From: Acholeplasmataceae bacterium
GTDB taxonomy: Bacteria > Bacillota_I > Bacilli_A > ML615J-28 > CAG-698
Assembly: GCA_012841865.1 (NCBI GenBank)
Contig: DUTX01000072.1
Coordinates: 1 to 57,674, forward strand
Direction of reading: 5' to 3'
DNA: 57,674 bases
Shown here: piece after piece, positions 1-57,674 of the stretch
How positions within the stretch are numbered: the first letter of the stretch is position 1
How the letters are laid out: every line of letters starts with the position of its first letter
Program-made: the position numbers and the translations under genes
Notes under the pieces: generated by a model
Seen by the model: only the letters and a program-made list of their open reading frames with translations
Databases searched by the model: none
What the model was told of the DNA's origin: nothing

Positions 1-1690
1 CTTGTTTCGGGATTCCCAAGACTGAAACTGAATTAAGCAACACCTCTTTTACAAGCGGTGCAAGAATAATCCCCGCAAATTGTATTGCTGATTTTGGTTG
101 ATTCATAGAAATATAAACCGAAACTTGTGGGTCATTCATCGGTGTGATTCCGGTAAATGAAAGAATATATTTTCCGGGAGCATAAACTCCGCCGATCGGA
201 ATTTCTGCTTGCCCTGTTTTTCCACCAACGCGATAACCGTCTATATAAGCTCCTCTTGCAGTCCCGTAAGCAACAACTTGTTCCAATGCATCAGCAACCA
301 CCAAACTGGTTTCAGAACTGATTACTTTTCTGACAAATTTTGTTTTGTTTTGAAAAACCAAAGTGTTGGTTCCGGGTATTCCAAAGCCTTTTAAAATATA
401 TGGCTTATTTAAGTAGCCGCCATTAACAGCCGCATTGGTTGCATTTAGTAACTGTAAGGGTGTAACTGTGTTCCCTTGACCGAAGGCCGAATTCGCCGTT
501 TCTACATTTCCGATTTTATCAATATCAAAAAGGATGCCCGTTGATTCACCCAAAAGATCGACACCGGTTTTTTCACCAAAGCCGAAATCACGAAAATACT
601 TAAATAACCTTTCTTTTCCGAGTCTGAGTCCAATTGCAATAAACCCTGGGTTACAGGAATTTTGTAAGACTTGGAGAAAAGTTTGGTCACCATGTCCGCC
701 CGGTTTCCAGTCATTAATTCTTACTCCGTCCACAACCGCAAAGCCAGGATCGTAAAAATGTTCATCAGGTTTAAATACATCTTCTTCTATTCCTGCTGCG
801 AAGGTTACGACCTTGAAAGTTGAACCAGGCTCATAAGATTTCCAAATCGGAAGATTGCGATTATAGATTTCCTGATCATAATCCTGATAATTTTCCGGAT
901 CAAAAGTCGGCCGGGAAGCCATAGCATAGATTTCCGAAGTCTGAGGATTCATAATTAATCCGATTAATTCTTCCGGTTTATATAATACATCAGCATTGTT
1001 TAAGATTCTTTCTAAAGCCAGCTGAATTTCAATATCGATTGTCAGATAGAGATCAAATCCGGAGTTGGCGGCAGTATAACTTCCGGTTAGGTTCGGATAT
1101 TTATTCCCGTGAGCATCAGTATAGATATTTTGCGCACCTGGAGTTCCCATTAAAAAATCATCATAAATATATTCTAATCCGGTTATCCCCTGATTGTCGG
1201 TTCCGACAATACCAAGTACATGAGCAAGGGTACTCCCGTAAGGATAATAACGGACCACATCGGAAGCAACATAAACGCCATCTAAATTAGCAGCAATTAC
1301 CTGTTTGGCAGTTTCTAGACTGATATTTTTTCCTGCTGGTTTAATTATTTCAACGGAAACATTTTTATTAAAATGCGGTTCCAATTCTGAGGGTGGAATG
1401 TTCAGAATTGTTGAGAGCGCATTAATCGTATATTGTTTATTTTTAATTTGCTTGGGAATGATCGATATTGTCGGAGCGAGTTTGTTGCCGACAATTAGTT
1501 TTCCGTTTCGGTCAAAGATTTTCCCCCTTTGGGTACTAACGGGAATGTTTCTGGTCCACAGTTCAAATGCCCGTTCAACATAAATTTCTCCTTTAAAAAC
1601 CTGAACATAACCGACACGGACGATAATAATAAAGAAGAGAAATAAGAAGACATATACCAAAATAAAAATACGATTACGGATGGTTTTCAT
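1..1690 (-). CDS. Class B penicillin-binding protein (SpoVD/PBP2-like), C-terminus outside window
   Basis: This is a peptidoglycan transpeptidase that would cross-link stem peptides during division or spore-cortex synthesis. The minus frame is open from the ATG at 1690 to the window edge (563 codons). It shows a short cytoplasmic start, one membrane segment (about residues 8-26), a PBP dimerisation region, and the transpeptidase motifs S-T-F-K (Ser290), S-C-N (345-347) and K-T-G (491-493). A GAGGTG ribosome site precedes the ATG. The stretch GITGLEYIYDD followed by GTPG is typical of the SpoVD/FtsI group, but any C-terminal PASTA domain would lie off the window, so SpoVD and FtsI cannot be told apart. 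It follows mraZ-rsmH in the usual dcw order, but no ftsL-sized gene lies between. Confidence 0.9.
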   Translation of the reverse strand, partial: MKTIRNRIFILVYVFLFLFFIIIVRVGYVQVFKGEIYVERAFELWTRNIPVSTQRGKIFDRNGKLIVGNKLAPTISIIPKQIKNKQYTINALSTILNIPPSELEPHFNKNVSVEIIKPAGKNISLETAKQVIAANLDGVYVASDVVRYYPYGSTLAHVLGIVGTDNQGITGLEYIYDDFLMGTPGAQNIYTDAHGNKYPNLTGSYTAANSGFDLYLTIDIEIQLALERILNNADVLYKPEELIGLIMNPQTSEIYAMASRPTFDPENYQDYDQEIYNRNLPIWKSYEPGSTFKVVTFAAGIEEDVFKPDEHFYDPGFAVVDGVRINDWKPGGHGDQTFLQVLQNSCNPGFIAIGLRLGKERLFKYFRDFGFGEKTGVDLLGESTGILFDIDKIGNVETANSAFGQGNTVTPLQLLNATNAAVNGGYLNKPYILKGFGIPGTNTLVFQNKTKFVRKVISSETSLVVADALEQVVAYGTARGAYIDGYRVGGKTGQAEIPIGGVYAPGKYILSFTGITPMNDPQVSVYISMNQPKSAIQFAGIILAPLVKEVLLNSVSVLGIPKQ

Positions 1691-1742
1691 TTCTTCACCT
1701 CGATATTAAATTATATGAGATGAAACCTTAAGAAATGAAAAA

Positions 1743-1806
1743 AGGCATTTAAAATGCCTCAGCCTGATGACAAAGTGCCTTTGCAAAACATTTAAACAAG
1801 GCACTT
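1743..1806 (-). promoter_or_regulatory. Tandem hairpins in the pbp leader (terminator/attenuator-like)
   Basis: Read on the minus strand, a stem AAGTGCCTT/AAGGCACTT (1773-1806) is followed by the palindrome AGGCATTTTAAATGCCT (1743-1759) and then six T, about 50 bases before the pbp start. The second hairpin plus T run looks like an intrinsic terminator. The arm AAAGGCA of the first hairpin could instead pair with TGCCTTT of the second, so the two folds may compete. Whether it terminates, attenuates or ends a short RNA is inference. Confidence 0.5.
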
Positions 1807-1925
1807 TTATTTTCGTCCCACATTAGTATTAAAAAAACGCATAAATCGTTATAATACAAGGTTATATCATATGAAAATCAATCACTTTATCCCACTTTTG
1901 TTTTTAATTTATATAAAAAAATATG

Positions 1926-1946
1926 AGCGTTGACTTTGTCAACGCT
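1926..1946 (-). terminator. Intrinsic terminator after rsmH
   Basis: A perfect 9-bp stem AGCGTTGAC/GTCAACGCT with a 3-base loop is followed on the minus strand by CATATTTTTTTA. It should end the mraZ-rsmH transcript, so pbp probably needs its own promoter in 1810-1900 or read-through. Confidence 0.8.
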
Positions 1947-1949
1947 CTG

Positions 1950-1966
1950 AGGCATTTAAAATGCCT
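1950..1966. repeat. Second copy of the 17-base palindrome found at 1743-1759
   Basis: The sequence AGGCATTTAAAATGCCT is identical to 1743-1759. The bases flanking the two copies are mirror-arranged (CAG next to one end of each), so the copies form an inverted repeat about 200 bases apart on either side of the pbp leader. This copy abuts the terminator at 1926-1946. Confidence 0.7.
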
Positions 1967-1980
1967 AATTAAGTCGTATA

Positions 1981-2043
1981 CTATTCACGTTTTTTAGTGG
2001 GGCGAGGGCAAGCTGGTTTCGGTAAAGGTCTGAAATTACTCAT
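1981..2043 (-). CDS. Possible 20-residue proline-rich leader peptide or small protein
   Basis: A 20-codon reading frame starts at an ATG with a strong AGGAGG site and overlaps the rsmH stop by 8 bases. The product is basic, with five prolines, one cysteine and a KKRE end (it contains PKPACPRP). It occupies the place where ftsL normally sits but has no membrane segment. It is followed by a palindrome and the terminator at 1926-1946, an arrangement that fits a leader peptide, but the ribosome site lies inside the rsmH coding sequence and could be coincidental. No family is recognised. Confidence 0.35.
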   Translation of the reverse strand: MSNFRPLPKPACPRPTKKRE

Positions 2044-2986
2044 TGTTTTCCTCCTTTATTCTTTCGATTATTCTTAACTTCGCACTATGGGCACGATGAT
2101 TTCTTTTGATTTCTTCTTCACTCGGGGTAATGACTTTCCGATTAATAAGCCGGTATTCGGGCTTTAATTCGCTTGCTTTAATCGGAAGCCCACGAGGAGT
2201 AATAATTTCTGTTTTGCTTTTAAACAGTCGTTTACAAATCCTGTCTTCCAAAGAGTGGAAGGTTATCACCGCAATCCTACCGCCTTCTTTAAGAAGTGAG
2301 AGGGCATCGGTTAAACTTTTTTCGAAAACATTTAGTTCGTCATTGACGGCTATCCTTAAAGCTTGAAAGACTTTTTTAGCGGGATGACCGCCTTTTCTTC
2401 TTGCGAAGGCGGGAATTGCTTCTTTAATAATTTCGCTTAATTCTAGAGTTGTTGTAATTGGTTTAATTTGTCGCGACTCAATAATTTTACTGGCAATCCG
2501 GGGGGAAAATTTTTCTTCTCCGTAAGTGTAAAAAATCCTTTTCAATTCCTCGTAACTATAAGTGTTTACAATCTCATATGCGGTTAAATTGCTCGAAGTA
2601 TCCATCCGCATATCCAGTCGCGCATCCTGATTATAACTGAATCCCCTTTCACCAATATCAAGTTGAAATGAGGAAACGCCCAAATCATAAAGTATTCCGT
2701 CAACCGCGTTTACATTTAAAGCTTGAAGTCTTGCTTTCAGATTTACAAAATTATCGGAAATGATTTTGAAACGATCTGAAATTGAACTTAACACTTCGCT
2801 GCCGCGAGTAATCGCATAATCATCCTGCTCAAAACAGTAAAGATAACCTGTAGAGAGCCTTTTTAAGATTTCGGCAGCATGACCGGCACCGCCCATTGTA
2901 CAATCGACATAAATGCCGCCCGCTTTAATGTTTAGTCCCGCAATTACTTCTTCAAGCATTACCGGGATGTGTTCATAATCCTTCAT
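2036..2986 (-). CDS. rsmH: 16S rRNA m4C1402 methyltransferase RsmH (MraW)
   Basis: This SAM-dependent cytosolic enzyme N4-methylates C1402 of 16S rRNA, tuning the ribosomal P site. The 316-residue product has full family length. It shows the N-terminal HIPVMLEEVI opening, the SAM-binding DCTMGGAGHA (about residues 28-37), the LGVSSFQLD segment, and the C-terminal FHSLEDRICKRLF motif. Its ATG overlaps the mraZ stop as TAATG, indicating translational coupling in the mraZ-rsmH operon. Confidence 0.97.
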   Translation of the reverse strand: MKDYEHIPVMLEEVIAGLNIKAGGIYVDCTMGGAGHAAEILKRLSTGYLYCFEQDDYAITRGSEVLSSISDRFKIISDNFVNLKARLQALNVNAVDGILYDLGVSSFQLDIGERGFSYNQDARLDMRMDTSSNLTAYEIVNTYSYEELKRIFYTYGEEKFSPRIASKIIESRQIKPITTTLELSEIIKEAIPAFARRKGGHPAKKVFQALRIAVNDELNVFEKSLTDALSLLKEGGRIAVITFHSLEDRICKRLFKSKTEIITPRGLPIKASELKPEYRLINRKVITPSEEEIKRNHRAHSAKLRIIERIKEENNE

Positions 2987-3414
2987 TAGATATCAAACTC
3001 AATCCCTTCACTGATTTCTTCGAGCACTGATTGACGCTCGCCATAATAACGTTCCCATTCAGACTTATCCCACAGTTCAAGCCGATCTCCGACACCGATT
3101 ATAACGCATTCACGCTTTAAACCCGCATAATCGATTAAACTTTTTTCGAGATTAATGCGTCCTTTTGAATCGATTTCGCGTTTATAAGCGCCGGACAAAA
3201 ACAAACGATTAAATTCACGGTTTGATTTTTTTGTAAAAGAGAGAGTGGAGAGTTTAGATACGATCTTCTCCCATTCGTCTAGCGGGTAAACATAGAGGCA
3301 TTTTTCAATTCCGCGGTTAATAATAACCTCTGTACCGAGATCGGTACGCATTTCACTCGGAAGAAAAAGCCTACCTTTTTCATCAATATTATAGTGATAT
3401 TCGCCTATGAACAT
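2986..3414 (-). CDS. mraZ: Transcriptional regulator MraZ
   Basis: MraZ is a DNA-binding regulator of the division/cell-wall (dcw) cluster that commonly represses its own operon. The 142-residue product carries two AbrB/SpoVT-type half-domains, each with the D-x-K-G-R signature (DEKGRLFLP near residue 12 and DSKGRINLE near residue 83). The start is fixed by GGAGGAAAACG just before the ATG. The ribosome site directly abuts a run of TGGG repeats that should be its own operator. Confidence 0.96.
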   Translation of the reverse strand: MFIGEYHYNIDEKGRLFLPSEMRTDLGTEVIINRGIEKCLYVYPLDEWEKIVSKLSTLSFTKKSNREFNRLFLSGAYKREIDSKGRINLEKSLIDYAGLKRECVIIGVGDRLELWDKSEWERYYGERQSVLEEISEGIEFDI

Positions 3415-3423
3415 CGTTTTCCT

Positions 3424-3447
3424 CCACTTTTACCCACTTTTACCCAC
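3424..3447 (-). promoter_or_regulatory. MraZ operator (TGGG-type direct repeats)
   Basis: On the minus strand, GTGGGTAAAA occurs twice in tandem with a 10-base period, followed by a third partial unit (GTGGAGG) that merges with the mraZ ribosome site. TGGG-type repeats at one-turn spacing are the known MraZ binding pattern in E. coli and Mycoplasma. Bound MraZ would block both the promoter start and ribosome loading. Confidence 0.8.
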
Positions 3448-3451
3448 TTAT

Positions 3452-3480
3452 AGTCTATCATAGAGTAATTTTTAATGCAA
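3452..3480 (-). promoter_or_regulatory. mraZ promoter
   Basis: TTGCAT, a 17-base spacer and TAGACT (minus strand) lie immediately upstream of the MraZ repeats, placing the transcript start at about 3445, inside the operator. Confidence 0.6.
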
Positions 3481-3525
3481 GTCATTTTATTATTTTATTT
3501 ACAAATTTTAGAAAAAACAAAAAAA

Positions 3526-3551
3526 GACAAACTTCTACAATGAAGTTTGCC
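3526..3551 (-). terminator. Intrinsic terminator of the GH13 gene
   Basis: The stem GCAAACTTC/GAAGTTTGT with a 6-base loop, then CTTTTTTTG on the minus strand, follows the GH13 stop codon directly. Confidence 0.75.
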
Positions 3552-4832
3552 TTATTTTTCAAGTATCAAAACAAGCGGTTCAACGATTTTTTGCAATCCT
3601 TTTTTGATGGTTTTTTCGGAAAGATAATCAATTCCAGCATATTTTAAATCAATTTCTCTTTCTTCAGAACTTAAATTAAAAATCCCAATAACAGTTTTAT
3701 CAGCCAAATCATAACGGAATAATAAACAATCAGCATTTAAAACTTCAATGTTCATGACTCCATTTAGATAATGCAAACTTTTCTTAAGCTTGTTCATCTT
3801 ACAAATCAGTTCCACAAGACCCGCTTTATTATAAGTGCTCCAATCAATTTCATCAAGTTCAAACAAATCAGGTCTTTTCGTAGCTCCGCATTCCTGACCG
3901 TTATAAATCATTTGCGTTCCTTTCAAAAAGAAAAGTAATGTATTTAGATTCCGGAATTGACTTTCTGTTTTTAAATATTTTCCGATTCTTTCTTGATCAT
4001 GATTTTCTAAGAACCGAAGTTTAATATAGTTTTTAGGATAAATAGCTTCCTGTCTGATTAAAGAGTCAACCCACTTTTGGAGTGGTTCATCGTTTTTAAA
4101 ATAATTGATGAATTCATCAAAAATATCATAATCATAACAAATATCAAAAACCTGATATACCTGACTGTCGCTATAAGCCTCATAGCCTAAATCCCGAAGA
4201 TATTTAATGAAATGTAAATGTACGCTTTCAGCTAAAAAGATAAAGTTAGGATTAATCTTTTCGATTTCAGCGCGGGCTTTTTTCCAAAAATCCAAAGGCA
4301 CAAGCGATGCTACATCAGCACGGATGCCGTCAACTCCAAGTTTTGTCCAAAAGAGTAAGACATTGATTAATTCGGTTTCCAGGTCTGGATTTCCTTCAAA
4401 TTTTAAATCAATGATATCCCACCAGTCACCGACACGGTTTGTAAAAGAACCGTCTGCTTTCCGGTAATACCATTCGGGGTGTGTTTTTGTATAAACAGCA
4501 TCATGAGCAGTATGATTAAAAACAATGTCCATGATTACCCCGAGGCCCCGTTGATGTGCTTCCTTAACCAAGGTTTTAAAATCTTCCAAGTCCCCTAAAT
4601 CAGGATTGATTTCATAATAATTGGTAATGGAATAAGGGCTTCCATAAGTCCCTTTACGGTTTACTTTTCCGATTGGATGGATCGGCAAAAGATAAAGATA
4701 GTCAACATTTAGTTTTTTAATTAAATCAAGCTTTTCGGTGACGCCTTTTAAATCATGGGTTTTAGAAAACTGTCTCGGAAAGACCTGATAAATGGTTTTG
4801 TCTCTTAAAGAGATCGAAGTATTCTTAGCCAT
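3552..4832 (-). CDS. GH13 alpha-amylase-family glycoside hydrolase
   Basis: This is a cytoplasmic (no signal peptide) alpha-glucan hydrolase or related alpha-glucosidase. The (beta/alpha)8 core shows GH13 region I (DIVFNH), the nucleophile Asp in GIRADVAS, the acid/base Glu in FLAESVH, and the third acid in FLENHDQER. At 426 residues it is short for the family, with a small C-terminal beta domain. I chose the ATG at 4832 because AAGGAG lies at good spacing; a longer frame reaches 4874 without a ribosome site. It has its own promoter and terminator and stands alone. Substrate specificity cannot be read from the sequence. Confidence 0.88.
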   Translation of the reverse strand: MAKNTSISLRDKTIYQVFPRQFSKTHDLKGVTEKLDLIKKLNVDYLYLLPIHPIGKVNRKGTYGSPYSITNYYEINPDLGDLEDFKTLVKEAHQRGLGVIMDIVFNHTAHDAVYTKTHPEWYYRKADGSFTNRVGDWWDIIDLKFEGNPDLETELINVLLFWTKLGVDGIRADVASLVPLDFWKKARAEIEKINPNFIFLAESVHLHFIKYLRDLGYEAYSDSQVYQVFDICYDYDIFDEFINYFKNDEPLQKWVDSLIRQEAIYPKNYIKLRFLENHDQERIGKYLKTESQFRNLNTLLFFLKGTQMIYNGQECGATKRPDLFELDEIDWSTYNKAGLVELICKMNKLKKSLHYLNGVMNIEVLNADCLLFRYDLADKTVIGIFNLSSEEREIDLKYAGIDYLSEKTIKKGLQKIVEPLVLILEK

Positions 4833-4864
4833 CACATTCTCCTTCAATGTATACTTATATATCA

Positions 4865-4893
4865 ATGTTAACATAAGAATATAAAATATACAA
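4865..4893 (-). promoter_or_regulatory. Promoter of the GH13 gene
   Basis: TTGTAT, a 17-base spacer and TAACAT on the minus strand lie about 35 bases upstream of the chosen ATG at 4832. The position supports that start over the upstream one at 4874, which would fall within the promoter. Confidence 0.55.
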
Positions 4894-4939
4894 GTGAAGC
4901 TAAAAAGGGAACGGTTTACATTTTTATCTATAAAAAATT

Positions 4940-4966
4940 AAAAAGCACTCTCCATAAGTGCTTTTT
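4940..4966 (-). terminator. Intrinsic terminator after rpmF
   Basis: AAAAAGCACT, a 7-base loop and AGTGCTTTTT form a stem with T runs on both strands, about 20 bases after the rpmF stop. Confidence 0.75.
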
Positions 4967-4986
4967 AATTAGGTAAAAAATCCGAA

Positions 4987-5298
4987 TTATTCTTCTTTTT
5001 TACTTTCCTTTTTCTTAGCCGTTTTCTTTTCGGCTTTTTTGTCTTCGGTTGCCTTCTCTTTCTTCTTTGATTTCTTTTCTTTCGGAGTTTCCGCAACCTC
5101 GGCTTCTGCTTCTTCCTTGACTTTAATTTCCCGAACTAGTTTACCGTCATAGAATCCACATTTCTTGCAGACGATATGAGCAAGTTTCATTTCGCCGCAA
5201 TTCGGACAAACCATCATGCTTGGCATATCCAATTTAAAATGGGTACGGCGTTTACGTTTTCTAGTCTTGGAAATTCGCCTTTGGGGAACGATTGCCAT
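4987..5298 (-). CDS. rpmF: 50S ribosomal protein bL32 with an unusual charged C-terminal tail
   Basis: This is a structural protein of the large ribosomal subunit. The N-terminal 58 or so residues are normal bL32: basic start ([14 protein letters not shown]) and a zinc ribbon with CPNC and CKKC pairs. The remaining roughly 45 residues are almost only Lys, Glu and Ala (for example [19 protein letters not shown]), giving 103 residues against a usual 55-60. The tail has normal codons and no frameshift. A GAGGTG ribosome site precedes the ATG. It lies directly downstream of the DUF177/YceD gene, the usual pairing. Confidence 0.95.
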
Positions 5299-5320
5299 AA
5301 AAATTCACCTCTTCTTATAT

Positions 5321-5719
5321 CTAGTTATCGGTAACTTCTTCTTTAACGATTCGCATCGGTTTTTCTAAAAGAATGCATTCCCAAACCAACGGCCGTAAAT
5401 CAATGGTGTTCTTCTCCACAAAATAAGCATCCGCATTATCAGGATTAGTGCTAAAGACTTCCGAAACTTCAAGATCAAGCGGATATAAGACCGGTTCTAA
5501 TGTTCTGGCATCTTCGAGCGTTAAAGTAGCACGAATATGCAAATCAAACTTAAAATCATCTTCGAACACATTACGTCCGATTCCCTCAACTTCCACTTCG
5601 GAAATTCCTAAGATATCACTGATATTTTCAATTTCTTTTTCAAAATTAAATGTTCCCGAAAAAGAAAAAGGTTTGCCGTTATGCTTGTGTAATTGCTGGA
5701 GAGACCATTTCATCTTCAT
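5321..5719 (-). CDS. DUF177 / YceD-family protein
   Basis: YceD-family proteins are almost always encoded upstream of rpmF and are linked to 23S rRNA accumulation and ribosome assembly. The product (about 132 residues) shows the typical acidic character, the RATLTLEDARTLEPV segment (the family normally has a C-x-R-C-L motif here; both Cys are absent), and the I-D-L-x-P-L-V-W-E close. The longer frame from 5779 has no ribosome site. AGGTG lies just before the ATGs at 5719 and 5713, and either could be used. The Cys-less form argues against metal binding. Confidence 0.82.
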   Translation of the reverse strand: MKMKWSLQQLHKHNGKPFSFSGTFNFEKEIENISDILGISEVEVEGIGRNVFEDDFKFDLHIRATLTLEDARTLEPVLYPLDLEVSEVFSTNPDNADAYFVEKNTIDLRPLVWECILLEKPMRIVKEEVTDN

Positions 5720-5787
5720 CACCTGATAACCTTTCTTATTATACACTTTTTCAGTTGGTAAGTCAAACATTTTATACAAAGAATCTA

Positions 5788-7023
5788 CTAAATCAAAACT
5801 TGGTCAATTACTTTTTTGATTCTTTCCGCAAGTCCCTTTAATTCCGTTGCCGGAACGGAACAAAAAGCTAGTCGAATCGAATCTGTACCTGGAATTAGAT
5901 AAATTTTTTCTTCTTTGATAAGAGCATCTAAAACTGCATCGCGATTAGCTACGGGGATGCTCACAAAAAAACCGCTTTTATAAGGATAAGTGCTTAAATT
6001 AACACTATCTGCTTCCTTTAAAAAAATCTGGGCTCTTTCTTTTATTATTCCCTTAACAAATGCAAGTTCATCCAAAATTTGTTTTTTTAATTCTTGATCT
6101 TTGTTAATCTTAATTAATAAATTGATTAAACCTTTATTTACATTCGACCAGGTGTTTCGAGCGGTAAAATTGGAGGCATTATAAAACTCAGAAGCTGATT
6201 CTTCGTTTTTACTCATGATTATTTGCGCACCAAGTCTTTGGCCATAAACCGAGAAGGTTTTGGAGGCGCTAAAGGCGATGGAAATAAGAACATTGCTTCC
6301 TGCTTCGCTTAAAATTTTAAAGTTTTTCCTAAATCTCAGTTGATCTTCAGCAGCAAAATCAAGATAAGCAATATCATAAATTAATGTACAGGGGACACCA
6401 GAGTTATTCAAAAAAACTATAATCTCCCGCAGTTCTGTTTCACTTAAACTATAACCGCTCGGATTATTACAGGGATCATTGATGATTGTGACCAGTTTTC
6501 CTTGTTTTTGAATTAATTCCTCTGCTGCTTCTTTAAAACCGGTAATGTTGAAACTTTTATCTGAAAAAAGCGGATAGGTTTTGGTTTTAAAACCAAGATT
6601 GATGGCGATGCCAAGATAAGGTGCCCAGTAAAGGTTGGGAAACAAAACCGTTTCTTCCGGATCAAGACTATTAAAAAGACTGGAAAAGATGGCACCGGTT
6701 CCACCAGGAGTTGCGAGCACCTGAATGTGGGTTGTAGCTCTTAGTTCGGAAAGATAACTATCGAAAACCCAATTTAAAACCGCTTCTTTAAATTCAAAGC
6801 CGCCATCACTCGCTGAGTAAGCATAAAACTCCTCATCGGTTAAACTATTTAAAATCTTCTCGACTGTTTTAAAGCCTTGAAAATAATTATCGTAGTAAAA
6901 CATCCCGCTGGTTGCATCGATTGTTCGCGGATCCATCTTCTTGGCCAGTTTTGCTTCGCTCGCAATTTGTAAATTATCCTTTTTTAAGACTTTGCCCGCT
7001 GCGTGTTTCGCAATAATCAACAT
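5788..7023 (-). CDS. Class I/II PLP-dependent aminotransferase (aspartate/aromatic type)
   Basis: A cytosolic aminotransferase transferring amino groups between an amino acid and a 2-oxoacid via pyridoxal phosphate. In 411 residues it shows TPGGTGAI near the phosphate site, NDPCNNPSGYSL (cofactor ring-binding Asn), and FSASKTFSVYGQRLGA, where the Lys is the PLP Schiff-base residue. The SK-x-F-x-x-Y-G-x-R-x-G form is that of aspartate/tyrosine aminotransferase subgroup I-alpha. A C-terminal substrate Arg (SIRLAF) is present. It starts 3 bases after the Nudix stop, so the two are cotranscribed. The true substrate is uncertain. Confidence 0.85.
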   Translation of the reverse strand: MLIIAKHAAGKVLKKDNLQIASEAKLAKKMDPRTIDATSGMFYYDNYFQGFKTVEKILNSLTDEEFYAYSASDGGFEFKEAVLNWVFDSYLSELRATTHIQVLATPGGTGAIFSSLFNSLDPEETVLFPNLYWAPYLGIAINLGFKTKTYPLFSDKSFNITGFKEAAEELIQKQGKLVTIINDPCNNPSGYSLSETELREIIVFLNNSGVPCTLIYDIAYLDFAAEDQLRFRKNFKILSEAGSNVLISIAFSASKTFSVYGQRLGAQIIMSKNEESASEFYNASNFTARNTWSNVNKGLINLLIKINKDQELKKQILDELAFVKGIIKERAQIFLKEADSVNLSTYPYKSGFFVSIPVANRDAVLDALIKEEKIYLIPGTDSIRLAFCSVPATELKGLAERIKKVIDQVLI

Positions 7024-7026
7024 TAG

Positions 7027-7566
7027 TTATTCCCCCATCAATTTTCCTTTACATCTTAATAATAAACAAACCGTTTTCGCATCAACCAACTTTCCCTCTG
7101 CAAGCATTTTGAAAGCTTCACCAACAGGAAGCTCAAGGATATCTAAAAATTCATCTTCATCAGAATTTAGGGCAACCCTTTCGTAATTATCCGTAAAATA
7201 TAAATGAATGATCTCGTTGGTATAGCCGGGCGAAGGATAAATGATCCCGACTTTTTCAATAGTTAATGGCTTCACTCCGACTTCTTCCTGTAACTCACGA
7301 ATAATTGTCGCTTCGGGATCTTCGCCGACTTCGACTTTACCGGCAGGTAGTTCTAAGACTTCTTTGCCGTAGGGAGCGCGGAATTGTCTGACAAAGAACA
7401 AATTATGTTTTTCAGTCAAAACCAAACAAGCCGCAGCGCCGCTGTGTTCTACAATCTCTCGAAATGCTTCTTTGTTGTTTGGAAGCAAAACAGTATCCCG
7501 ACGGAGATTTAAAATTTTTCCACGGAAAAGGTATTCACTACTTAATCTTTTTACCTGATTTTTCAT
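7027..7566 (-). CDS. ADP-ribose pyrophosphatase, Nudix family
   Basis: Likely hydrolyses ADP-ribose to AMP and ribose-5-phosphate in the cytosol. The full Nudix box runs from GKVEVGEDPEA to RELQEEVG (G-x5-E-x7-R-E-x2-E-E-x-G, about residues 79-101). The preceding EFRAPYGKEV-like segment (FRAPYGKEVLELPAG) is the NudF/YqkG pattern. I use the ATG at 7566 (179 residues), which has AAGGTG six bases upstream; the longer frame begins with GTG at 7581. It heads a two-gene unit with the aminotransferase. Confidence 0.9.
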   Translation of the reverse strand: MKNQVKRLSSEYLFRGKILNLRRDTVLLPNNKEAFREIVEHSGAAACLVLTEKHNLFFVRQFRAPYGKEVLELPAGKVEVGEDPEATIIRELQEEVGVKPLTIEKVGIIYPSPGYTNEIIHLYFTDNYERVALNSDEDEFLDILELPVGEAFKMLAEGKLVDAKTVCLLLRCKGKLMGE

Positions 7567-7616
7567 ATTTATCACCTTCACTAAATATTATATACCAACT
7601 TGAACTTGATTAAAAG

Positions 7617-7645
7617 AAAAAAGATAAAACTACTCAGTCTTATCT
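7617..7645 (-). terminator. Intrinsic terminator overlapping the end of the ysxE-like gene
   Basis: AAAGATAAGACT, a 4-base loop and AGTTTTATCTTTTTTC (minus strand) form a stem with one mismatch. The 5' arm is inside the last codons of the 311-residue gene. Confidence 0.6.
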
Positions 7646-8565
7646 TTGTTTAGGTCGAAAGCAAAAAGAAAGTCTTTGATTGAAGTGCTCGCATAAAGGA
7701 AGCTTTGACAACTCACATAATCTTTATCGTAGATAACGATTCCTTTCATGTAATAAAGCAAGACCAAAAAATAGAAATAATTGCGATAGAAATCATCATC
7801 GAATTTATCGAAATACTGATTGACCAAGGGAACTAAATCAATATTAATATCTTTGGAATTCAGATAAAACTTTGAAATATCAAGAGAAGTGATTCCGACT
7901 TTGGCCTTCTCAATACTTGTCAGAAACCTTTGGCCGCGATAAGTTAAAAGATGGTTTGTTTTCGGATTATTATGGACAAAAGCGTAATAAACGCTTTTTT
8001 TATCTTTGATATCGGAAACTAAGCGGCGATGAATTCTACCCATCACCTTTTTCGCATCCAGCAAATGCCGATAGTTTTTTAATACGGGAATACTGAATTC
8101 GTCAAAATCGCGAGTTTCAAGGGTTCTGATATAAGCTTCCAAAACATTAAATTTATACTGGAGATATTCAAACAAGAGTTCCATTTTCCGGCGGGAGAAA
8201 TCTACCGAAAGCTGTCTTTTAAAGAATGTGTTATTATGGAGGTCGGTCAATTCATCAAGGAGGTTTACGGCTCTGATTTCGCCGATAATATCGGGACAAT
8301 TTACATAATCCATAACGAAATACTTCTCGTTTCGGTAGTCGCTCACGAATTCACCCAAGCGGTTTTTTAGCGGATAGAGAATGTTTTTGATTCCTTGATT
8401 ATAGAGAAAATTATACTTTTCCTTCGCATAGAGTTCGCTCCGTTTTGAGAAAAAATAGAGCTCCTCTTTGGTTTTCAAACGATAGGTTTTGGAAGTAATT
8501 GGTTTATAGGAAGCAAAGGATAAATTATAAAGATCTCTGAAGCCGCGGAATACACTGCGAATCAT
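7630..8565 (-). CDS. YsxE/CotS-like degenerate kinase-fold protein (spore-coat family)
   Basis: The 311-residue product has no signal peptide and resembles the CotS/YsxE spore-coat kinase-fold family in length, aromatic-rich N-lobe and its C-terminal H-x-N-P-x3-N-x-L-L segment (HNNPKTNHLL), which takes the place of the usual H-G-D-P-x3-N-L-L catalytic loop. The catalytic Asp is Asn here, and the metal-binding IDF position reads TSIEKA, so it is probably a pseudokinase. Its ATG overlaps the spoVID-like stop (ATGA). The order engB-(spoVID-like)-(ysxE-like) matches Bacillus subtilis once the hem genes are removed. I infer family membership from synteny and motif shape, not strong identity. Confidence 0.65.
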   Translation of the reverse strand: MIRSVFRGFRDLYNLSFASYKPITSKTYRLKTKEELYFFSKRSELYAKEKYNFLYNQGIKNILYPLKNRLGEFVSDYRNEKYFVMDYVNCPDIIGEIRAVNLLDELTDLHNNTFFKRQLSVDFSRRKMELLFEYLQYKFNVLEAYIRTLETRDFDEFSIPVLKNYRHLLDAKKVMGRIHRRLVSDIKDKKSVYYAFVHNNPKTNHLLTYRGQRFLTSIEKAKVGITSLDISKFYLNSKDINIDLVPLVNQYFDKFDDDFYRNYFYFLVLLYYMKGIVIYDKDYVSCQSFLYASTSIKDFLFAFDLNKDKTE

Positions 8566-9329
8566 TTTATGATAATACGGCGTTTGTTGATAAAGTCAGA
8601 TTTTTGGTTATCACGGTAAACTTTATCAACGCTGACCCTCTCGTTCTTACAGATTTGTTCAATATCGGTTTCTTTGCTTGTATAAAAAACTTTAACAGAT
8701 TTGTAATCTTCTTTAATACTGTTCAAAAAGCTCCGGCAATCAGAGTTGGACTCACCGCTATGAATCGTGATCGCTTTCTCCGGTTCCGGTACGTAAAAAT
8801 TTTCTTCGGCTCGTTCCTCCAAAATTTCATTTAATAATTCATTGTATTTTTGATTAATCTCGGCTTTAATCTCATCATCGCTAAGCATTACTTCATCATA
8901 ATCTTCTGTAGCGGGTGCATCAACAGGATGATCTTCATTAGCTTCTAAAACCGGTACTTCCTCAACTACTTCTTCTTGAAATGTATCTTCCAAAACTTCA
9001 ACATCTGTATCTGTTTTTGTTACATAATCAACGACAATATTAAACTGGCATTCAACTCCTTGATTGATTATTTCCTGACAATTGAAATCCTCAACTTCAA
9101 TCTTATTGATTTCAAAATTACGATCTTTAAAAACTATTGTAAAGGGAACCATTTCCCTGAAGTCAAACAAATTGTCCATATCATCTTTAATATATTTTCC
9201 GCTGATTCTGATATTTCCTTCGAGCGTATCACCTTTAACTGTAAAATTTTCAATATCGCAATGAATTTCGTTTACATTCGTCATCTTTTCTAATTTGACC
9301 GAGGCATCACAACAAATCCTTAGTTCCAT
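8562..9329 (-). CDS. SpoVID-like protein: SPOCS-type N-terminus, acidic linker, LysM-like C-terminus
   Basis: SpoVID is the spore-coat encasement factor of Bacilli. This 255-residue protein has a beta-rich N-terminal domain (about 1-105, from LRICCDASVKLEK through IVVDYV) like the SPOCS domain of SpoVID, a very acidic linker (about 106-190, many Glu/Asp), and a C-terminal roughly 45 residues (VKVFYTSKETDIEQICKN then VSVDKVYRDN) that fit a LysM fold. A GGAGGGATATT site precedes the ATG. It overlaps the ysxE-like gene by 4 bases. SpoVID of B. subtilis has the same order but is about twice as long, mainly in the linker. Whether the organism sporulates cannot be told from this window. Confidence 0.7.
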   Translation of the reverse strand: MELRICCDASVKLEKMTNVNEIHCDIENFTVKGDTLEGNIRISGKYIKDDMDNLFDFREMVPFTIVFKDRNFEINKIEVEDFNCQEIINQGVECQFNIVVDYVTKTDTDVEVLEDTFQEEVVEEVPVLEANEDHPVDAPATEDYDEVMLSDDEIKAEINQKYNELLNEILEERAEENFYVPEPEKAITIHSGESNSDCRSFLNSIKEDYKSVKVFYTSKETDIEQICKNERVSVDKVYRDNQKSDFINKRRIIIK

Positions 9330-9374
9330 AATATCCCTCCTATATAGAATATTATGAGAAATAATAAAAAAATA

Positions 9375-9399
9375 GAACTTAAGTAAGGTCCTTAAGTTC
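9375..9399 (-). terminator. Intrinsic terminator after engB
   Basis: GAACTTAAG, a 7-base loop and CTTAAGTTC, then TATTTTTTTA on the minus strand, lie just after the engB stop. The spoVID-like gene therefore has its own transcript or depends on read-through. Confidence 0.8.
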
Positions 9400-9404
9400 C
9401 GATT

Positions 9405-9974
9405 TTAGACAAGTAATTTTCTGATTTCTTCAATTCCCATTTTTGTTTTTGAGGAAGTTAAAATCAAATCTTCGTCGTGAAGATTCATTCTTTCTTTAAT
9501 CTGTTTACGATGTCTTAAGACAAGAGTTTTTCCGATTTTATCTGCTTTAGTGGCAATTATTTTAGTCTTAATCTTAAAATGGTTCAGGTAAGCAGACATC
9601 ATTAAATCATCCGTTGTCGGGCCGACTTTCGTATCGACCAAAAGAAAAGCGATTTTTAAATTCGGGTTGTTTTTTAAATAGTTTTCAATATAAGTTCCAA
9701 AATCAAGCCGTTTTTCTTTGCTTCTAACTGCATAACCATAACCCGGAACATCAACCAGATAAAAGGAATCGTCAATCAAAAAGAAATTTATTGTTTGTGT
9801 TTTACCGGGTTTTGCGGAAGTATGGGCAAGGAGGCGCCTGCCTGTAATCGCATTGATTAAACTGGATTTGCCGACATTGGAGCGTCCTAAAAATACATAT
9901 TCGGACAAACCGGTTTTATTCGGATATTGTGCTTTTGAAACAGCGCTGATAATATATTCACATTTTTTATACAT
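9405..9974 (-). CDS. engB: Ribosome biogenesis GTP-binding protein EngB (YsxC/YihA)
   Basis: This TRAFAC-class GTPase is needed for late 50S assembly. G motifs are visible: G1 GRSNVGKSS, G2 PGKTQT, G3 DVPGYG and G4 TKADK, with the SSKT-type G5 near the C-terminus. I take the ATG at 9974 (189 residues), which has a GGGGGAA ribosome site; the frame extends to 10013 without one. In B. subtilis ysxC is followed by hemAXCDBL and then spoVID-ysxE; here it is followed directly by the spoVID-like gene. Confidence 0.95.
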   Translation of the reverse strand: MYKKCEYIISAVSKAQYPNKTGLSEYVFLGRSNVGKSSLINAITGRRLLAHTSAKPGKTQTINFFLIDDSFYLVDVPGYGYAVRSKEKRLDFGTYIENYLKNNPNLKIAFLLVDTKVGPTTDDLMMSAYLNHFKIKTKIIATKADKIGKTLVLRHRKQIKERMNLHDEDLILTSSKTKMGIEEIRKLLV

Positions 9975-10024
9975 AATTTCCCCCATTAGTAAAAACACAT
10001 ATGGATTTGCCATATGTGATTAAA

Positions 10025-10376
10025 TGGATTGTATTCTGTAAGCCTTGTTCTGTACTTCCAAAGGAAGCGGTAATCATTTATCTCTACCACGTGCTGTGAT
10101 AGCCCTAAATCCGTTCATTTCCGAATTTAAGGTTCCCCTACCATAATTTGGGTTTCTAGCTTATGGGGTTTACCCGTTTCACTTCCCGGTTTCCCGAGAA
10201 CTTCGTCACTGTGGCACTTTATGAAGAATCGCCATTTGACAGGTTCATCTCCGCCATCACTTTCCCAAGTGTCCTAACTTATGGTTTCATTAGGCATAAA
10301 CACTACATGCATCTCAGCATGTGCTAGCAAGGACTTTCCTAACGGATTTTCATCCGTTCGATTACCCGAATACATT
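10025..10376 (-). ncRNA. rnpB: RNase P RNA (rnpB)
   Basis: This is the catalytic RNA that matures tRNA 5' ends. Read on the minus strand, the conserved block AGGAAAGTCC (10331-10340) follows a P2/P3-like stem (AACGGAT/ATCCGTT). The 3' part holds the matching ACAGAA element, and GTATTC (10368-10373) pairs with GAATAC (10031-10036) to close P1. The GAAGTGAAACGGGTAAACCCC segment region is also typical. Length is about 350 bases. Exact ends are estimated from the P1 helix. Confidence 0.9.
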
Positions 10377-10380
10377 ATAT

Positions 10381-10409
10381 ATTATACTCGAAATCACATT
10401 ATTTTTCAA
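10381..10409 (-). promoter_or_regulatory. rnpB promoter
   Basis: TTGAAA, exactly 17 bases and a perfect TATAAT on the minus strand place the start at about 10374-10376, matching the P1 helix of RNase P RNA. Confidence 0.8.
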
Positions 10410-10454
10410 GTGTTTTTAGAAAAAAATAAAAACCTCTCTTTGAGGAGAAGTTCC

Positions 10455-12641
10455 TTACTTTTCAACAGTTTGGGGCGCTTTTCTTTCCCGATTATTCGGG
10501 CGTCTCCGAAAATCGCCTTTGCTTTTTCTTTTAGTTTCTTTTTTCTCACTGATATAAGGATTACTTAAATCAACACGTCCTTTATCGTCGATACCGATGA
10601 CTTTAACGGTGATTTCATCGCCAAGTGCAAAAAGATCTTCAACTTTGTCGACTTTTTCTTCAGCCATTTTCGAGATGTGGAGTAAACCTTCACAGCCAGG
10701 CCAAAGTTCAACAAAGGCGCCGAATTTTTCAATCCTTACAACTTTACCGGAATAAAGTTTTCCGACTTCCGCAACCCGCACGATATTCCTTACGATTTCC
10801 GCTGCTTTTTCGCACCAATGACGTTCTACATGCATAATTGTTACGCGGCCGTCTTGTTCAATGTCAATCCGAACATCGTTGCATTGATTGATGATTTCGG
10901 TAATAACTTTTCCGCCGGAACCGATAACTTCACGAATTTTTTCAGGATCAATAAAAAAGCTGATGACTTTCGGAGCATAGGGGCTCACTTCTGGACGAAC
11001 CTGAGGAATTGTTGTTTCCATATGGTCTAAAATATGCATTCTGCCGGCTTTTGCTTGAGCAAGAGCTTCGCGCATAATATCTTTTCTGACACCGGAAATC
11101 TTAATATCCATTTGTAAAGCGGTAATTCCAGAGCGTGTTCCTGCAACCTTAAAGTCCATATCGCCGAAATGGTCTTCCATACCTTGAATATCAGTCAAAA
11201 TCGTATAATTTTTACCGTCCATAATCAGTCCCATCGCAATACCCGCAACCGGGGCTTTAATCGGAACACCCGCGGCCATTAATGCCAGCGTTCCAGAACA
11301 AATAGACGCTTGCGATGAGGAACCGTTTGATTCTAAGATTTCGCTTACGACACGAATCGTATACGGAAAATCTTCTTCGCTCGGAATGACTTGAAGTAGC
11401 GCCCGCTCACAAAGGGCACCGTGACCGATTTCCCTTCTTCCGGGAGACCCATAGCGTCCGGTTTCTCCTACCGAGAATTGAGGAAAGTTATAATGGAACA
11501 TGAAGCGTTTCGAATCTTCCACACCGAGACCGTCGATAATTTGGTTTTCTCCGAGCGCCCCGAGCGTTACAACCGCTAAGGACTGAGTTTGACCTCTGGT
11601 AAAGAGAGCGGAACCATGAGTTCTTTCAAATAAATCTACTGAAGAATTTAGCGGACGGATTTCGTCAAGTTGGCGTCCGTCAGGCCGGATATGGTCTTTG
11701 ATAATCAGCCTTCGCACCTCTTCCGCAACAATATTCTCCAAAACTTGGTTCACATATTTCATTTTATCTTCAAATTCTTCGTCTTCTTTGAACTTTTCTG
11801 AAAGTTCTTCAATAACTCTTTCGTTAATGGCATTAATCTTTTCGGCTCTTTCCAGCTTTTCATGAGTGAAAACCGCTGCAACCAGTTCTTTTTCTGCCAT
11901 TGACCGGACTAAGGAATTGATATCTTCCGGAACAATCCGTAACTGGGGTTCGACTTTTTCTTTTCCGATTTCAAAACAAATTGCTTTTTGGAAAGCAACC
12001 AAACGTTTGATTTCCTCATGAGCAAATTCCAAAGCATCGAGCATATCTTCTTCCGATACTTCTTTGGCTCCGGCTTCAACCATATTGATGGCATCCTGTG
12101 TTCCCGCAACGGTCAGATGCAAATCGGAATTTTCCTGTTCCTCAACGCTCGGATTTAAAACAAATTTACCGTTGACGCGGCCGACGATGACACCGGCAAT
12201 CGGACCGTTAAACGGTATTTCAGATACTGTTAGTGCGACCGATGAACCGAGCATTGCTGCCATTTCTGAGGAATGATCTGGGTTTGCACTTAAAACAATA
12301 TTGATGACTTGAACCTCATTCCGAAATCCTTCCGGAAACAAAGGACGTAATGGTCTGTCTATCAACCGGGAAATCAGCGTTTCATGTTCGCTGGGCCGTC
12401 CTTCTCTTCTTAAAAATCCGCCCGGAATTTTTCCTGCAGCATAGAGTTTTTCTTGATAAAGCACGGTCAACGGGAAAAAGTCTGCGTTAGATACTTTATC
12501 GGAATAAACAGCTACAGAAAGAACCGCGGTATTTTCAAAACGAACAAGGCAGGCACCGTTTGCTTGTTTAGCCAATTCGCCAACTTCAACTATGTATTTG
12601 CGATCTCCTTGTTGATATTCAAATACTCTTTTTTCGTTCAT
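10455..12641 (-). CDS. pnp: Polyribonucleotide nucleotidyltransferase (PNPase)
   Basis: A phosphorolytic 3'-to-5' exoribonuclease of the RNA degradosome. At 728 residues it has the full layout: first RNase PH domain (about 1-230), alpha-helical linker, second RNase PH domain (about 310-550, with [16 protein letters not shown] and RREIGHG), KH domain with the IGSGGK loop (about 568), and a C-terminal S1 domain (about 625-690), then a short basic tail. An AAGGAGTAAAAATT ribosome site fixes the start. It lies downstream of rpsO, separated by a hairpin that may reduce read-through; rpsO-pnp is the widely conserved order. Confidence 0.98.
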
Positions 12642-12670
12642 TAATTTTTACTCCTTGTTTCTTTTTCAAA

Positions 12671-12690
12671 AAGGGTATATACATACCCTT
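12671..12690 (-). terminator. Hairpin between rpsO and pnp
   Basis: AAGGGTAT, a 4-base loop and ATACCCTT followed by TTTG (minus strand) lie in the 53-base rpsO-pnp gap. The T run is short, so it may be a weak terminator or an RNase III/processing site upstream of pnp. Confidence 0.55.
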
Positions 12691-12694
12691 TCAC

Positions 12695-12967
12695 TTATTT
12701 TCTAAGATTTAATGCTTTAATTAAGTCAAGATAAGCTTGCGTATCTTTTCTTTTAATGTAGTTCAATAAATTACGACGATGACCGACTTTCTTCAACAAG
12801 CCACGTCCGGAATGATAATCATGAGGATGAGCTTTTAAATGTTCATTCAAACGATTAATTTCTGCCGTCAAAATCGCAACTTGAACTTGTACGGAACCCG
12901 AATCTTTTTCGTTTTTTCCGAACTTAGAAACCAATTGTGCTTTTTCTTCTTTCGAAAGACAAGACAT
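12695..12967 (-). CDS. rpsO: 30S ribosomal protein uS15
   Basis: This primary 16S rRNA-binding protein organises the 30S platform. The 90-residue product has normal length and the family signature: DSGSVQVQVAILTAEINRL (with Q-V-A-x-L-T) and HDYHSGRGLLKKVGHRRNLL (the rRNA-binding H-x-K-D-x-x-S/G-R-R-G-L region), ending LNLRK. A GGAGG site is 7 bases upstream. The leader of about 80 bases is folded and may be its autoregulatory element. Confidence 0.98.
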   Translation of the reverse strand: MSCLSKEEKAQLVSKFGKNEKDSGSVQVQVAILTAEINRLNEHLKAHPHDYHSGRGLLKKVGHRRNLLNYIKRKDTQAYLDLIKALNLRK

Positions 12968-12970
12968 AAT

Positions 12971-13045
12971 TTAACCTCCTTATATTTATTTACGCCAATG
13001 ACCCAGACAGCGTTGGAGATTCGTCTGTCAGAGTACACGGACTTA
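12971..13045 (-). promoter_or_regulatory. rpsO 5' leader, possible S15 autoregulatory RNA
   Basis: The transcribed leader contains a stem CAGAC/GTCTG around CGAATCTCCAACGC, with a downstream GGGTCATTGGCG segment before the ribosome site. Firmicute rpsO leaders are known to bind S15 and control their own translation, but the family varies and I cannot confirm a match without a covariance model. Confidence 0.45.
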
Positions 13046-13048
13046 TTT

Positions 13049-13077
13049 ATTATAACATATTTTTAAAATGTTGTAAA
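13049..13077 (-). promoter_or_regulatory. rpsO promoter
   Basis: TTTACA, a 17-base spacer and TATAAT on the minus strand. The transcript would start at about 13042 and run through the folded leader. Confidence 0.7.
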
Positions 13078-13181
13078 TTGATTTTGTTAATTATCCTTAC
13101 TTTATTTTCCAATAAGATTATAAAGGCTAATATATTATTCCCGAAAAAAGGTTATAATTTTCTAAAATTCAATAAACAAAT

Positions 13182-13877
13182 TTATCCTATTTTTTTGATT
13201 ACTTCAAGCAAAAAAAGATTACTATTCGTAGCCGCCAGTTCTAAATTATCCAAATAACTCTGAAATTGCGCTTCATAACCAATAACATCACTGATTGCGC
13301 GAATCGCTATAAAAGGAATGCCATAAAACCAAGCACTTTGACCGAATGCGGCTGATTCCATATCAAGAGCAAGCACATTTTGATTTGGAAAATGGGTATT
13401 AATCAAAGTGCTTACATCTTCAATATCTACAAAGAAACTGTCCCCAGAAAGAATGGTTCCGGTTTTATAAGGGTGTGAAATCTGAATCCTTTTAATTATA
13501 TCCGCTCTTGATGAAAAATATAGCGGACAGTTTGGAATTTGACCATAATAATAATCCCCACCCGGACGAACATCGACATCAGCGTAAGCAAGCTGCTCCG
13601 CAACCACAATATCACCGATTTCCACCTTGTCCTTCACTCCGCCCGCAACACCGATATTGATAACAAGATCAAGGTCCGGATAGCTGTTTATAAGAGCGGA
13701 AAATAGAATTCCGGAAGCGACTTTACCGATTCCCGATTCTACAACAACCATTTCTTTACCGGCAATACTACCGCAATAGAAAAGATGATTTAGTTTCTTT
13801 TCAACTTCATGATTTTCGAGATGCTTTAAAAGAAAATCAATCTCCTTTTTCATCGCTCCGATGACAGCTAATTTCAT
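13182..13877 (-). CDS. mtnN: 5'-methylthioadenosine/S-adenosylhomocysteine nucleosidase
   Basis: Cleaves adenine from MTA and SAH, recycling the products of SAM-dependent methylation. The 231-residue product has family length and shows IGAMKKEIDFLL (catalytic Glu), the purine phosphorylase core NIGVAGGV, and ALDMESAAFGQSAW (ribose-binding ME) plus AISDV with the catalytic Asp. Its ATG overlaps the ribF stop (ATGA), so it is translationally coupled to ribF; this grouping with ribF-truB is not the usual one. Confidence 0.94.
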   Translation of the reverse strand: MKLAVIGAMKKEIDFLLKHLENHEVEKKLNHLFYCGSIAGKEMVVVESGIGKVASGILFSALINSYPDLDLVINIGVAGGVKDKVEIGDIVVAEQLAYADVDVRPGGDYYYGQIPNCPLYFSSRADIIKRIQISHPYKTGTILSGDSFFVDIEDVSTLINTHFPNQNVLALDMESAAFGQSAWFYGIPFIAIRAISDVIGYEAQFQSYLDNLELAATNSNLFLLEVIKKIG

Positions 13878-14788
13878 ACTTCCTCCAAGATTTTCTTAGC
13901 ATTAATGATGTCTTTTTCAATCTGTTTGACTAAAGACTCCGGATCTGAAAACTTTATTTCCGGTCTTAAATATTCTACAAAATCAATCGAAATATATTTT
14001 CCGTATAGGTCTTTTTCATAATCTAAGATATGTACTTCCAAGCGTGGCCGTTTTTGATAATTGATGGTCGGGTTATGCCCAATATTGCAGACCCCGAAAT
14101 ACCTTTTTGAATCAATATTTACAAAAACAGCATAAACTCCTTTTTTCAGATATTGATAATCTTCTTCCAAATTAATATTCGCGGTTCTAATCCCGAGTTT
14201 TCTTCCGACTTTATTTCCGGGAACTACTTTTCCAACAATATTATAATATCTTCCAAGTAGTTTCGTTACTTCTTGAATGCGTCCATGAGTAAGCAGTTCG
14301 CGGATTCCTTCCGACCCCATCTTTTTATTATTGTAATCAATTCTTTCTAATACATAAACCGGATATTTTGCTTTCAGGCTTTCGGAATTCCCCCGCCCCT
14401 TGGCACCATATCGATAATCAAAACCGATAAAAATTTTACGAATATCAAATTTACCTAAAACATTATTTTCAAACTCCTCCGGCAGGAGCGAGGCAAATTC
14501 TTCTGTAAAATTCACGACAATTAAATAGTCAATGCCGAGTGCGGCCAAGGTTTTTGCTTTTTCCGTAAGTGGTGTAATATAACCTTGATAAGGTCTTTTC
14601 TTTAAAACAAAATCAGGATGGGGATCAAAAGTTAAAACTGCGGCTTTTAAATTATTTTCGCGAGCATATTTAATCGTTTCGTTGATCAATTTCTGGTGTG
14701 CCAAATGCAACCCGTCAAATTCGCCCAAAGCAAGTGTAATTCCGCCCAAATGTTGATAATCCTGATTTTCAAACTTAATTAGTTCCAT
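13874..14788 (-). CDS. ribF: Bifunctional riboflavin kinase / FMN adenylyltransferase RibF
   Basis: Makes FMN and FAD from riboflavin. The N-terminal FAD synthetase domain (about 1-180) shows GEFDGLHLAHQ (the H-x-G-H-like nucleotidyl transfer site, here G-L-H-L-A-H), TFDPHPDF and IGFDYRYGAKGRGN. The C-terminal riboflavin kinase domain (about 181-304) has GNKVGRKLGIRTANI, where the usual P-T-A-N reads R-T-A-N. It overlaps truB by 10 bases and mtnN by 4. truB-ribF adjacency is typical of Firmicutes. The Pro-to-Arg change in the kinase motif is worth noting but need not abolish activity. Confidence 0.95.
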   Translation of the reverse strand: MELIKFENQDYQHLGGITLALGEFDGLHLAHQKLINETIKYARENNLKAAVLTFDPHPDFVLKKRPYQGYITPLTEKAKTLAALGIDYLIVVNFTEEFASLLPEEFENNVLGKFDIRKIFIGFDYRYGAKGRGNSESLKAKYPVYVLERIDYNNKKMGSEGIRELLTHGRIQEVTKLLGRYYNIVGKVVPGNKVGRKLGIRTANINLEEDYQYLKKGVYAVFVNIDSKRYFGVCNIGHNPTINYQKRPRLEVHILDYEKDLYGKYISIDFVEYLRPEIKFSDPESLVKQIEKDIINAKKILEEV

Positions 14789-15642
14789 ACTCTTTCTGCG
14801 TAATACTTTCCTTCTTTATATTTATAAATTGCAAGTAACCTATCTTTCTGTTTAAAGACGAGAAGCGGTTCTTTGCTTCCGACAAGCTGTGCGGGGAGAA
14901 TATTTCCGTTTTTGATTTTTGCTGCTAAGGTATCGTCGACTTCGACCTTTGGAAAATCAAGGGCATCAACCATCGATATTAAACGATAATCTCCTGCTTC
15001 AACATCGGCTAAACTAACCGCATCATCAAGTCGAAAGGATCCGGAAGCAAGCCTTTCTAAGCGTGACATATGCGCAGGAAGGCCGAGTTTTGTACCGATT
15101 TCGGTACAAAGTGTTCTAACATAAGTACCTTTTGAGACCTTGCAATAAAAACTAAACTTAGCAAGACCATTTTCATAAGTAACCGGACTTCTTCTTTCCA
15201 GCGCATAGATTTCAACTTCGCGCGGTTCCCGTTCGATTGTTTTTCCTTCGCGAGCAAGTTCATAAAGCTTCTTGCCGTCTTTTTTCAGCGCTGAATACAT
15301 CGGCGGAATTTGCTCTCTTTTTCCGACCAAAGCTCTGAGCGCCGCATCAGGATCCGCTATTTTTGTAACAGTTTGCTTTGCGATAATTTCTCCGGTTGCA
15401 TCATCAGTATCGGTTGCTAATCCGAGCACGATTTCTCCCAAATACTCTTTATCTTGATTTAAAAGATAATTGGATAATTTCGTCGCTTCGTTGATTAAAA
15501 CAACAAGCAAACCGGTCGCAAGTGGATCCAAAGTTCCCGCATGTCCGATTTTTTTCACTTTTAAAATTCTTTTGATTTTTTGAATAACCGCATTTGAGGT
15601 CATTCCTGATACTTTATTAATCAGCAAGATTCCGTTCATCAT
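14779..15642 (-). CDS. truB: tRNA pseudouridine-55 synthase TruB
   Basis: Forms the universal pseudouridine in the T-loop of tRNA. Motifs: LLINKVSGMTSNAVI at the N-terminus and KIGHAGTLDPLATGLL (about residues 33-48), where the Asp is catalytic, then YLGEIVLG and VSKGTYVRTLCTEIG. A short PUA-like end follows. The 287-residue length is normal. No ribosome site precedes the two tandem ATGs (15642, 15639); instead TATAAT lies 9-14 bases upstream, suggesting leaderless translation. Confidence 0.96.
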   Translation of the reverse strand: MMNGILLINKVSGMTSNAVIQKIKRILKVKKIGHAGTLDPLATGLLVVLINEATKLSNYLLNQDKEYLGEIVLGLATDTDDATGEIIAKQTVTKIADPDAALRALVGKREQIPPMYSALKKDGKKLYELAREGKTIEREPREVEIYALERRSPVTYENGLAKFSFYCKVSKGTYVRTLCTEIGTKLGLPAHMSRLERLASGSFRLDDAVSLADVEAGDYRLISMVDALDFPKVEVDDTLAAKIKNGNILPAQLVGSKEPLLVFKQKDRLLAIYKYKEGKYYAERVWN

Positions 15643-15650
15643 ACTTGAAT

Positions 15651-15656
15651 ATTATA
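15651..15656 (-). promoter_or_regulatory. -10 element of truB; likely leaderless transcript
   Basis: A perfect TATAAT (minus strand) is separated from the first truB ATG by only eight bases, so transcription should start 0-2 bases before the ATG. The -35 is weak (TTTAAA-like at 16-18 bases). Confidence 0.5.
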
Positions 15657-15690
15657 CCACAATTCGACATTATTTAAAAGCAAAAATGAA

Positions 15691-15731
15691 AATGGCCTCT
15701 TAAGTTTTTCACAGGTTGCTTAGAGGCCATT
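15691..15731 (-). terminator. Intrinsic terminator of the hut operon
   Basis: AATGGCCTCTAAG and CTTAAGAGGCCATT (one mismatch) pair around a 14-base loop, then TTTCATTTTTG on the minus strand, just after the cyclodeaminase stop. Confidence 0.7.
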
Positions 15732-15736
15732 AATTT

Positions 15737-16381
15737 TTATTTTTCTAATTCATTTAAGACTGATGTAACAACTCTATTTTTAATAGCTTTCGCATTACTA
15801 AGTAGTTCGGAACATTCTTTTAAGCAAGCCGTTTTAAATTCTTCGTCAGCAAAACCAGACAAATTCGTTTTCACATTCATAATCGCGCCTTCTAGTCCGG
15901 CAATAAGCAATAAGGTGCCGACTCCAAAATCGGAAAGAGCAGTTTTGGTTGCATGTTCTAACATCGGTTCTGCTACCACTAAAGCTTCGTAGGCAAGTTT
16001 TGCGGTTTTTAAGGGAACATTGGTTGCTTCAATCGTTGCGAGCCTGATTTTCTCTTTTCGCTTCGCAATTTCTTCATCCGTTGTTTTAGCCATTCGGTAA
16101 GCATTTAAAATCTTATTGAAAGCGGCACTGTCCAAATCGACCAAAGTAATCGCTTCTTGTTTTAGCCCTTCGAGCTTTAAAAATCTATTTGTATAATCAG
16201 ATTTGATGTCGTCAGGTAATGCTTGAAACTTCTTTTTCGTAATCGTAATCTGAGCAACCATTCTGATGAGCCCAATTCCGAAAGCAATTGTTTGAGCAGA
16301 GACTGATCCCCCTCCCGGAGTGGGAGCAGCAGAATCTACTTTATCTAAAAATTCATTAACCTTGAGTTCAAAAAAATTCAT
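15737..16381 (-). CDS. Formimidoyltetrahydrofolate cyclodeaminase (FchA/FTCD C-domain type)
   Basis: Converts 5-formimidoyl-THF to 5,10-methenyl-THF and ammonia, the folate-linked end of histidine breakdown. The 214-residue product has the stand-alone cyclodeaminase length and the signature DSAAPTPGGGSVSAQ (about residues 16-30); the rest is the expected all-helical fold. It is the last gene of the hut operon, 10 bases after hutI, with an AAGGAGG site. No glutamate formimidoyltransferase, which would supply its substrate, lies in the window. Confidence 0.9.
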   Translation of the reverse strand: MNFFELKVNEFLDKVDSAAPTPGGGSVSAQTIAFGIGLIRMVAQITITKKKFQALPDDIKSDYTNRFLKLEGLKQEAITLVDLDSAAFNKILNAYRMAKTTDEEIAKRKEKIRLATIEATNVPLKTAKLAYEALVVAEPMLEHATKTALSDFGVGTLLLIAGLEGAIMNVKTNLSGFADEEFKTACLKECSELLSNAKAIKNRVVTSVLNELEK

Positions 16382-16391
16382 TAGTCCTCCT

Positions 16392-17636
16392 TCATTTAAC
16401 CTTCTTTCCTTTTATATAGACTTCTTCTACAAGATTAATTCCGAATCGGTAGAAGAAATAATCAAGATTAGGAGCAGCAAGCACGACAAAATCAGCATCC
16501 ATTCCCGGCATCAATCTACCCTTAGTTGCTTCCAAACCAGAAGCCTTCGCCGCATTTACCGTAACAGCAGTTAAAGCCTCTTCGGGTGTCATTTTCATCT
16601 TCAAGACCGCAAACTGCATAGCCAGCTGCAAGTTTTCCGAAGGACTACTTCCGGGGTTATAGTCGCTTGCAAGCGCAACAGCACAACCATAATCAATCAT
16701 TGCTCGCGCTTTAGCAAATGGTTTGTTCAGATAAAATGAAGTTAAAGGTAGTAGCACAGCAATTGTATCGCTTGAAGCAAGTTTCTGCAAATCTTCATCA
16801 CTTGAAGCTAGGAGATGTTCGGCAGATACAGCCTTTAATTCAGTCGCAAGCGCAGCTCCACCGAGCGCACTCATCTCATCCGCATGGATTTTCAGTTTAA
16901 ACCCTAACTCTTTCGCAAGCCCTAAAAACTCCCTGCTTTCAGAGACAGAAAAAACTCCTTCTTCGCAAAAGATATCAACGAAACTTGCTAGGTTTCTTTT
17001 TTTAATTTCATAAAGCGCTTTTTCCAGCAAAGCAAAATAAGCTTGACGATTATCATGGTACTCACCTGGAAGCGCGTGTGCTCCCATAAAGGTACTCACA
17101 AGCGTCTGAGGTCCTTCGGCCTTTAACTTAGCTACAACCTCAAGTTGTTTAAGTTCGGTTTCAAGGTCCAAGCCATAACCGCTCTTTGCTTCTACTGATG
17201 TCACGCCGAACGAAAGCATCCGTTCCAGGGTTGTGCGTGCCTCTTTATATAGAGTATCAAAGGAAGCTTCCCGGGTTTTACGAACGGTACTTAGAATACC
17301 GCCGCCACTTTTTAAAATCTCGAGATAGGATTCGCCTTGTAGTTTTCTTCGCATTTCATTTTCCCGGGATCCAGCAAAGACCAAATGTGTGTGGCTGTCA
17401 ATAAATCCCGGCACGACCGTTTTTCCAGCTAACGAATAAAAGTTTGCATCTTGATATTTTAAATAGCCGTTTCCGCTACCTACCTCTTTGATTTTTCCTG
17501 CTTCTACAACTATATAACCGTTTTGAAGTGGCTTGACATCGGTCATTGTAGAACCTTTTCGTAAGGGGGAGCCTTCTAAGATATATAAAAGGTTGATGTT
17601 GTGATAAACAGAAAGTTTATTTTCCGCCGGGGACAT
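16392..17636 (-). CDS. hutI: Imidazolonepropionase HutI
   Basis: Hydrolyses 4-imidazolone-5-propionate to N-formimino-L-glutamate. It is an amidohydrolase of 414 residues with metal-ligand motifs DSHTHLVFAG (about 83-92), IHADEM (His plus the catalytic Glu) and ALASDYNPG (Asp). The start at 17636 has GGAGGAAAT upstream and overlaps the hutU end by 20 bases, so translation is coupled. Together with hutH and hutU it gives the conserved first three steps of histidine catabolism. Confidence 0.96.
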   Translation of the reverse strand: MSPAENKLSVYHNINLLYILEGSPLRKGSTMTDVKPLQNGYIVVEAGKIKEVGSGNGYLKYQDANFYSLAGKTVVPGFIDSHTHLVFAGSRENEMRRKLQGESYLEILKSGGGILSTVRKTREASFDTLYKEARTTLERMLSFGVTSVEAKSGYGLDLETELKQLEVVAKLKAEGPQTLVSTFMGAHALPGEYHDNRQAYFALLEKALYEIKKRNLASFVDIFCEEGVFSVSESREFLGLAKELGFKLKIHADEMSALGGAALATELKAVSAEHLLASSDEDLQKLASSDTIAVLLPLTSFYLNKPFAKARAMIDYGCAVALASDYNPGSSPSENLQLAMQFAVLKMKMTPEEALTAVTVNAAKASGLEATKGRLMPGMDADFVVLAAPNLDYFFYRFGINLVEEVYIKGKKVK

Positions 17637-19653
17637 ATTTCCTCCTAATCAAGTCTTGAAGCATTTCCTCATTTACCAAATAAGGAAGTGTAATCTGATC
17701 GTTTGAATTTTTATTATGTTCAATCGCCGTATTAAGCGAATTCGGATTTCTTGCCCAGGCTCTTCTTGCAATACCGCCGATAACATCAAAGGAAAGTGCG
17801 GATTTGATAATCTCATCAACACGCTTGGAACCGTCAAGCAAAAGACCGAAACCGCCATTGATCGATTTTCCGATGCCGACGCCGCCGCCGTTATGTAATA
17901 CGGCCATAGTCATACCGCGAGCACAGTTCCCCGCAAAGACATGTGTTGCCATTTCCGCCATGATATTTGAACCGTCTTTAATATTTGCGGTTTCGCGGAA
18001 AGGTGAATCGGTGCCGCCAGTATCATGGTGGTCGCGACCGAGCATTATCGGTCCGACTTCTTGATTGCGTACCATCTCATTAAATTTCAAAGCAATTTTA
18101 ACTCTGCCGATAGCATCTTGATAGAGAATTCTGGCTTTTGCTCCGACAACAAGATTATACTTTTTAGAATTCTTTATCCAATTATAATTATCAAGATCTT
18201 GAAATCTCCGTACTTTATCAATACAGCTTAAGGCCGCTTGGTCTGTTTTATCTAAATCTTCTTCCCTTCCGCTCAAGCAAACCCAACGGAAAGGACCGTA
18301 ACCATAGTCAAAGAGAACGGGTCCCATGATATCTTCAACATAACTCGGCCAAATAAACCCGTCGTTGGGGTTTACTCTATTTCTACAAATCTCTTGAATC
18401 CCGGCATCATATACAGCTTTCATAAAACTGTTGCCGTAATCAAAGAAATATGTTCCTTTAGATACAAGCGATTTAATAACATAGAAATGTCGTTTCAGAC
18501 TGATATTAACCAGTTGGATAAATTTAGCTTTATCTTCCTTCAACATTTCCGTACGTTCTTCGTAAGAAAGACTGACCGGACAATAACCACCGTCATAAAC
18601 ATTATGACAGGAAGTTTGATCGCTAAGTAAATCTATCTTGATATTATTGTTGTCTGCATACTCAAGTAAAGATACGATATTACCGTAATAGGCAATCGCC
18701 CGCGGTTCTTTTTTATGGATATATTCATAAGCAAGTTTAAAAGCTTCTTCAGGGGAAGTAGTGATATTATGAATCCAACCCTGATCATATCTGGTTTTTA
18801 TCCTTGAATAATCCACTTCCGCAATCACACCGACGCCACCTGCGATTTCGGCCGCTTTTCCTTGGGCACCGCTCATGCCGCCAAGGCCGCTTGAAACAAA
18901 AAGTTTTCCGGCTAGGTTTGCATCATACGGTACCCTAAGTTTTTGTCTTCCGGCATTAAGGAGTGTAGAATAAGTACCGTGGACAATCCCCTGAGGGCCG
19001 ATATACATCCAGCCACCGGCAGTCATTTGGCCGTAGGAAGCCACACCGAGGCTTGCGGCACGGTTCCAATTTTCTAAGTCATCATATAGTCCGACCATTA
19101 AACCATTGGTAATGATGACACGCGGAGCATTAGGGTGTGATTTAAAAATTCCAAAAGGATGGCCGGAAGCTACAACCAAAGTTTGGTCTTCTTCTAATTC
19201 TTCTAAATAGCGTTTTACCAGCCAATACTGCATCCAGTTTTGGAAAACAGCTCCGGTTTCGCCGTAAGTTATAAGTTCATAAGGGTAAAGCGCAACCTCG
19301 GGATCTAAGTTGTTGTCGATCATCACCTGTAAGGCGCGTCCCGCCAGGGTTTTGCCTTTGTATTCTTCTAGTGGTTTTCCGTAAATCCGCTCCTTAGGCC
19401 GGAAACGATAACCATAAATCCGCCCTTTGGTTAGAAGTTCATCCAGAAATTCCGGTGCAAGCTCTTCATGCCACTTTTCCGGAATATAACGTAAAGCATT
19501 TTTTAAAGCAAGAGCGGTTTCTGCTTCACTTAACACAAATTCACGTTTCGGTGCTCTTCTTAACTTTGGATCAAACTCCGGATATTCGGGAAGATCCGTA
19601 AAGATGGCATCAAGTTTTATTTTCATTGCTTCAGAAATTAATTTATTATTCAT
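17617..19653 (-). CDS. hutU: Urocanate hydratase HutU (long form)
   Basis: Adds water to urocanate to give imidazolonepropionate, using tightly bound NAD. The Rossmann-like segment SSGLGGMSGAQGKAAEI is present, as are the conserved WMYIGPQGI and QTSCH (with the family Cys). At 678 residues it belongs to the long urocanase form (like the animal enzyme, about 676) and not the roughly 555-residue form of Bacillus and Pseudomonas. It starts 9 bases after hutH. Confidence 0.97.
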   Translation of the reverse strand: MNNKLISEAMKIKLDAIFTDLPEYPEFDPKLRRAPKREFVLSEAETALALKNALRYIPEKWHEELAPEFLDELLTKGRIYGYRFRPKERIYGKPLEEYKGKTLAGRALQVMIDNNLDPEVALYPYELITYGETGAVFQNWMQYWLVKRYLEELEEDQTLVVASGHPFGIFKSHPNAPRVIITNGLMVGLYDDLENWNRAASLGVASYGQMTAGGWMYIGPQGIVHGTYSTLLNAGRQKLRVPYDANLAGKLFVSSGLGGMSGAQGKAAEIAGGVGVIAEVDYSRIKTRYDQGWIHNITTSPEEAFKLAYEYIHKKEPRAIAYYGNIVSLLEYADNNNIKIDLLSDQTSCHNVYDGGYCPVSLSYEERTEMLKEDKAKFIQLVNISLKRHFYVIKSLVSKGTYFFDYGNSFMKAVYDAGIQEICRNRVNPNDGFIWPSYVEDIMGPVLFDYGYGPFRWVCLSGREEDLDKTDQAALSCIDKVRRFQDLDNYNWIKNSKKYNLVVGAKARILYQDAIGRVKIALKFNEMVRNQEVGPIMLGRDHHDTGGTDSPFRETANIKDGSNIMAEMATHVFAGNCARGMTMAVLHNGGGVGIGKSINGGFGLLLDGSKRVDEIIKSALSFDVIGGIARRAWARNPNSLNTAIEHNKNSNDQITLPYLVNEEMLQDLIRRKYVPGGK

Positions 19654-19662
19654 ATTATCCTC

Positions 19663-21186
19663 CTACTCCAAGGTTCCAATTTTCTCCTCGATAGCTCCCA
19701 CAAACTTAGGGTCAAAAATAATCTTTTCCGCAAGTTCCAAATATGGATACATAATCGCATCGTTTTCTATAAAAGGAACTTTATTTCGAAAATATTGATA
19801 AGCAATCGCACTGCCCTGACCTAAAGTCTTTTTTCTAAAGTCAAGCGCTTGACAGGCTGAAAATACTTCCGTGGCAAGCACCTTCCAAGCATTCCCGACA
19901 ATTTCGCGGGCTTGTCTTGCTGCAATGGTGCCCATCGAAACATGGTCTTCTTGGTTTCCTGAAGAAGGAATTGAATCAACGCTTGCAGGATGCGCCAAGA
20001 CTTTATTTTCACTTACCAAAGAGGCAGCACTATATTGAACAATCATAAAACCGGAATTTAAGCCCGGATTAGCAACAAGAAAAGCAGGTAGACCGGCATT
20101 TAAAGCCGGATTAACCAATCTTTCGATTCTTCTTTCACTGATATTAGCAAGTTCAGCGGCAGCTATTTTTAAGAAATCAAAAGCCTGAGCCATAATCTCG
20201 CCATGAAAGTTTCCGCCGGAATAGACCTTATCTACACCAAAAATCAAAGGATTATCGGTTGCGGCGTTCATTTCAATTTCTACTTTTTCTTTTATATATT
20301 GCAAAGCATCGCGGCTTGCTCCATGGACTTGTGTAAGGCAGCGCAGCGAATAGGCATCCTGAACTCGTACTTCACCTTGGGAGGTAAGATGTTTGCTTCC
20401 TTCGGTTAGTTTGCGGATATTGTTTGCGGAAGCGATTTGGCCAAATTGGCCACGCGCTTGATGGACTTCGGGAGCAAAGGCTTCCCGGACTCCAAGTAAC
20501 GCTTCCAAAGATAGTGCTCCGGCAATATCAGCAACCTTAGCAAGTCTTAAAGCATCATAAAGCGCCAGGGCACCGATTGCGGTCATAGCTTGCGTGCCAT
20601 TGATAATTGATAGTCCTTCTTTTGCTTCCAAACGTGGTAAAGGTTTGATTCCGGCCTGAGTCAAAGCCTGTGACGCTTTCATCAATTTGCCTTGATAATA
20701 GACTTCACCTTCGCCAAGTAAGGTTAACCCCATATGAGCAAGGGGCGCTAAATCACCGCTTGCGCCTAAAGAGCCTTGGGCGGGAATTGCAGGAATAATG
20801 TTTTGATTTAAATAGAGCAATAATTGTTTAACCGTCTCTAGCCTAATTCCGGAATACCCACGGGCGAGGGCATTGATTCTTAAAAGCATAATGCCACGGA
20901 CTTCTTCTTCGCTTAAATGCGATCCGACACCACAGGCATGGGATTTTAAAAGATTAAGTTGCAGTGTTGATAAATCCGAATTGGAAATCACCATTTCAGA
21001 AAATTTTCCAAAGCCTGTATTTAAGCCATAAACCTTACGGTTTTCTTTTACAATCTTAGCAATAGTTTTTTGAGCAGCAATAATTCGCCTTTCTGCCTCT
21101 TCCGATAAGAATACTTCTTCTTGATAACGGGCAACCCGAATAAATTGTTCTAAATCTAAGTTATGGCCGCTGATTTCGATTGCCAT
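19663..21186 (-). CDS. hutH: Histidine ammonia-lyase HutH
   Basis: Deaminates histidine to trans-urocanate, the entry step of the pathway. The MIO cofactor triad Ala142-Ser143-Gly144 is visible in GSLGASGDLAPLAHM; YGLNTGFG (about 53-60, catalytic Tyr) and SGNQEDHVSMG are conserved. The 507-residue length is normal. The ATG follows GGAGGAAGAAC. First gene of a four-gene operon with its own promoter. No HutP, HutR or other obvious regulator is adjacent, nor a histidine transporter. Confidence 0.98.
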   Translation of the reverse strand: MAIEISGHNLDLEQFIRVARYQEEVFLSEEAERRIIAAQKTIAKIVKENRKVYGLNTGFGKFSEMVISNSDLSTLQLNLLKSHACGVGSHLSEEEVRGIMLLRINALARGYSGIRLETVKQLLLYLNQNIIPAIPAQGSLGASGDLAPLAHMGLTLLGEGEVYYQGKLMKASQALTQAGIKPLPRLEAKEGLSIINGTQAMTAIGALALYDALRLAKVADIAGALSLEALLGVREAFAPEVHQARGQFGQIASANNIRKLTEGSKHLTSQGEVRVQDAYSLRCLTQVHGASRDALQYIKEKVEIEMNAATDNPLIFGVDKVYSGGNFHGEIMAQAFDFLKIAAAELANISERRIERLVNPALNAGLPAFLVANPGLNSGFMIVQYSAASLVSENKVLAHPASVDSIPSSGNQEDHVSMGTIAARQAREIVGNAWKVLATEVFSACQALDFRKKTLGQGSAIAYQYFRNKVPFIENDAIMYPYLELAEKIIFDPKFVGAIEEKIGTLE

Positions 21187-21211
21187 GTTCTTCCTCCTTT
21201 ATCTATTTTTC

Positions 21212-21240
21212 ATTTTACTATATTCGCCCCCTTTAAGCAA
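21212..21240 (-). promoter_or_regulatory. Promoter of the hut operon
   Basis: TTGCTT, exactly 17 bases (including five G in a row) and TAAAAT on the minus strand, about 25 bases before the hutH ATG. No clear catabolite (cre) site is seen, although the short gap leaves little room. Confidence 0.65.
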
Positions 21241-21247
21241 GATAAAA

Positions 21248-21267
21248 AGCTCGGCAACAACCGAGCT
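21248..21267 (-). terminator. Terminator of the 277-residue membrane gene
   Basis: AGCTCGG, a 6-base loop and CCGAGCT followed by TTTTTATC on the minus strand, directly after the stop. Confidence 0.8.
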
Positions 21268-22100
21268 TAAGCTAGAGCTAAATATATTAATAAGCCGATT
21301 CCGAAGGAGGCGATATTTGCTGCAATTGCATAAACAACTGCTAGCCATTTTTTCTTTTCCTTCAGGAAAATACCGTAAATGATAGCTTCTCCTAAAACAA
21401 TTAAGAATTCCAGCAAGATATAAATAATTACTCCGACTAAAACGCTTTGGTAATAAGATGTGATATTAAGTAACACATTTAAGAAAATTTGCGTGATAAT
21501 ATTAACAATCAAGACCAATTTATAACTTCTAGAATTGCGATAACCAAATAGATAAAGAATACCAATTTCTATTAAAACCGTCGCGAGCAATCGTAATAAT
21601 AAAGATATTATCTCAGTGGTATAATCATAATTCTTTTTAACTTCAACTATATTTTCAGTTCGATCAATAATAACATGATAATAAGTATTAAAGGCATAAC
21701 GTTCAAGAACAGGTGAGGTGAAATAGGTACCGTCTTCTAACATGATCAACACTTTAAATGTTGAAGGTGGATAATAACCCCAAACAAAAGATGTATCTCC
21801 TTCAAGTTCCCAATGACTGCCGATCCACTTAAATCCTTCCGAATCTCGATATTCCATAATTCTATGATATGGTTGATACTCGGGGTCACCATTTTCAAGC
21901 CAGTCTTCATAGGTAAAATTAGGTCCTCCTGCTTTTTGAGATATCAAAGTGGCGGTATACTTTTCACCCTCTAAACCTGTAATTTTAATATTAACGGATG
22001 GTTTCGGTCCCACATCGGCATTAACCCGAATGTTAGACCCGATAAACAAAAATAAGAAGATAGACAAAATAACAAATAAATAAAATCTAAATTTACGCAT
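21267..22100 (-). CDS. Secreted/membrane protein of unknown function, N-terminal signal and C-terminal membrane domain
   Basis: I recognise only a general family of Firmicute proteins that begin with a signal peptide followed by ADVGPKPS. Residues 5-28 are a signal sequence. About 29-160 form an extracytoplasmic beta-rich domain rich in Tyr and Trp. Four hydrophobic segments follow (about 165-185, 195-213, 218-243 and 252-276). A GGGGAGGAAGTA ribosome site lies inside the end of the upstream broken zinc-ribbon gene, whose TAA overlaps this ATG (TAATG). Function unknown; the arrangement suggests a membrane sensor or immunity-like protein, but that is guesswork. Confidence 0.75.
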   Translation of the reverse strand: MRKFRFYLFVILSIFLFLFIGSNIRVNADVGPKPSVNIKITGLEGEKYTATLISQKAGGPNFTYEDWLENGDPEYQPYHRIMEYRDSEGFKWIGSHWELEGDTSFVWGYYPPSTFKVLIMLEDGTYFTSPVLERYAFNTYYHVIIDRTENIVEVKKNYDYTTEIISLLLRLLATVLIEIGILYLFGYRNSRSYKLVLIVNIITQIFLNVLLNITSYYQSVLVGVIIYILLEFLIVLGEAIIYGIFLKEKKKWLAVVYAIAANIASFGIGLLIYLALA

Positions 22101-22467
22101 TACTTCCTCCCCATAATAATCATTATTATACGAGCTATTCCAAGTAAAACACCCAAAGAAGCGAATATTAAACCTACCTTTGAATATCTACCGGTTTTTC
22201 GATAAAGAAAAGTTAAACAAAGGCGATGGTTCCAAAGATAAGAGCAAAAACATAGGCCAGCGGAATATCGATAAAACCTGCAAATCCGAAAACTTAGGCA
22301 AGTATTCCAAAGATTAAATTCTTAAGTACCCTTGCTTCACTGTCACGAGGACCCGAGGATGAGTATTTCGGAATTAGTTTCTTGGCTGCGTTTGTTATTG
22401 TCTTTCCACAATCAGGACAGATCGAAACACTTTCAAACAACACCCTTCCACAATCTCTGCATTCCAT
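22099..22467 (-). pseudogene. Zinc-ribbon membrane protein, broken by an in-frame stop and a frameshift
   Basis: Starting from an ATG at 22467 with a GGAGGAGAAAAG site, the frame gives a zinc ribbon with two Cys pairs (CRDCG then CPDCG), a short linker and GILA, then hits TAA. Beyond it the same frame continues as a hydrophobic membrane-like stretch (VFGFAGFIDIPLAYVFAL), then a second TAA. A change of frame nearby restores FLYRKTGRYSK and a final hydrophobic helix ending MGRK-TAA, exactly overlapping the next gene's ATG. The intact ancestor would be a zinc ribbon plus two membrane segments. Two separate lesions make a real pseudogene more likely than one sequencing error. Confidence 0.7.
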
Positions 22468-22494
22468 CTTTTCTCCTCTCCGTTTACAATAAAC

Positions 22495-22770
22495 CTATTC
22501 TTTTTTTAAGACATCCTGAAAGGCTTCCGTTTCTTCCATCACCTTTTTTACATAAGGACAGACAGGAATGATTGTTTTCATTTCGCTTCTTGCAAGTTCA
22601 ACCACTTCTTCTACAAGCTTAAAAGCAAGCCCCTGCCCGCGAAATGCCGGATCAACAAAGGTGTGATCAACAATCATATCATCATCCTTAATCTTAAAGG
22701 TAAGTTCACCAATTCGTTTTTCGTAACTTGAGCCCAGATATAAGGAATTATTTTCTCTCTTTATTTCCAT
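22495..22770 (-). CDS. Small GNAT-fold acetyltransferase (COG2388/YjdJ type)
   Basis: Probable N-acetyltransferase of the short 90-100 residue GNAT subfamily; substrate unknown. The core VDHTFVDPAFRGQGLAFKLVE (residues about 34-54, split here only for reading) holds the acetyl-CoA pyrophosphate loop R-G-Q-G-L-A. The C-terminal CPYVKKVM element is typical of the subfamily. AAGGAGCATTTT precedes the ATG. It overlaps the end of the upstream membrane-protein gene by 23 bases. Confidence 0.88.
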   Translation of the reverse strand: MEIKRENNSLYLGSSYEKRIGELTFKIKDDDMIVDHTFVDPAFRGQGLAFKLVEEVVELARSEMKTIIPVCPYVKKVMEETEAFQDVLKKE

Positions 22771-24133
22771 AAAATGCTCCTTTCAAAAAAAGAGATTTGT
22801 GTTTAAGATTTAAAAAGATTAGTTTTCTAAATATATAGAGCATTAATCCCATAAATATGACACCGATATGAAAGAAGAGATAAAATAATAATAATACTTT
22901 TCCTTCATTTGGCACATATTGACCGCCGAAATAAACGAACGCATCATTGATATCTTTCAAGACCGGGAAATCTTCACTTTTATATAGCAAGAGGTTGGTT
23001 TCAGCTTCCCTAATTTCAATTCTTAAATTTCCTTCTTTTTCCGGAGTAAATTCTTCTAAGCGGTGGTCTTTATCGGAATAATCAATTTCGTAAAGAATTC
23101 TATCGTCTTGGATAAAAAGAAGCTTTAACCGGGACTTCTCAGAAGCGGTTATATTATAAAAACGAAAGTTATAGATTACTGAAATATCGTCTCCGGTAGA
23201 ATAGGTCCATTCCACGTAAGTTCTAAGCATTATAAATCCAAAATTTTCTTCATAATAAACGACAGGCTCTAAAGTATAAAACATTGCATCATCTACCAGT
23301 TCAAAATATGCCTTCCTCGCCTCGGTAGAGAATGTAGTTTCCGGTGATGCAGTAGCATGTTCCATAGTTGCTTCCGGAACAAAAACTACATATAAGCCAA
23401 AGAAAGAAATCAAACCGATTATTACTGCCAATGTATAAGAAGAAATAGCAACAATTCTCCCGCGGATTCCCTTTCCAAATATTAATAGAAAGATAAACAA
23501 TGTAATAATAAAAATAAAAACAAACGGAAACGGAAGAGCCAAATATATAACAAATAACAATAGATAGCCAATTTTCGAAAGTAAACTAGCGTTTTTAAAT
23601 CTTTTCCAAAGGTTAATTTCTCCGGACCAATTGACAGTCTTTTTCTTCTTATAATAGCCCTGAAAAGCTATATTAAGTAAATATATAAAAATAATTAGAC
23701 AGGGAATGACGAGAAAACTATAATAGCCACCCCATTTTTCCCAATCTATATAATCAAGATTGCGGTAATCCGTTGCGAAATAAAATTGAAGAGTATTTAA
23801 TAATTCATCATTTAAAGAATAGATTTCGATATCCAGAAAGGTATTTCTTGGTACAGTTTGAAAGAATACTTCCTCTTTAGTATCATGATATTTTTCTAAA
23901 TTAACTAAAACATAATAATCTTTTCCAACTTCCAGAAAATATCTAACCTTATCAGAGTTATTTTCTTTTACACGTAAAAATGAAAAATCATATTCTTTCA
24001 GCGTATAGATATTATCATATAAATGAAAGTCTTCTTCAAGCTCAATATTAGGTGAAGAATGTCCTCCGAACAACCAATAAATTAAAGAATATATAAGTAA
24101 AAATGTTAGCACTATTAATAAATGTTTTTTCAT
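22748..24133 (-). CDS. Multi-pass membrane protein of unknown function
   Basis: I do not recognise the family. The 461-residue product (from the ATG at 24133) has hydrophobic segments near the N-terminus (about 3-24), then about 135-155, 185-220 and 228-252, an extracytoplasmic-looking domain of about 160 residues with many Tyr and Phe, and a last segment near 425-450. The two outer domains are rich in aromatic and acidic residues. The frame extends to 24187, but the ATG at 24133 directly precedes the signal-like helix. It is cotranscribed with the small GNAT gene. Confidence 0.7.
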   Translation of the reverse strand: MKKHLLIVLTFLLIYSLIYWLFGGHSSPNIELEEDFHLYDNIYTLKEYDFSFLRVKENNSDKVRYFLEVGKDYYVLVNLEKYHDTKEEVFFQTVPRNTFLDIEIYSLNDELLNTLQFYFATDYRNLDYIDWEKWGGYYSFLVIPCLIIFIYLLNIAFQGYYKKKKTVNWSGEINLWKRFKNASLLSKIGYLLLFVIYLALPFPFVFIFIITLFIFLLIFGKGIRGRIVAISSYTLAVIIGLISFFGLYVVFVPEATMEHATASPETTFSTEARKAYFELVDDAMFYTLEPVVYYEENFGFIMLRTYVEWTYSTGDDISVIYNFRFYNITASEKSRLKLLFIQDDRILYEIDYSDKDHRLEEFTPEKEGNLRIEIREAETNLLLYKSEDFPVLKDINDAFVYFGGQYVPNEGKVLLLFYLFFHIGVIFMGLMLYIFRKLIFLNLKHKSLFLKGAFYGNKERK

Positions 24134-24216
24134 CAAACCAACCCTAACAAGTCTCCTATATTTTACCATATAAACAAAATAAAACAATATGTCACTTTCT
24201 TTTTCACAAAAGAAAA

Positions 24217-24250
24217 AGCATTTCTTTCCATAAAGCAGGAAAGAAATGCT
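24217..24250 (-). terminator. Strong terminator of the pectin operon
   Basis: AGCATTTCTTTCC, an 8-base loop and GGAAAGAAATGCT form a perfect 13-bp stem followed by TTTTCTTTTG on the minus strand, just after the giant lipoprotein gene. Confidence 0.85.
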
Positions 24251-24263
24251 TTCTTTTCAACTA

Positions 24264-27200
24264 TTACATTGCAGGAAACACGGTTAAGACCGGCATTCCA
24301 TCAACAATAATCCACAAGCCTTCTGTTAAAGCAGGAAGGTTTTCTTCAAACCATGTTAAATCGAGGGTTTCGAAATCAATAATTACATTATCTTCTGGTA
24401 CGGTTTGACCATCTCCAGGTATTCCCGGCAAGGTAAAGTTTCCACCAAATACTGAGGTAAGTTCTAGGTCAGCATATCTACCAGTAACAACATTCCAGTA
24501 TTTTGTGCTATCTATAATTAAATCTTTGATAATTACATCAGAAACTTTTCCGTCTAGATATCCACTTTCTGTTCTTCCGACCAGTGCAGCAACATATTGA
24601 CTACCTTCTACTTTGACATTCTCTAATACCACACGGTTTAAAGCAAAGGCTACTGATTCTTTGACATAACCAACAACAGCTCCTACATGTTCTGTTGCTT
24701 TAACATAAATGTTGGATAAATGAATGTCGTTGATGATAGTAGCTCCTATTCCACGAGAATAAGCAACGATAATACCGGCGTTTTTGTTTCCAGTATTAAT
24801 TACGGTTGCATTATCAATTCTGATATTTGAGAAGGTTGCGCCACCTTCTCCTGCTTTAATAACTGCAACTATGCCACCGACTCCGTTACCGTTATTTCCA
24901 GTAACTTCTAAACCGTTTATAACAATATTTTCAATCACGACACCTGTACGATCAATTTCACCGGCAATCAAACCAGCGCGACCAGAGCTGGTAATTGATG
25001 CATTTTCAAATACTATGTTTTTCACAACACCGCGCAAGTATGTAAACAAGCCCGCTCTGTCTCCACCTGAATAGGTCAGATTGCTGATAGTATACCCTTG
25101 GCCATCCAAAATACCGGCAAAGGATTTAGGTGTATAGGTTTGATCTGTCATATCAATATCGCCGGTTAGAACATATCTTTTTTCTTTCGGGTCATTCAAG
25201 AAAGCAACGAAATCTTCAACCGTGTTAATTTCGGTTGCTTCTGCTTCTGACCAAGCAGCATAAAGTGTAATTTCCTCTGTAATCTGAGTATCCAGTTCAA
25301 ACGGTACTGTCAAATTTAGATCAGTAAACCAACCGTCGAAGTTATAGAACTTCCTTTCACATACCAATTCCGGTAATACTTCACCAGGATTTAGATAAAG
25401 ATATGTAATCTCATTTCCGCCCAGCTTAACAATTCCGCCGTTTGCTTCAATCATTACCTTAACCAAAGGATTCCACTTCGCATAAAGCGTAATGTCTGCT
25501 GTAATCGGAGTATCAAAATCAAATTCATTTTCAAAGCCAGCATCTGTGAACCAACCAGCAAAAGCAAACCCTTCTTTTGTCGGCACAGCAGGCTCTGTTG
25601 CTTTTTCGCCTTCAAATACGTTTTGTGCCTCTACTACACTTCCACCATCGGTTTCAAAAGATACTGTATAAAGAGGAATTTCTACTTCTTCGAAATATCC
25701 ATAAAGAGTTAAATCTTCAATGATTAAAGTCTCAGAATCAAACGGAGTTTCAAAAGCCTCATCCAAGAACCAACCTTTGAATTCGAAACCTAACTTTTTA
25801 GGTACCGGAAGTACGGCTTGTTGATTAGCCCGAACTTCAATTGGATCGACTACAAAATCTTCAACTACAAAAGTAATTGTATATTTTACAATCTCTTCTC
25901 TGATAAGACTAGCGAATCCTGCAGTATCCCAAAGGTCGGAATCAGCAATATTCGGCATATTAGTTGTCCACCAGGAAGAAACAGAAACATCTTCGAGACT
26001 AGTAAGTGTATTTTCTGCAGGTGCCGATTGTTTATTCTTACCATCGCCTTCGCCATCAAGAGCTACTGCCCAAACATTAACGGCTTCGTTAAATGCCTTA
26101 TTTCCGGAAATAGCACCGCTATCACTGCTTGAGGTTGCAAGTAGTTTGCCGGTTACTAAAGCATCATAAACATATGCTGTTCCATCATTCTTGCCGAGTA
26201 AACCGCCGATATTCTTTGAACCGGTTAAATCAACCTTTGCAATAACACGATTAAGCGTTAAGACTCCACTAGAGCCGACCCGGCCAACGATTCCACCAAC
26301 TAATTGAGGATTTGATGAATCTTCTGTAACTTTAATTTCCACATCGAGATCACTCATATCAAGTTTAGCCTCTGCATAGCTAACTAAGCCGCCGACATAT
26401 TTTCCGTAAACCATAACCTCAGAAGCTACGACTTTCAAATTCGAAATCTCGGTTTCACCATTGACTCTTCCGATTATTAAGGCTCCGTGCATATCTGAAC
26501 CAAGAGTAGTACTGTCGCCAACAATAACTTTAGAATTAATTATCGTGATATTTGTTACGGTTACCTTAGAACCGCTGGTTCTACCAGAAATAACTCCGGA
26601 ACGTTCACCTTCGGAAATGATGTTGATGTTTTCGAAGACGATATTTTTAATGGTTGCTCCATCAAGTTCCTCAAAGATTCCGCCGTAAATTCCTTTAGGT
26701 ACGTTCATGGTCAGATTGGAAATTAAATGACCGTTTCCATCAATGATTCCGTAGAACTTCTCAACAAATTCTTCCCAAACAAATCCGGTAAAGTCTAAAT
26801 CGGCATTTAATAGATAATAATAATTTTGTTGATCCGATTTTGTTGAATGAACTGCTTGATAGAACTCTTCCGGAGTTGATATCAATTGTACCGGTTTCCG
26901 GTTAAGTTCATGCGAATGAACTTCAGTTTCGCCATTAAGAACAACCAAGATATGAATATAAGTATTATCGTCAATTGCCAGATCTTCAATAACGACGATT
27001 TCGGAAGTTACTTCTACTTGTGAACCGGTTTTTACTGTTTCAGCAGTTTCAGTTTCATTTGTACTTAAGAAGTAGTAAAGTGTGCCTGCAGGCTGAACCA
27101 GTTTAACGGTAACATTTGTGAGCCAATCAGGATGTATTGAAAGCGTAGATTCAACACTAACAATCTCGTTCGGTTCACCTTCCGCATAAACAACGACTTC

Positions 27201-28427
27201 TTGTTCTACTTCTATTACATCACTTGCATCAGTTTTATTTGTGAATTTATAAGTAACTTCATATTCGCCAGAAACTGATGTGTCGACTTCATTAATTACT
27301 TCGAGCGTATAATCCGTACCTTCTACAAGCTCGCGTTTGTCTGCATAGTAGTTAAATACTTTTGGTGTTGCAGGAATAAATTCAGTTCCTTCTTTAATGC
27401 TTACATCTTCAATACCAGTAATTTCACCAAGTTTAACTTTTTCCTCAGGACGTGGCAAAGCTTCAGGACGATTAATTGTGATATTTGTAATATATGCGGG
27501 CGCTCTTAATTCTGTAGTTGTAGAACTTCCGGTTCTGATATAGAAGCTTTGTAAGTTTGTTGAACCTTGGAATTCAACTTTACCCGGAGTAATAGCTATA
27601 AGTTGCCCTGTACCTTCTTCGTAATAGAAGAGTTCAATTGTTTTATTCGCTAAATCAACTTCAAAACGAGCACGATACCATTTGTTGAGTTCAACAGGTA
27701 TTCCAGGTTGCTCACCATTATCAACGCGATAATACAGATTTCTACCATTAAGTCCAAAAGCGACTACTGGAGAACTAGATCCTGATTGTAAATGGATTGA
27801 AGTAGCATCTGATGATACGGTTTGCATTAAGTCAACTTCAATTACAACAAAATCATAATCATGTTTAATTGAAGCTTCAAGTGTTCTTTCGGTAAAGGCT
27901 TCGACTTTTAATGCTTTCGAACCTTCCGGAATCTCGACTCCCTCAATCGAACTTACAACCGTAAAGATTGAAGATCCCGCTTTACCGGAAACAACATTCC
28001 ATAAATTTTGCTGACCTTCAATATTGCCGTCTGCGTAGGCTTTGAAATCCTCAGCAAGTAATGGTTCTGTTTCAGATAACGGTGGTAAAGCCAAAACCTT
28101 TCCCTTAAACTCTTTTGTACGTGTAACTTTGTTTAGGGTGAGGGTTGCGGTTAATTTGACTTCTTGATCCCCTACCTCGTGGGGAGGCTGAGAAATATTT
28201 CCATTTTCGTCAATATACTCGGGCTTATCAATTTCCCAAGTAATAGTAACGCCGTCTTTTTCTTTCGGCATTATAATTCGGGGACTGTCATTGGTAAGAC
28301 TGTCCGTTAGTCCAGGTAGCTCTAACCAGTCATAGACTTCGTCTACTTTTTTCTGGTCGCCATCCTTACATGCTACAAAAACAAAGAGCAATGAAAACAG
28401 GCAAAGAATCCCCAGAAACTTTTTCAT
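24264..28427 (-). CDS. Giant surface lipoprotein: Ig-like, LamG-like, two GLUG-type beta-helix blocks and InlB repeats
   Basis: The 1387-residue product begins with a lipoprotein signal (lipobox FVAC). In order it shows: an atrophied bacterial Ig-like domain (about 30-125), a concanavalin/LamG-like domain (about 130-320), Ig-like stretches (about 325-510), a beta-helix with GLUG-like turns (about 530-810), three InlB B-type repeats (about 860-1075; FKGWFLDEAF, FAGWFTDAGF and FDGWFTDLNL mark each unit), and a second beta-helix (about 1080-1340). It is the last gene of the pectin operon, so polysaccharide binding or a further lyase/esterase role is plausible, but no catalytic residues can be assigned. 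A GGAGGTAAT site fixes the start. Confidence 0.82.
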   Translation of the reverse strand: MKKFLGILCLFSLLFVFVACKDGDQKKVDEVYDWLELPGLTDSLTNDSPRIIMPKEKDGVTITWEIDKPEYIDENGNISQPPHEVGDQEVKLTATLTLNKVTRTKEFKGKVLALPPLSETEPLLAEDFKAYADGNIEGQQNLWNVVSGKAGSSIFTVVSSIEGVEIPEGSKALKVEAFTERTLEASIKHDYDFVVIEVDLMQTVSSDATSIHLQSGSSSPVVAFGLNGRNLYYRVDNGEQPGIPVELNKWYRARFEVDLANKTIELFYYEEGTGQLIAITPGKVEFQGSTNLQSFYIRTGSSTTTELRAPAYITNITINRPEALPRPEEKVKLGEITGIEDVSIKEGTEFIPATPKVFNYYADKRELVEGTDYTLEVINEVDTSVSGEYEVTYKFTNKTDASDVIEVEQEVVVYAEGEPNEIVSVESTLSIHPDWLTNVTVKLVQPAGTLYYFLSTNETETAETVKTGSQVEVTSEIVVIEDLAIDDNTYIHILVVLNGETEVHSHELNRKPVQLISTPEEFYQAVHSTKSDQQNYYYLLNADLDFTGFVWEEFVEKFYGIIDGNGHLISNLTMNVPKGIYGGIFEELDGATIKNIVFENINIISEGERSGVISGRTSGSKVTVTNITIINSKVIVGDSTTLGSDMHGALIIGRVNGETEISNLKVVASEVMVYGKYVGGLVSYAEAKLDMSDLDVEIKVTEDSSNPQLVGGIVGRVGSSGVLTLNRVIAKVDLTGSKNIGGLLGKNDGTAYVYDALVTGKLLATSSSDSGAISGNKAFNEAVNVWAVALDGEGDGKNKQSAPAENTLTSLEDVSVSSWWTTNMPNIADSDLWDTAGFASLIREEIVKYTITFVVEDFVVDPIEVRANQQAVLPVPKKLGFEFKGWFLDEAFETPFDSETLIIEDLTLYGYFEEVEIPLYTVSFETDGGSVVEAQNVFEGEKATEPAVPTKEGFAFAGWFTDAGFENEFDFDTPITADITLYAKWNPLVKVMIEANGGIVKLGGNEITYLYLNPGEVLPELVCERKFYNFDGWFTDLNLTVPFELDTQITEEITLYAAWSEAEATEINTVEDFVAFLNDPKEKRYVLTGDIDMTDQTYTPKSFAGILDGQGYTISNLTYSGGDRAGLFTYLRGVVKNIVFENASITSSGRAGLIAGEIDRTGVVIENIVINGLEVTGNNGNGVGGIVAVIKAGEGGATFSNIRIDNATVINTGNKNAGIIVAYSRGIGATIINDIHLSNIYVKATEHVGAVVGYVKESVAFALNRVVLENVKVEGSQYVAALVGRTESGYLDGKVSDVIIKDLIIDSTKYWNVVTGRYADLELTSVFGGNFTLPGIPGDGQTVPEDNVIIDFETLDLTWFEENLPALTEGLWIIVDGMPVLTVFPAM

Positions 28428-28443
28428 ATTACCTCCTTTATTT

Positions 28444-28878
28444 TTATCCTTTATATTTGTCACAACTGAACCCTTCCTTAGGAGCCACAGTAAATAATAA
28501 TTTTGCGGTCCTAGTTAAGCCTTTATAAGTTAGTGTAACGTCAATCACGACGGGCCAGTTATCATTAAGTCCTTCGTAAACTTTTTCGCCTTTTTGATCC
28601 CGGCTTTCAAGCCAACACTCATCAGGTAGCTGTACAATACCTTCATCACTGATGATTTCTGGATTTCTTGATTTATAGGTAATCTGGACACCTTTATATT
28701 CAGTTGGTAGCCCAAGATCTCCAGCTTCGGTAATAAGAGTCTTTGTTTTAGTTTTCATACCGGAGAGATCTTCTGCTTCCACTAAAAGTGCATAGATATC
28801 ATCTTCATCAGTTTTGTTACAGCCCACAAAAGTAAAAGCTAAGACAATAATCATTAATATGCCAAATATTTTTTTCAT
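28444..28878 (-). CDS. Small lipoprotein with an Ig-like fold
   Basis: The 144-residue product has a lipoprotein signal (lipobox FVGC) and one domain (about 30-138) resembling the N-terminal Ig-like domain of the giant lipoprotein next to it: a region like VQITYKSRNPEIISDEGIV (compare W-x-I-x-x-P-E-Y-I-D-E-N-G in the neighbour) and a closing TLTYKGLTRTAKLLFTV. It may be a duplicated, stand-alone version of that domain. It starts 4 bases after the stop of the PL2-like gene and is 16 bases upstream of the giant lipoprotein start. Confidence 0.72.
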   Translation of the reverse strand: MKKIFGILMIIVLAFTFVGCNKTDEDDIYALLVEAEDLSGMKTKTKTLITEAGDLGLPTEYKGVQITYKSRNPEIISDEGIVQLPDECWLESRDQKGEKVYEGLNDNWPVVIDVTLTYKGLTRTAKLLFTVAPKEGFSCDKYKG

Positions 28879-28882
28879 CCCG

Positions 28883-30649
28883 TCACTCCCAATCATAAAT
28901 GGTCTTTGTATAAATGATCCGATGTGAATAATTTCGGTCTTCTACAACACCATCATCGGCTAAGAGATAACCGTGAATATAACCTGAATCAGCCAAATAG
29001 AACGGCATTTCGTCTAATTTATACCCCTTAATAACACCGTCAAGAATTAAAAGTGCTAATGTATCGGGTTGGTCAAGACGGCTATATAACAAGATTTCAT
29101 TTTCTACAAAGAATCCGCGGTGGAATCTTTCTTTGACGATATTGTTACCGATAGTTCTTGCAACATTTAAATAATCGATATTCTTTGTTGCATTATACAA
29201 CTCAACCAAAGCCATTAAAGCAAAGGGGTCATCGATTGATGTATCCAAGTTTAGACTCGGTTTTTTACCGCCGAGTTCGCCGATATCACCGATATTAAAG
29301 CTATACATAATATCGCGCAAATAATTCCAGAGCACGACTTTATCTTCATCCTTTTCTAAGTTAAGAATCGTTCTTAAAATCGGTAAAATATAAGTAGTCG
29401 GCATCTCAACATAATCAAGTGGGGTATTTGAAGGCCCATAATAACCGACTTCCGGAAAAACATAACCATAAGTGACGGTTCCGTCAATAAACATCGGGAT
29501 GATTTTATTGGTTCCGTTAACCCGAATGTAGGCGTATTTCAGATATCCTTCCAAATATTGTTTCGCCCACTCGATAAATTCCGGAATATTGTATTTTCTG
29601 CCCGACTCTACAAGCATCAAGATATTATCGACATAAATTGCTTGGGTGTTTTTCCAGGCAATATTTGCTTCTCTAGCAATCTCGCCAAAGTCGCGGAATT
29701 GTCTTCTTGCCCTGTCACCGCAACCAGAGTTTGTATAAGCGGGGTCGGAACATTCCTGCGGACTCTTGGTAATCAGGGTTGATTTGAATTGATAAACTGT
29801 CATTCCGGTCGCGGGGTCGGAAGCTAAATTGTATTGTTTCATTAAGTATCTGGCCCAGTCCTTCGGAGACGGATCATAGGTATATTCAGCTAAAGTCAGC
29901 GCCGCATAGGAAAGGTCGGTTGCGGAGTTGACAAAGGGAAGTTTCCCCGGAGAGTCTTCCGGAATAATCGGTCTTCCGTTTGTTCCAAGTTTGATGATAT
30001 CTTCAGGAATTTTTCCGCCAAAAACATTAGTATCATAAGCCGTACTATAACTGCCGTGACGGTTTAAATCGGAAGTATCCCATTCATAATGCGCTGTCCA
30101 AAGCTGACGCATAAATCTTAAGGTTGCATCCGGATCAACTTCATACATCAGTTCATAGTAAGGCATCATATTTTTTAGTTCATGCGGTCCGTTCGGTCCT
30201 TCGGTCGATTGAACTTCAAGGGTATCAAGATTAATCATCCTGTGGCCGCCCCAGTAAAAGAGCCCGTTTGGATCCTGGTAATTTTTCATAAATTCAGAAA
30301 GCGTTGCTACAGCTTGCTCTTTATATTTAGAATTACCGGTTACCGTACTTAATGCTACAAGCGTTCTAAAGAAATTTTGTTGGTTAGCGAGATTAGCATA
30401 AGGAACGGTTGCTCGGTTCGGAAATACCCATTTAGCCGGTTCGCCGGTCAAAGTGTTGATCGCATCAGGCAGTAACTGGGTATCGGGATTATATCTTCTA
30501 CCATATTTTAATATGTTTTCTACATGATGAATAACTGCATTTAAACGCTTATAATCATCTTCGGTATAGGTAACTTTTGATGATTTACAACCGATAGGTC
30601 CGATTAAAATCATTAATACTAAAGAAAGGAATATTAAGACCTTTTTCAT
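28883..30649 (-). CDS. Pectate lyase, PL2-type (Pectate_lyase_2 family), lipoprotein
   Basis: Probable exo- or endo-pectate lyase that cleaves polygalacturonate by beta-elimination. The 588-residue product has a lipobox (GPIGC) and an (alpha/alpha)-barrel-type sequence rich in Trp and Tyr. Conserved-looking segments: FYWGGHRMINLDT, then PHELKNMMPYYELMYEVD, TSDLNRHGSY and CGDRARRQFRDFGEIAREAN. These agree with the PL2 (PelW) family as I remember it, and the position after an oligogalacturonide-type transporter matches togMNAB-pelW of Dickeya. A surface-anchored PL2 is unusual, as PelW-type enzymes are cytoplasmic or periplasmic. GH105 or another barrel is the alternative. Confidence 0.62.
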   Translation of the reverse strand: MKKVLIFLSLVLMILIGPIGCKSSKVTYTEDDYKRLNAVIHHVENILKYGRRYNPDTQLLPDAINTLTGEPAKWVFPNRATVPYANLANQQNFFRTLVALSTVTGNSKYKEQAVATLSEFMKNYQDPNGLFYWGGHRMINLDTLEVQSTEGPNGPHELKNMMPYYELMYEVDPDATLRFMRQLWTAHYEWDTSDLNRHGSYSTAYDTNVFGGKIPEDIIKLGTNGRPIIPEDSPGKLPFVNSATDLSYAALTLAEYTYDPSPKDWARYLMKQYNLASDPATGMTVYQFKSTLITKSPQECSDPAYTNSGCGDRARRQFRDFGEIAREANIAWKNTQAIYVDNILMLVESGRKYNIPEFIEWAKQYLEGYLKYAYIRVNGTNKIIPMFIDGTVTYGYVFPEVGYYGPSNTPLDYVEMPTTYILPILRTILNLEKDEDKVVLWNYLRDIMYSFNIGDIGELGGKKPSLNLDTSIDDPFALMALVELYNATKNIDYLNVARTIGNNIVKERFHRGFFVENEILLYSRLDQPDTLALLILDGVIKGYKLDEMPFYLADSGYIHGYLLADDGVVEDRNYSHRIIYTKTIYDWE

Positions 30650-31503
30650 TACTTATTCCTCCTTTCCACTTTAACTTCATCGAGGAATGCCCAGCCTTTC
30701 GAATAACGAGGCATCGTGACTTTGAAGACATTGGGAACCAGAATTTCTCCGTCTTCTTCCGCATTGTAGCGATTGCTGATATGGAATTTCCCCGAATAAA
30801 GGAGTTCTTCTTCTTCATCTACAATAAGGAATGCTTGAACCAAATCTTCTTCCGCATCCCAAACAAACTTAAACCGATACCAAGTATCAAGTTTCGCTGT
30901 ATGGGAGGTTACAAAAGTATCACCGCCATCATTATTTCCGGAATAATAGAAGAAAGGTCCGCCGACTTTACCAAAGATCTTTAAATCCTTGCCGATAGTT
31001 ACTGAAATCGTATTGACGGCTCCGGTTGCAACGCCAACAGTTACGGAATTATAAGTATCTTCTTCCGGAAGCTCATCTTCAGCGGGAAGCATGACGCTTG
31101 CGTAAGCAATACCTTTTCTTTCTTTATCGAGATTAAACTTTGTTGTAAAGATAAATGTCGGAGTCGGAGCGTTTTGTGGATACATCGGCGCCCAAGCGCC
31201 ATCCGAATACATTTTCACAAACTTCCCGTTTTCCCCTTCCGCAACCACCGCCCTAACACCATTCGCTTTATATTCTTCGTTTGAATAAAGGAGCCAATTG
31301 CGGGGTTTTTGATTTAGGGCTTCGTCTTCAAAATTTTCATTAATTGTAAATTCTTCCTTTTCGGTAGGCTCAAATTCCAAATCATCCATCGGAAGATAGC
31401 AGCTTTCGTCAAAGGGCTTATTCTTACAATAATAATCCTTCCCATTGCAACCTGCGAGGGTAAAAATCAAACCAAACAGAAACAAAATCAAAAGTTTTCT
31501 CAT
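30649..31503 (-). CDS. Lipoprotein with concanavalin/LamG-like domain
   Basis: The 284-residue product has a lipoprotein signal (lipobox LAGC) and a beta-sandwich-like region (about 50-280) containing FTINENFEDEALNQKP at the start, DTWYRFKFVWDAEEDLVQAFL in the middle (a typical LamG/concanavalin 'thin sheet' element) and a final YSKGWAFLDEVKVERR. It probably binds polysaccharide at the cell surface. It lies between the transporter and the PL2-type lyase, and its TAA overlaps the lyase ATG (TAATG). No catalytic residues are identifiable, so a lyase function is possible but unproven. Confidence 0.68.
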   Translation of the reverse strand: MRKLLILFLFGLIFTLAGCNGKDYYCKNKPFDESCYLPMDDLEFEPTEKEEFTINENFEDEALNQKPRNWLLYSNEEYKANGVRAVVAEGENGKFVKMYSDGAWAPMYPQNAPTPTFIFTTKFNLDKERKGIAYASVMLPAEDELPEEDTYNSVTVGVATGAVNTISVTIGKDLKIFGKVGGPFFYYSGNNDGGDTFVTSHTAKLDTWYRFKFVWDAEEDLVQAFLIVDEEEELLYSGKFHISNRYNAEEDGEILVPNVFKVTMPRYSKGWAFLDEVKVERRNK

Positions 31504-31514
31504 AACTCACCTCT

Positions 31515-32414
31515 TTATCCTTTGATTGCTGAATCGGCTTCATTGCCAACAAAATACTTTTGGGCAGAAAAGAAGACAATAATCAAAACGATGACACTGA
31601 CAATTGAGCGGGCATAAACGCTCGCATAAGTATTTGTTGAATCGACTTTGAGTTGTGGTAAAACCAAACTCAAGGTATAGGTTTCAACACTTCCCCGATA
31701 AATTAAAGGACCTTGATAATCATTATAAGCTGCGATAAAGAGCAGTAAGGCGACGGTCATGATAATCGGTTTTAAAATCGGCATTAGGATATGATATAAA
31801 ACCTGGAGCCGACTTGCGCCGTCAATCATTGCCGCTTCGTCTAAATCTCGGGGAATGGTTCGAAAAAATTGAATATACATAAAAACAGAAAATGAATTCA
31901 CAGCAAATAGCGAACCGGCCCAAAGCGGAAAATAGGGCATAAACGGAAGTGAGGTATTTGTCCAAAGATTAGAGATCGGTTCACTTGTCCAAAAAGCATA
32001 CATCGGAATCCGAAAAATCGTATTCGGCATCAGTAGGGTTCCGATAATCAAAGCAAATACTATTTTCTTTCCCTTAAATCGAAATCTGGTCACCACATAG
32101 GCGGTAATTAGCGTCGTTAAGGTCATGAAAACGACTTGGGGAAGGACATATTGCATTGTATTCCATAAAGCTCTAAAAAGCGAATATCCGGGGTCGCCTC
32201 CCCAACCCGGAGCTTTAAAGGCATTTTGCCAACCTTCAAGCGTAAATTTCTCCGGCAGAAACCAAAGTGACGCTTTGGCTCCTTCGTTAAAGGAAGCACC
32301 GATAATCCAAAATAAGGGATAAATCATCAAGAAAGCAAAGGAAACGAGAATAGCAAACTTAATTGTTTCTTTAACTATCTTTTTTGTTTGTTGTTGTTTA
32401 AAATCTGTATTCAT
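31515..32414 (-). CDS. Carbohydrate ABC transporter permease, MalG/TogN type
   Basis: Inner-membrane subunit of a sugar or oligogalacturonide importer. The 299-residue product has six predicted membrane spans and the EAA loop EAAMIDGASRLQVLYHILMP (about 195-214) that contacts the ATPase. An AGGAGG site fixes the start. It is cotranscribed with the other permease, 9 bases apart. The ATPase gene expected after it is absent here. Confidence 0.92.
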   Translation of the reverse strand: MNTDFKQQQTKKIVKETIKFAILVSFAFLMIYPLFWIIGASFNEGAKASLWFLPEKFTLEGWQNAFKAPGWGGDPGYSLFRALWNTMQYVLPQVVFMTLTTLITAYVVTRFRFKGKKIVFALIIGTLLMPNTIFRIPMYAFWTSEPISNLWTNTSLPFMPYFPLWAGSLFAVNSFSVFMYIQFFRTIPRDLDEAAMIDGASRLQVLYHILMPILKPIIMTVALLLFIAAYNDYQGPLIYRGSVETYTLSLVLPQLKVDSTNTYASVYARSIVSVIVLIIVFFSAQKYFVGNEADSAIKG

Positions 32415-32423
32415 CTTGGCCTC

Positions 32424-33305
32424 CTAATCCTGATAATATACCCAATATCTGGAACTTCTGAAAATCAGAATTGTAAAGATCATGATGATTAAGAATAAAA
32501 TCCAACTCATGGCACTTCCGAGATTTAAGTTTCCACCATCGAAAGCGGTTTCATAAATTAATAAATTTATCAGCCTTGTTGAGTTTTCCGGTCCCCCCTG
32601 GGTAATCAGGTGCGGGCCGTTAAAGGCTTGGAAGCATTCAATCAAACGCATAACGCCGTTAAAAAGAATAATCGGCGTAATCATCGGTAAGGTAATATGG
32701 CGGAATTGTTGAACCTTATTAGCGCCGTCAATCATCGCCGCTTCGTAAAGCGTCTCGGGAACATTCTTTAGGGCATTGAGGAAAATCAACATAGTTGAAC
32801 CGAATTGCCAGACGCGAAGGGCAATAATACTGGCCATTGCTCCGGCTGGTTTTCCGAGGAAGGGAATCCTTTCAATCCCAAAGACCGCCAAAAAGTGATT
32901 GATTAGGCCTTCGGTTTCAAAGATATAACGCCAGAGAAATACAATTGCGACATTGGCTCCGAGCAAAGTCGGAATATAGAAAGCTGTTCTAAAGAAACCG
33001 ATACCTTTGATTTTTTTTGATAAAATATGAGCGATAAAGAGAGAGACAATCAGAATCAAAGGCACGGTAATAAACACATAGATAAAGGTCACTTTCAATG
33101 AATTAAGAAAATCCTGACCGATAGTAAGAGTAGTGTCAAAGAGTTCACGATAATGATGCAAACCAACAAAGGTGCTTGTTCTCCCTTTCTTCTCAAAAAG
33201 ACTCATCACAAAGGAATTAATAAAGGGATAGACTTTAAAAAGAAGAAAACCGATGCCCCAAGGAAGCAATAATACATACGGTAGCCACTTCTTTTCTCCA
33301 ACCAT
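32424..33305 (-). CDS. Carbohydrate ABC transporter permease, MalF/TogM type
   Basis: Partner permease of the same importer. The 293-residue product has six membrane spans and the EAA loop EAAMIDGANKVQQFRHITLP (about 187-206), followed by a C-terminal NSTRLINLLIYETAF segment common in this family. It starts 4 bases after the solute-binding protein gene. Confidence 0.92.
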   Translation of the reverse strand: MVGEKKWLPYVLLLPWGIGFLLFKVYPFINSFVMSLFEKKGRTSTFVGLHHYRELFDTTLTIGQDFLNSLKVTFIYVFITVPLILIVSLFIAHILSKKIKGIGFFRTAFYIPTLLGANVAIVFLWRYIFETEGLINHFLAVFGIERIPFLGKPAGAMASIIALRVWQFGSTMLIFLNALKNVPETLYEAAMIDGANKVQQFRHITLPMITPIILFNGVMRLIECFQAFNGPHLITQGGPENSTRLINLLIYETAFDGGNLNLGSAMSWILFLIIMIFTILIFRSSRYWVYYQD

Positions 33306-33309
33306 TATC

Positions 33310-34617
33310 TTACTCCATCACTCTTTCCAGTTCTTTATTGAAATTATTAATTATTCTTTGCGCTGCTTCCCTTCCGGTTGCGGTTCCTCTAAGGAATTTT
33401 TCAATTTGATCTTCATAGATTTTTCTGAAAGTGTCATGTTCATAATAAGGATGAATGTAAAGTTTTTGACCTAAAGATAATTGATTATTGTAATAGTCTT
33501 GAACGATTTCATGTCCCAACCATTCATTGGTTTTAGTAAAGTCGTGGTCTTTTGAATCTTTCAGCATTGCTTGTGTATCCGCATGACTGGAAATCCCGCG
33601 GTCAACACCGAGAATCAAGACCGCTTCCGGATCGGTTGTAATAAACTCTAAGAAAGTTTTTACGGCTGCTTTCTTTAAATCAGATTTTTCAACCCTTTTG
33701 CTGACCGCAAAACCCATCGAAACTTTCTTATACATTCCGAGTTTTTCCCCGAGATTGATTTGGGGGAAACCGGCGGTGATTAGTTCTGAACCGGAAGGAA
33801 GCGTGTTTTCATATTCAGAAATCGCCGTATTCCAAGTTAAGACGCCGCCATAGTTTTGATGCGTTGTCCAATTCGGGTTGGAAAAACCTTCGTTATAGGT
33901 ATCTTCCGAATTTGAAGGAATCAAGACTCCGTTGCTGCGAAGCGTATCGATAAAGTTGAAACCTTCTTCCAGTTCCGCAAGCGTAAAATTCAATTTATTA
34001 TCATTGCTGATCACATTTTTTCCTGTTTTCTGACCTAAATAAGCAAAAATCAGAATTGCAACCTGTTGCGCATCCAAGCGACCGATGGCATATTTTCCGG
34101 GTGTTTTCGAACTGATGGTTTTACCGGCTTCTATCAGATCGCTCCAAGTTTTAGGAATTTCCGTAATCCCGGCATCATCATAAACTTTTTTATTCAAATA
34201 TAGAATATAACCGGTTTCCGATGCGGAAAGGGCAAGAACCTTTCCCTCAACGGTTAGGGGTTTATGTTCTTCCTCTGGATATTTTGAAAAATCAATACCA
34301 AGTTCTTTAATATCCATAAAATAATCTATTCCATACATCTGATAAATCCAGTTATAGTTCACCTGGAAGATATCGGCTTCGGTTCCTCTATGTAATTGGT
34401 TATTTAAAGAAGCTTGATAGCCACTCCAAGCGGTACCGTCGCCCAATATTTTATATTCGGGATATTTCTCATTGAAAAGTTCAATCACGCGATAAGTAGC
34501 GATATTACGATCAGAAGTTCCCCACCAGGAAAACTTGATCACATAATCATCTTTTTTACAGGAAGTGAGTGAAAATGCTGTAAAGAGCAATGTCAGTATT
34601 AAGAAAAACTTCTTCAT
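33310..34617 (-). CDS. Extracellular solute-binding lipoprotein of the sugar ABC importer (TogB/UgpB-like)
   Basis: Substrate-capture protein of the transporter. The 435-residue product has a lipobox (LTSC) and the family-1 solute-binding layout with FSWWGTSDRNIATYRVIELFNEKYP at the N-terminus (shown in part), NNQLHRGTEADIFQVN and KTPGKYAIGRL in the middle. It sits between the PL1 lyase and the permeases, so oligogalacturonides are the likely ligand. GAGGAG lies 9 bases upstream; the lyase stop is 4 bases before. Confidence 0.92.
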   Translation of the reverse strand: MKKFFLILTLLFTAFSLTSCKKDDYVIKFSWWGTSDRNIATYRVIELFNEKYPEYKILGDGTAWSGYQASLNNQLHRGTEADIFQVNYNWIYQMYGIDYFMDIKELGIDFSKYPEEEHKPLTVEGKVLALSASETGYILYLNKKVYDDAGITEIPKTWSDLIEAGKTISSKTPGKYAIGRLDAQQVAILIFAYLGQKTGKNVISNDNKLNFTLAELEEGFNFIDTLRSNGVLIPSNSEDTYNEGFSNPNWTTHQNYGGVLTWNTAISEYENTLPSGSELITAGFPQINLGEKLGMYKKVSMGFAVSKRVEKSDLKKAAVKTFLEFITTDPEAVLILGVDRGISSHADTQAMLKDSKDHDFTKTNEWLGHEIVQDYYNNQLSLGQKLYIHPYYEHDTFRKIYEDQIEKFLRGTATGREAAQRIINNFNKELERVME

Positions 34618-34621
34618 TTTT

Positions 34622-36034
34622 TCATTCTCCTCTTAAATGTAATTTATTATCAATTTTTAACCAGTTAAATTCTTTAAGCGTTAAAGCCCCCGTGGGGTGC
34701 TTTTCAAAAAACTCAGGTAAAAAGGCAATATCTAGCAAAGTATTATAATAATATGGTAACTTTTCATAATTTCTAAAAGCAAAGGGAATTAAGGGATGGT
34801 TATTGGTCGGTTCCCAAACTAGGAATTTCCCTTCGCTGGAACCAAAATATTCCCTTTCACCTTTTCGGTAGGCACTATTTAAAATCCTAAACTTTCCGGT
34901 ATATTTCGAATCAACATTACTTTCTTGATGGGTTTTTATAGGGGTTGAGACATTTATGAAGAGACTATTTTCCATAAAAACAGCTCCGTCTTCCGTGGTC
35001 ACAATCCCTTGATTGACAAGAGTTTCACCTTTCGGATTAATCTTTAAGCCCAAGTCGGTAATGCCGCTGTTATCAAGAATGACTTGGTATAAATGGGCAT
35101 CGCCTTTTCTGATTCGAGGAAAGCGATCCTGAAGGTTATAAACCTCCAAGTGATGAAAAGTAAAAGTGATACTTTCAAACCCACTGCCATCAGTCGTGTT
35201 ACCAAGGTTAAATCCCTTCTTCTGGTAACTTGCTAACCGAATAAGTTCTTCTTTGGTAATACCTTTTGCCCGCAAACTCTGATAATAAGGATGTAAATCC
35301 TGATTTTCTTCTAAAGCATTAATTTGCGTCTTAATAAACTCGTTAGGATTGAAATCGAGTTTGGAAAAAGAAAGCGTCAGATTGGAACAACCGTCTTTTA
35401 CATCAATAATCCCATCATAAGCCTGCTTAAAAGTTAAATGGTCAAACCAAATTCCTGCAGATTTTTCGATTACAAAATAATCCCAGTCATTTCTTTTATA
35501 CTTACCTTGGCCAGCATCATCCCATTCCCAGAGCTCGGAAAACTTTAAATTTCTAAAAACAATGTCTTTCGAACCGTCAATTTCAAAACTAGCATGTTTA
35601 ATTGAATTTCCGGTTTTTGAATAAATCATCAGGTTTTCACGTTTGCGAATTCTGATTCTTCCGACACCGGTTTCGATTAAAACCGGATGAAGAAGTGGTT
35701 TGTTACTGTGAGCACGGTAAACATTCCGGTAGTCGTTTAAATTTTTACCGATAACCTTTAGTTTTGCTTCTACTTCTTTGGAGCCGAGATTTAAATCAGC
35801 AGTTATCTCTATAACTTGATTTTCTTGATTCAGTAAAGCATCCAAGAATTCAATTTCAGTAGCTACTTTAACTGAAGCTTCATTTTCGCTTCGTTCGCTT
35901 ACGGTAAGCGAGGCGAAACCGAAAGGATTATAATACCAAGTCGGAAAGGATTCTGTATTGGTTTCAGATTCGCCCCCGCAAGCGGAAAGTAGGAAGGAAG
36001 TTAAAACAAGCAAAATAAACAAAAATTTTTTCAT
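34622..36034 (-). CDS. Pectate lyase, PL1-type, lipoprotein
   Basis: Cleaves polygalacturonate by beta-elimination outside the membrane. The 470-residue product (from ATG 36034) has a lipoprotein signal (lipobox LSAC) and a right-handed beta-helix. Two PL1 hallmarks are visible: AGIWFDHLTFKQAYDGIIDVK (split at about residues 190-210; the Ca-binding and core Asp region, compare V-W-I-D-H in the family) and DRFPRIRKGDAHLYQ (about 315-330), where R-x-P-R-x-R is the catalytic Arg segment. A long stretch (about 215-290) is an insertion. First gene of the operon; no ribosome site at either ATG (36055 or 36034). The later start fits the signal peptide. Confidence 0.85.
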   Translation of the reverse strand: MKKFLFILLVLTSFLLSACGGESETNTESFPTWYYNPFGFASLTVSERSENEASVKVATEIEFLDALLNQENQVIEITADLNLGSKEVEAKLKVIGKNLNDYRNVYRAHSNKPLLHPVLIETGVGRIRIRKRENLMIYSKTGNSIKHASFEIDGSKDIVFRNLKFSELWEWDDAGQGKYKRNDWDYFVIEKSAGIWFDHLTFKQAYDGIIDVKDGCSNLTLSFSKLDFNPNEFIKTQINALEENQDLHPYYQSLRAKGITKEELIRLASYQKKGFNLGNTTDGSGFESITFTFHHLEVYNLQDRFPRIRKGDAHLYQVILDNSGITDLGLKINPKGETLVNQGIVTTEDGAVFMENSLFINVSTPIKTHQESNVDSKYTGKFRILNSAYRKGEREYFGSSEGKFLVWEPTNNHPLIPFAFRNYEKLPYYYNTLLDIAFLPEFFEKHPTGALTLKEFNWLKIDNKLHLRGE

Positions 36035-36064
36035 CAGATCAGGAATCGCTTTCATATTTATTAG

Positions 36065-36091
36065 TTGTTTGTATTTACGAACATTGTTTGT
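36065..36091 (-). promoter_or_regulatory. Possible operator upstream of the pectin operon: direct repeat ACAAACAA
   Basis: ACAAACAA occurs twice on the minus strand with 19 bases between starts, between the predicted -10 and the lyase start codon, and AACAATGTT is a short perfect palindrome within it. Direct repeats about two turns apart are typical of AraC-family operators, and an AraC-type gene lies 2 kb upstream. Assignment is inference. Confidence 0.4.
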
Positions 36092-36103
36092 TATCTTACT
36101 TAT

Positions 36104-36132
36104 ATTTTACCATAGGCATATTTAAAAGTCTA
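36104..36132 (-). promoter_or_regulatory. Promoter of the pectin operon
   Basis: TAGACT, exactly 17 bases and TAAAAT on the minus strand. The transcript would run through the ACAAACAA repeats at 36065-36091 before the PL1 gene, allowing repression from the downstream side. Confidence 0.55.
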
Positions 36133-36248
36133 GATATATTTTAAATTATCTCCGAATATGTTTTTAATAATAAAAGCAGGAAATAATAGCTGATTGAAGA
36201 AAGTGTTAGTTGCTTGTGTTTTAACTAGAATTTTTTTAAAAAATGTTG

Positions 36249-36254
36249 TATAAT
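36249..36254 (+). promoter_or_regulatory. -10 element of the YczE-type gene
   Basis: TATAAT lies 36 bases before the ATG, with a GAGGTG ribosome site; the -35 is poor (no clear TTGACA at 16-18 bases). Confidence 0.4.
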
Positions 36255-36289
36255 AATAAATTGCGTGTTAGAACTTTGAGGTGTAAAAA

Positions 36290-36922
36290 ATGCAGAAATC
36301 AATTCTAAAATTTTCATTTTATATTACAGGCGCGGTTCTTCTTGCCTTGGGGGTACAGTTTGCAATCTTATCTAGGCTTGGAGCCGGCGCCTATGATGCT
36401 TTGAATTATAATCTTTCGGTTTTTCTAACAAAATATTTAAAAACCAATATTTCCTTAGGAACCGCAATGTTTATGACAATGGTGCTTTTATTTACCATCG
36501 CAATGATTTTAAAACCGCGCCTGGAATACTTACTCGGTTTTCTTTTGGCGGCTTTTATCGGTTTAATGATTGATTTGTTTTCAAAAATCATCCCCCCCGT
36601 TAATAGTTTTCCTATACAAGTTCTCTATTATATTCTGGGAATACTGGCTATCGCTTTCGGGGTAGCTTTAATCATTCGTTCAAAAATGCCGATGACGCCG
36701 ATGGATAATCTAATGATGATTGTTGTACAAAAAACAAAGAAACCTGTTGCTTTAATTAAAACCTTGTTAGAAGCGCTTTATGCTCTGATAGCGATAATTC
36801 TTGGTTATCTTTCCGGTATTGCCTTTGGTGCCGTTTCCCTCGGGACAATTGTCATGACACTATTAATGGGTCCTACAATTAATCTCTTTTTAAAAGTTGT
36901 AAAACCGATTAAAAAAGCCTAA
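36290..36922 (+). CDS. YczE/YitT-family integral membrane protein
   Basis: Function of this family is unknown; some members are near transport or surfactin genes. The 210-residue product has five to six hydrophobic segments and the family features GAGAYDALNYNLS (about 33-45) and PMTPMDNLMM (about 135-144). A GAGGTG site is present. It is transcribed divergently from the pectin operon and followed by a terminator (36918-36950). Confidence 0.82.
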   Translation: MQKSILKFSFYITGAVLLALGVQFAILSRLGAGAYDALNYNLSVFLTKYLKTNISLGTAMFMTMVLLFTIAMILKPRLEYLLGFLLAAFIGLMIDLFSKIIPPVNSFPIQVLYYILGILAIAFGVALIIRSKMPMTPMDNLMMIVVQKTKKPVALIKTLLEALYALIAIILGYLSGIAFGAVSLGTIVMTLLMGPTINLFLKVVKPIKKA

Positions 36923-36950
36923 GTCGAAAAAGGACTTAGACTTTTTATTT
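36918..36950 (+). terminator. Terminator of the YczE-type gene
   Basis: CTAAGTC, a 7-base loop and GACTTAG, then ACTTTTTATTT, overlapping the last codons of the gene and facing the end of the small minus-strand gene at 36945. Confidence 0.75.
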
Positions 36951-37127
36951 AAACTGGTTTTCAGTAAGATAGATGTCTTTGCGATTAGGATTGGGGTTTA
37001 AGCGAAAATCTTCGGCATCGTCGCCGTCGGGATAGATTAGTCCGACTTCCAAATCAAAAAAATCTTTGCTTTCCCGGAAGCGATAGGGGCGCTTGCGATA
37101 TTTAAATTTTTTCTTGGTTTTTTTCAT
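36945..37127 (-). CDS. Small charged protein of unknown function
   Basis: Sixty residues from an ATG at 37127 with a perfect CGGAGGATTTCG site. The first third is strongly basic (KKTKKKFKYRKRPYRFR), the rest acidic with Asp/Glu and Pro-Asn repeats (LNPNPNRKD). No membrane segment. I recognise no family. It lies between the TetR gene and the YczE gene and has no visible promoter of its own, so it may follow the regulator's transcript. Confidence 0.6.
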   Translation of the reverse strand: MKKTKKKFKYRKRPYRFRESKDFFDLEVGLIYPDGDDAEDFRLNPNPNRKDIYLTENQFK

Positions 37128-37195
37128 CGAAATCCTCCGTTCAATATATATTATTAGCAATCCCGATTTTTTTATCAAGCTTTTTCAAGATATTA

Positions 37196-37792
37196 TTAAC
37201 GGATGATTCGAAGCAATTCTTTTATATATTTTTGGAAGAATTCAGGGTCAAAAAACGAGGAAAAGAAACGGCTGTTATCATTTATATCCGCAACCTGTAA
37301 AAAAAGCGGAATGCTGAAGCAGGAAAAGAGCAACATATATCTCGCTTTTACAATCAATTCATCATCGCTCTTACTGCTCTTTTTTATTTCCTCAAAAATT
37401 CTTTTTGTAAAGGGATTTTCGGTAAAAAAAGCTTCCAATAAAAGATTTGAAGAATTGGATAGATTATCGGTATGGATAAACATATGTTTTACAACCCCGA
37501 TATTTTCCAAAGTGAAGCGTAAAAGTACATTAATCATTTTTTCTAAATTATCTTCAATACCGTCTTCGTCAAGTTCCTTTAATATCTCACAAACTCTTTC
37601 CTTTAATTCATCAATTATATCCTTGACAGCAATCGCAATCAAATTATCTTTACTGCCGAAATAATAATTCACGGCCGCAATATTGACATAACATTCTTCC
37701 GCAATATCCTTAATTGTCAGGTTCGGATTCTTCCGGATTAATTCCTTTGTTTTATCAATTATCAATTCTTTAACTTCTGTATTTTTCTTCAT
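37196..37792 (-). CDS. TetR/AcrR-family transcriptional regulator
   Basis: Ligand-responsive DNA-binding repressor; target unknown. The N-terminal helix-turn-helix is clear: LTIKDIAEECYVNIAAVNYYFGSKDNL (about 24-50; the A-x-x-x-Y-x-x-F-x-S-K-D-N end is diagnostic). The 199-residue length is normal, and the C-terminal two-thirds are the ligand-binding helices. I chose the ATG at 37792, which has a GGGGGA ribosome site; the frame extends to 37834. A promoter lies at 37812-37839. The small gene at 36945 is the closest candidate co-transcript. Confidence 0.88.
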   Translation of the reverse strand: MKKNTEVKELIIDKTKELIRKNPNLTIKDIAEECYVNIAAVNYYFGSKDNLIAIAVKDIIDELKERVCEILKELDEDGIEDNLEKMINVLLRFTLENIGVVKHMFIHTDNLSNSSNLLLEAFFTENPFTKRIFEEIKKSSKSDDELIVKARYMLLFSCFSIPLFLQVADINDNSRFFSSFFDPEFFQKYIKELLRIIR

Positions 37793-37811
37793 CTCGTCCC
37801 CCATATATACA

Positions 37812-37839
37812 ATTATAATAAAAATAATCCTCAAGTAAA
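37812..37839 (-). promoter_or_regulatory. Promoter of the TetR gene
   Basis: TTTACT, a 16-base spacer and TATAAT on the minus strand, about 20 bases before the start codon. Confidence 0.5.
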
Positions 37840-37945
37840 TTGTACCATAATTTAAACCAATTTTAAAAGTAATTTTAAAACCTGTATTCTTGCTTGATTT
37901 TTACACTTCATAATACAATTTTCCATATCTGTTTTCTAAAGAAAT

Positions 37946-37970
37946 AACCCCCTTCTTAAAACAGGGGGTT
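37946..37970 (-). terminator. Terminator at the end of the ATPase remnant
   Basis: AACCCCC, an 11-base loop and GGGGGTT followed by ATTTC on the minus strand. The stem is strong but the T run is weak. Confidence 0.5.
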
Positions 37971-38379
37971 AAATAATTCTCTGACTTGTATTTGGATCAA
38001 AAAATAATACTTTTTCTTTTTTTATTTTTATTTTAACTTTATCATTGGGTCTGATTTCTGAAAATCCTCTTATTAAACCAGAGCATTGAGCTTTATTGAC
38101 ATTGAAGAAAACTAAAGTTTCGGAACCGAGAGCTTCGACATGGGTCACGGTAAATCCTTCTTTATCAGAAGTTTTTTCGATTTCAATGTCATCCGGACGT
38201 ATTCCAATAATGGCATTTTTGTTTTCAGAGCAGTTCAGCGATTTTGGAACTGTAACAGGATAAGGTTCTTCATTCAAAATAATAGCCTCCTCCTTTATGT
38301 CCAGCGAAATCCTTGCGGATTTAAGGCCAAATGCTGAAATTCTTTTTGATTTAACCAGAAGTTCATGTGACCGAAACAA
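37969..38379 (-). pseudogene. Truncated sugar ABC ATPase (MsmX/UgpC/TogA-like), only the C-terminal TOBE part
   Basis: The open frame covers about 136 codons that match the regulatory C-terminus of MalK/MsmX-type ATPases: AIIGIRPDDIEIE and ALGSETLVFFNVN, then KVKIKIKKEKVLFFDPN at the end. Walker A, signature and Walker B regions (about 230 residues) are missing. At the upstream edge another frame reads GHMNFWLNQ, matching the G-S-P-x-M-N-F joint of the intact family, so a frameshift also lies near 38355. It abuts the AraC-type gene head to head, with both 5' ends missing, which suggests a deletion. The pectin transporter above must therefore use an ATPase encoded elsewhere. Confidence 0.75.
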
Positions 38380-39141
38380 TTCATATTAGGTGTCAGGGAA
38401 CCAAATTATTTAAATGTTTTCAATAATGAAAACACCGTCGTTAAGGAAGATTTTTACGGAGCTATTCATGTCATTAGCGGCGAAGGCACAATCAAAACAA
38501 AAAACCAAGATTTCTTATTACAAAGCGATGATCTGCTCTTTGTTAAGTATTCTGATGTAATCTCGCTTTCCACTAAAAACTGTGAATGGGAATATTATTT
38601 TCTTTGGTTTTATTTAGTGAATTTAGACCTTCCGTTTTACCAAATCTTTAATATCAAGCAAAGTAAAAAGGACGATGATGTTATTTATAGTATTATTCGG
38701 CTTTTAAGTTTCGATAATTATTATACAATTGGTCAGGCCAATGCCTTATGTCAGGTAATCCTTTTCCGTTGGCTTGAGAGTTCAAACTCAACTTTAAACT
38801 TCTCAGAAATTCAATATAAAACCATCAAAGAGGCAGTATATTATATCAACCAAAATCTAGATCAAAGGATTAAAGTAAGCGACTTAGCTTCTAAATTTAA
38901 TTTCAGCGAAAAACATTTCCGAAATCTTTTCATAAAAGCAACAGGTATGTCTCCGAAACAATATATCTTAAATTCAAAGTTGGACCGTGCCACTTATCTG
39001 CTTATGCACAGCGCTAAATCAATTGCTGAGATTGCGGAAGAACTCTGTTTTTCCGGAAGCGATCATTTGATAACTTCTTTCAAAAAGAAGTTTAAGTTAA
39101 CCCCTTTAGAATATAAAAATACTCATAAATCTACCAGTTAA
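38371..39141 (+). CDS. AraC-family transcriptional regulator, start missing or altered
   Basis: The frame is open from 38371 to the stop at 39141 (256 residues). It shows a cupin-like N-terminal sensor (from ILGVREPNYLNVFNN through HVISGEGTI) and a C-terminal double helix-turn-helix with RIKVSDLASKFNFSEKHFRNLF and SIAEIAEELCFSGSDHLI, ending in the P-L-E-Y close. No ATG, GTG or TTG lies ahead of the sensor: the first GTG in frame is at 38617, well inside it, and an ATG at 38365 is followed at once by TGA. I therefore think the 5' end was lost or mutated at the same junction that truncated the ATPase gene. It probably controlled the sugar locus. Confidence 0.8.
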   Translation, partial: PKQFILGVREPNYLNVFNNENTVVKEDFYGAIHVISGEGTIKTKNQDFLLQSDDLLFVKYSDVISLSTKNCEWEYYFLWFYLVNLDLPFYQIFNIKQSKKDDDVIYSIIRLLSFDNYYTIGQANALCQVILFRWLESSNSTLNFSEIQYKTIKEAVYYINQNLDQRIKVSDLASKFNFSEKHFRNLFIKATGMSPKQYILNSKLDRATYLLMHSAKSIAEIAEELCFSGSDHLITSFKKKFKLTPLEYKNTHKSTS

Positions 39142-39160
39142 ATCTTTTCAAAAACTATAA

Positions 39161-39190
39161 AAAGCGGTCTAGTAATTAGGCCGCTTTTTT
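39161..39190. terminator. Bidirectional terminator between the AraC gene and DUF4256 gene
   Basis: AAAGCGG, a 13-base loop and CCGCTTTTTT serve the plus-strand gene, and the complement has a shorter T run for the minus-strand gene. Confidence 0.7.
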
Positions 39191-39197
39191 ACCTATT

Positions 39198-39752
39198 TCA
39201 AACTAATAACTTAGAACGGAAACCTCGTGAACTATAGTAAGATTCCGCACCGTTATGATAAAGAAATACTTTTCCGTACCGATAATCACAAAAGAGAGCG
39301 CCGCCAAGTTTTCTAATCTCAGCAGTTGTTTTTACCCAACTCGATGTTTTTGTATCGAAGCGTCCCAATTCCTGCAGTTTTCGATATTCCGCTTCCGAAA
39401 GGATTTCAACCCCCATCTCCTGAGCCATCCCGAGAGCGCTGTTTTCGGGCTTGAATTTCTTTCTTGAAGCGAGAGCTTCGGGATCATAACAAATATTTCT
39501 TCGTCCCAGGGGACTTTCTGGAGAACAATCATAAAAAATGAATTGAGTTGTTTTAGGCTCATAACCGACTACATCGGGTTCACCACCGGTTCTTTCCATT
39601 TCATAGAGCGAATAAAGTTTATCAGGGTTTGCAATTAGTTTTGCTTCAACTTTATCCCAGCTTAGCCTTGGATGGCGCTCCCTATTATTTTCAAATCTAA
39701 GTTTTAGTATTTGCAGCAATTCTGCTTTAGCTTCTATAGACAGTTCAAACAA
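39198..39752 (-). CDS. DUF4256-family protein
   Basis: Function unknown. The 184-residue product has the full DUF4256 layout: ENNRERHPRLSWDKVEAKL near the start, EMERTGGEPDVVG (about 51-63), DCSPESPLGRRNICYD (about 75-90) and a close with YHNGAESYYSSRGFR. Members are soluble and widespread in Firmicutes and some Gram-negatives as single genes. It stands alone here. Confidence 0.85.
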   Translation of the reverse strand: MFELSIEAKAELLQILKLRFENNRERHPRLSWDKVEAKLIANPDKLYSLYEMERTGGEPDVVGYEPKTTQFIFYDCSPESPLGRRNICYDPEALASRKKFKPENSALGMAQEMGVEILSEAEYRKLQELGRFDTKTSSWVKTTAEIRKLGGALFCDYRYGKVFLYHNGAESYYSSRGFRSKLLV

Positions 39753-39844
39753 AATATCCCTCTTTCGTAAATAACTTATTTTTATTAATTATACTATAAA
39801 ATAAGGTCTTTGTCTGAAAAAACAAGTTGAATCCTTAAACAAAT

Positions 39845-40684
39845 TTAATTATTCACTTTTTCCAAAAATTCAGACCAAGCAAAATATATTTCGCTTAGAT
39901 AATCATCAAGATAGGTTAAAGCTTTTGTTTTTAAAGCCTCCGGAATACCGTAATAAGCTTCAGCAATCGCCCCGGTGATAGCTGTGAGGGTATCGCTATC
40001 CCCACCGAGAGAAATTGCATTTCGAAGAGCATCCTCAAATGAGACAGATTCTAAAAAAGCTTGGATTGCTTGAGGAACAGTTTCTTGACAGGTTTCATTG
40101 AAGCGATAAGTGGGGCGGATTTCATCAATGGTAAAGTTAAGTGAATAGTAGTCTTGATTAATCCGTTCTTTAATCTCTGCAATTGTGTTATTGTTTCTAG
40201 CCATTAAGATTGCGACTACAGTAGCTTCCGCACCTTTTATTCCCTCCTCATGATTATGAGTTATAGAGGTAACTGTTCTTGATAAATTACGCGCTTCGCT
40301 TTCTGTTCTCGCAATAAAACCGACAGGACTGATGCGCATGGCGGCGCCGTTTCCGTAACTATTATAGGCCCGGGGATTATTGGAAAAAATCCAATAATAA
40401 AACATCCCTCCGAAACCGCAGGCGGGGTATTGACGTCCAATTTTTTGCATATATTTTATTGACATCTTTTCTAGCAATTTGTAATAATCTTGATTAAGTT
40501 CTTTACCTTCTATCAAAGAAGGCTTTATTTTTTCTGTTTCCATTATCGCTTTCGCAACCGCCAAAGACATAATACTGTCGTCAGTTACAAAACAAGTTTC
40601 AGTAAAAAGTTCAAAATCCTTGTTTTTGTGATTTCGAAATTCAAAACGGGAACCGACGGTATCGCCGATAATCGCACCAATCAT
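39845..40684 (-). CDS. ADP-ribosylglycohydrolase-family protein (DraG/MacroD-unrelated ARH fold)
   Basis: Likely removes ADP-ribose from proteins, nucleic acids or a small molecule. Metal-binding motifs of the ARH family are seen: GDTVGSRFE (about 7-15), TDDSIMSL (about 34-41), GNGAAMRISPVG (about 111-122) and GGDSDTLTAITGAIAEAYYG (about 232-251). The 279-residue length is normal. An AGGAGGTTATT site precedes the ATG. Upstream is a broken Imm5-like gene, so an immunity role (as for Tri1) is one possibility, but no toxin is nearby. Confidence 0.88.
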   Translation of the reverse strand: MIGAIIGDTVGSRFEFRNHKNKDFELFTETCFVTDDSIMSLAVAKAIMETEKIKPSLIEGKELNQDYYKLLEKMSIKYMQKIGRQYPACGFGGMFYYWIFSNNPRAYNSYGNGAAMRISPVGFIARTESEARNLSRTVTSITHNHEEGIKGAEATVVAILMARNNNTIAEIKERINQDYYSLNFTIDEIRPTYRFNETCQETVPQAIQAFLESVSFEDALRNAISLGGDSDTLTAITGAIAEAYYGIPEALKTKALTYLDDYLSEIYFAWSEFLEKVNN

Positions 40685-40710
40685 AATAACCTCCTAATTA
40701 ATAATATTTA

Positions 40711-41237
40711 TCAGCACTTCCAAACAATATTTGCGGGGTTCTTTTCATTTTCCACACAAATTGCCAGAAGTTCCGTTTCCATTTTCTTGCATTCAGCAGC
40801 CGCACGCATTTCAAGTTCACTCCATTTAGCGTCGCATCCAAGTTCACCATAAGCAATCGCTAAAGCGCCGTATAGGGGGAGTCCGAGCGAGTGGCGAGCC
40901 GAATGAATTGTGGAGGCAGCTTGACCGATTGCTCTTGCTACGGATGTGCAACGGCATTACCAACACATTCCCGAGCAGCAGCATGACATTCAAGAATTTT
41001 TGGTTTTACTTGCGTAAAGTTTACTTTTCCTTGAAGCCAATCAAAAGCAGCAGCAATCGCCTTTTGGGGACGTAAGTCTTCGGGGTAATATTGATCCCAA
41101 AGCGGTAATAAATGTTTTTCTGAATAATCTAAAACCCATTTTAGTAGAGTCGTTTTGCTTTGACTTTCAATTATTTTTAGAAGGCTCTGAATATAAGGCG
41201 CATTCCGGGCGCTTAACATTTTTCTGTATTTAGCCAT
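40711..41237 (-). pseudogene. Imm5-like putative immunity protein, frameshifted
   Basis: The intact frame starts MAKYRKML at 41237 and stays open to AVAHP, then TAG at 40938. One base change restores VARAIGQAASTIHSARHSLG, then LYGALAIAYGELG and an end NPANIVWKC-TGA at 40711. The combined roughly 175-residue sequence, with AAAFDWLQGK, CHAAAREC and the A-R-A-I-G-Q-A-A-S-T-I-H motif, fits the Imm5-like family of putative immunity proteins. The start lies 5 bases after the DUF1905 stop. A single-base lesion means sequencing error must be excluded. Confidence 0.75.
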
Positions 41238-41242
41238 TTAAA

Positions 41243-41515
41243 TTATTTTTTCCGTTCCCATAATTTTACTTCTATGCTATCTCCGGGTTGTTTCCCGATT
41301 TTAGCGCGGATGTCTTTTCTGATTCCAATAATATGACAGGGTGTTCCCATTCTGACAACTTGTCCGTCATAGGGATGTCCGTCAAAAGTCGCATGAACTA
41401 ACACACGCGATTTGCCGAACTCTTTCTTAACATCAAATGGTATTTCTACATAAGCTCCGTCAAGATCGGGGACTTTTTTGATTATCGCTTCAAATTCATA
41501 AATTTTAGTATTCAT
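41243..41515 (-). CDS. DUF1905-family protein
   Basis: Function unknown. The 90-residue product (ATG at 41515 with AAGGA seven bases upstream) has the family pattern: [19 protein letters not shown] and [18 protein letters not shown], then [21 protein letters not shown]. It has its own promoter (41559-41587) and leads a three-gene unit with the Imm5-like and ADP-ribosylglycohydrolase genes. The longer frame to 41716 enters feoB and has no support. Confidence 0.85.
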
Positions 41516-41558
41516 AAGTGATTCCTTTATAAAATTTAATGATGAGTGTTCTCTTATT

Positions 41559-41587
41559 ATTATAAATCTAAAAAGAAATAAAGTAAA
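41559..41587 (-). promoter_or_regulatory. Promoter of the DUF1905 gene
   Basis: TTTACT, exactly 17 bases and TATAAT on the minus strand, just downstream of feoB. Confidence 0.6.
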
Positions 41588-41625
41588 CCGATAAATTGTC
41601 TTTAACTGATAAAGGGTACAATAGG

Positions 41626-43734
41626 TTAAAATAGATGATAAATAAAGGTGGTTACCATACAAACAATTATTCCGATCAAACTTGGAATAATAAACCCTGC
41701 AAAGGTCCATTTCCAACTGCCGGTTTCTTTTTTAATGGTAAGAAGTGTCGTTGAACAGGGCCAGTGAAATAAACTAAAAAGCAGTAAGTTAATTGCGGTG
41801 TGATAAGTCCAACCATTGTTAATTAAGATTGTGCGTAAACTGTCAATGCTTTCATATTCAACCATGTTCCCGGTAGATAAATACGCCATTAAAATAATTG
41901 GTAGTAAGATTTCATTTGCTGGAAGGGAAAGAATAAAGGCAAGGAGTATTATGCCGTCAAAACTGAGCAGGTTTGCGAAAGGAGTTAAATATTTTGCACA
42001 AAGTTGTAATAAGCTTTCGCCGTTAATGTAAATATTACTGATAGTCCAGATTATAATTCCGGCAGGAATTGCAACGATTGCCGCTCGCGATAAAACAAAA
42101 ATCGTTCGGTCAAGAATCGAAGTATAGATGACTCTTCCGATTTTCGGTTTCCTGTAGGGCGGAAGTTCAAGGGTGAAAGCTGAAGGAATGCCTTTTAGAA
42201 TTGTTTTCGATAATAAAAAGGAAACAACTAAAGTCATAATGACTCCAAGAATTATTAAACCGGTAACAATTAGAGCCGGCGTGAAGCTATTATATTTTCC
42301 GTAGGAAATATAAGCAAAGAAAACTGTGGAAATTGCAATTAGAGTAGGGAAGCGCCCGTTACAAGGAACAAAGTTATTGGTTAAAATTGCAATCATTTTT
42401 TCTTGCGGTGATTCGATAATGCGGGTACCGATGATGCCTGCGGCGTTACAACCAAAACCCATACACATTGATAAACATTGTTTGCCATGAGCGCAGGCTT
42501 TTTTAAATAAATGATCCAGATTATAAGCAACTCTCGGTAAATAACCCAAATCTTCCAGAAGGGTAAAGAGCGGAAAAAAGATCGCCATCGGCGGAAGCAT
42601 CACCGATACCACCCAAGCAAGCGTCCGGTATAAACCTAAGACCAATAGTCCGTGTAACCAATCAGGAGCATTAATAAATATAAAAAGTTTGGTTAAGACT
42701 TTTTCAAATCCGAACAACACTTCCGCAAGCAACTGTGAAGGATAGTTTGCGCCTTTGATTGTAATGAAAAAAACTCCCAACAATAATAACAACATCAAAG
42801 GAATTCCAAATATTTTTGAGGTTACGATATTATCTATTTTTTTATCGCGGGCAAACTTATCTTTTCCTTCTTTAATATGTTTTGTTTTTAGGTTTTCAGC
42901 TGCTTGAAAACTGGTTTCGTTAATCTGCTCGCGGAGACTTTCTTGATTAATATTAAAAAGCTCATTTCTAATTTCATCTATAATTTCAAACTCTTCTCGG
43001 GTAAGGAATCTTTTCATTGAAGAAAAGAATTTATGATCACCATCTAAGATTCTTAATGCCCACCACCGTAAGTTGGTCTGCTTGAGTTTTCCTTTTAGTT
43101 TTTCAATTATATATTTTATTCTCTCTTCAATATTAGCGTTATACACTATCTCTTTCTTTTGATATTCATATTCCTTATTTACAACTTTAGAAATCATCGC
43201 TTTTAACTCTTCCATACCTTGGCCGGTTTTTGCGGAAGTAAGAATTACGGGTATTCCTAATTCCATTTCGATTCCGAGTTTATTAATCGTAATATTTTTC
43301 TTTTTTGCTTCATCCATTAAATTGACAACCAAGATGAGATTATCGGTTAATTCCATAATCTGAAAAACCAGATTTAAATTTCTTTCCATACAAGTCGCAT
43401 CACAAACAACGATAACGGCATCAGGATTTCCGAAACAGATAAAATCTCTGGCGACAACCTCTTCTTCGCTTGTTGCAAATAAGGAATATGTTCCCGGAAC
43501 GTCAATTAAGATATATTCTTCATTTTGGTGTTTAAATTTTCCTCTGGCATTAACAACTGTTTTTCCCGGCCAATTTCCCGTATGTTGATTTAAACCGGTT
43601 AAATAATTAAAAACCGTGCTTTTGCCCGTATTGGGATTGCCAGCAAGTGCGATTAAATATTGGTTTTCAGCAATATCAATATTAAACAGGTCCGAAAAAG
43701 CGCTTTTCTTTGTTGAAGCAAAAGTTAAACCCAC
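41626..43734 (-). CDS. feoB: Ferrous iron transporter FeoB
   Basis: Membrane Fe(II) importer with an N-terminal GTPase. G1 is [13 protein letters not shown] (about 31-43), then [10 protein letters not shown] (switch I), DVPGTYSL (G3) and NLMDEAKKK (G4). The membrane part shows [15 protein letters not shown] and [13 protein letters not shown], the two FeoB gate motifs with conserved Cys. The 702-residue length is normal. It starts 12 bases after feoA in the feoAB operon; no FeoC is seen. Confidence 0.96.
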
Positions 43735-43745
43735 ACTCTTCCTCC

Positions 43746-43970
43746 TTATTCCGCAACCAATATCAATTTTGATTCTTCTTTTCTAAGCGCAATCATTACG
43801 CCCCGAATATCAAAGACAGTCAAATTGTCTTTCGGTCCTTTACGGATAATTTCTATTTTTGTGCCTTTGGTAATCCCGAGGGCAAGCATTCTTTCTTTTA
43901 ATAAATCCTTGGAAAGAAGCGACGCAACCTCTACAACTTCGCCGACACCAACATCACATAAATATTTCAT
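43746..43970 (-). CDS. feoA: Ferrous iron transport protein FeoA
   Basis: Small SH3-like partner of FeoB. The 74-residue product has the family G-x-x-x-G-x-x-I-x-I-I-R-K-G-P pattern (LGITKGTKIEIIRKGP) and ends with a beta-strand-rich SH3 close (VMIALRKEESKLILV). An AGGAG site is present. It is transcribed divergently from a DtxR/MntR-type regulator, which most likely controls it in response to iron or manganese. Confidence 0.93.
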   Translation of the reverse strand: MKYLCDVGVGEVVEVASLLSKDLLKERMLALGITKGTKIEIIRKGPKDNLTVFDIRGVMIALRKEESKLILVAE

Positions 43971-43997
43971 TTTTTCTAACTCCTTTTATTTTGTTTG

Positions 43998-44030
43998 AAC
44001 TAAAAAAGTTAGTTGAGGCTAAAAAACTAA
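43998..44030. promoter_or_regulatory. Possible DtxR/MntR operator between feoA and the regulator gene
   Basis: The divergent intergenic region holds AACTAAAAAAGTTAGTT (43998-44014) and TTAG-6-CTAA (44009-44022), followed by a further CTAA at 44027-44030. TTAG/CTAA half-sites are the pattern of DtxR- and MntR-family operators, and the site lies between feoA and its presumed regulator. Assignment is inference. Confidence 0.5.
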
Positions 44031-44118
44031 TATCAATATATGGCGAACCTCTATTCTTGTGTAGGCTTTTATGATAATTAAATGTAATTTTTCATAAGAT
44101 GAAATAAGGAATGATTTT

Positions 44119-44577
44119 ATGAAAAACAATTTTCATACTTTTTCAAAATATATTAAAGCTAATATCCTAACTATCAGCGAAGAAGATTATCTGGAAATGA
44201 TTTATCGGCTTTGCTTGATAGATAATTATACAAGAGTAAGTGATATTGCGAAGGCACTAAATGTAAAACCGCCGTCGGTTTCAATAATGATTAAAAAACT
44301 ATTTAATAAAAATTTAATCAAACATATTGATTATGGAGTGATTCAATTAACCGAAGCCGGAAGGAAGCATGGTAAAGAGTTGTTTGAACGCCACGAAAGC
44401 GTCGAACAATTTTTAAAGTTATTAAATATCAAAGGTAATATTTTAGAAGAAACCGAAAAGATTGAACATACATTAAGCTCTGATACTATCAGCAAGATTA
44501 AACTTTTGGTTGCTTTTTTTGCGGAAAAAGAGGAGATCTTAACTGCTTTTAATCATTATTTAAAAGAAAAAGAATAA
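44119..44577 (+). CDS. DtxR/MntR-family metal-dependent transcriptional regulator
   Basis: Metal-sensing repressor, most likely of feoAB. The 152-residue product has an N-terminal winged helix (SEEDYLEMIYRL and RVSDIAKALNVKPPSVSIMIKKL, about 20-58) and a dimerisation domain with EETEKIEHTLSSDTISKI (about 115-130). The C-terminal SH3-like domain of long DtxR proteins is absent, as in MntR. A metal-site His pair (RHESVEQFL, EHTLS) is visible, but iron versus manganese cannot be decided. Confidence 0.88.
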   Translation: MKNNFHTFSKYIKANILTISEEDYLEMIYRLCLIDNYTRVSDIAKALNVKPPSVSIMIKKLFNKNLIKHIDYGVIQLTEAGRKHGKELFERHESVEQFLKLLNIKGNILEETEKIEHTLSSDTISKIKLLVAFFAEKEEILTAFNHYLKEKE

Positions 44578-44584
44578 TAAAAAA

Positions 44585-44603
44585 ACCGGTCGGGTAACGG
44601 CCG
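44585..44603 (-). terminator. Terminator of the DUF1801 gene
   Basis: CCGGCCG, a 5-base loop and CGACCGG (one G-T pair) followed by TTTTTTTATT on the minus strand. It lies between two convergent genes and has a weaker T run on the plus strand. Confidence 0.7.
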
Positions 44604-44610
44604 GCTATTT

Positions 44611-45081
44611 CTAAATATTCTTATCATTTTTCTTGATTGCACTTTCGTATTTTTCAATCCACATCGAAACTGAAATTTTACGAACCAGTTCAGCAATTAC
44701 ATTATAAGGGATTTGGTTTACATTTTTAAACCGAATACAACTTTTTCCCATATCAAGTTTGGTTGGAACATGTTGGGAATATTCCCGGGTAAACCAGTCT
44801 AGAATATCTTTAAATGCATAGATTCCTAAATGGTAGAGGGCGATAAAGTTTTTTTGCGATCCGATTGCAATAAAAGGGAGAGGCTCCTTGGGATTGGCAT
44901 GATAGCCTTCAGGGTATAATTCAAAAGGAACAATATATTGGATAAACCCTTCAGCAAATCTTTCCTCAAAACCTTCGGGAAGATTTTCTTTAATCGTTTC
45001 TCTTAATTTCTGTAGCGGTTCTCTCCGCTCAGCAGGTACTTGCTCTAAATATTCTTTAAATGTTTTTGCTGCAATTCTCAT
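44611..45081 (-). CDS. DUF1801-family protein
   Basis: Function unknown (YdhG-like fold). The 156-residue product has the family core: TFKEYLEQVPAERREPLQKLRE at the start, FIAIGSQKNFIALYHLGIYA (about 70-90) and GKSCIRFKNVNQIPYNVIAEL (about 111-131, with the conserved G-K-x-C-I-R-F). It overlaps the acetyltransferase gene by 26 bases. Confidence 0.85.
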   Translation of the reverse strand: MRIAAKTFKEYLEQVPAERREPLQKLRETIKENLPEGFEERFAEGFIQYIVPFELYPEGYHANPKEPLPFIAIGSQKNFIALYHLGIYAFKDILDWFTREYSQHVPTKLDMGKSCIRFKNVNQIPYNVIAELVRKISVSMWIEKYESAIKKNDKNI

Positions 45082-45529
45082 CGATTTTCCGCCAGATAGT
45101 TTTTTTTAACTCCATTGTAAAGCAAATAAGGCGATTGGCTTCCTTAAAACCGATTTTTTTGTGGAAAGCTTCACTAGTTTTGTTCTCAAGTTCACAGTCC
45201 GAAGCAAGTTCTTTGCAGCCTTTCACTAATGCCCATTCTTTTGTAAACTCCATCAAAGCACGTGCGATTCCTTTTTTCCGGTATTCAGGCTTTACATAGA
45301 TACCTTCCAGATAAGCAACTGGACTCGTATTTGTTCCTTCAACATAATCAAATCTTAAGGATAAACTGATAAAGGCAACTGCTTCGTCGTTATAGAGATA
45401 TAAAAATTCATTGACAAGGTTACCCAAAGCTCGCTCTTTAAGCAGCTCTTCTTTCGCCACCTCAGGCCACAGAGCAAGAGAGAGTTCAGCCCAAGCTTCT
45501 TCGTTTGCTTTTGTAACAGGGACAATCAT
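45056..45529 (-). CDS. Aminoglycoside 6'-N-acetyltransferase-like GNAT protein, AAC(6')-I type
   Basis: Acetyl-CoA-dependent acetyltransferase resembling chromosomal AAC(6')-I enzymes, which modify the 6' amino group of aminoglycosides. The 157-residue product has ELSLALWPE near the start, the diagnostic RFDYVEGTNTSPVAYLEGIYV (about 59-79) and the acetyl-CoA loop RKKGIARALM. The last roughly 15 residues extend beyond the usual end and overlap the next gene. Many such genes serve other roles in their host, so resistance is not shown. Its start overlaps a possible 40-codon small gene (ATGA). Confidence 0.82.
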   Translation of the reverse strand: MIVPVTKANEEAWAELSLALWPEVAKEELLKERALGNLVNEFLYLYNDEAVAFISLSLRFDYVEGTNTSPVAYLEGIYVKPEYRKKGIARALMEFTKEWALVKGCKELASDCELENKTSEAFHKKIGFKEANRLICFTMELKKTIWRKIDENCSKNI

Positions 45530-45648
45530 AAAACACCTCTTTTAATTATCAAAATATGAAAAGGAATAATTAAAATGATTATCGAAAAAATCCAGCCATA
45601 AACTATATACCTATTAATGTATTTTTTTATACGGGGATGTAGATACAT
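45526..45648 (-). CDS. Possible 40-residue single-span membrane peptide ahead of the AAC(6')-like gene
   Basis: A 40-codon frame from an ATG at 45648 has a basic N-terminal third, then a hydrophobic stretch (WIFSIIILIIPFHILII) ending KRGVL. Its TGA overlaps the acetyltransferase ATG as ATGA, the classic coupling overlap. A weak CGGAAA site precedes it. Upstream lies a 25-base hairpin (45663-45687). No family is known to me. The overlap and membrane pattern are suggestive, but chance is possible for so short a frame in AT-rich DNA. Confidence 0.4.
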   Translation of the reverse strand: MYLHPRIKKYINRYIVYGWIFSIIILIIPFHILIIKRGVL

Positions 45649-45662
45649 TTTTAATTTCCGGT

Positions 45663-45687
45663 GAATACTCAATATCTGAGAGTATTC
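45663..45687. promoter_or_regulatory. Hairpin upstream of the AAC(6')-like transcription unit
   Basis: GAATACTC, a 9-base loop and GAGTATTC. On the plus strand a CTTTTTAT follows, so it could terminate an unseen plus-strand transcript; on the minus strand it lies just before the small frame at 45526-45648 and may be a leader element of that unit. Confidence 0.45.
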
Positions 45688-45720
45688 TTTTTATAACCTT
45701 AATTATTTAATAGCTTCTTT

Positions 45721-46245
45721 TTAACTATTCTTTTGAATATAATGACAAATATCTAGAATAATATTCCCGTTTTTGTCAGGAGTTGTGAACCTGGGGCAGG
45801 CATAGCGTTCAAAAAACCAGTAAGCACCTTTTTCATCCGGGATAATTTTATATCCTGCTTTTAGGAAACTTTCTGCACATTCGTGTTCCAAGCAATAGAC
45901 TTCGTGCGGTTGTCCGTAAACCCAGGCAACACCCAAATCTGATTCCGGGAAATCCACAAAAGCAAAACCTTCCGGAACTTCAGCAGCTTCGGGACAAAAG
46001 ACGCCGATCCAATATTCAAAAGGCTCTCCTTCTTTCCAACGCATCAGGCCGATATATGCATCGCCGTTTTCAGAAACAGATTTTAAATCAAATTTCTCTT
46101 CCATAATTTTAAACCAACCATTATGAAACCAGTCATGCCAAAGGTTTCCAAAGTTCCCGTCAACCCGGTCTTCGTTACCGTACCTCTTACCGATAAACCT
46201 TAGTGCCGGAAGCGACTCCCTGTAGGTCTTAATAATTTTTGCCAT
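45721..46245 (-). CDS. GyrI-like small-molecule-binding protein
   Basis: Soluble 174-residue protein with the GyrI-like (AraC effector-binding) fold: PALRFIGKRYGNE at the start, LWHDWFHNGWFKIM (about 48-61), the acidic EPFEYWIGVFCPEAAEVPEGFAFVDFP core (about 85-110, cited in parts) and a YWFFERY segment near the end. Members bind cationic drugs or metabolites. AAGGAAATACT precedes the ATG. No helix-turn-helix domain is fused, so it is not itself a regulator. Confidence 0.82.
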   Translation of the reverse strand: MAKIIKTYRESLPALRFIGKRYGNEDRVDGNFGNLWHDWFHNGWFKIMEEKFDLKSVSENGDAYIGLMRWKEGEPFEYWIGVFCPEAAEVPEGFAFVDFPESDLGVAWVYGQPHEVYCLEHECAESFLKAGYKIIPDEKGAYWFFERYACPRFTTPDKNGNIILDICHYIQKNS

Positions 46246-46385
46246 AGTATTTCCTTTCTTAATTAAATTTATTCTTTTTAATGATTTTACCTTTAATTGT
46301 TACTCCTGTCAATTAATTTCTTATTGTATCTATCGACCTAATACGGAAAGAATATAAATTAACATAAATTAAGGAGTGTATAAAT

Positions 46386-46814
46386 TTGAACGAAAATGTG
46401 GAATTATTAAACTTCATCTATCAAAATTCGGAAATGGGGGTAAGCACTATCAAGCAATTGCTGGATATTGTGGAAGCTGAGGAATTTAAAAGACTATTAG
46501 AATCACAGTATAATGAGTATGAAGAAATACATATAGAAGCCAGAAAAAAACTTAATGAAAACGGATATGACGAAAAAGGGATTGGTGCTCTAAAGAAACT
46601 TAGAACTAATATGATGATTAATATGCAAACCTTGACTGATAAAACTGCTTCTCACATTGCAGAAATGCTAATCGTCGGAAGCAATATGGGCATCATTAAT
46701 GCAATCAAAAATTTGAAGAAATATCAAAATGCAGACTCAGGAATACGCAAACTTATGGAGAGATTGCTTAAATTGGAAGAAGACAATGTACAAGAGTTAA
46801 AAGAATTTCTATAA
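46386..46814 (+). CDS. Four-helix-bundle protein, ferritin-like/DUF2383-type, function unknown
   Basis: The 142-residue product is almost all helix and Lys/Glu-rich, with ELLNFIYQNSEMGVSTIKQLL at the start and LKKYQNADSGIRKLMERLLKLEEDNVQELKEFL (cited in part) at the end. Such ferritin-like small proteins are common in Clostridia, but metal ligands are not obvious. The start is a TTG with AAGGAG nine bases upstream. It is followed by two terminators and faces the broken lipoprotein gene tail to tail. Confidence 0.65.
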   Translation: MNENVELLNFIYQNSEMGVSTIKQLLDIVEAEEFKRLLESQYNEYEEIHIEARKKLNENGYDEKGIGALKKLRTNMMINMQTLTDKTASHIAEMLIVGSNMGIINAIKNLKKYQNADSGIRKLMERLLKLEEDNVQELKEFL

Positions 46815-46828
46815 AAACTTTATCGGCT

Positions 46829-46852
46829 AACACTCTGAGAAATCGGAGTGTT
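46829..46852 (+). terminator. First terminator after the four-helix gene
   Basis: AACACTC, a 10-base loop and GAGTGTT followed by TTCTATTT, 15 bases after the stop. Confidence 0.65.
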
Positions 46853-46870
46853 TTCTATTTAAAGTCAAAA

Positions 46871-46898
46871 AGCATTTCAAACTCAAGATTGAAATGCT
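46871..46898. terminator. Strong bidirectional terminator between convergent genes
   Basis: AGCATTTCAA, an 8-base loop and TTGAAATGCT followed by TTTTTT on the plus strand; the minus strand also has a T run, serving the broken lipoprotein gene. Confidence 0.8.
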
Positions 46899-46938
46899 TT
46901 TTTTGACCCTGTTTTTTAAGAGCGATAAAAATCGGTAA

Positions 46939-48500
46939 TTAATTTTTTATATGCTCTAAGAAAACTCCTTCTTCTTCTTTCGTAATTAACACTTTAACAT
47001 CATTTTCATAATTAAATTCAAATTTATCATATATCAATGAAATACGGTTTTCATTAACCTCATCAATAAATAGAGGTTCATTAAAAATGTAGATATTATA
47101 AAAAGCCGAATTTAATTCCGGGATTAGATCATTAACAGAATTATACTACAAATCTAATTGTAATTTTTCATAAATATTAAAGTTTTCTTCACTAAGATTA
47201 AGCCCATTAAAACCTTTGCTAATGCTGACATAAAATTTCACGATTGTACTCGTAGGATCTACCCAGTCTTGTTGTCTTTGAATATGAAGAGGAATATCAC
47301 TCAAACCTAACTCGGTTCCGTCTTCAATAATTAAACTGTTAAAAGAATAATGTTCATAAGGTTCAAACAAATGCTTAAGATTAAGCTGTTTCCAGCCTGT
47401 TACCGACCTTAAGTTATAGTCAACTACAGTGACATCTTCCTTGTAATGTTTTTCTACATCAAATACTTCTACTTCATCTTCAAGATAAGTTACCCTATAC
47501 ATTTTTGTATATGGTCTAAAGGATAAATATATTGAATCTTCCATATTTCCATAATATTTTATTAGTTCGGGGTCGTCAATTTTAATGTCATTTCCAAATT
47601 CATCTTTTATATAGGTACAGCCATTGTTAATGCCTGTAAATTCAATATTTCGTCTCTTAATTTAATATCATAGTAATAATTCGAAGTACAATTAGGGTCT
47701 CTTTCGTAATGATAAGATAAGACTTCTTTATTTCCAATCTTTTTAAAGTAATTATAACGGTTGAAAGTTGAATCATGATTATCAAAAATATATTCTGCTT
47801 CAATAATCTCTTCACCGTTTTTTAAATAATAAGATATTTTTGTATATGAATAATTTTCACCATCTTCAGAATTACTATATTTATCTGGTAAGTGTGCAAT
47901 AAATTCATATGTTATTTTTCTCTGATTAATGGACAATCTTTCTTTACGAAACGAACCATTTTGAAGCCAGGTATTTAATTTAGATACACCATCAATTGAT
48001 TTATTTATTATGTTTTTAAATTCTTCTCCTCTCCAATTAAAATCATCTAATCTCATCTCGATGAGTGCTAATCTATAAGAGCCGGTAAGTCTATTATCAC
48101 CATAATATATTACTTCGTCATCTGTTTGATTTAATAAAGAGATTTTGTTTTTTGAATAATTACCTTTATCAACCTGTAAACTAGTTTCTGGTTGACTGAC
48201 AACATTGCTGGGAAGAATATCCTTTTTGTCAATTGTTAAATCGATATTTTTGATAATGTTTTTAGAAATCCGAAGTGCATCCTTATCACTTAGGTTGGTT
48301 GTTTTTCGGAAAAGTTCTTCATATTTAAAAATTGGTTTTTCAATGCTAATTTCCGTTTTTTCTGAAGGATTTTCGGGAATATCGATTTTTGGATCTTCGG
48401 TATTGTTTTCGATTTCCTCGCTACAAGCAACAACCATTAACATAATGGTGAAAAGTAAAATTACGCTGAAATATCTTAATAATTTAATTTTTTTCCCCAA
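46939..48500 (-). pseudogene. Surface lipoprotein gene, broken by a frameshift and an in-frame stop
   Basis: Two frames read as parts of one protein. The first (48500-47607, 297 codons) has a lipobox (VVAC) and ends MAVPI. A one-base shift near 47650 continues it as IEFTGINNGCTYIKDEFGNDIKIDDPE, joining the second frame (to 47146). That frame ends at TAG, but the same frame continues YNSVNDLIPELNSAFYNIYIFNE and closes HIKN-TAA at 46939. The restored protein is about 520 residues, rich in Tyr, Asn and acidic residues, with no recognised domain. The start is an unusual TTG without a clear ribosome site, a possible third defect. Confidence 0.7.
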
Positions 48501-48727
48501 TTTAATTTTTTTAGATTTTACTATCTTCTAGCTCATTGGAACTTAAGCGTTATGGTCCATCCAAAAGACAAATTGACAAAGATAGTAAAGAATAATTTTC
48601 ATTTTCAAAGCATAAATCTCGATTTTAGGTTTATATAATTGCCATCATTTCGCATATTGTAAGGCTCTGGTAGCCTTTCTTCGGAACAGGTGCGAAAATC
48701 TTTTTTCAGCATTTTATAAAAATATAT
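48501..48727. other. Intergenic gap of 227 bases between the broken lipoprotein and the FN3 lipoprotein
   Basis: AT-rich, no gene seen. It holds an inverted repeat TTTACTATCTT / AAGATAGTAAA (48518-48528 and about 48577-48588), a TTGACA on the plus strand without a matching -10, and a short hairpin AAGGCT/AGCCTT near 48662-48678. No clear terminator follows the FN3 lipoprotein gene. Confidence 0.5.
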
Positions 48728-50950
48728 TTAATTATTGTATTCTAGATAGGGATAATAGGGTTCTTCAAGATAAATATTAAGAAAACTTAAAAATGTAAAT
48801 TTGCTAAGAATGTTGACTATTTCCGCTTCATCTTCCGGTGTTATATTAGATAAGTCAACATTATCTAAGAATTCATCAATCATCAGATAGAATGTTCTTT
48901 CACTTCCAATCGGATCTAGTAAATCTGAGGCATCATCAGGTAAACTTACACCCAAATCCCTTAACAGGGTAAGGAAGAGTTCATTTTCTACAACATAGTC
49001 ATAAATTAGTGATTCTAGTTTATTATAGAGAGTTTCTAATTCAGTTTCATAGAGTTGATCTAAAACTTCAAATAAATAAATCGCTTGCTCATAAGTATAG
49101 ATATATCTGCCAGAATTACCCACTACATAAAGAGTATGTGCAAAGATATTTATAGAAGTGCTAAGAAGATCGCTAAAATCATCGACATCAATTGCCAAAT
49201 CTATTTCTTCTTGTGAAAGGGTGATTTCATCCAAATCAAAATAAAAGTTTATCAGTAATTGTTTGGTTAAATCAACAATATCATCTATTTCTCTAACTCC
49301 TAAATTCATTAAATAATCCCAGTTGGTATTATAAAAGAATAAATCAAATGGATCAGCGATATAGACTGGCGCTCCAAGGTTAAATAGGATTGACTTGTTG
49401 AAGAAATCAACAAATTCATCAATGCTATTTAAAACTAATTCTTCGTTGGCGAGCACAAAATCATAATATATTTCTACTTCTTCAATCGGAATATCAAACA
49501 TTTCGGAAATTAGATACGGAAAAACCTCAATTTTACCTTCAAAGATTAAATCCAAAGTCATTTCTTCAATTAAAGCAAAGTTTGTATTGATGACTTGGTT
49601 ATCTTTAAGGCGATCTTGCAACTCCATTAATACTTCCGTAAAATCTAGATGCTCAGAATTTACTATCAATTCAAGATCCTCTAAAGTCACAACATTGAGT
49701 AACTCTTTAAAAATCTCCAACATCGGTGAATACGTTTCACCATAATAATCAAATAAATTGCTAATAGTGTTTATGGTTTTTTCTTTTATTTCAGGATTAT
49801 CAAATTGAGCATAATCTAAAGCAATTAACGAGAAAGCTTTAATAAGTTCAAGGAGATTACCGAATTCTTCTGAAGTTGGGAAAACAAGAGAATTTACAAA
49901 CTCATCTCTGACTAAAATAATTTCTGCCGGTGTCAATTCTTCAGAATTTAAAATTTTAGTAATAATTGTAACTGTTTCTAAATAAGAATATTTTACAATT
50001 TTAACTATAGGATATAATCCTAATTTTACTGACATTGCATTATCATTAATGTAGGCTTGCATTTCCAGTTCCATAGGATCACTTGCTTCAGAAAAGGATA
50101 AACTGATAAGATTGTAAAGCACTTCTACAATCTGGACGTCACTAAATTCCTCATTATCGGTTAAATAACCGAGCAGATTGTTAAGGTTTTCGGGTGATTC
50201 AAACGGATAGGAAAGGACTACTATTTCAATAATTTCTAGGATTTGTAAATTTAGAATTCCTGCGTTTTCAGTCAGCGCTGACAAGAACTGAACAATTTCT
50301 TCTGCTTGGTTTGTTGCAGATTCTTCTGTTGTTCCATCGATTTGTAAATATATCTTTTTAGCTTCTTCAAGCAATGTTTCAGTAGAAATATCAATCAGAT
50401 GGAAGAAAAGATCAGATTCTTCACTAGAAAGGAAACTACCTTCCCCGATAGCTTTGACGGTTATTCTGACCCGTCCAAACTTATTTCCAAACTCGGATAA
50501 GGCAATGGAGGTATTGGTAGTTCGACGCTTTTCCGTACCGACAGTAACCTCATACTCTTTCGCATTCGCAACACTTGACCAATAAATTATATCGCCATCA
50601 ATGCGAACATTCCCGGGCTTGCTCAGAACAGCAATATTTACTAAATACACTACCTCCTCTGAGTAGGGCCCATATTTATCATTAAGAAAAGCCTTAACTT
50701 TAACCTTGTATTCACCGGATTCTAATGTTAAGGTTTTTAAATCAAACGAAGTGGTGTTGACTTCTATTTCATCATTCCCAATTAAAATCAGATATTTTGA
50801 AGCCTCTTCGACTTCATCCCAAGTCAAAACTCCCTCTTCTACTTTTAGGTTTTGGGGAATATTATTACTTTCACACCCGACTAAACCGACAAACAAAAGG
50901 GAGAATATCACAAAATAAAAGAATTTGTACAAAATCGACTTAACTCGCAT
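48728..50950 (-). CDS. Large lipoprotein with two N-terminal fibronectin-III-like domains
   Basis: The 740-residue product starts at the ATG at 50950 (GGAGGTAAGT site) with a lipoprotein signal (lipobox LVGC). Two FN3-like domains follow: about 30-105 (NLKVEEGVLTWDEVEEASKYL, the W-x-x-V-x-x-A-x-x-Y pattern) and about 108-185 (VRIDGDIIYWSSVANAKEYEV). The remaining roughly 550 residues are very acidic (Glu, Asp, Leu, Ile) and helical, with no recognised family. Its start overlaps the ABC permease stop, so it belongs to that exporter unit and may be its partner or exported substrate. Confidence 0.75.
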   Translation of the reverse strand: MRVKSILYKFFYFVIFSLLFVGLVGCESNNIPQNLKVEEGVLTWDEVEEASKYLILIGNDEIEVNTTSFDLKTLTLESGEYKVKVKAFLNDKYGPYSEEVVYLVNIAVLSKPGNVRIDGDIIYWSSVANAKEYEVTVGTEKRRTTNTSIALSEFGNKFGRVRITVKAIGEGSFLSSEESDLFFHLIDISTETLLEEAKKIYLQIDGTTEESATNQAEEIVQFLSALTENAGILNLQILEIIEIVVLSYPFESPENLNNLLGYLTDNEEFSDVQIVEVLYNLISLSFSEASDPMELEMQAYINDNAMSVKLGLYPIVKIVKYSYLETVTIITKILNSEELTPAEIILVRDEFVNSLVFPTSEEFGNLLELIKAFSLIALDYAQFDNPEIKEKTINTISNLFDYYGETYSPMLEIFKELLNVVTLEDLELIVNSEHLDFTEVLMELQDRLKDNQVINTNFALIEEMTLDLIFEGKIEVFPYLISEMFDIPIEEVEIYYDFVLANEELVLNSIDEFVDFFNKSILFNLGAPVYIADPFDLFFYNTNWDYLMNLGVREIDDIVDLTKQLLINFYFDLDEITLSQEEIDLAIDVDDFSDLLSTSINIFAHTLYVVGNSGRYIYTYEQAIYLFEVLDQLYETELETLYNKLESLIYDYVVENELFLTLLRDLGVSLPDDASDLLDPIGSERTFYLMIDEFLDNVDLSNITPEDEAEIVNILSKFTFLSFLNIYLEEPYYPYLEYNN

Positions 50951-53357
50951 ACTTACCTCCTGTAATGGTATTAAAGTTCTTATTTTTATAAAGGACAATC
51001 CTTTCGGTTAGATAAATTAGAATAACAAAAAGTATTGTATAAAAAGATGTTTCTAAAGCCATCTTTACAATCCCGCTATAATCTAAATAGCGGCGTCCAA
51101 AAAGAGTCAGATAATAAATACTCTTACTAAACATCAGCGTTCCAACAATACTCATGACTACTACTGTTCCAATGGTCAGAATAGTTTTTAGTAAAAATGA
51201 AGGCACCGATTCTAAATAACCCAAATAAACAAGAATCGCTTGTTGTCTCTGTTTACTATTTAAGTAGAGACGGTAAATAAACAAAATCGAAGCTAAAAGA
51301 CAGATGCTAATTGTAATGATGAAAAGATTTATTAAGTTCTGCCATTTATTAACTTCCTTTTCCAATAAATCATAAAATTCAGCAACCTTTTTCAAAACCG
51401 CATTCTTACTTAAGATTTCAGTTTCTAGGTGCGAAGGTAACTTCCCACTTTTACTTTTGATGAAGATTGCGGAATAATTTTGCTCTTGAACTAAGGAATT
51501 ATCCTCGCTAAATTCAAACACTGAGAAAACCCCAAAAGTCTCATCAATAAAACCGGAGATTTCAAACTCCTGATAAAATTTATTATTAAGTTTTAAATTA
51601 AGCTTTTCACCTACTTTAAGACCATAGATGCCTTGATATGATTTGGGAATATAAATGCGGTTGCCTTTCCCGAGATTATTTGTTGGATTTTCTATTTCAA
51701 CAAGATTTTCTGCTTTGGTATCCGCAGTTATTACAATCGGTAATTTGCTATCCAATTCTAGGATATGAATGTTTTGGTAAAAAGAGCCTCGAAAATAAGC
51801 TTCAATTTCAGGTTCGGCTTTTAGAGTTTCTTCAATCGCTTTATGATTAAGTGTAATACCGACGATTGTATAATCAAAATTTAAATTTTTCGAATCATTT
51901 TCGATACTGCATCTAAAGCTTTTACTTGTATAAACAGCAATATTAATTGTAATTACAGAAACGAGCAAAGTTAATAAAATAAAATAAAAGAGATTGTTTG
52001 CATTGATGCTTGCCAATTCAATCTTTTGAAAACGTCGATATTTTTTAAATATCTGCGCAAAGAACAATAAAATTAGCTTTAAGACAAGAACTAAGATGAT
52101 AAAAGCAAAAGCAAAAAAGTAAAATCCTGTAATTAGATTTGAAAATTGAGATACTTTTTGCTTGGTGATAAATGCATAATATAAGATGATAAAAATGCTA
52201 GTAAAGATCAATAAGGCAATAAGCAAAGTACTAATTCTTGTCTTCTTTACTTTTTCAAAAACATAATCTTCAATTTGTTTAAAGCGATAGTAAGAGAAAA
52301 AGAAGATTACAAAGTAATAGCTTAAAAGAATAATAAAACCGCTAAAGATAATGCTTGAAAAATTTAAGATAAAATTTATATTCTCCCCGACTAAGTAAAC
52401 GGTCATTTTTGTTAGAATAAACTTTGAGAAAAGAATTGAGCCCGCAAAGCCAATTATTAAATAAAAGATATACTCCGTTAAAGCAAAGAAAAATAATTTT
52501 ATATCCGTTAATCCTAAATGCTTTAAAGTAAGCATTTCCTGTCTGTATCTGTTAAAGTTAAGTTTGATTAGTAAATACAAAGAAAAACTTAAAGGAAGAA
52601 GAATAATTAAACCTATCAATCTCACAATAAAAGAAAATGTATCCGCGTTTTCTTTTATTTGCTTATAATCATTAACTCTTCTAACATTTTCTTCTTGGTA
52701 AATAGAGTTGACCTTTTCTTCTAAAGATTCAAGCTCGATATCTGCTTTAGCTTGCAGATAAATTACATTGCATAGTTTATCGATTATCGGTAGGGGATAA
52801 ACCTGTTCTAAAACTCCTTGATCAATAATTATAACCGGTTCTTGAATATTGCTTAAGACTCCGTCTTTTTTAAAACTGGCGATATTTTCAAAATCATATT
52901 GCTTATCAAAGATTTTAAATTGACTGTGAGTTTTATTTTGGTCAGGAGCATCATCTGAAATTAAAACTTCAAAATACTTAATCTTATAATCCGGACCATT
53001 AATTAAAGGTTTAAACTTTTCATAATCAACAAAGTATAAGCTATATGTTTTTTGATTAATGTTTTGGGCAGGAAGAGAAAATGCCGGAACAACCGTTTCA
53101 AAATCAGCAATGATAGGGCTTAATGGAGTTATCGAAAAGAATCTTTTAGTATAATGGTTTTCTAAATCAACCACTAAATCAAGATTTGGATAGACATTCT
53201 CTTCGTTATATAGAAAAGCTTTTTGAACTAAAGGTTTGATCGAAAGTATAACTAAAAAGGCTGCACCGATAGCAAGTGAAATAAAGATATTAAAAATGAA
53301 AATAATCGGTTTTTTGGAAATAGACCTGAACAAATGTTTTAAATATAAAACCCTCAT
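50940..53357 (-). CDS. FtsX/MacB-type ABC transporter permease, two FtsX halves
   Basis: Membrane subunit of a MacB/LolCDE-type mechanotransmission ABC system. The 805-residue product has a span near the N-terminus (about 15-38), a large outer domain (about 40-235), FtsX-type spans about 240-380, two more about 385-440, a span about 455-475, a second outer domain (about 480-680) and three final spans. This is a duplicated FtsX layout. It overlaps the ATPase gene (ATGA) and the FN3 lipoprotein. Substrate unknown; lipoprotein or peptide export or release is the usual role. Confidence 0.85.
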   Translation of the reverse strand: MRVLYLKHLFRSISKKPIIFIFNIFISLAIGAAFLVILSIKPLVQKAFLYNEENVYPNLDLVVDLENHYTKRFFSITPLSPIIADFETVVPAFSLPAQNINQKTYSLYFVDYEKFKPLINGPDYKIKYFEVLISDDAPDQNKTHSQFKIFDKQYDFENIASFKKDGVLSNIQEPVIIIDQGVLEQVYPLPIIDKLCNVIYLQAKADIELESLEEKVNSIYQEENVRRVNDYKQIKENADTFSFIVRLIGLIILLPLSFSLYLLIKLNFNRYRQEMLTLKHLGLTDIKLFFFALTEYIFYLIIGFAGSILFSKFILTKMTVYLVGENINFILNFSSIIFSGFIILLSYYFVIFFFSYYRFKQIEDYVFEKVKKTRISTLLIALLIFTSIFIILYYAFITKQKVSQFSNLITGFYFFAFAFIILVLVLKLILLFFAQIFKKYRRFQKIELASINANNLFYFILLTLLVSVITINIAVYTSKSFRCSIENDSKNLNFDYTIVGITLNHKAIEETLKAEPEIEAYFRGSFYQNIHILELDSKLPIVITADTKAENLVEIENPTNNLGKGNRIYIPKSYQGIYGLKVGEKLNLKLNNKFYQEFEISGFIDETFGVFSVFEFSEDNSLVQEQNYSAIFIKSKSGKLPSHLETEILSKNAVLKKVAEFYDLLEKEVNKWQNLINLFIITISICLLASILFIYRLYLNSKQRQQAILVYLGYLESVPSFLLKTILTIGTVVVMSIVGTLMFSKSIYYLTLFGRRYLDYSGIVKMALETSFYTILFVILIYLTERIVLYKNKNFNTITGGKYAS

Positions 53358-54040
53358 ATTCTTTCATCCCTAATGACATTTGCATTCGCTAATTCAATGA
53401 TGCGAGTTGCATATATTAGATGATTGGGATTGTGAGTTACTAAAACAATTGTTGTTTTAAAGTCTTGATTAATTTGGCTGAAAATTCCCATAATTTCTTC
53501 GCCGGTTTTTCGATCTAAATTTCCGGTCGGTTCATCCGCAAATACAATTTTTGGATTATGGACTATGCTTCTACAAATCGCAACTCTTTGCTGCATCCCA
53601 CCGGATAATTCTTCGGGGTATTTATTTTTCGCTTCAGTAAGCTTGGTTAAATCGAGTAATTGCAGCACGCGTTTTGAATCTTCTTTATTTCCTTGGATTA
53701 TTAAAGGTAAACTGATATTATCATAGACATTCAGAGTTGAAATTAAGTTATAAACTTGAAAAACAAAACCAATTTCTTCCTGTCTTAGTTTAGCTTTTTC
53801 TTTACCATTTAATTGATTTAGGTCTTTTCCAGAAAGATAAACCTTACCCTTTGTTGGAGTTTCCAAACCGCTTAAAAGATTCAATAAAGTCGATTTGCCG
53901 CTCCCGCTAGGTCCCGTGATTATCACAAATTCACCTTGGTTAATCTCTAAATCAAGATTGTTTATAACAAGATTACTATTAACCTTATCCCCATAGACCT
54001 TATTTAAGTTTACGGCCTTAATGATAATTTCTTTATTCAT
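53354..54040 (-). CDS. ABC transporter ATPase, MacB/LolD family
   Basis: ATPase of the exporter. It shows Walker A GPSGSGKST (about 44-52), the Q-loop GFVFQVYNL, the signature LSGGMQQRVAICRS, Walker B IVFADEPTGNLD (the MacB/LolD form) and the H-loop LVTHNP. About 228 residues from ATG 54040; another in-frame ATG at 54046 is possible. No ribosome site lies upstream, and a TATAAT is only 4-10 bases before, so a leaderless transcript is likely. The 4-base overlap with the permease supports one operon. Confidence 0.93.
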   Translation of the reverse strand: MNKEIIIKAVNLNKVYGDKVNSNLVINNLDLEINQGEFVIITGPSGSGKSTLLNLLSGLETPTKGKVYLSGKDLNQLNGKEKAKLRQEEIGFVFQVYNLISTLNVYDNISLPLIIQGNKEDSKRVLQLLDLTKLTEAKNKYPEELSGGMQQRVAICRSIVHNPKIVFADEPTGNLDRKTGEEIMGIFSQINQDFKTTIVLVTHNPNHLIYATRIIELANANVIRDERI

Positions 54041-54050
54041 AATCATACTC

Positions 54051-54056
54051 ATTATA
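54051..54056 (-). promoter_or_regulatory. -10 element close to the ABC ATPase start, leaderless type
   Basis: TATAAT on the minus strand ends 4 bases before the ATG at 54046 and 10 before that at 54040. Predicted transcript start falls within or at the start codon. No convincing -35 at 16-18 bases. Confidence 0.4.
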
Positions 54057-54249
54057 CTAAATATTTTTATATATTTTATCAAATACACAACATAAAATTA
54101 CTTTCTTTAGAAAGCTATTCTTTTATACATTTGGTCTTAGCAAATCCCTATACATTTCCTTTTTATAAATCATAGCATTTAATTAAAAATAAAGCAAGAT
54201 TATTAATAAATACATTTCTTTTTCAAATACTTATTTAAAAAAAAGAAGA

Positions 54250-54269
54250 GACTAGCACCTTTGCTAGTC
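54250..54269 (-). terminator. Terminator of the APH(3')-like gene
   Basis: GACTAGC, a 6-base loop and GCTAGTC, then TCTTCTTTTTTTT on the minus strand. Confidence 0.85.
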
Positions 54270-54283
54270 TACCTCCTCTATAC

Positions 54284-55057
54284 TTATAAAAGGTCGTCCA
54301 AAAGGATATAATACCTTATCTTATCCCGTTCCGGACTTATTCTGAGTTTTTCAAACAATGAATAAAAGGTTTGAGATCGATACTTTTCACTTAAATTATT
54401 AAGCAAACTTCGATAACATAAAGCAATGTCCTGCCATTTATCTGCCATTCCGGCTCTAGCTAAATCAATAAAACCAGTTATTTTATCATTTCTGAAAAAT
54501 ATATTTGGAAGACAAAAATCTCCATGTGAAAGAACTAACTCTTCTTTTGGTTTATTGTTATAAAGCCATTCAAGTAAATGCTCTGGATTTTTGAAGCCGT
54601 TTTTACCAAAAGTGTCCTTCTCTGCATTCTTTACATCAACAAGATTGTTTTTCACATTATATTTAGCCCTCTGTAATTTCTCATCCAGATTATTATTAAA
54701 GGGACAGTTGTTAATATCAACTTCCCAAAACATTCTTAAGGCTTTTGCTAGCAAGCTTATTAGTTGTTCCGGTTTATTCAGATACTTTGGACTGCAAGCC
54801 ATCTCACCAGGAATTTTTGTCATTAAGAGATAATCCCTCTTCTCATCTCTTGCATAGCCTAGAATTTTCGGAACAGGCAATTTATTTTGTAGCCAAGCCA
54901 TTATACTCCGTTCAGTTTCTGATTCTTGACTAATAGTTTGTATTTTTAGAACTTTGTCAGAAAAGATGATAACTTTAGATTCCGACCTCCATACTGTATC
55001 AAGCTGATATTTTTCTTCGCCAATTAAGTTCTTGATTTTGTCGGGTAAATCAAACAT
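54284..55057 (-). CDS. Aminoglycoside 3'-phosphotransferase-like kinase, APH(3') family
   Basis: ATP-dependent kinase resembling enzymes that phosphorylate the 3'-OH of kanamycin-type aminoglycosides. The 257-residue product has family length. LVLSHGDFCLPNIFF (about 173-187) holds the catalytic Asp in H-G-D-x-C-L-P-N, the APH(3') form. GFIDLARAGMADKWQDIAL follows, with the metal-binding Asp (the usual G-R-x-G is A-R-A-G here). The ATP-binding Lys lies in VLKIQ. AGGAG precedes the ATG, and it has its own terminator. Resistance is not shown by sequence alone. Confidence 0.85.
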   Translation of the reverse strand: MFDLPDKIKNLIGEEKYQLDTVWRSESKVIIFSDKVLKIQTISQESETERSIMAWLQNKLPVPKILGYARDEKRDYLLMTKIPGEMACSPKYLNKPEQLISLLAKALRMFWEVDINNCPFNNNLDEKLQRAKYNVKNNLVDVKNAEKDTFGKNGFKNPEHLLEWLYNNKPKEELVLSHGDFCLPNIFFRNDKITGFIDLARAGMADKWQDIALCYRSLLNNLSEKYRSQTFYSLFEKLRISPERDKIRYYILLDDLL

Positions 55058-55104
55058 TGTTATTCTCCTAGGGATAGTAGCTTTTTTCGTATAATCTTTA
55101 TTTA

Positions 55105-55554
55105 TTAATCATTATAAGTATAGTTCAATTCAAAACCCGAGCTTTCACCGGCTATTTTAAAATAGACCTTGCTTTCATCAGCAATCGTAAAGGTTTGATT
55201 TTCAGAATTAATACTAAACTCATGGATTATTTTTTCATCATCACATAATACCAATTTAACATTTCCTTTTGTAACTTTAAAATCCACAGTAATTGTATAA
55301 GAACCATTATTAAAAGTTTTAATAGTTTTGACACCATTAAATTTATTAATAGATAATTTGCCCTTATTATTTACTTTACTTTCAATTGAACCAATCGAGA
55401 TTGATCTTGAGCCTTCGATAATCATTTCATCAGTAATGGTCTCTAAATCATAATTATCATCACCATTTGTATCCTCATAATTCAAAAAAAGGCTACAAGC
55501 GCACAAAAGAAATAAAAGTAAAAACAGTCCGATTACATTTCTAATTTTCCGCAA
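55105..55554 (-). CDS. Lipoprotein of unknown function
   Basis: The 149-residue product has a lipoprotein signal (lipobox LCAC) and then a beta-strand-rich domain with YTITVDFKVTKGNVKLVLCDDE and TFTIADESKVYFKIAGESSGFELNY (cited in parts), with one further Cys. I recognise no family; a small beta-sandwich is likely. It is upstream of the APH(3')-like gene with 47 bases between and no clear terminator, so they may share a transcript. Confidence 0.65.
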   Translation of the reverse strand: MRKIRNVIGLFLLLFLLCACSLFLNYEDTNGDDNYDLETITDEMIIEGSRSISIGSIESKVNNKGKLSINKFNGVKTIKTFNNGSYTITVDFKVTKGNVKLVLCDDEKIIHEFSINSENQTFTIADESKVYFKIAGESSGFELNYTYND

Positions 55555-55631
55555 AAATTAAATCTCCCTTAAATGTATATTTTTAACCAATAAAAATTAG
55601 TGCTGATTTCATAGTACCTACAAAATAATCA

Positions 55632-55946
55632 TTACTCTGCATCCTCAGCCAATGCTTCAAGCAAAAAACTCACCGGCCGAAAACCATCATTACACGAAAT
55701 CATTGCTGACTTTTTATTCTTCATCCAGCCATTAAAAAAATCCTCACCGCCGTGCGCAAGTACCATAACAAAGGAAGACATACTCTCCCAAGCGCTGTCG
55801 CAGAGCCCCTCCGGTTTTTTCCACCCATTAGCTATAAAAACTTGACCTATTTTCAGATTGCAGGCATCCTGGATGGGATTTTCATATTCAGCAATCAGGT
55901 CATTATAAATTGTTTGTTTCATTACTGTTATTTTTACTTTTTTCAT
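55632..55946 (-). CDS. TIGR04076-family protein
   Basis: Function unknown. The 104-residue product shows the family start MKKVKITVMKQTIYNDLIAEY (first residues), IGQVFIANGWKKPEGLCDSAW (middle) and MISCNDGFRPVSFLLEAL (end), with the conserved C-x(n)-C-x-D-G-x-R-P-V segment. It stands alone, and the start follows GGAGAGC at loose spacing. Confidence 0.75.
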   Translation of the reverse strand: MKKVKITVMKQTIYNDLIAEYENPIQDACNLKIGQVFIANGWKKPEGLCDSAWESMSSFVMVLAHGGEDFFNGWMKNKKSAMISCNDGFRPVSFLLEALAEDAE

Positions 55947-56097
55947 TTTAAAGCTCTCCGCTTAACACTTAGATTAAATTGTTTTTTAAATATTCTATAA
56001 CTACATTAAATTAACAAATAAAAATATAGATTAAAACACTTCCTTTGAAGCCTTACTTTGCTTCATAATCAACATCTAATCTTCTTTATATGAAAAA

Positions 56098-56730
56098 CTA
56101 TTTGTTTTTACGTTTATTGACTTCAATTCTTATAAACTCCGGCAAATAGTTTGGAGTACACCCTTTTGCTACTTTTTCATTTATGTAAAGACCGGTTTTT
56201 TCACCAACTTTAATACAACGTTCACGAAACTTTTCCTCATAAATGCCTATCCAGCCTGCAGTAAAATTCATTGCCCATTGAACTTCCGGTTCTTCTTGCA
56301 TAATGTTCGCTTCTATATCAGATAATAAATCTCCAGTGTTTTCAAATAATATTTTTCCGGTCCATCTTAAGCGTGCTTGATAATACCAAAAAGCGCGTCT
56401 TTGCAGAGCAAAAGGACTGTTTTGCCATGACTTAAGCAAGTTAATGGCCTCATTATCTTTGGTGAGTTGATTTGCCATAAACCAGTCCATTAAGTTATTT
56501 CTCTCATCAAAAGTGTGGGCCTGCATATCCTTGGAAAGCTTATTTATAACATCTTCGGAAAACAACTTTTTATCCATTATTAAGGTTGCTAATAATCTTG
56601 GCAAAAACATTCCAGTTGACCAAAGTTCCAGAGCCAACTCATGGTCCTTTTTTATTTCCTTTGCGATTTTTCGTAAATCGCCCAGCTTAGTGTTAGCGTC
56701 TATTTGAGATAAAATATTTTCAGCTTTCAT
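56098..56730 (-). CDS. DNA alkylation repair protein, AlkD-like HEAT-repeat family
   Basis: Possible DNA glycosylase or DNA-binding protein of the AlkC/AlkD superfamily. The 210-residue product is all-helical, with LGDLRKIAKEIKKDHELALELW at the start, RLLATLIMDKKLF (about 46-58), WFMANQL and SPFALQRRAFWYYQARLRW (about 106-124), the repeated W-x-x-S-x-x-x-x-x-R-R pattern of the family. The usual roughly 230-residue length is nearly reached. Whether the catalytic Asp/Trp set of AlkD is intact cannot be decided here. Confidence 0.78.
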   Translation of the reverse strand: MKAENILSQIDANTKLGDLRKIAKEIKKDHELALELWSTGMFLPRLLATLIMDKKLFSEDVINKLSKDMQAHTFDERNNLMDWFMANQLTKDNEAINLLKSWQNSPFALQRRAFWYYQARLRWTGKILFENTGDLLSDIEANIMQEEPEVQWAMNFTAGWIGIYEEKFRERCIKVGEKTGLYINEKVAKGCTPNYLPEFIRIEVNKRKNK

Positions 56731-56834
56731 AGATAGATTTATATGTTTTTGTTTTTTTCATTCATTTTATAAAACTCCATTATTAAAATTAAATAATTCC
56801 CTTAGACCTCAACTAAGGTAAATCTAACTAACTC

Positions 56835-57200
56835 TCATTTGGTATTATTATTCAACATTTCGGAATATAACTCTAAGACATTCCCATTTGGATCTTTGAA
56901 TTTTGCATAAAAACCCGCTTTAGCACCAAGGCTGCAGCCTGGGGTAATAATTGTTCCACCTTCGCGAATTATTGCTTCAAGAGCTTTGTCTATAGCAGAA
57001 ACTGTAATTGAAAACCTGATTCCCTTTTCATTTGGAATGAGATCTGCATCTAGACCTCCACTTAGCGTACCAGACTTAAACACCCAAAATCGTTCGCTGT
57101 ATTTTGAAACAGAAAACCCAAAAACTCTTTCATAAAATTTTTTTGCTGCATCAAGGTCTGGTGCAGGAATAATCAACCATTCAATCTTACATGGTTCCAT
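56835..57200 (-). CDS. VOC (glyoxalase/bleomycin-resistance/dioxygenase) superfamily protein
   Basis: Small metal-binding fold; substrate unknown. The 121-residue product shows WLIIPAPDLDAAKKFYERVFGFSVS at the start (first half of the fold, cited in part), GLDADLIPNEKGIRFSITV in the middle and GFYAKFKDPNGNVLELYSE at the end, with the metal-ligand Glu in the last motif. AAGGATTTTTT-like AGGAGG lies upstream. It stands alone at the end of the window's resident genes. Confidence 0.85.
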   Translation of the reverse strand: MEPCKIEWLIIPAPDLDAAKKFYERVFGFSVSKYSERFWVFKSGTLSGGLDADLIPNEKGIRFSITVSAIDKALEAIIREGGTIITPGCSLGAKAGFYAKFKDPNGNVLELYSEMLNNNTK

Positions 57201-57355
57201 AAAAAATCCTCCTGCTTATTATCTATAAAGGCGGTTTATTAGTAAATGCACTTCTTCTTCAACTCTTTATATATTATATGATTTTTTTATAATTATCAAC
57301 TATCTTATATGTTTCTTGTACATATTTTTAAATGAAAATGTTTTTAAGTTAAAAA

Positions 57356-57380
57356 AGAGTTGAACATAAAATTCAACTCT
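57356..57380 (-). terminator. Terminator of a minus-strand gene that is not present
   Basis: AGAGTTGAA, a 7-base loop and TTCAACTCT followed by TTTTTT on the minus strand. It would end a gene lying to the right, but immediately to the right is a plus-strand recombinase fragment, so the original upstream gene has been replaced or cut. Confidence 0.75.
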
Positions 57381-57395
57381 CTTAAAACCTGTTAT

Positions 57396-57674
57396 CATGG
57401 GTTAGAGGCCGACGGTATCTTAAACGGTGCAGGAAATGAGAGGTGGCACACCAGTAACATTAATAATATTCTACGAAACGAAAAGTACATCGGAGATGCC
57501 CTTTTGCAGAAAACTTATACGGTTGATTTTCTAACAAAAAAACGGGTCAAGAACAATGGTATCGTTCCGCAGTACTATGTAGAAAACAGCCATGAAGCCA
57601 TCATCCCGCGTGAAGTTTTCATGCAGGTGCAAGAGGAGCTTATCCGCCGCCGAATTGTCCACACCAGTCCGAAC
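57396..57674 (+). mobile_element. Fragment of a large serine recombinase (TnpX/Tn4451-type), 5'-truncated and running off the window
   Basis: The plus frame 57405-57674 is open and encodes the recombinase domain: [21 protein letters not shown], then [19 protein letters not shown] and [20 protein letters not shown] (W-x-x-x-x-I-N-x-I-L-x-N-x-x-Y-x-G-D-x-x-x-Q-K motif). The catalytic N-terminal domain (about 280 residues) is missing and no start codon precedes. Base composition is clearly higher in GC than the neighbours. It is a conjugative-element recombinase remnant, the inner part of an insertion or an assembly join. Its C-terminal part is outside the window. Confidence 0.82.

Follow-up and report, generated by a model that had tools for sequence, protein, structure and literature searches.

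The two genes that follow engB in the 57,674-nt stretch of DNA analysed here (the window) are best explained as a diverged spoVID–ysxE operon that most likely forms part of a working endospore programme, a reading to which we assign a probability of roughly 85%. It is based on homology, domain layout, synteny, the loss of catalytic residues, and a promoter-like box that is conserved, as well as on co-occurrence and co-loss with SpoIVA, Spo0A and cell wall genes. The gene products are regarded as working parts and not leftovers because the same genome carries the cell wall and sporulation machinery. Counting against this reading are scores below the curated cut-offs, the 5.6% contamination of the metagenome-assembled genome (MAG), a spoIVA gene of its own without the CATAnnnT box, and cultured relatives that have been described as lacking walls and spores. 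The source genome, from an uncultured relative of the wall-less mollicutes, is a draft MAG of 1.95 Mb in 189 contigs (98% complete; 5.58% estimated contamination). The features of the locus are as follows.

7630–8565, minus strand: YsxE-like spore-coat protein, 311 aa (TIGR02904, relatives' profile, AlphaFold2, Foldseek, motif counts)
8562–9329, minus strand: SpoVID-like coat morphogenetic protein, 255 aa (hhalign, independent profile, AlphaFold2 model)
9349–9356, minus strand: predicted sigma-E-type −10 box, CATAATAT (conserved CATAnnnT, 19 nt upstream of the start codon of spoVID)
9374–9400, minus strand: intrinsic terminator 3′ of engB (10-pair stem and U tract; fold z = −4.2)
9405–10013, minus strand: engB (ysxC/yihA), ribosome-biogenesis GTPase, flanking gene (TIGR03598, 2.1e-59)
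10034–10373, minus strand: rnpB, RNase P RNA class B, upstream of engB (RF00011, 271.5 bits)
10409–10381, minus strand: strong sigma-70-like promoter ahead of rnpB (promoter scan)

The open reading frames of engB and of the SpoVID-like and YsxE-like proteins lie where the preliminary description had placed them, and the latter two overlap by four bases (ATGA at 8565–8562). The listed start of engB at 10013 is near the 3′ end of rnpB, and the true start is probably an ATG at about 9974, located 3′ of a purine-rich stretch. The rnpB gene itself is positioned between pnp and engB, with a terminator-like hairpin (10455–10428) between pnp and rnpB.

Identity of the two proteins

The best-matching family of the YsxE-like protein was TIGR02904 (spore_ysxE; E value, 1.3e-12; 47.6 bits). 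This score is below the equivalog cut-off of 263.55 bits, which was reached by none of the 392 genomes in a sample of the phylum. The YsxE proteins of relatives matched the same model in 19 of 20 cases (best E value, 2e-28), and four of the 20 also matched CotS (TIGR02906). A phmmer search of the PDB with the single sequence gave no match, and a profile of relatives was required: built from 36 relatives, it found 2q83, the solved spore kinase YtaA/CotI, at 1.8e-6. The AlphaFold2 model (pLDDT 92) was matched by Foldseek to APH(9)-Ia, to aminoglycoside-phosphotransferase-like kinases, and to 2q83 (9.8e-9). In the window protein, the catalytic Asp is replaced by Asn200, and the structural His110 and Asp229 are retained. 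Among 16 members of the order, the catalytic position is Asn in 14 and Asp in none, and both structural residues are present in all 16. The protein, which has the bacterial spore kinase (BSK) fold, is predicted from these residues to be a pseudokinase.

YsxE has been classed as a pseudokinase that lost the catalytic Asp and kept the structural His and Asp, and it is a sigma-E-dependent coat protein whose gene shares an operon with spoVID (PMC2860764). Insertion into ysxE impairs sporulation in another Bacillus (PMC12700454). The window protein thus has in common with B. subtilis YsxE the residue pattern and the position after spoVID, and with the BSK family (CotI/YtaA, CotS, and YutH) the kinase-like fold. 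It differs in scoring 47.6 bits where the cut-off is 263.6, and the likeness is known through the TIGR02904 profile. In family f12 of the class, YsxE (L022, 1345–2319; L156, 1465–2472) keeps the HGDxxxxN motif typical of active kinases, in contrast to nearly all other YsxE proteins of the class.

The SpoVID-like protein was less readily recognized. Direct Pfam and NCBIfam scans gave no significant match and only chance-level families, PF20918, the model of the SpoVID N-domain, was not found in a search of the protein's own genome, and no member of the order passed the cut-off of TIGR02907 (SpoVID; best E value, 0.07, in a relative; the window protein was unmatched). These negatives do not refute homology to SpoVID, because profile–profile comparison succeeds. 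With hhalign, the order's 15-member profile aligned over its full length with the SPOCS and LysM proteins of other families (E value, 6.7e-12), its N-terminus alone with SPOCS N-termini (6.8e-11), and its C-terminus alone with LysM (3.9e-7); all controls (reversed, column-shuffled, swapped, and YsxE) gave E values of at least 0.005. An independent profile matched the single window protein with 34.6 bits. The proteins of other families of the class that are matched by PF20918 carry a C-terminal LysM, and their profile matches solved LysM domains, down to 1.3e-13.

According to the AlphaFold2 model, the SpoVID-like protein has a confident N-terminal beta domain (residues 1–104), a linker that is disordered save for one helix (~151–174), and a C-terminus (~208–255) with a strand-helix-helix-strand arrangement like that of LysM. 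Linker residues 105–206 are acidic (31 D/E vs. 7 K/R). Foldseek found no significant match and no solved relative for the whole model, probably because of the disordered linker and low pTM (0.40), so the identity of the N-terminal domain is based on the profiles. The linker helix (151–176, consensus ~IxxKYDxLLxxILxxRxDNF) is common to the order and was not apparent in SPOCS proteins from other families.

B. subtilis SpoVID also has a SPOCS-type N-terminus, an acidic linker, and a C-terminal LysM, and its gene stands directly before ysxE in a genome with SpoIVA, as is the case here. The window protein differs from it in being only 255 aa long and below the curated cut-offs, in its conserved helix ahead of LysM, and in a LysM GDT/S position that is neither Thr nor Ser. 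We call the protein SpoVID-like and do not certify it as an orthologue, because the curated equivalog cut-off was missed. For these genomes, this amounts to an annotation blind spot, as standard models miss SpoVID in them.

The two genes might instead encode a SPOCS/LysM protein and a kinase-fold protein that serve the coat in some other way and are not orthologous to SpoVID and YsxE, for example, a SipL-like protein with a CotS-like kinase. The sub-cut-off scores and the four relatives that match CotS as well fit such a pair, as does clostridial SipL; in Clostridioides difficile, this protein shows the same SPOCS and LysM plan within a SpoIVA-associated network (PMC10659427). However, the window protein finds its best family in TIGR02904, which is matched by nearly all relatives, the missing catalytic Asp agrees with what has been published for YsxE (PMC2860764), and the gene order on the engB side agrees with the spoVID–ysxE locus of B. 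subtilis. SipL is not known to have a YsxE partner or an engB neighbourhood. We therefore consider a different coat role unlikely, and the SpoVID/YsxE relationship proposed in the preliminary description is borne out by the TIGR02904 match and the SPOCS/LysM alignments.

Gene neighbourhood and its losses

Relatives from both families of the order show the arrangement engB–spoVID–ysxE, as does Candidatus Bathyoplasma. SPOCS-LysM/YsxE pairs were also identified in other families of the class (f11, f12, f14, f18, f19, and f24), and SPOCS–YsxE pairs stand behind engB in f14, f18, f19, f24, and f30; in the remaining families, the available stretch often ends early or another ORF lies upstream of the pair. 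These pairs consist of the same two genes, usually overlapping or adjacent. They differ from the window pair in that their SPOCS proteins still match PF20918 and that YsxE of f12 keeps the active-kinase motif. The neighbourhood is not random, in agreement with the preliminary description.

The B. subtilis order, ysxC(engB)-hemAXCDBL-spoVID-ysxE, had led to the proposal that this lineage kept the coat pair after losing its heme genes. The idea that heme loss is special to this lineage was ruled out: hemB was not found in 59 of 60 genomes and was present in one. Since the same gene order occurs in other families and hemB in a single genome, the compact gene arrangement and the missing heme synthesis are ancient and clade-wide, and the adjacency does not mark this lineage.

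In most relatives without sporulation genes, either a NUDIX gene or DUF177-rpmF comes immediately after engB. Two members of the same genus differ in this way, the arrangement being engB-spoVID-ysxE-DUF177-rpmF in G019 and engB-DUF177-rpmF in G006 (97% complete). In a PNPase tree covering 30 genomes, the distribution of the pair requires a minimum of five state changes; allowing losses alone brings the number, counted manually, to eight, of which seven fall in the family of the window (f1). The tree represents a single gene and has some weakly supported branches. In this family, the pair is kept in 9 of 28 genomes. As the losses include one within a genus, close pairs such as G019/G006 are available for studying the joint loss of wall and spore.

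That the two genes stand next to engB by chance, or that they come from a spore former contaminating the bin, is extremely improbable. The estimated contamination of the bin gives the latter some room, but the same locus is present in two congeners (YsxE identity, 83 and 79%) and across the order, the PNPase encoded on this contig clusters with that of congener G002, and SpoIVA on another contig of the same genome is 88–90% identical to that of the congeners. G001, one of the congeners, carries the name Acholeplasmatales bacterium DTU067 (LFRY01000045.1) and is placed in the Mollicutes by NCBI. A spoVID frameshift in G001 was only apparent and was due to a run of N in the assembly.

Sporulation and wall genes

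Relatives of the mollicutes are commonly regarded as having neither walls nor spores, and the cultured ones are described in these terms. The genome that carries the pair encodes Spo0A (3e-93), SpoIVB (6.4e-92), full-length SpoIVA (491 aa; 1e-169), SigG (6e-118), SigE (5.9e-89), SpoIIGA (1.2e-12), and MraY, together with three GerXA/B/C-type proteins that make up a GerA-type germinant receptor. ORFs beside sigE–sigG were judged by eye to be FtsZ-, MurB-, MurG-, and FtsW/SpoVE-like. The identities of sigE and sigG were assigned by NCBIfam; TIGR02885 (SigF), which matches nearly all genomes via other sigma factors, was used solely to locate the two genes. Accordingly, sigE, spo0A, and spoIVA, whose presence the preliminary description had proposed to check, are all found elsewhere in the genome, and the descent from a spore former that it suggested is upheld by the homology and synteny of the pair.

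In a set of 60 genomes, 22 were YsxE-positive, and none of these lacked SpoIVA, Spo0A, or MraY; for SpoIVA, the Fisher test gave p = 1.9e-14, a value that overstates the association because the genomes are related. Only G030 and G039 were SpoIVA-positive without a YsxE match. The loss of ysxE in G030 was only apparent, the stretch being masked as N; in G039, engB was not found either. The pair was absent at the same locus wherever sporulation genes were absent, even within one genus. In family f2, which is separate from f1 and includes a MAG named Anaeroplasma bactoclasticum, G038 and G042 (loci L229 and L232) kept spo0A but had neither spoIVA nor mraY nor the pair, as though sporulation were midway through being lost; G042 is only 65% complete.

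The preliminary description had also raised the possibility that the pair was repurposed in a wall-less or non-sporulating host. A relic or repurposed pair of this kind would fit the cultured mollicutes without walls and spores, the distance of the sequences from the B. subtilis models, and a 2025 classifier that gave Acholeplasmatales MAGs a 0% probability of sporulation (PMC12536801); SpoVID is among the 16 informative features of that published predictor. It is at odds, however, with the core regulators, SpoIVA, germinant receptor, and wall genes of the genome itself, with the disappearance of the pair wherever sporulation genes disappear, and with a SpoVID dN/dS of 0.10 against G002 (dS was saturated in most pairs, so the unsaturated G002 comparisons were used alone). 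We consider a relic or repurposed pair improbable, slightly more so than a different coat role. A walled, sporulating host is favoured because Spo0A, sigma factors, SpoIVA, the receptor, and wall genes are present.

Field et al. (2024; PMC10868615) described repeated losses of spores and walls in this region of the tree and noted that most Anaeroplasmataceae have spore genes; for the ancestors of Acholeplasmataceae and of UBA5453, they inferred that the loss was complete. The general pattern of spore and wall loss is therefore already known; the identity of the pair, its precise co-loss, and its promoter are added here. The pair is retained along with wall genes, SpoIVA, and Spo0A in two families of the order, one of which shows several separate losses.

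Predicted transcription unit, proposed coat role, and other window genes

The terminator at 9400–9374 separates engB from spoVID–ysxE. A CATAnnnT box, the core of the sigma-E −10 element, was found 12–50 nt upstream of the spoVID start at 14 of 18 loci of the order (13 of 18 by a stricter count, as the match in L011 lies elsewhere); these loci are related and not independent. The exact box was searched for, with dinucleotide shuffles and the upstream regions of other genes as controls: the shuffles gave 1.6 expected loci, and 4.6% of 285 other upstream regions contained the box. It is predicted to be a mother-cell (sigma-E-type) promoter element, as would be expected for this operon. The box also occurred in 11 of 22 spoIVA upstream regions and was not found in that of the window genome. 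The spoIVA upstream regions of L046, L047, L045, L040, and L043 lack CATAnnnT and share another element, approximately GAATATTnTTnATTAGAA, before the start.

From these data, we infer SpoIVA binding, expression timing, coat location, and actual spore formation, along the following lines. Sigma-E, which the genome encodes, would transcribe spoVID–ysxE in the mother cell from the operon's own promoter past the engB terminator. SpoVID, by means of the SPOCS domain together with the part that precedes LysM, would join the SpoIVA layer on the forespore and drive coat encasement; the conserved linker helix is a possible SpoIVA-binding region. The YsxE pseudokinase would enter the coat to serve in structure or binding, without catalytic activity. 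The same coat roles as those of B. subtilis SpoVID and YsxE are proposed by homology.

The LysM domain may have departed from this model. In a profile alignment read by eye, the GDT/S position was Asp in the window and Thr or Ser in none of 18 sequences of the order; SPOCS proteins elsewhere in the class had Thr or Ser there in 16 of 20 cases, also by eye. In B. subtilis SpoVID, the T532G substitution abolishes peptidoglycan binding, and we infer that the GDT/S position corresponds to T532. If so, the lipid II checkpoint may be absent. The B. subtilis SpoVID is a SpoIVA-binding protein; when SpoIVA misassembles, the LysM of SpoVID becomes exposed, sequesters lipid II, and inhibits SpoVK (PMC10659427).

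A wider reading can be offered tentatively, as one that we think somewhat more likely to be wrong than right. Part of the Acholeplasmatales would be living, walled, germinant-responsive endospore formers in which wall and sporulation were lost together many times, even within a genus. SpoVID would have kept its coat role, and its LysM would have lost the lipid II–sequestering function by which coat and cortex are linked in B. subtilis.

Other parts of the window were inspected by eye. Positions 15737–21186 hold an apparent histidine-utilisation cluster, unusual for a reduced mollicute relative, with cyclodeaminase-, imidazolonepropionase-, urocanase-, and histidine ammonia-lyase-like ORFs. Positions 24264–36055 contain a sugar ABC transporter, lipoproteins, and large repeat-rich secreted proteins, a content that suggests polysaccharide use.
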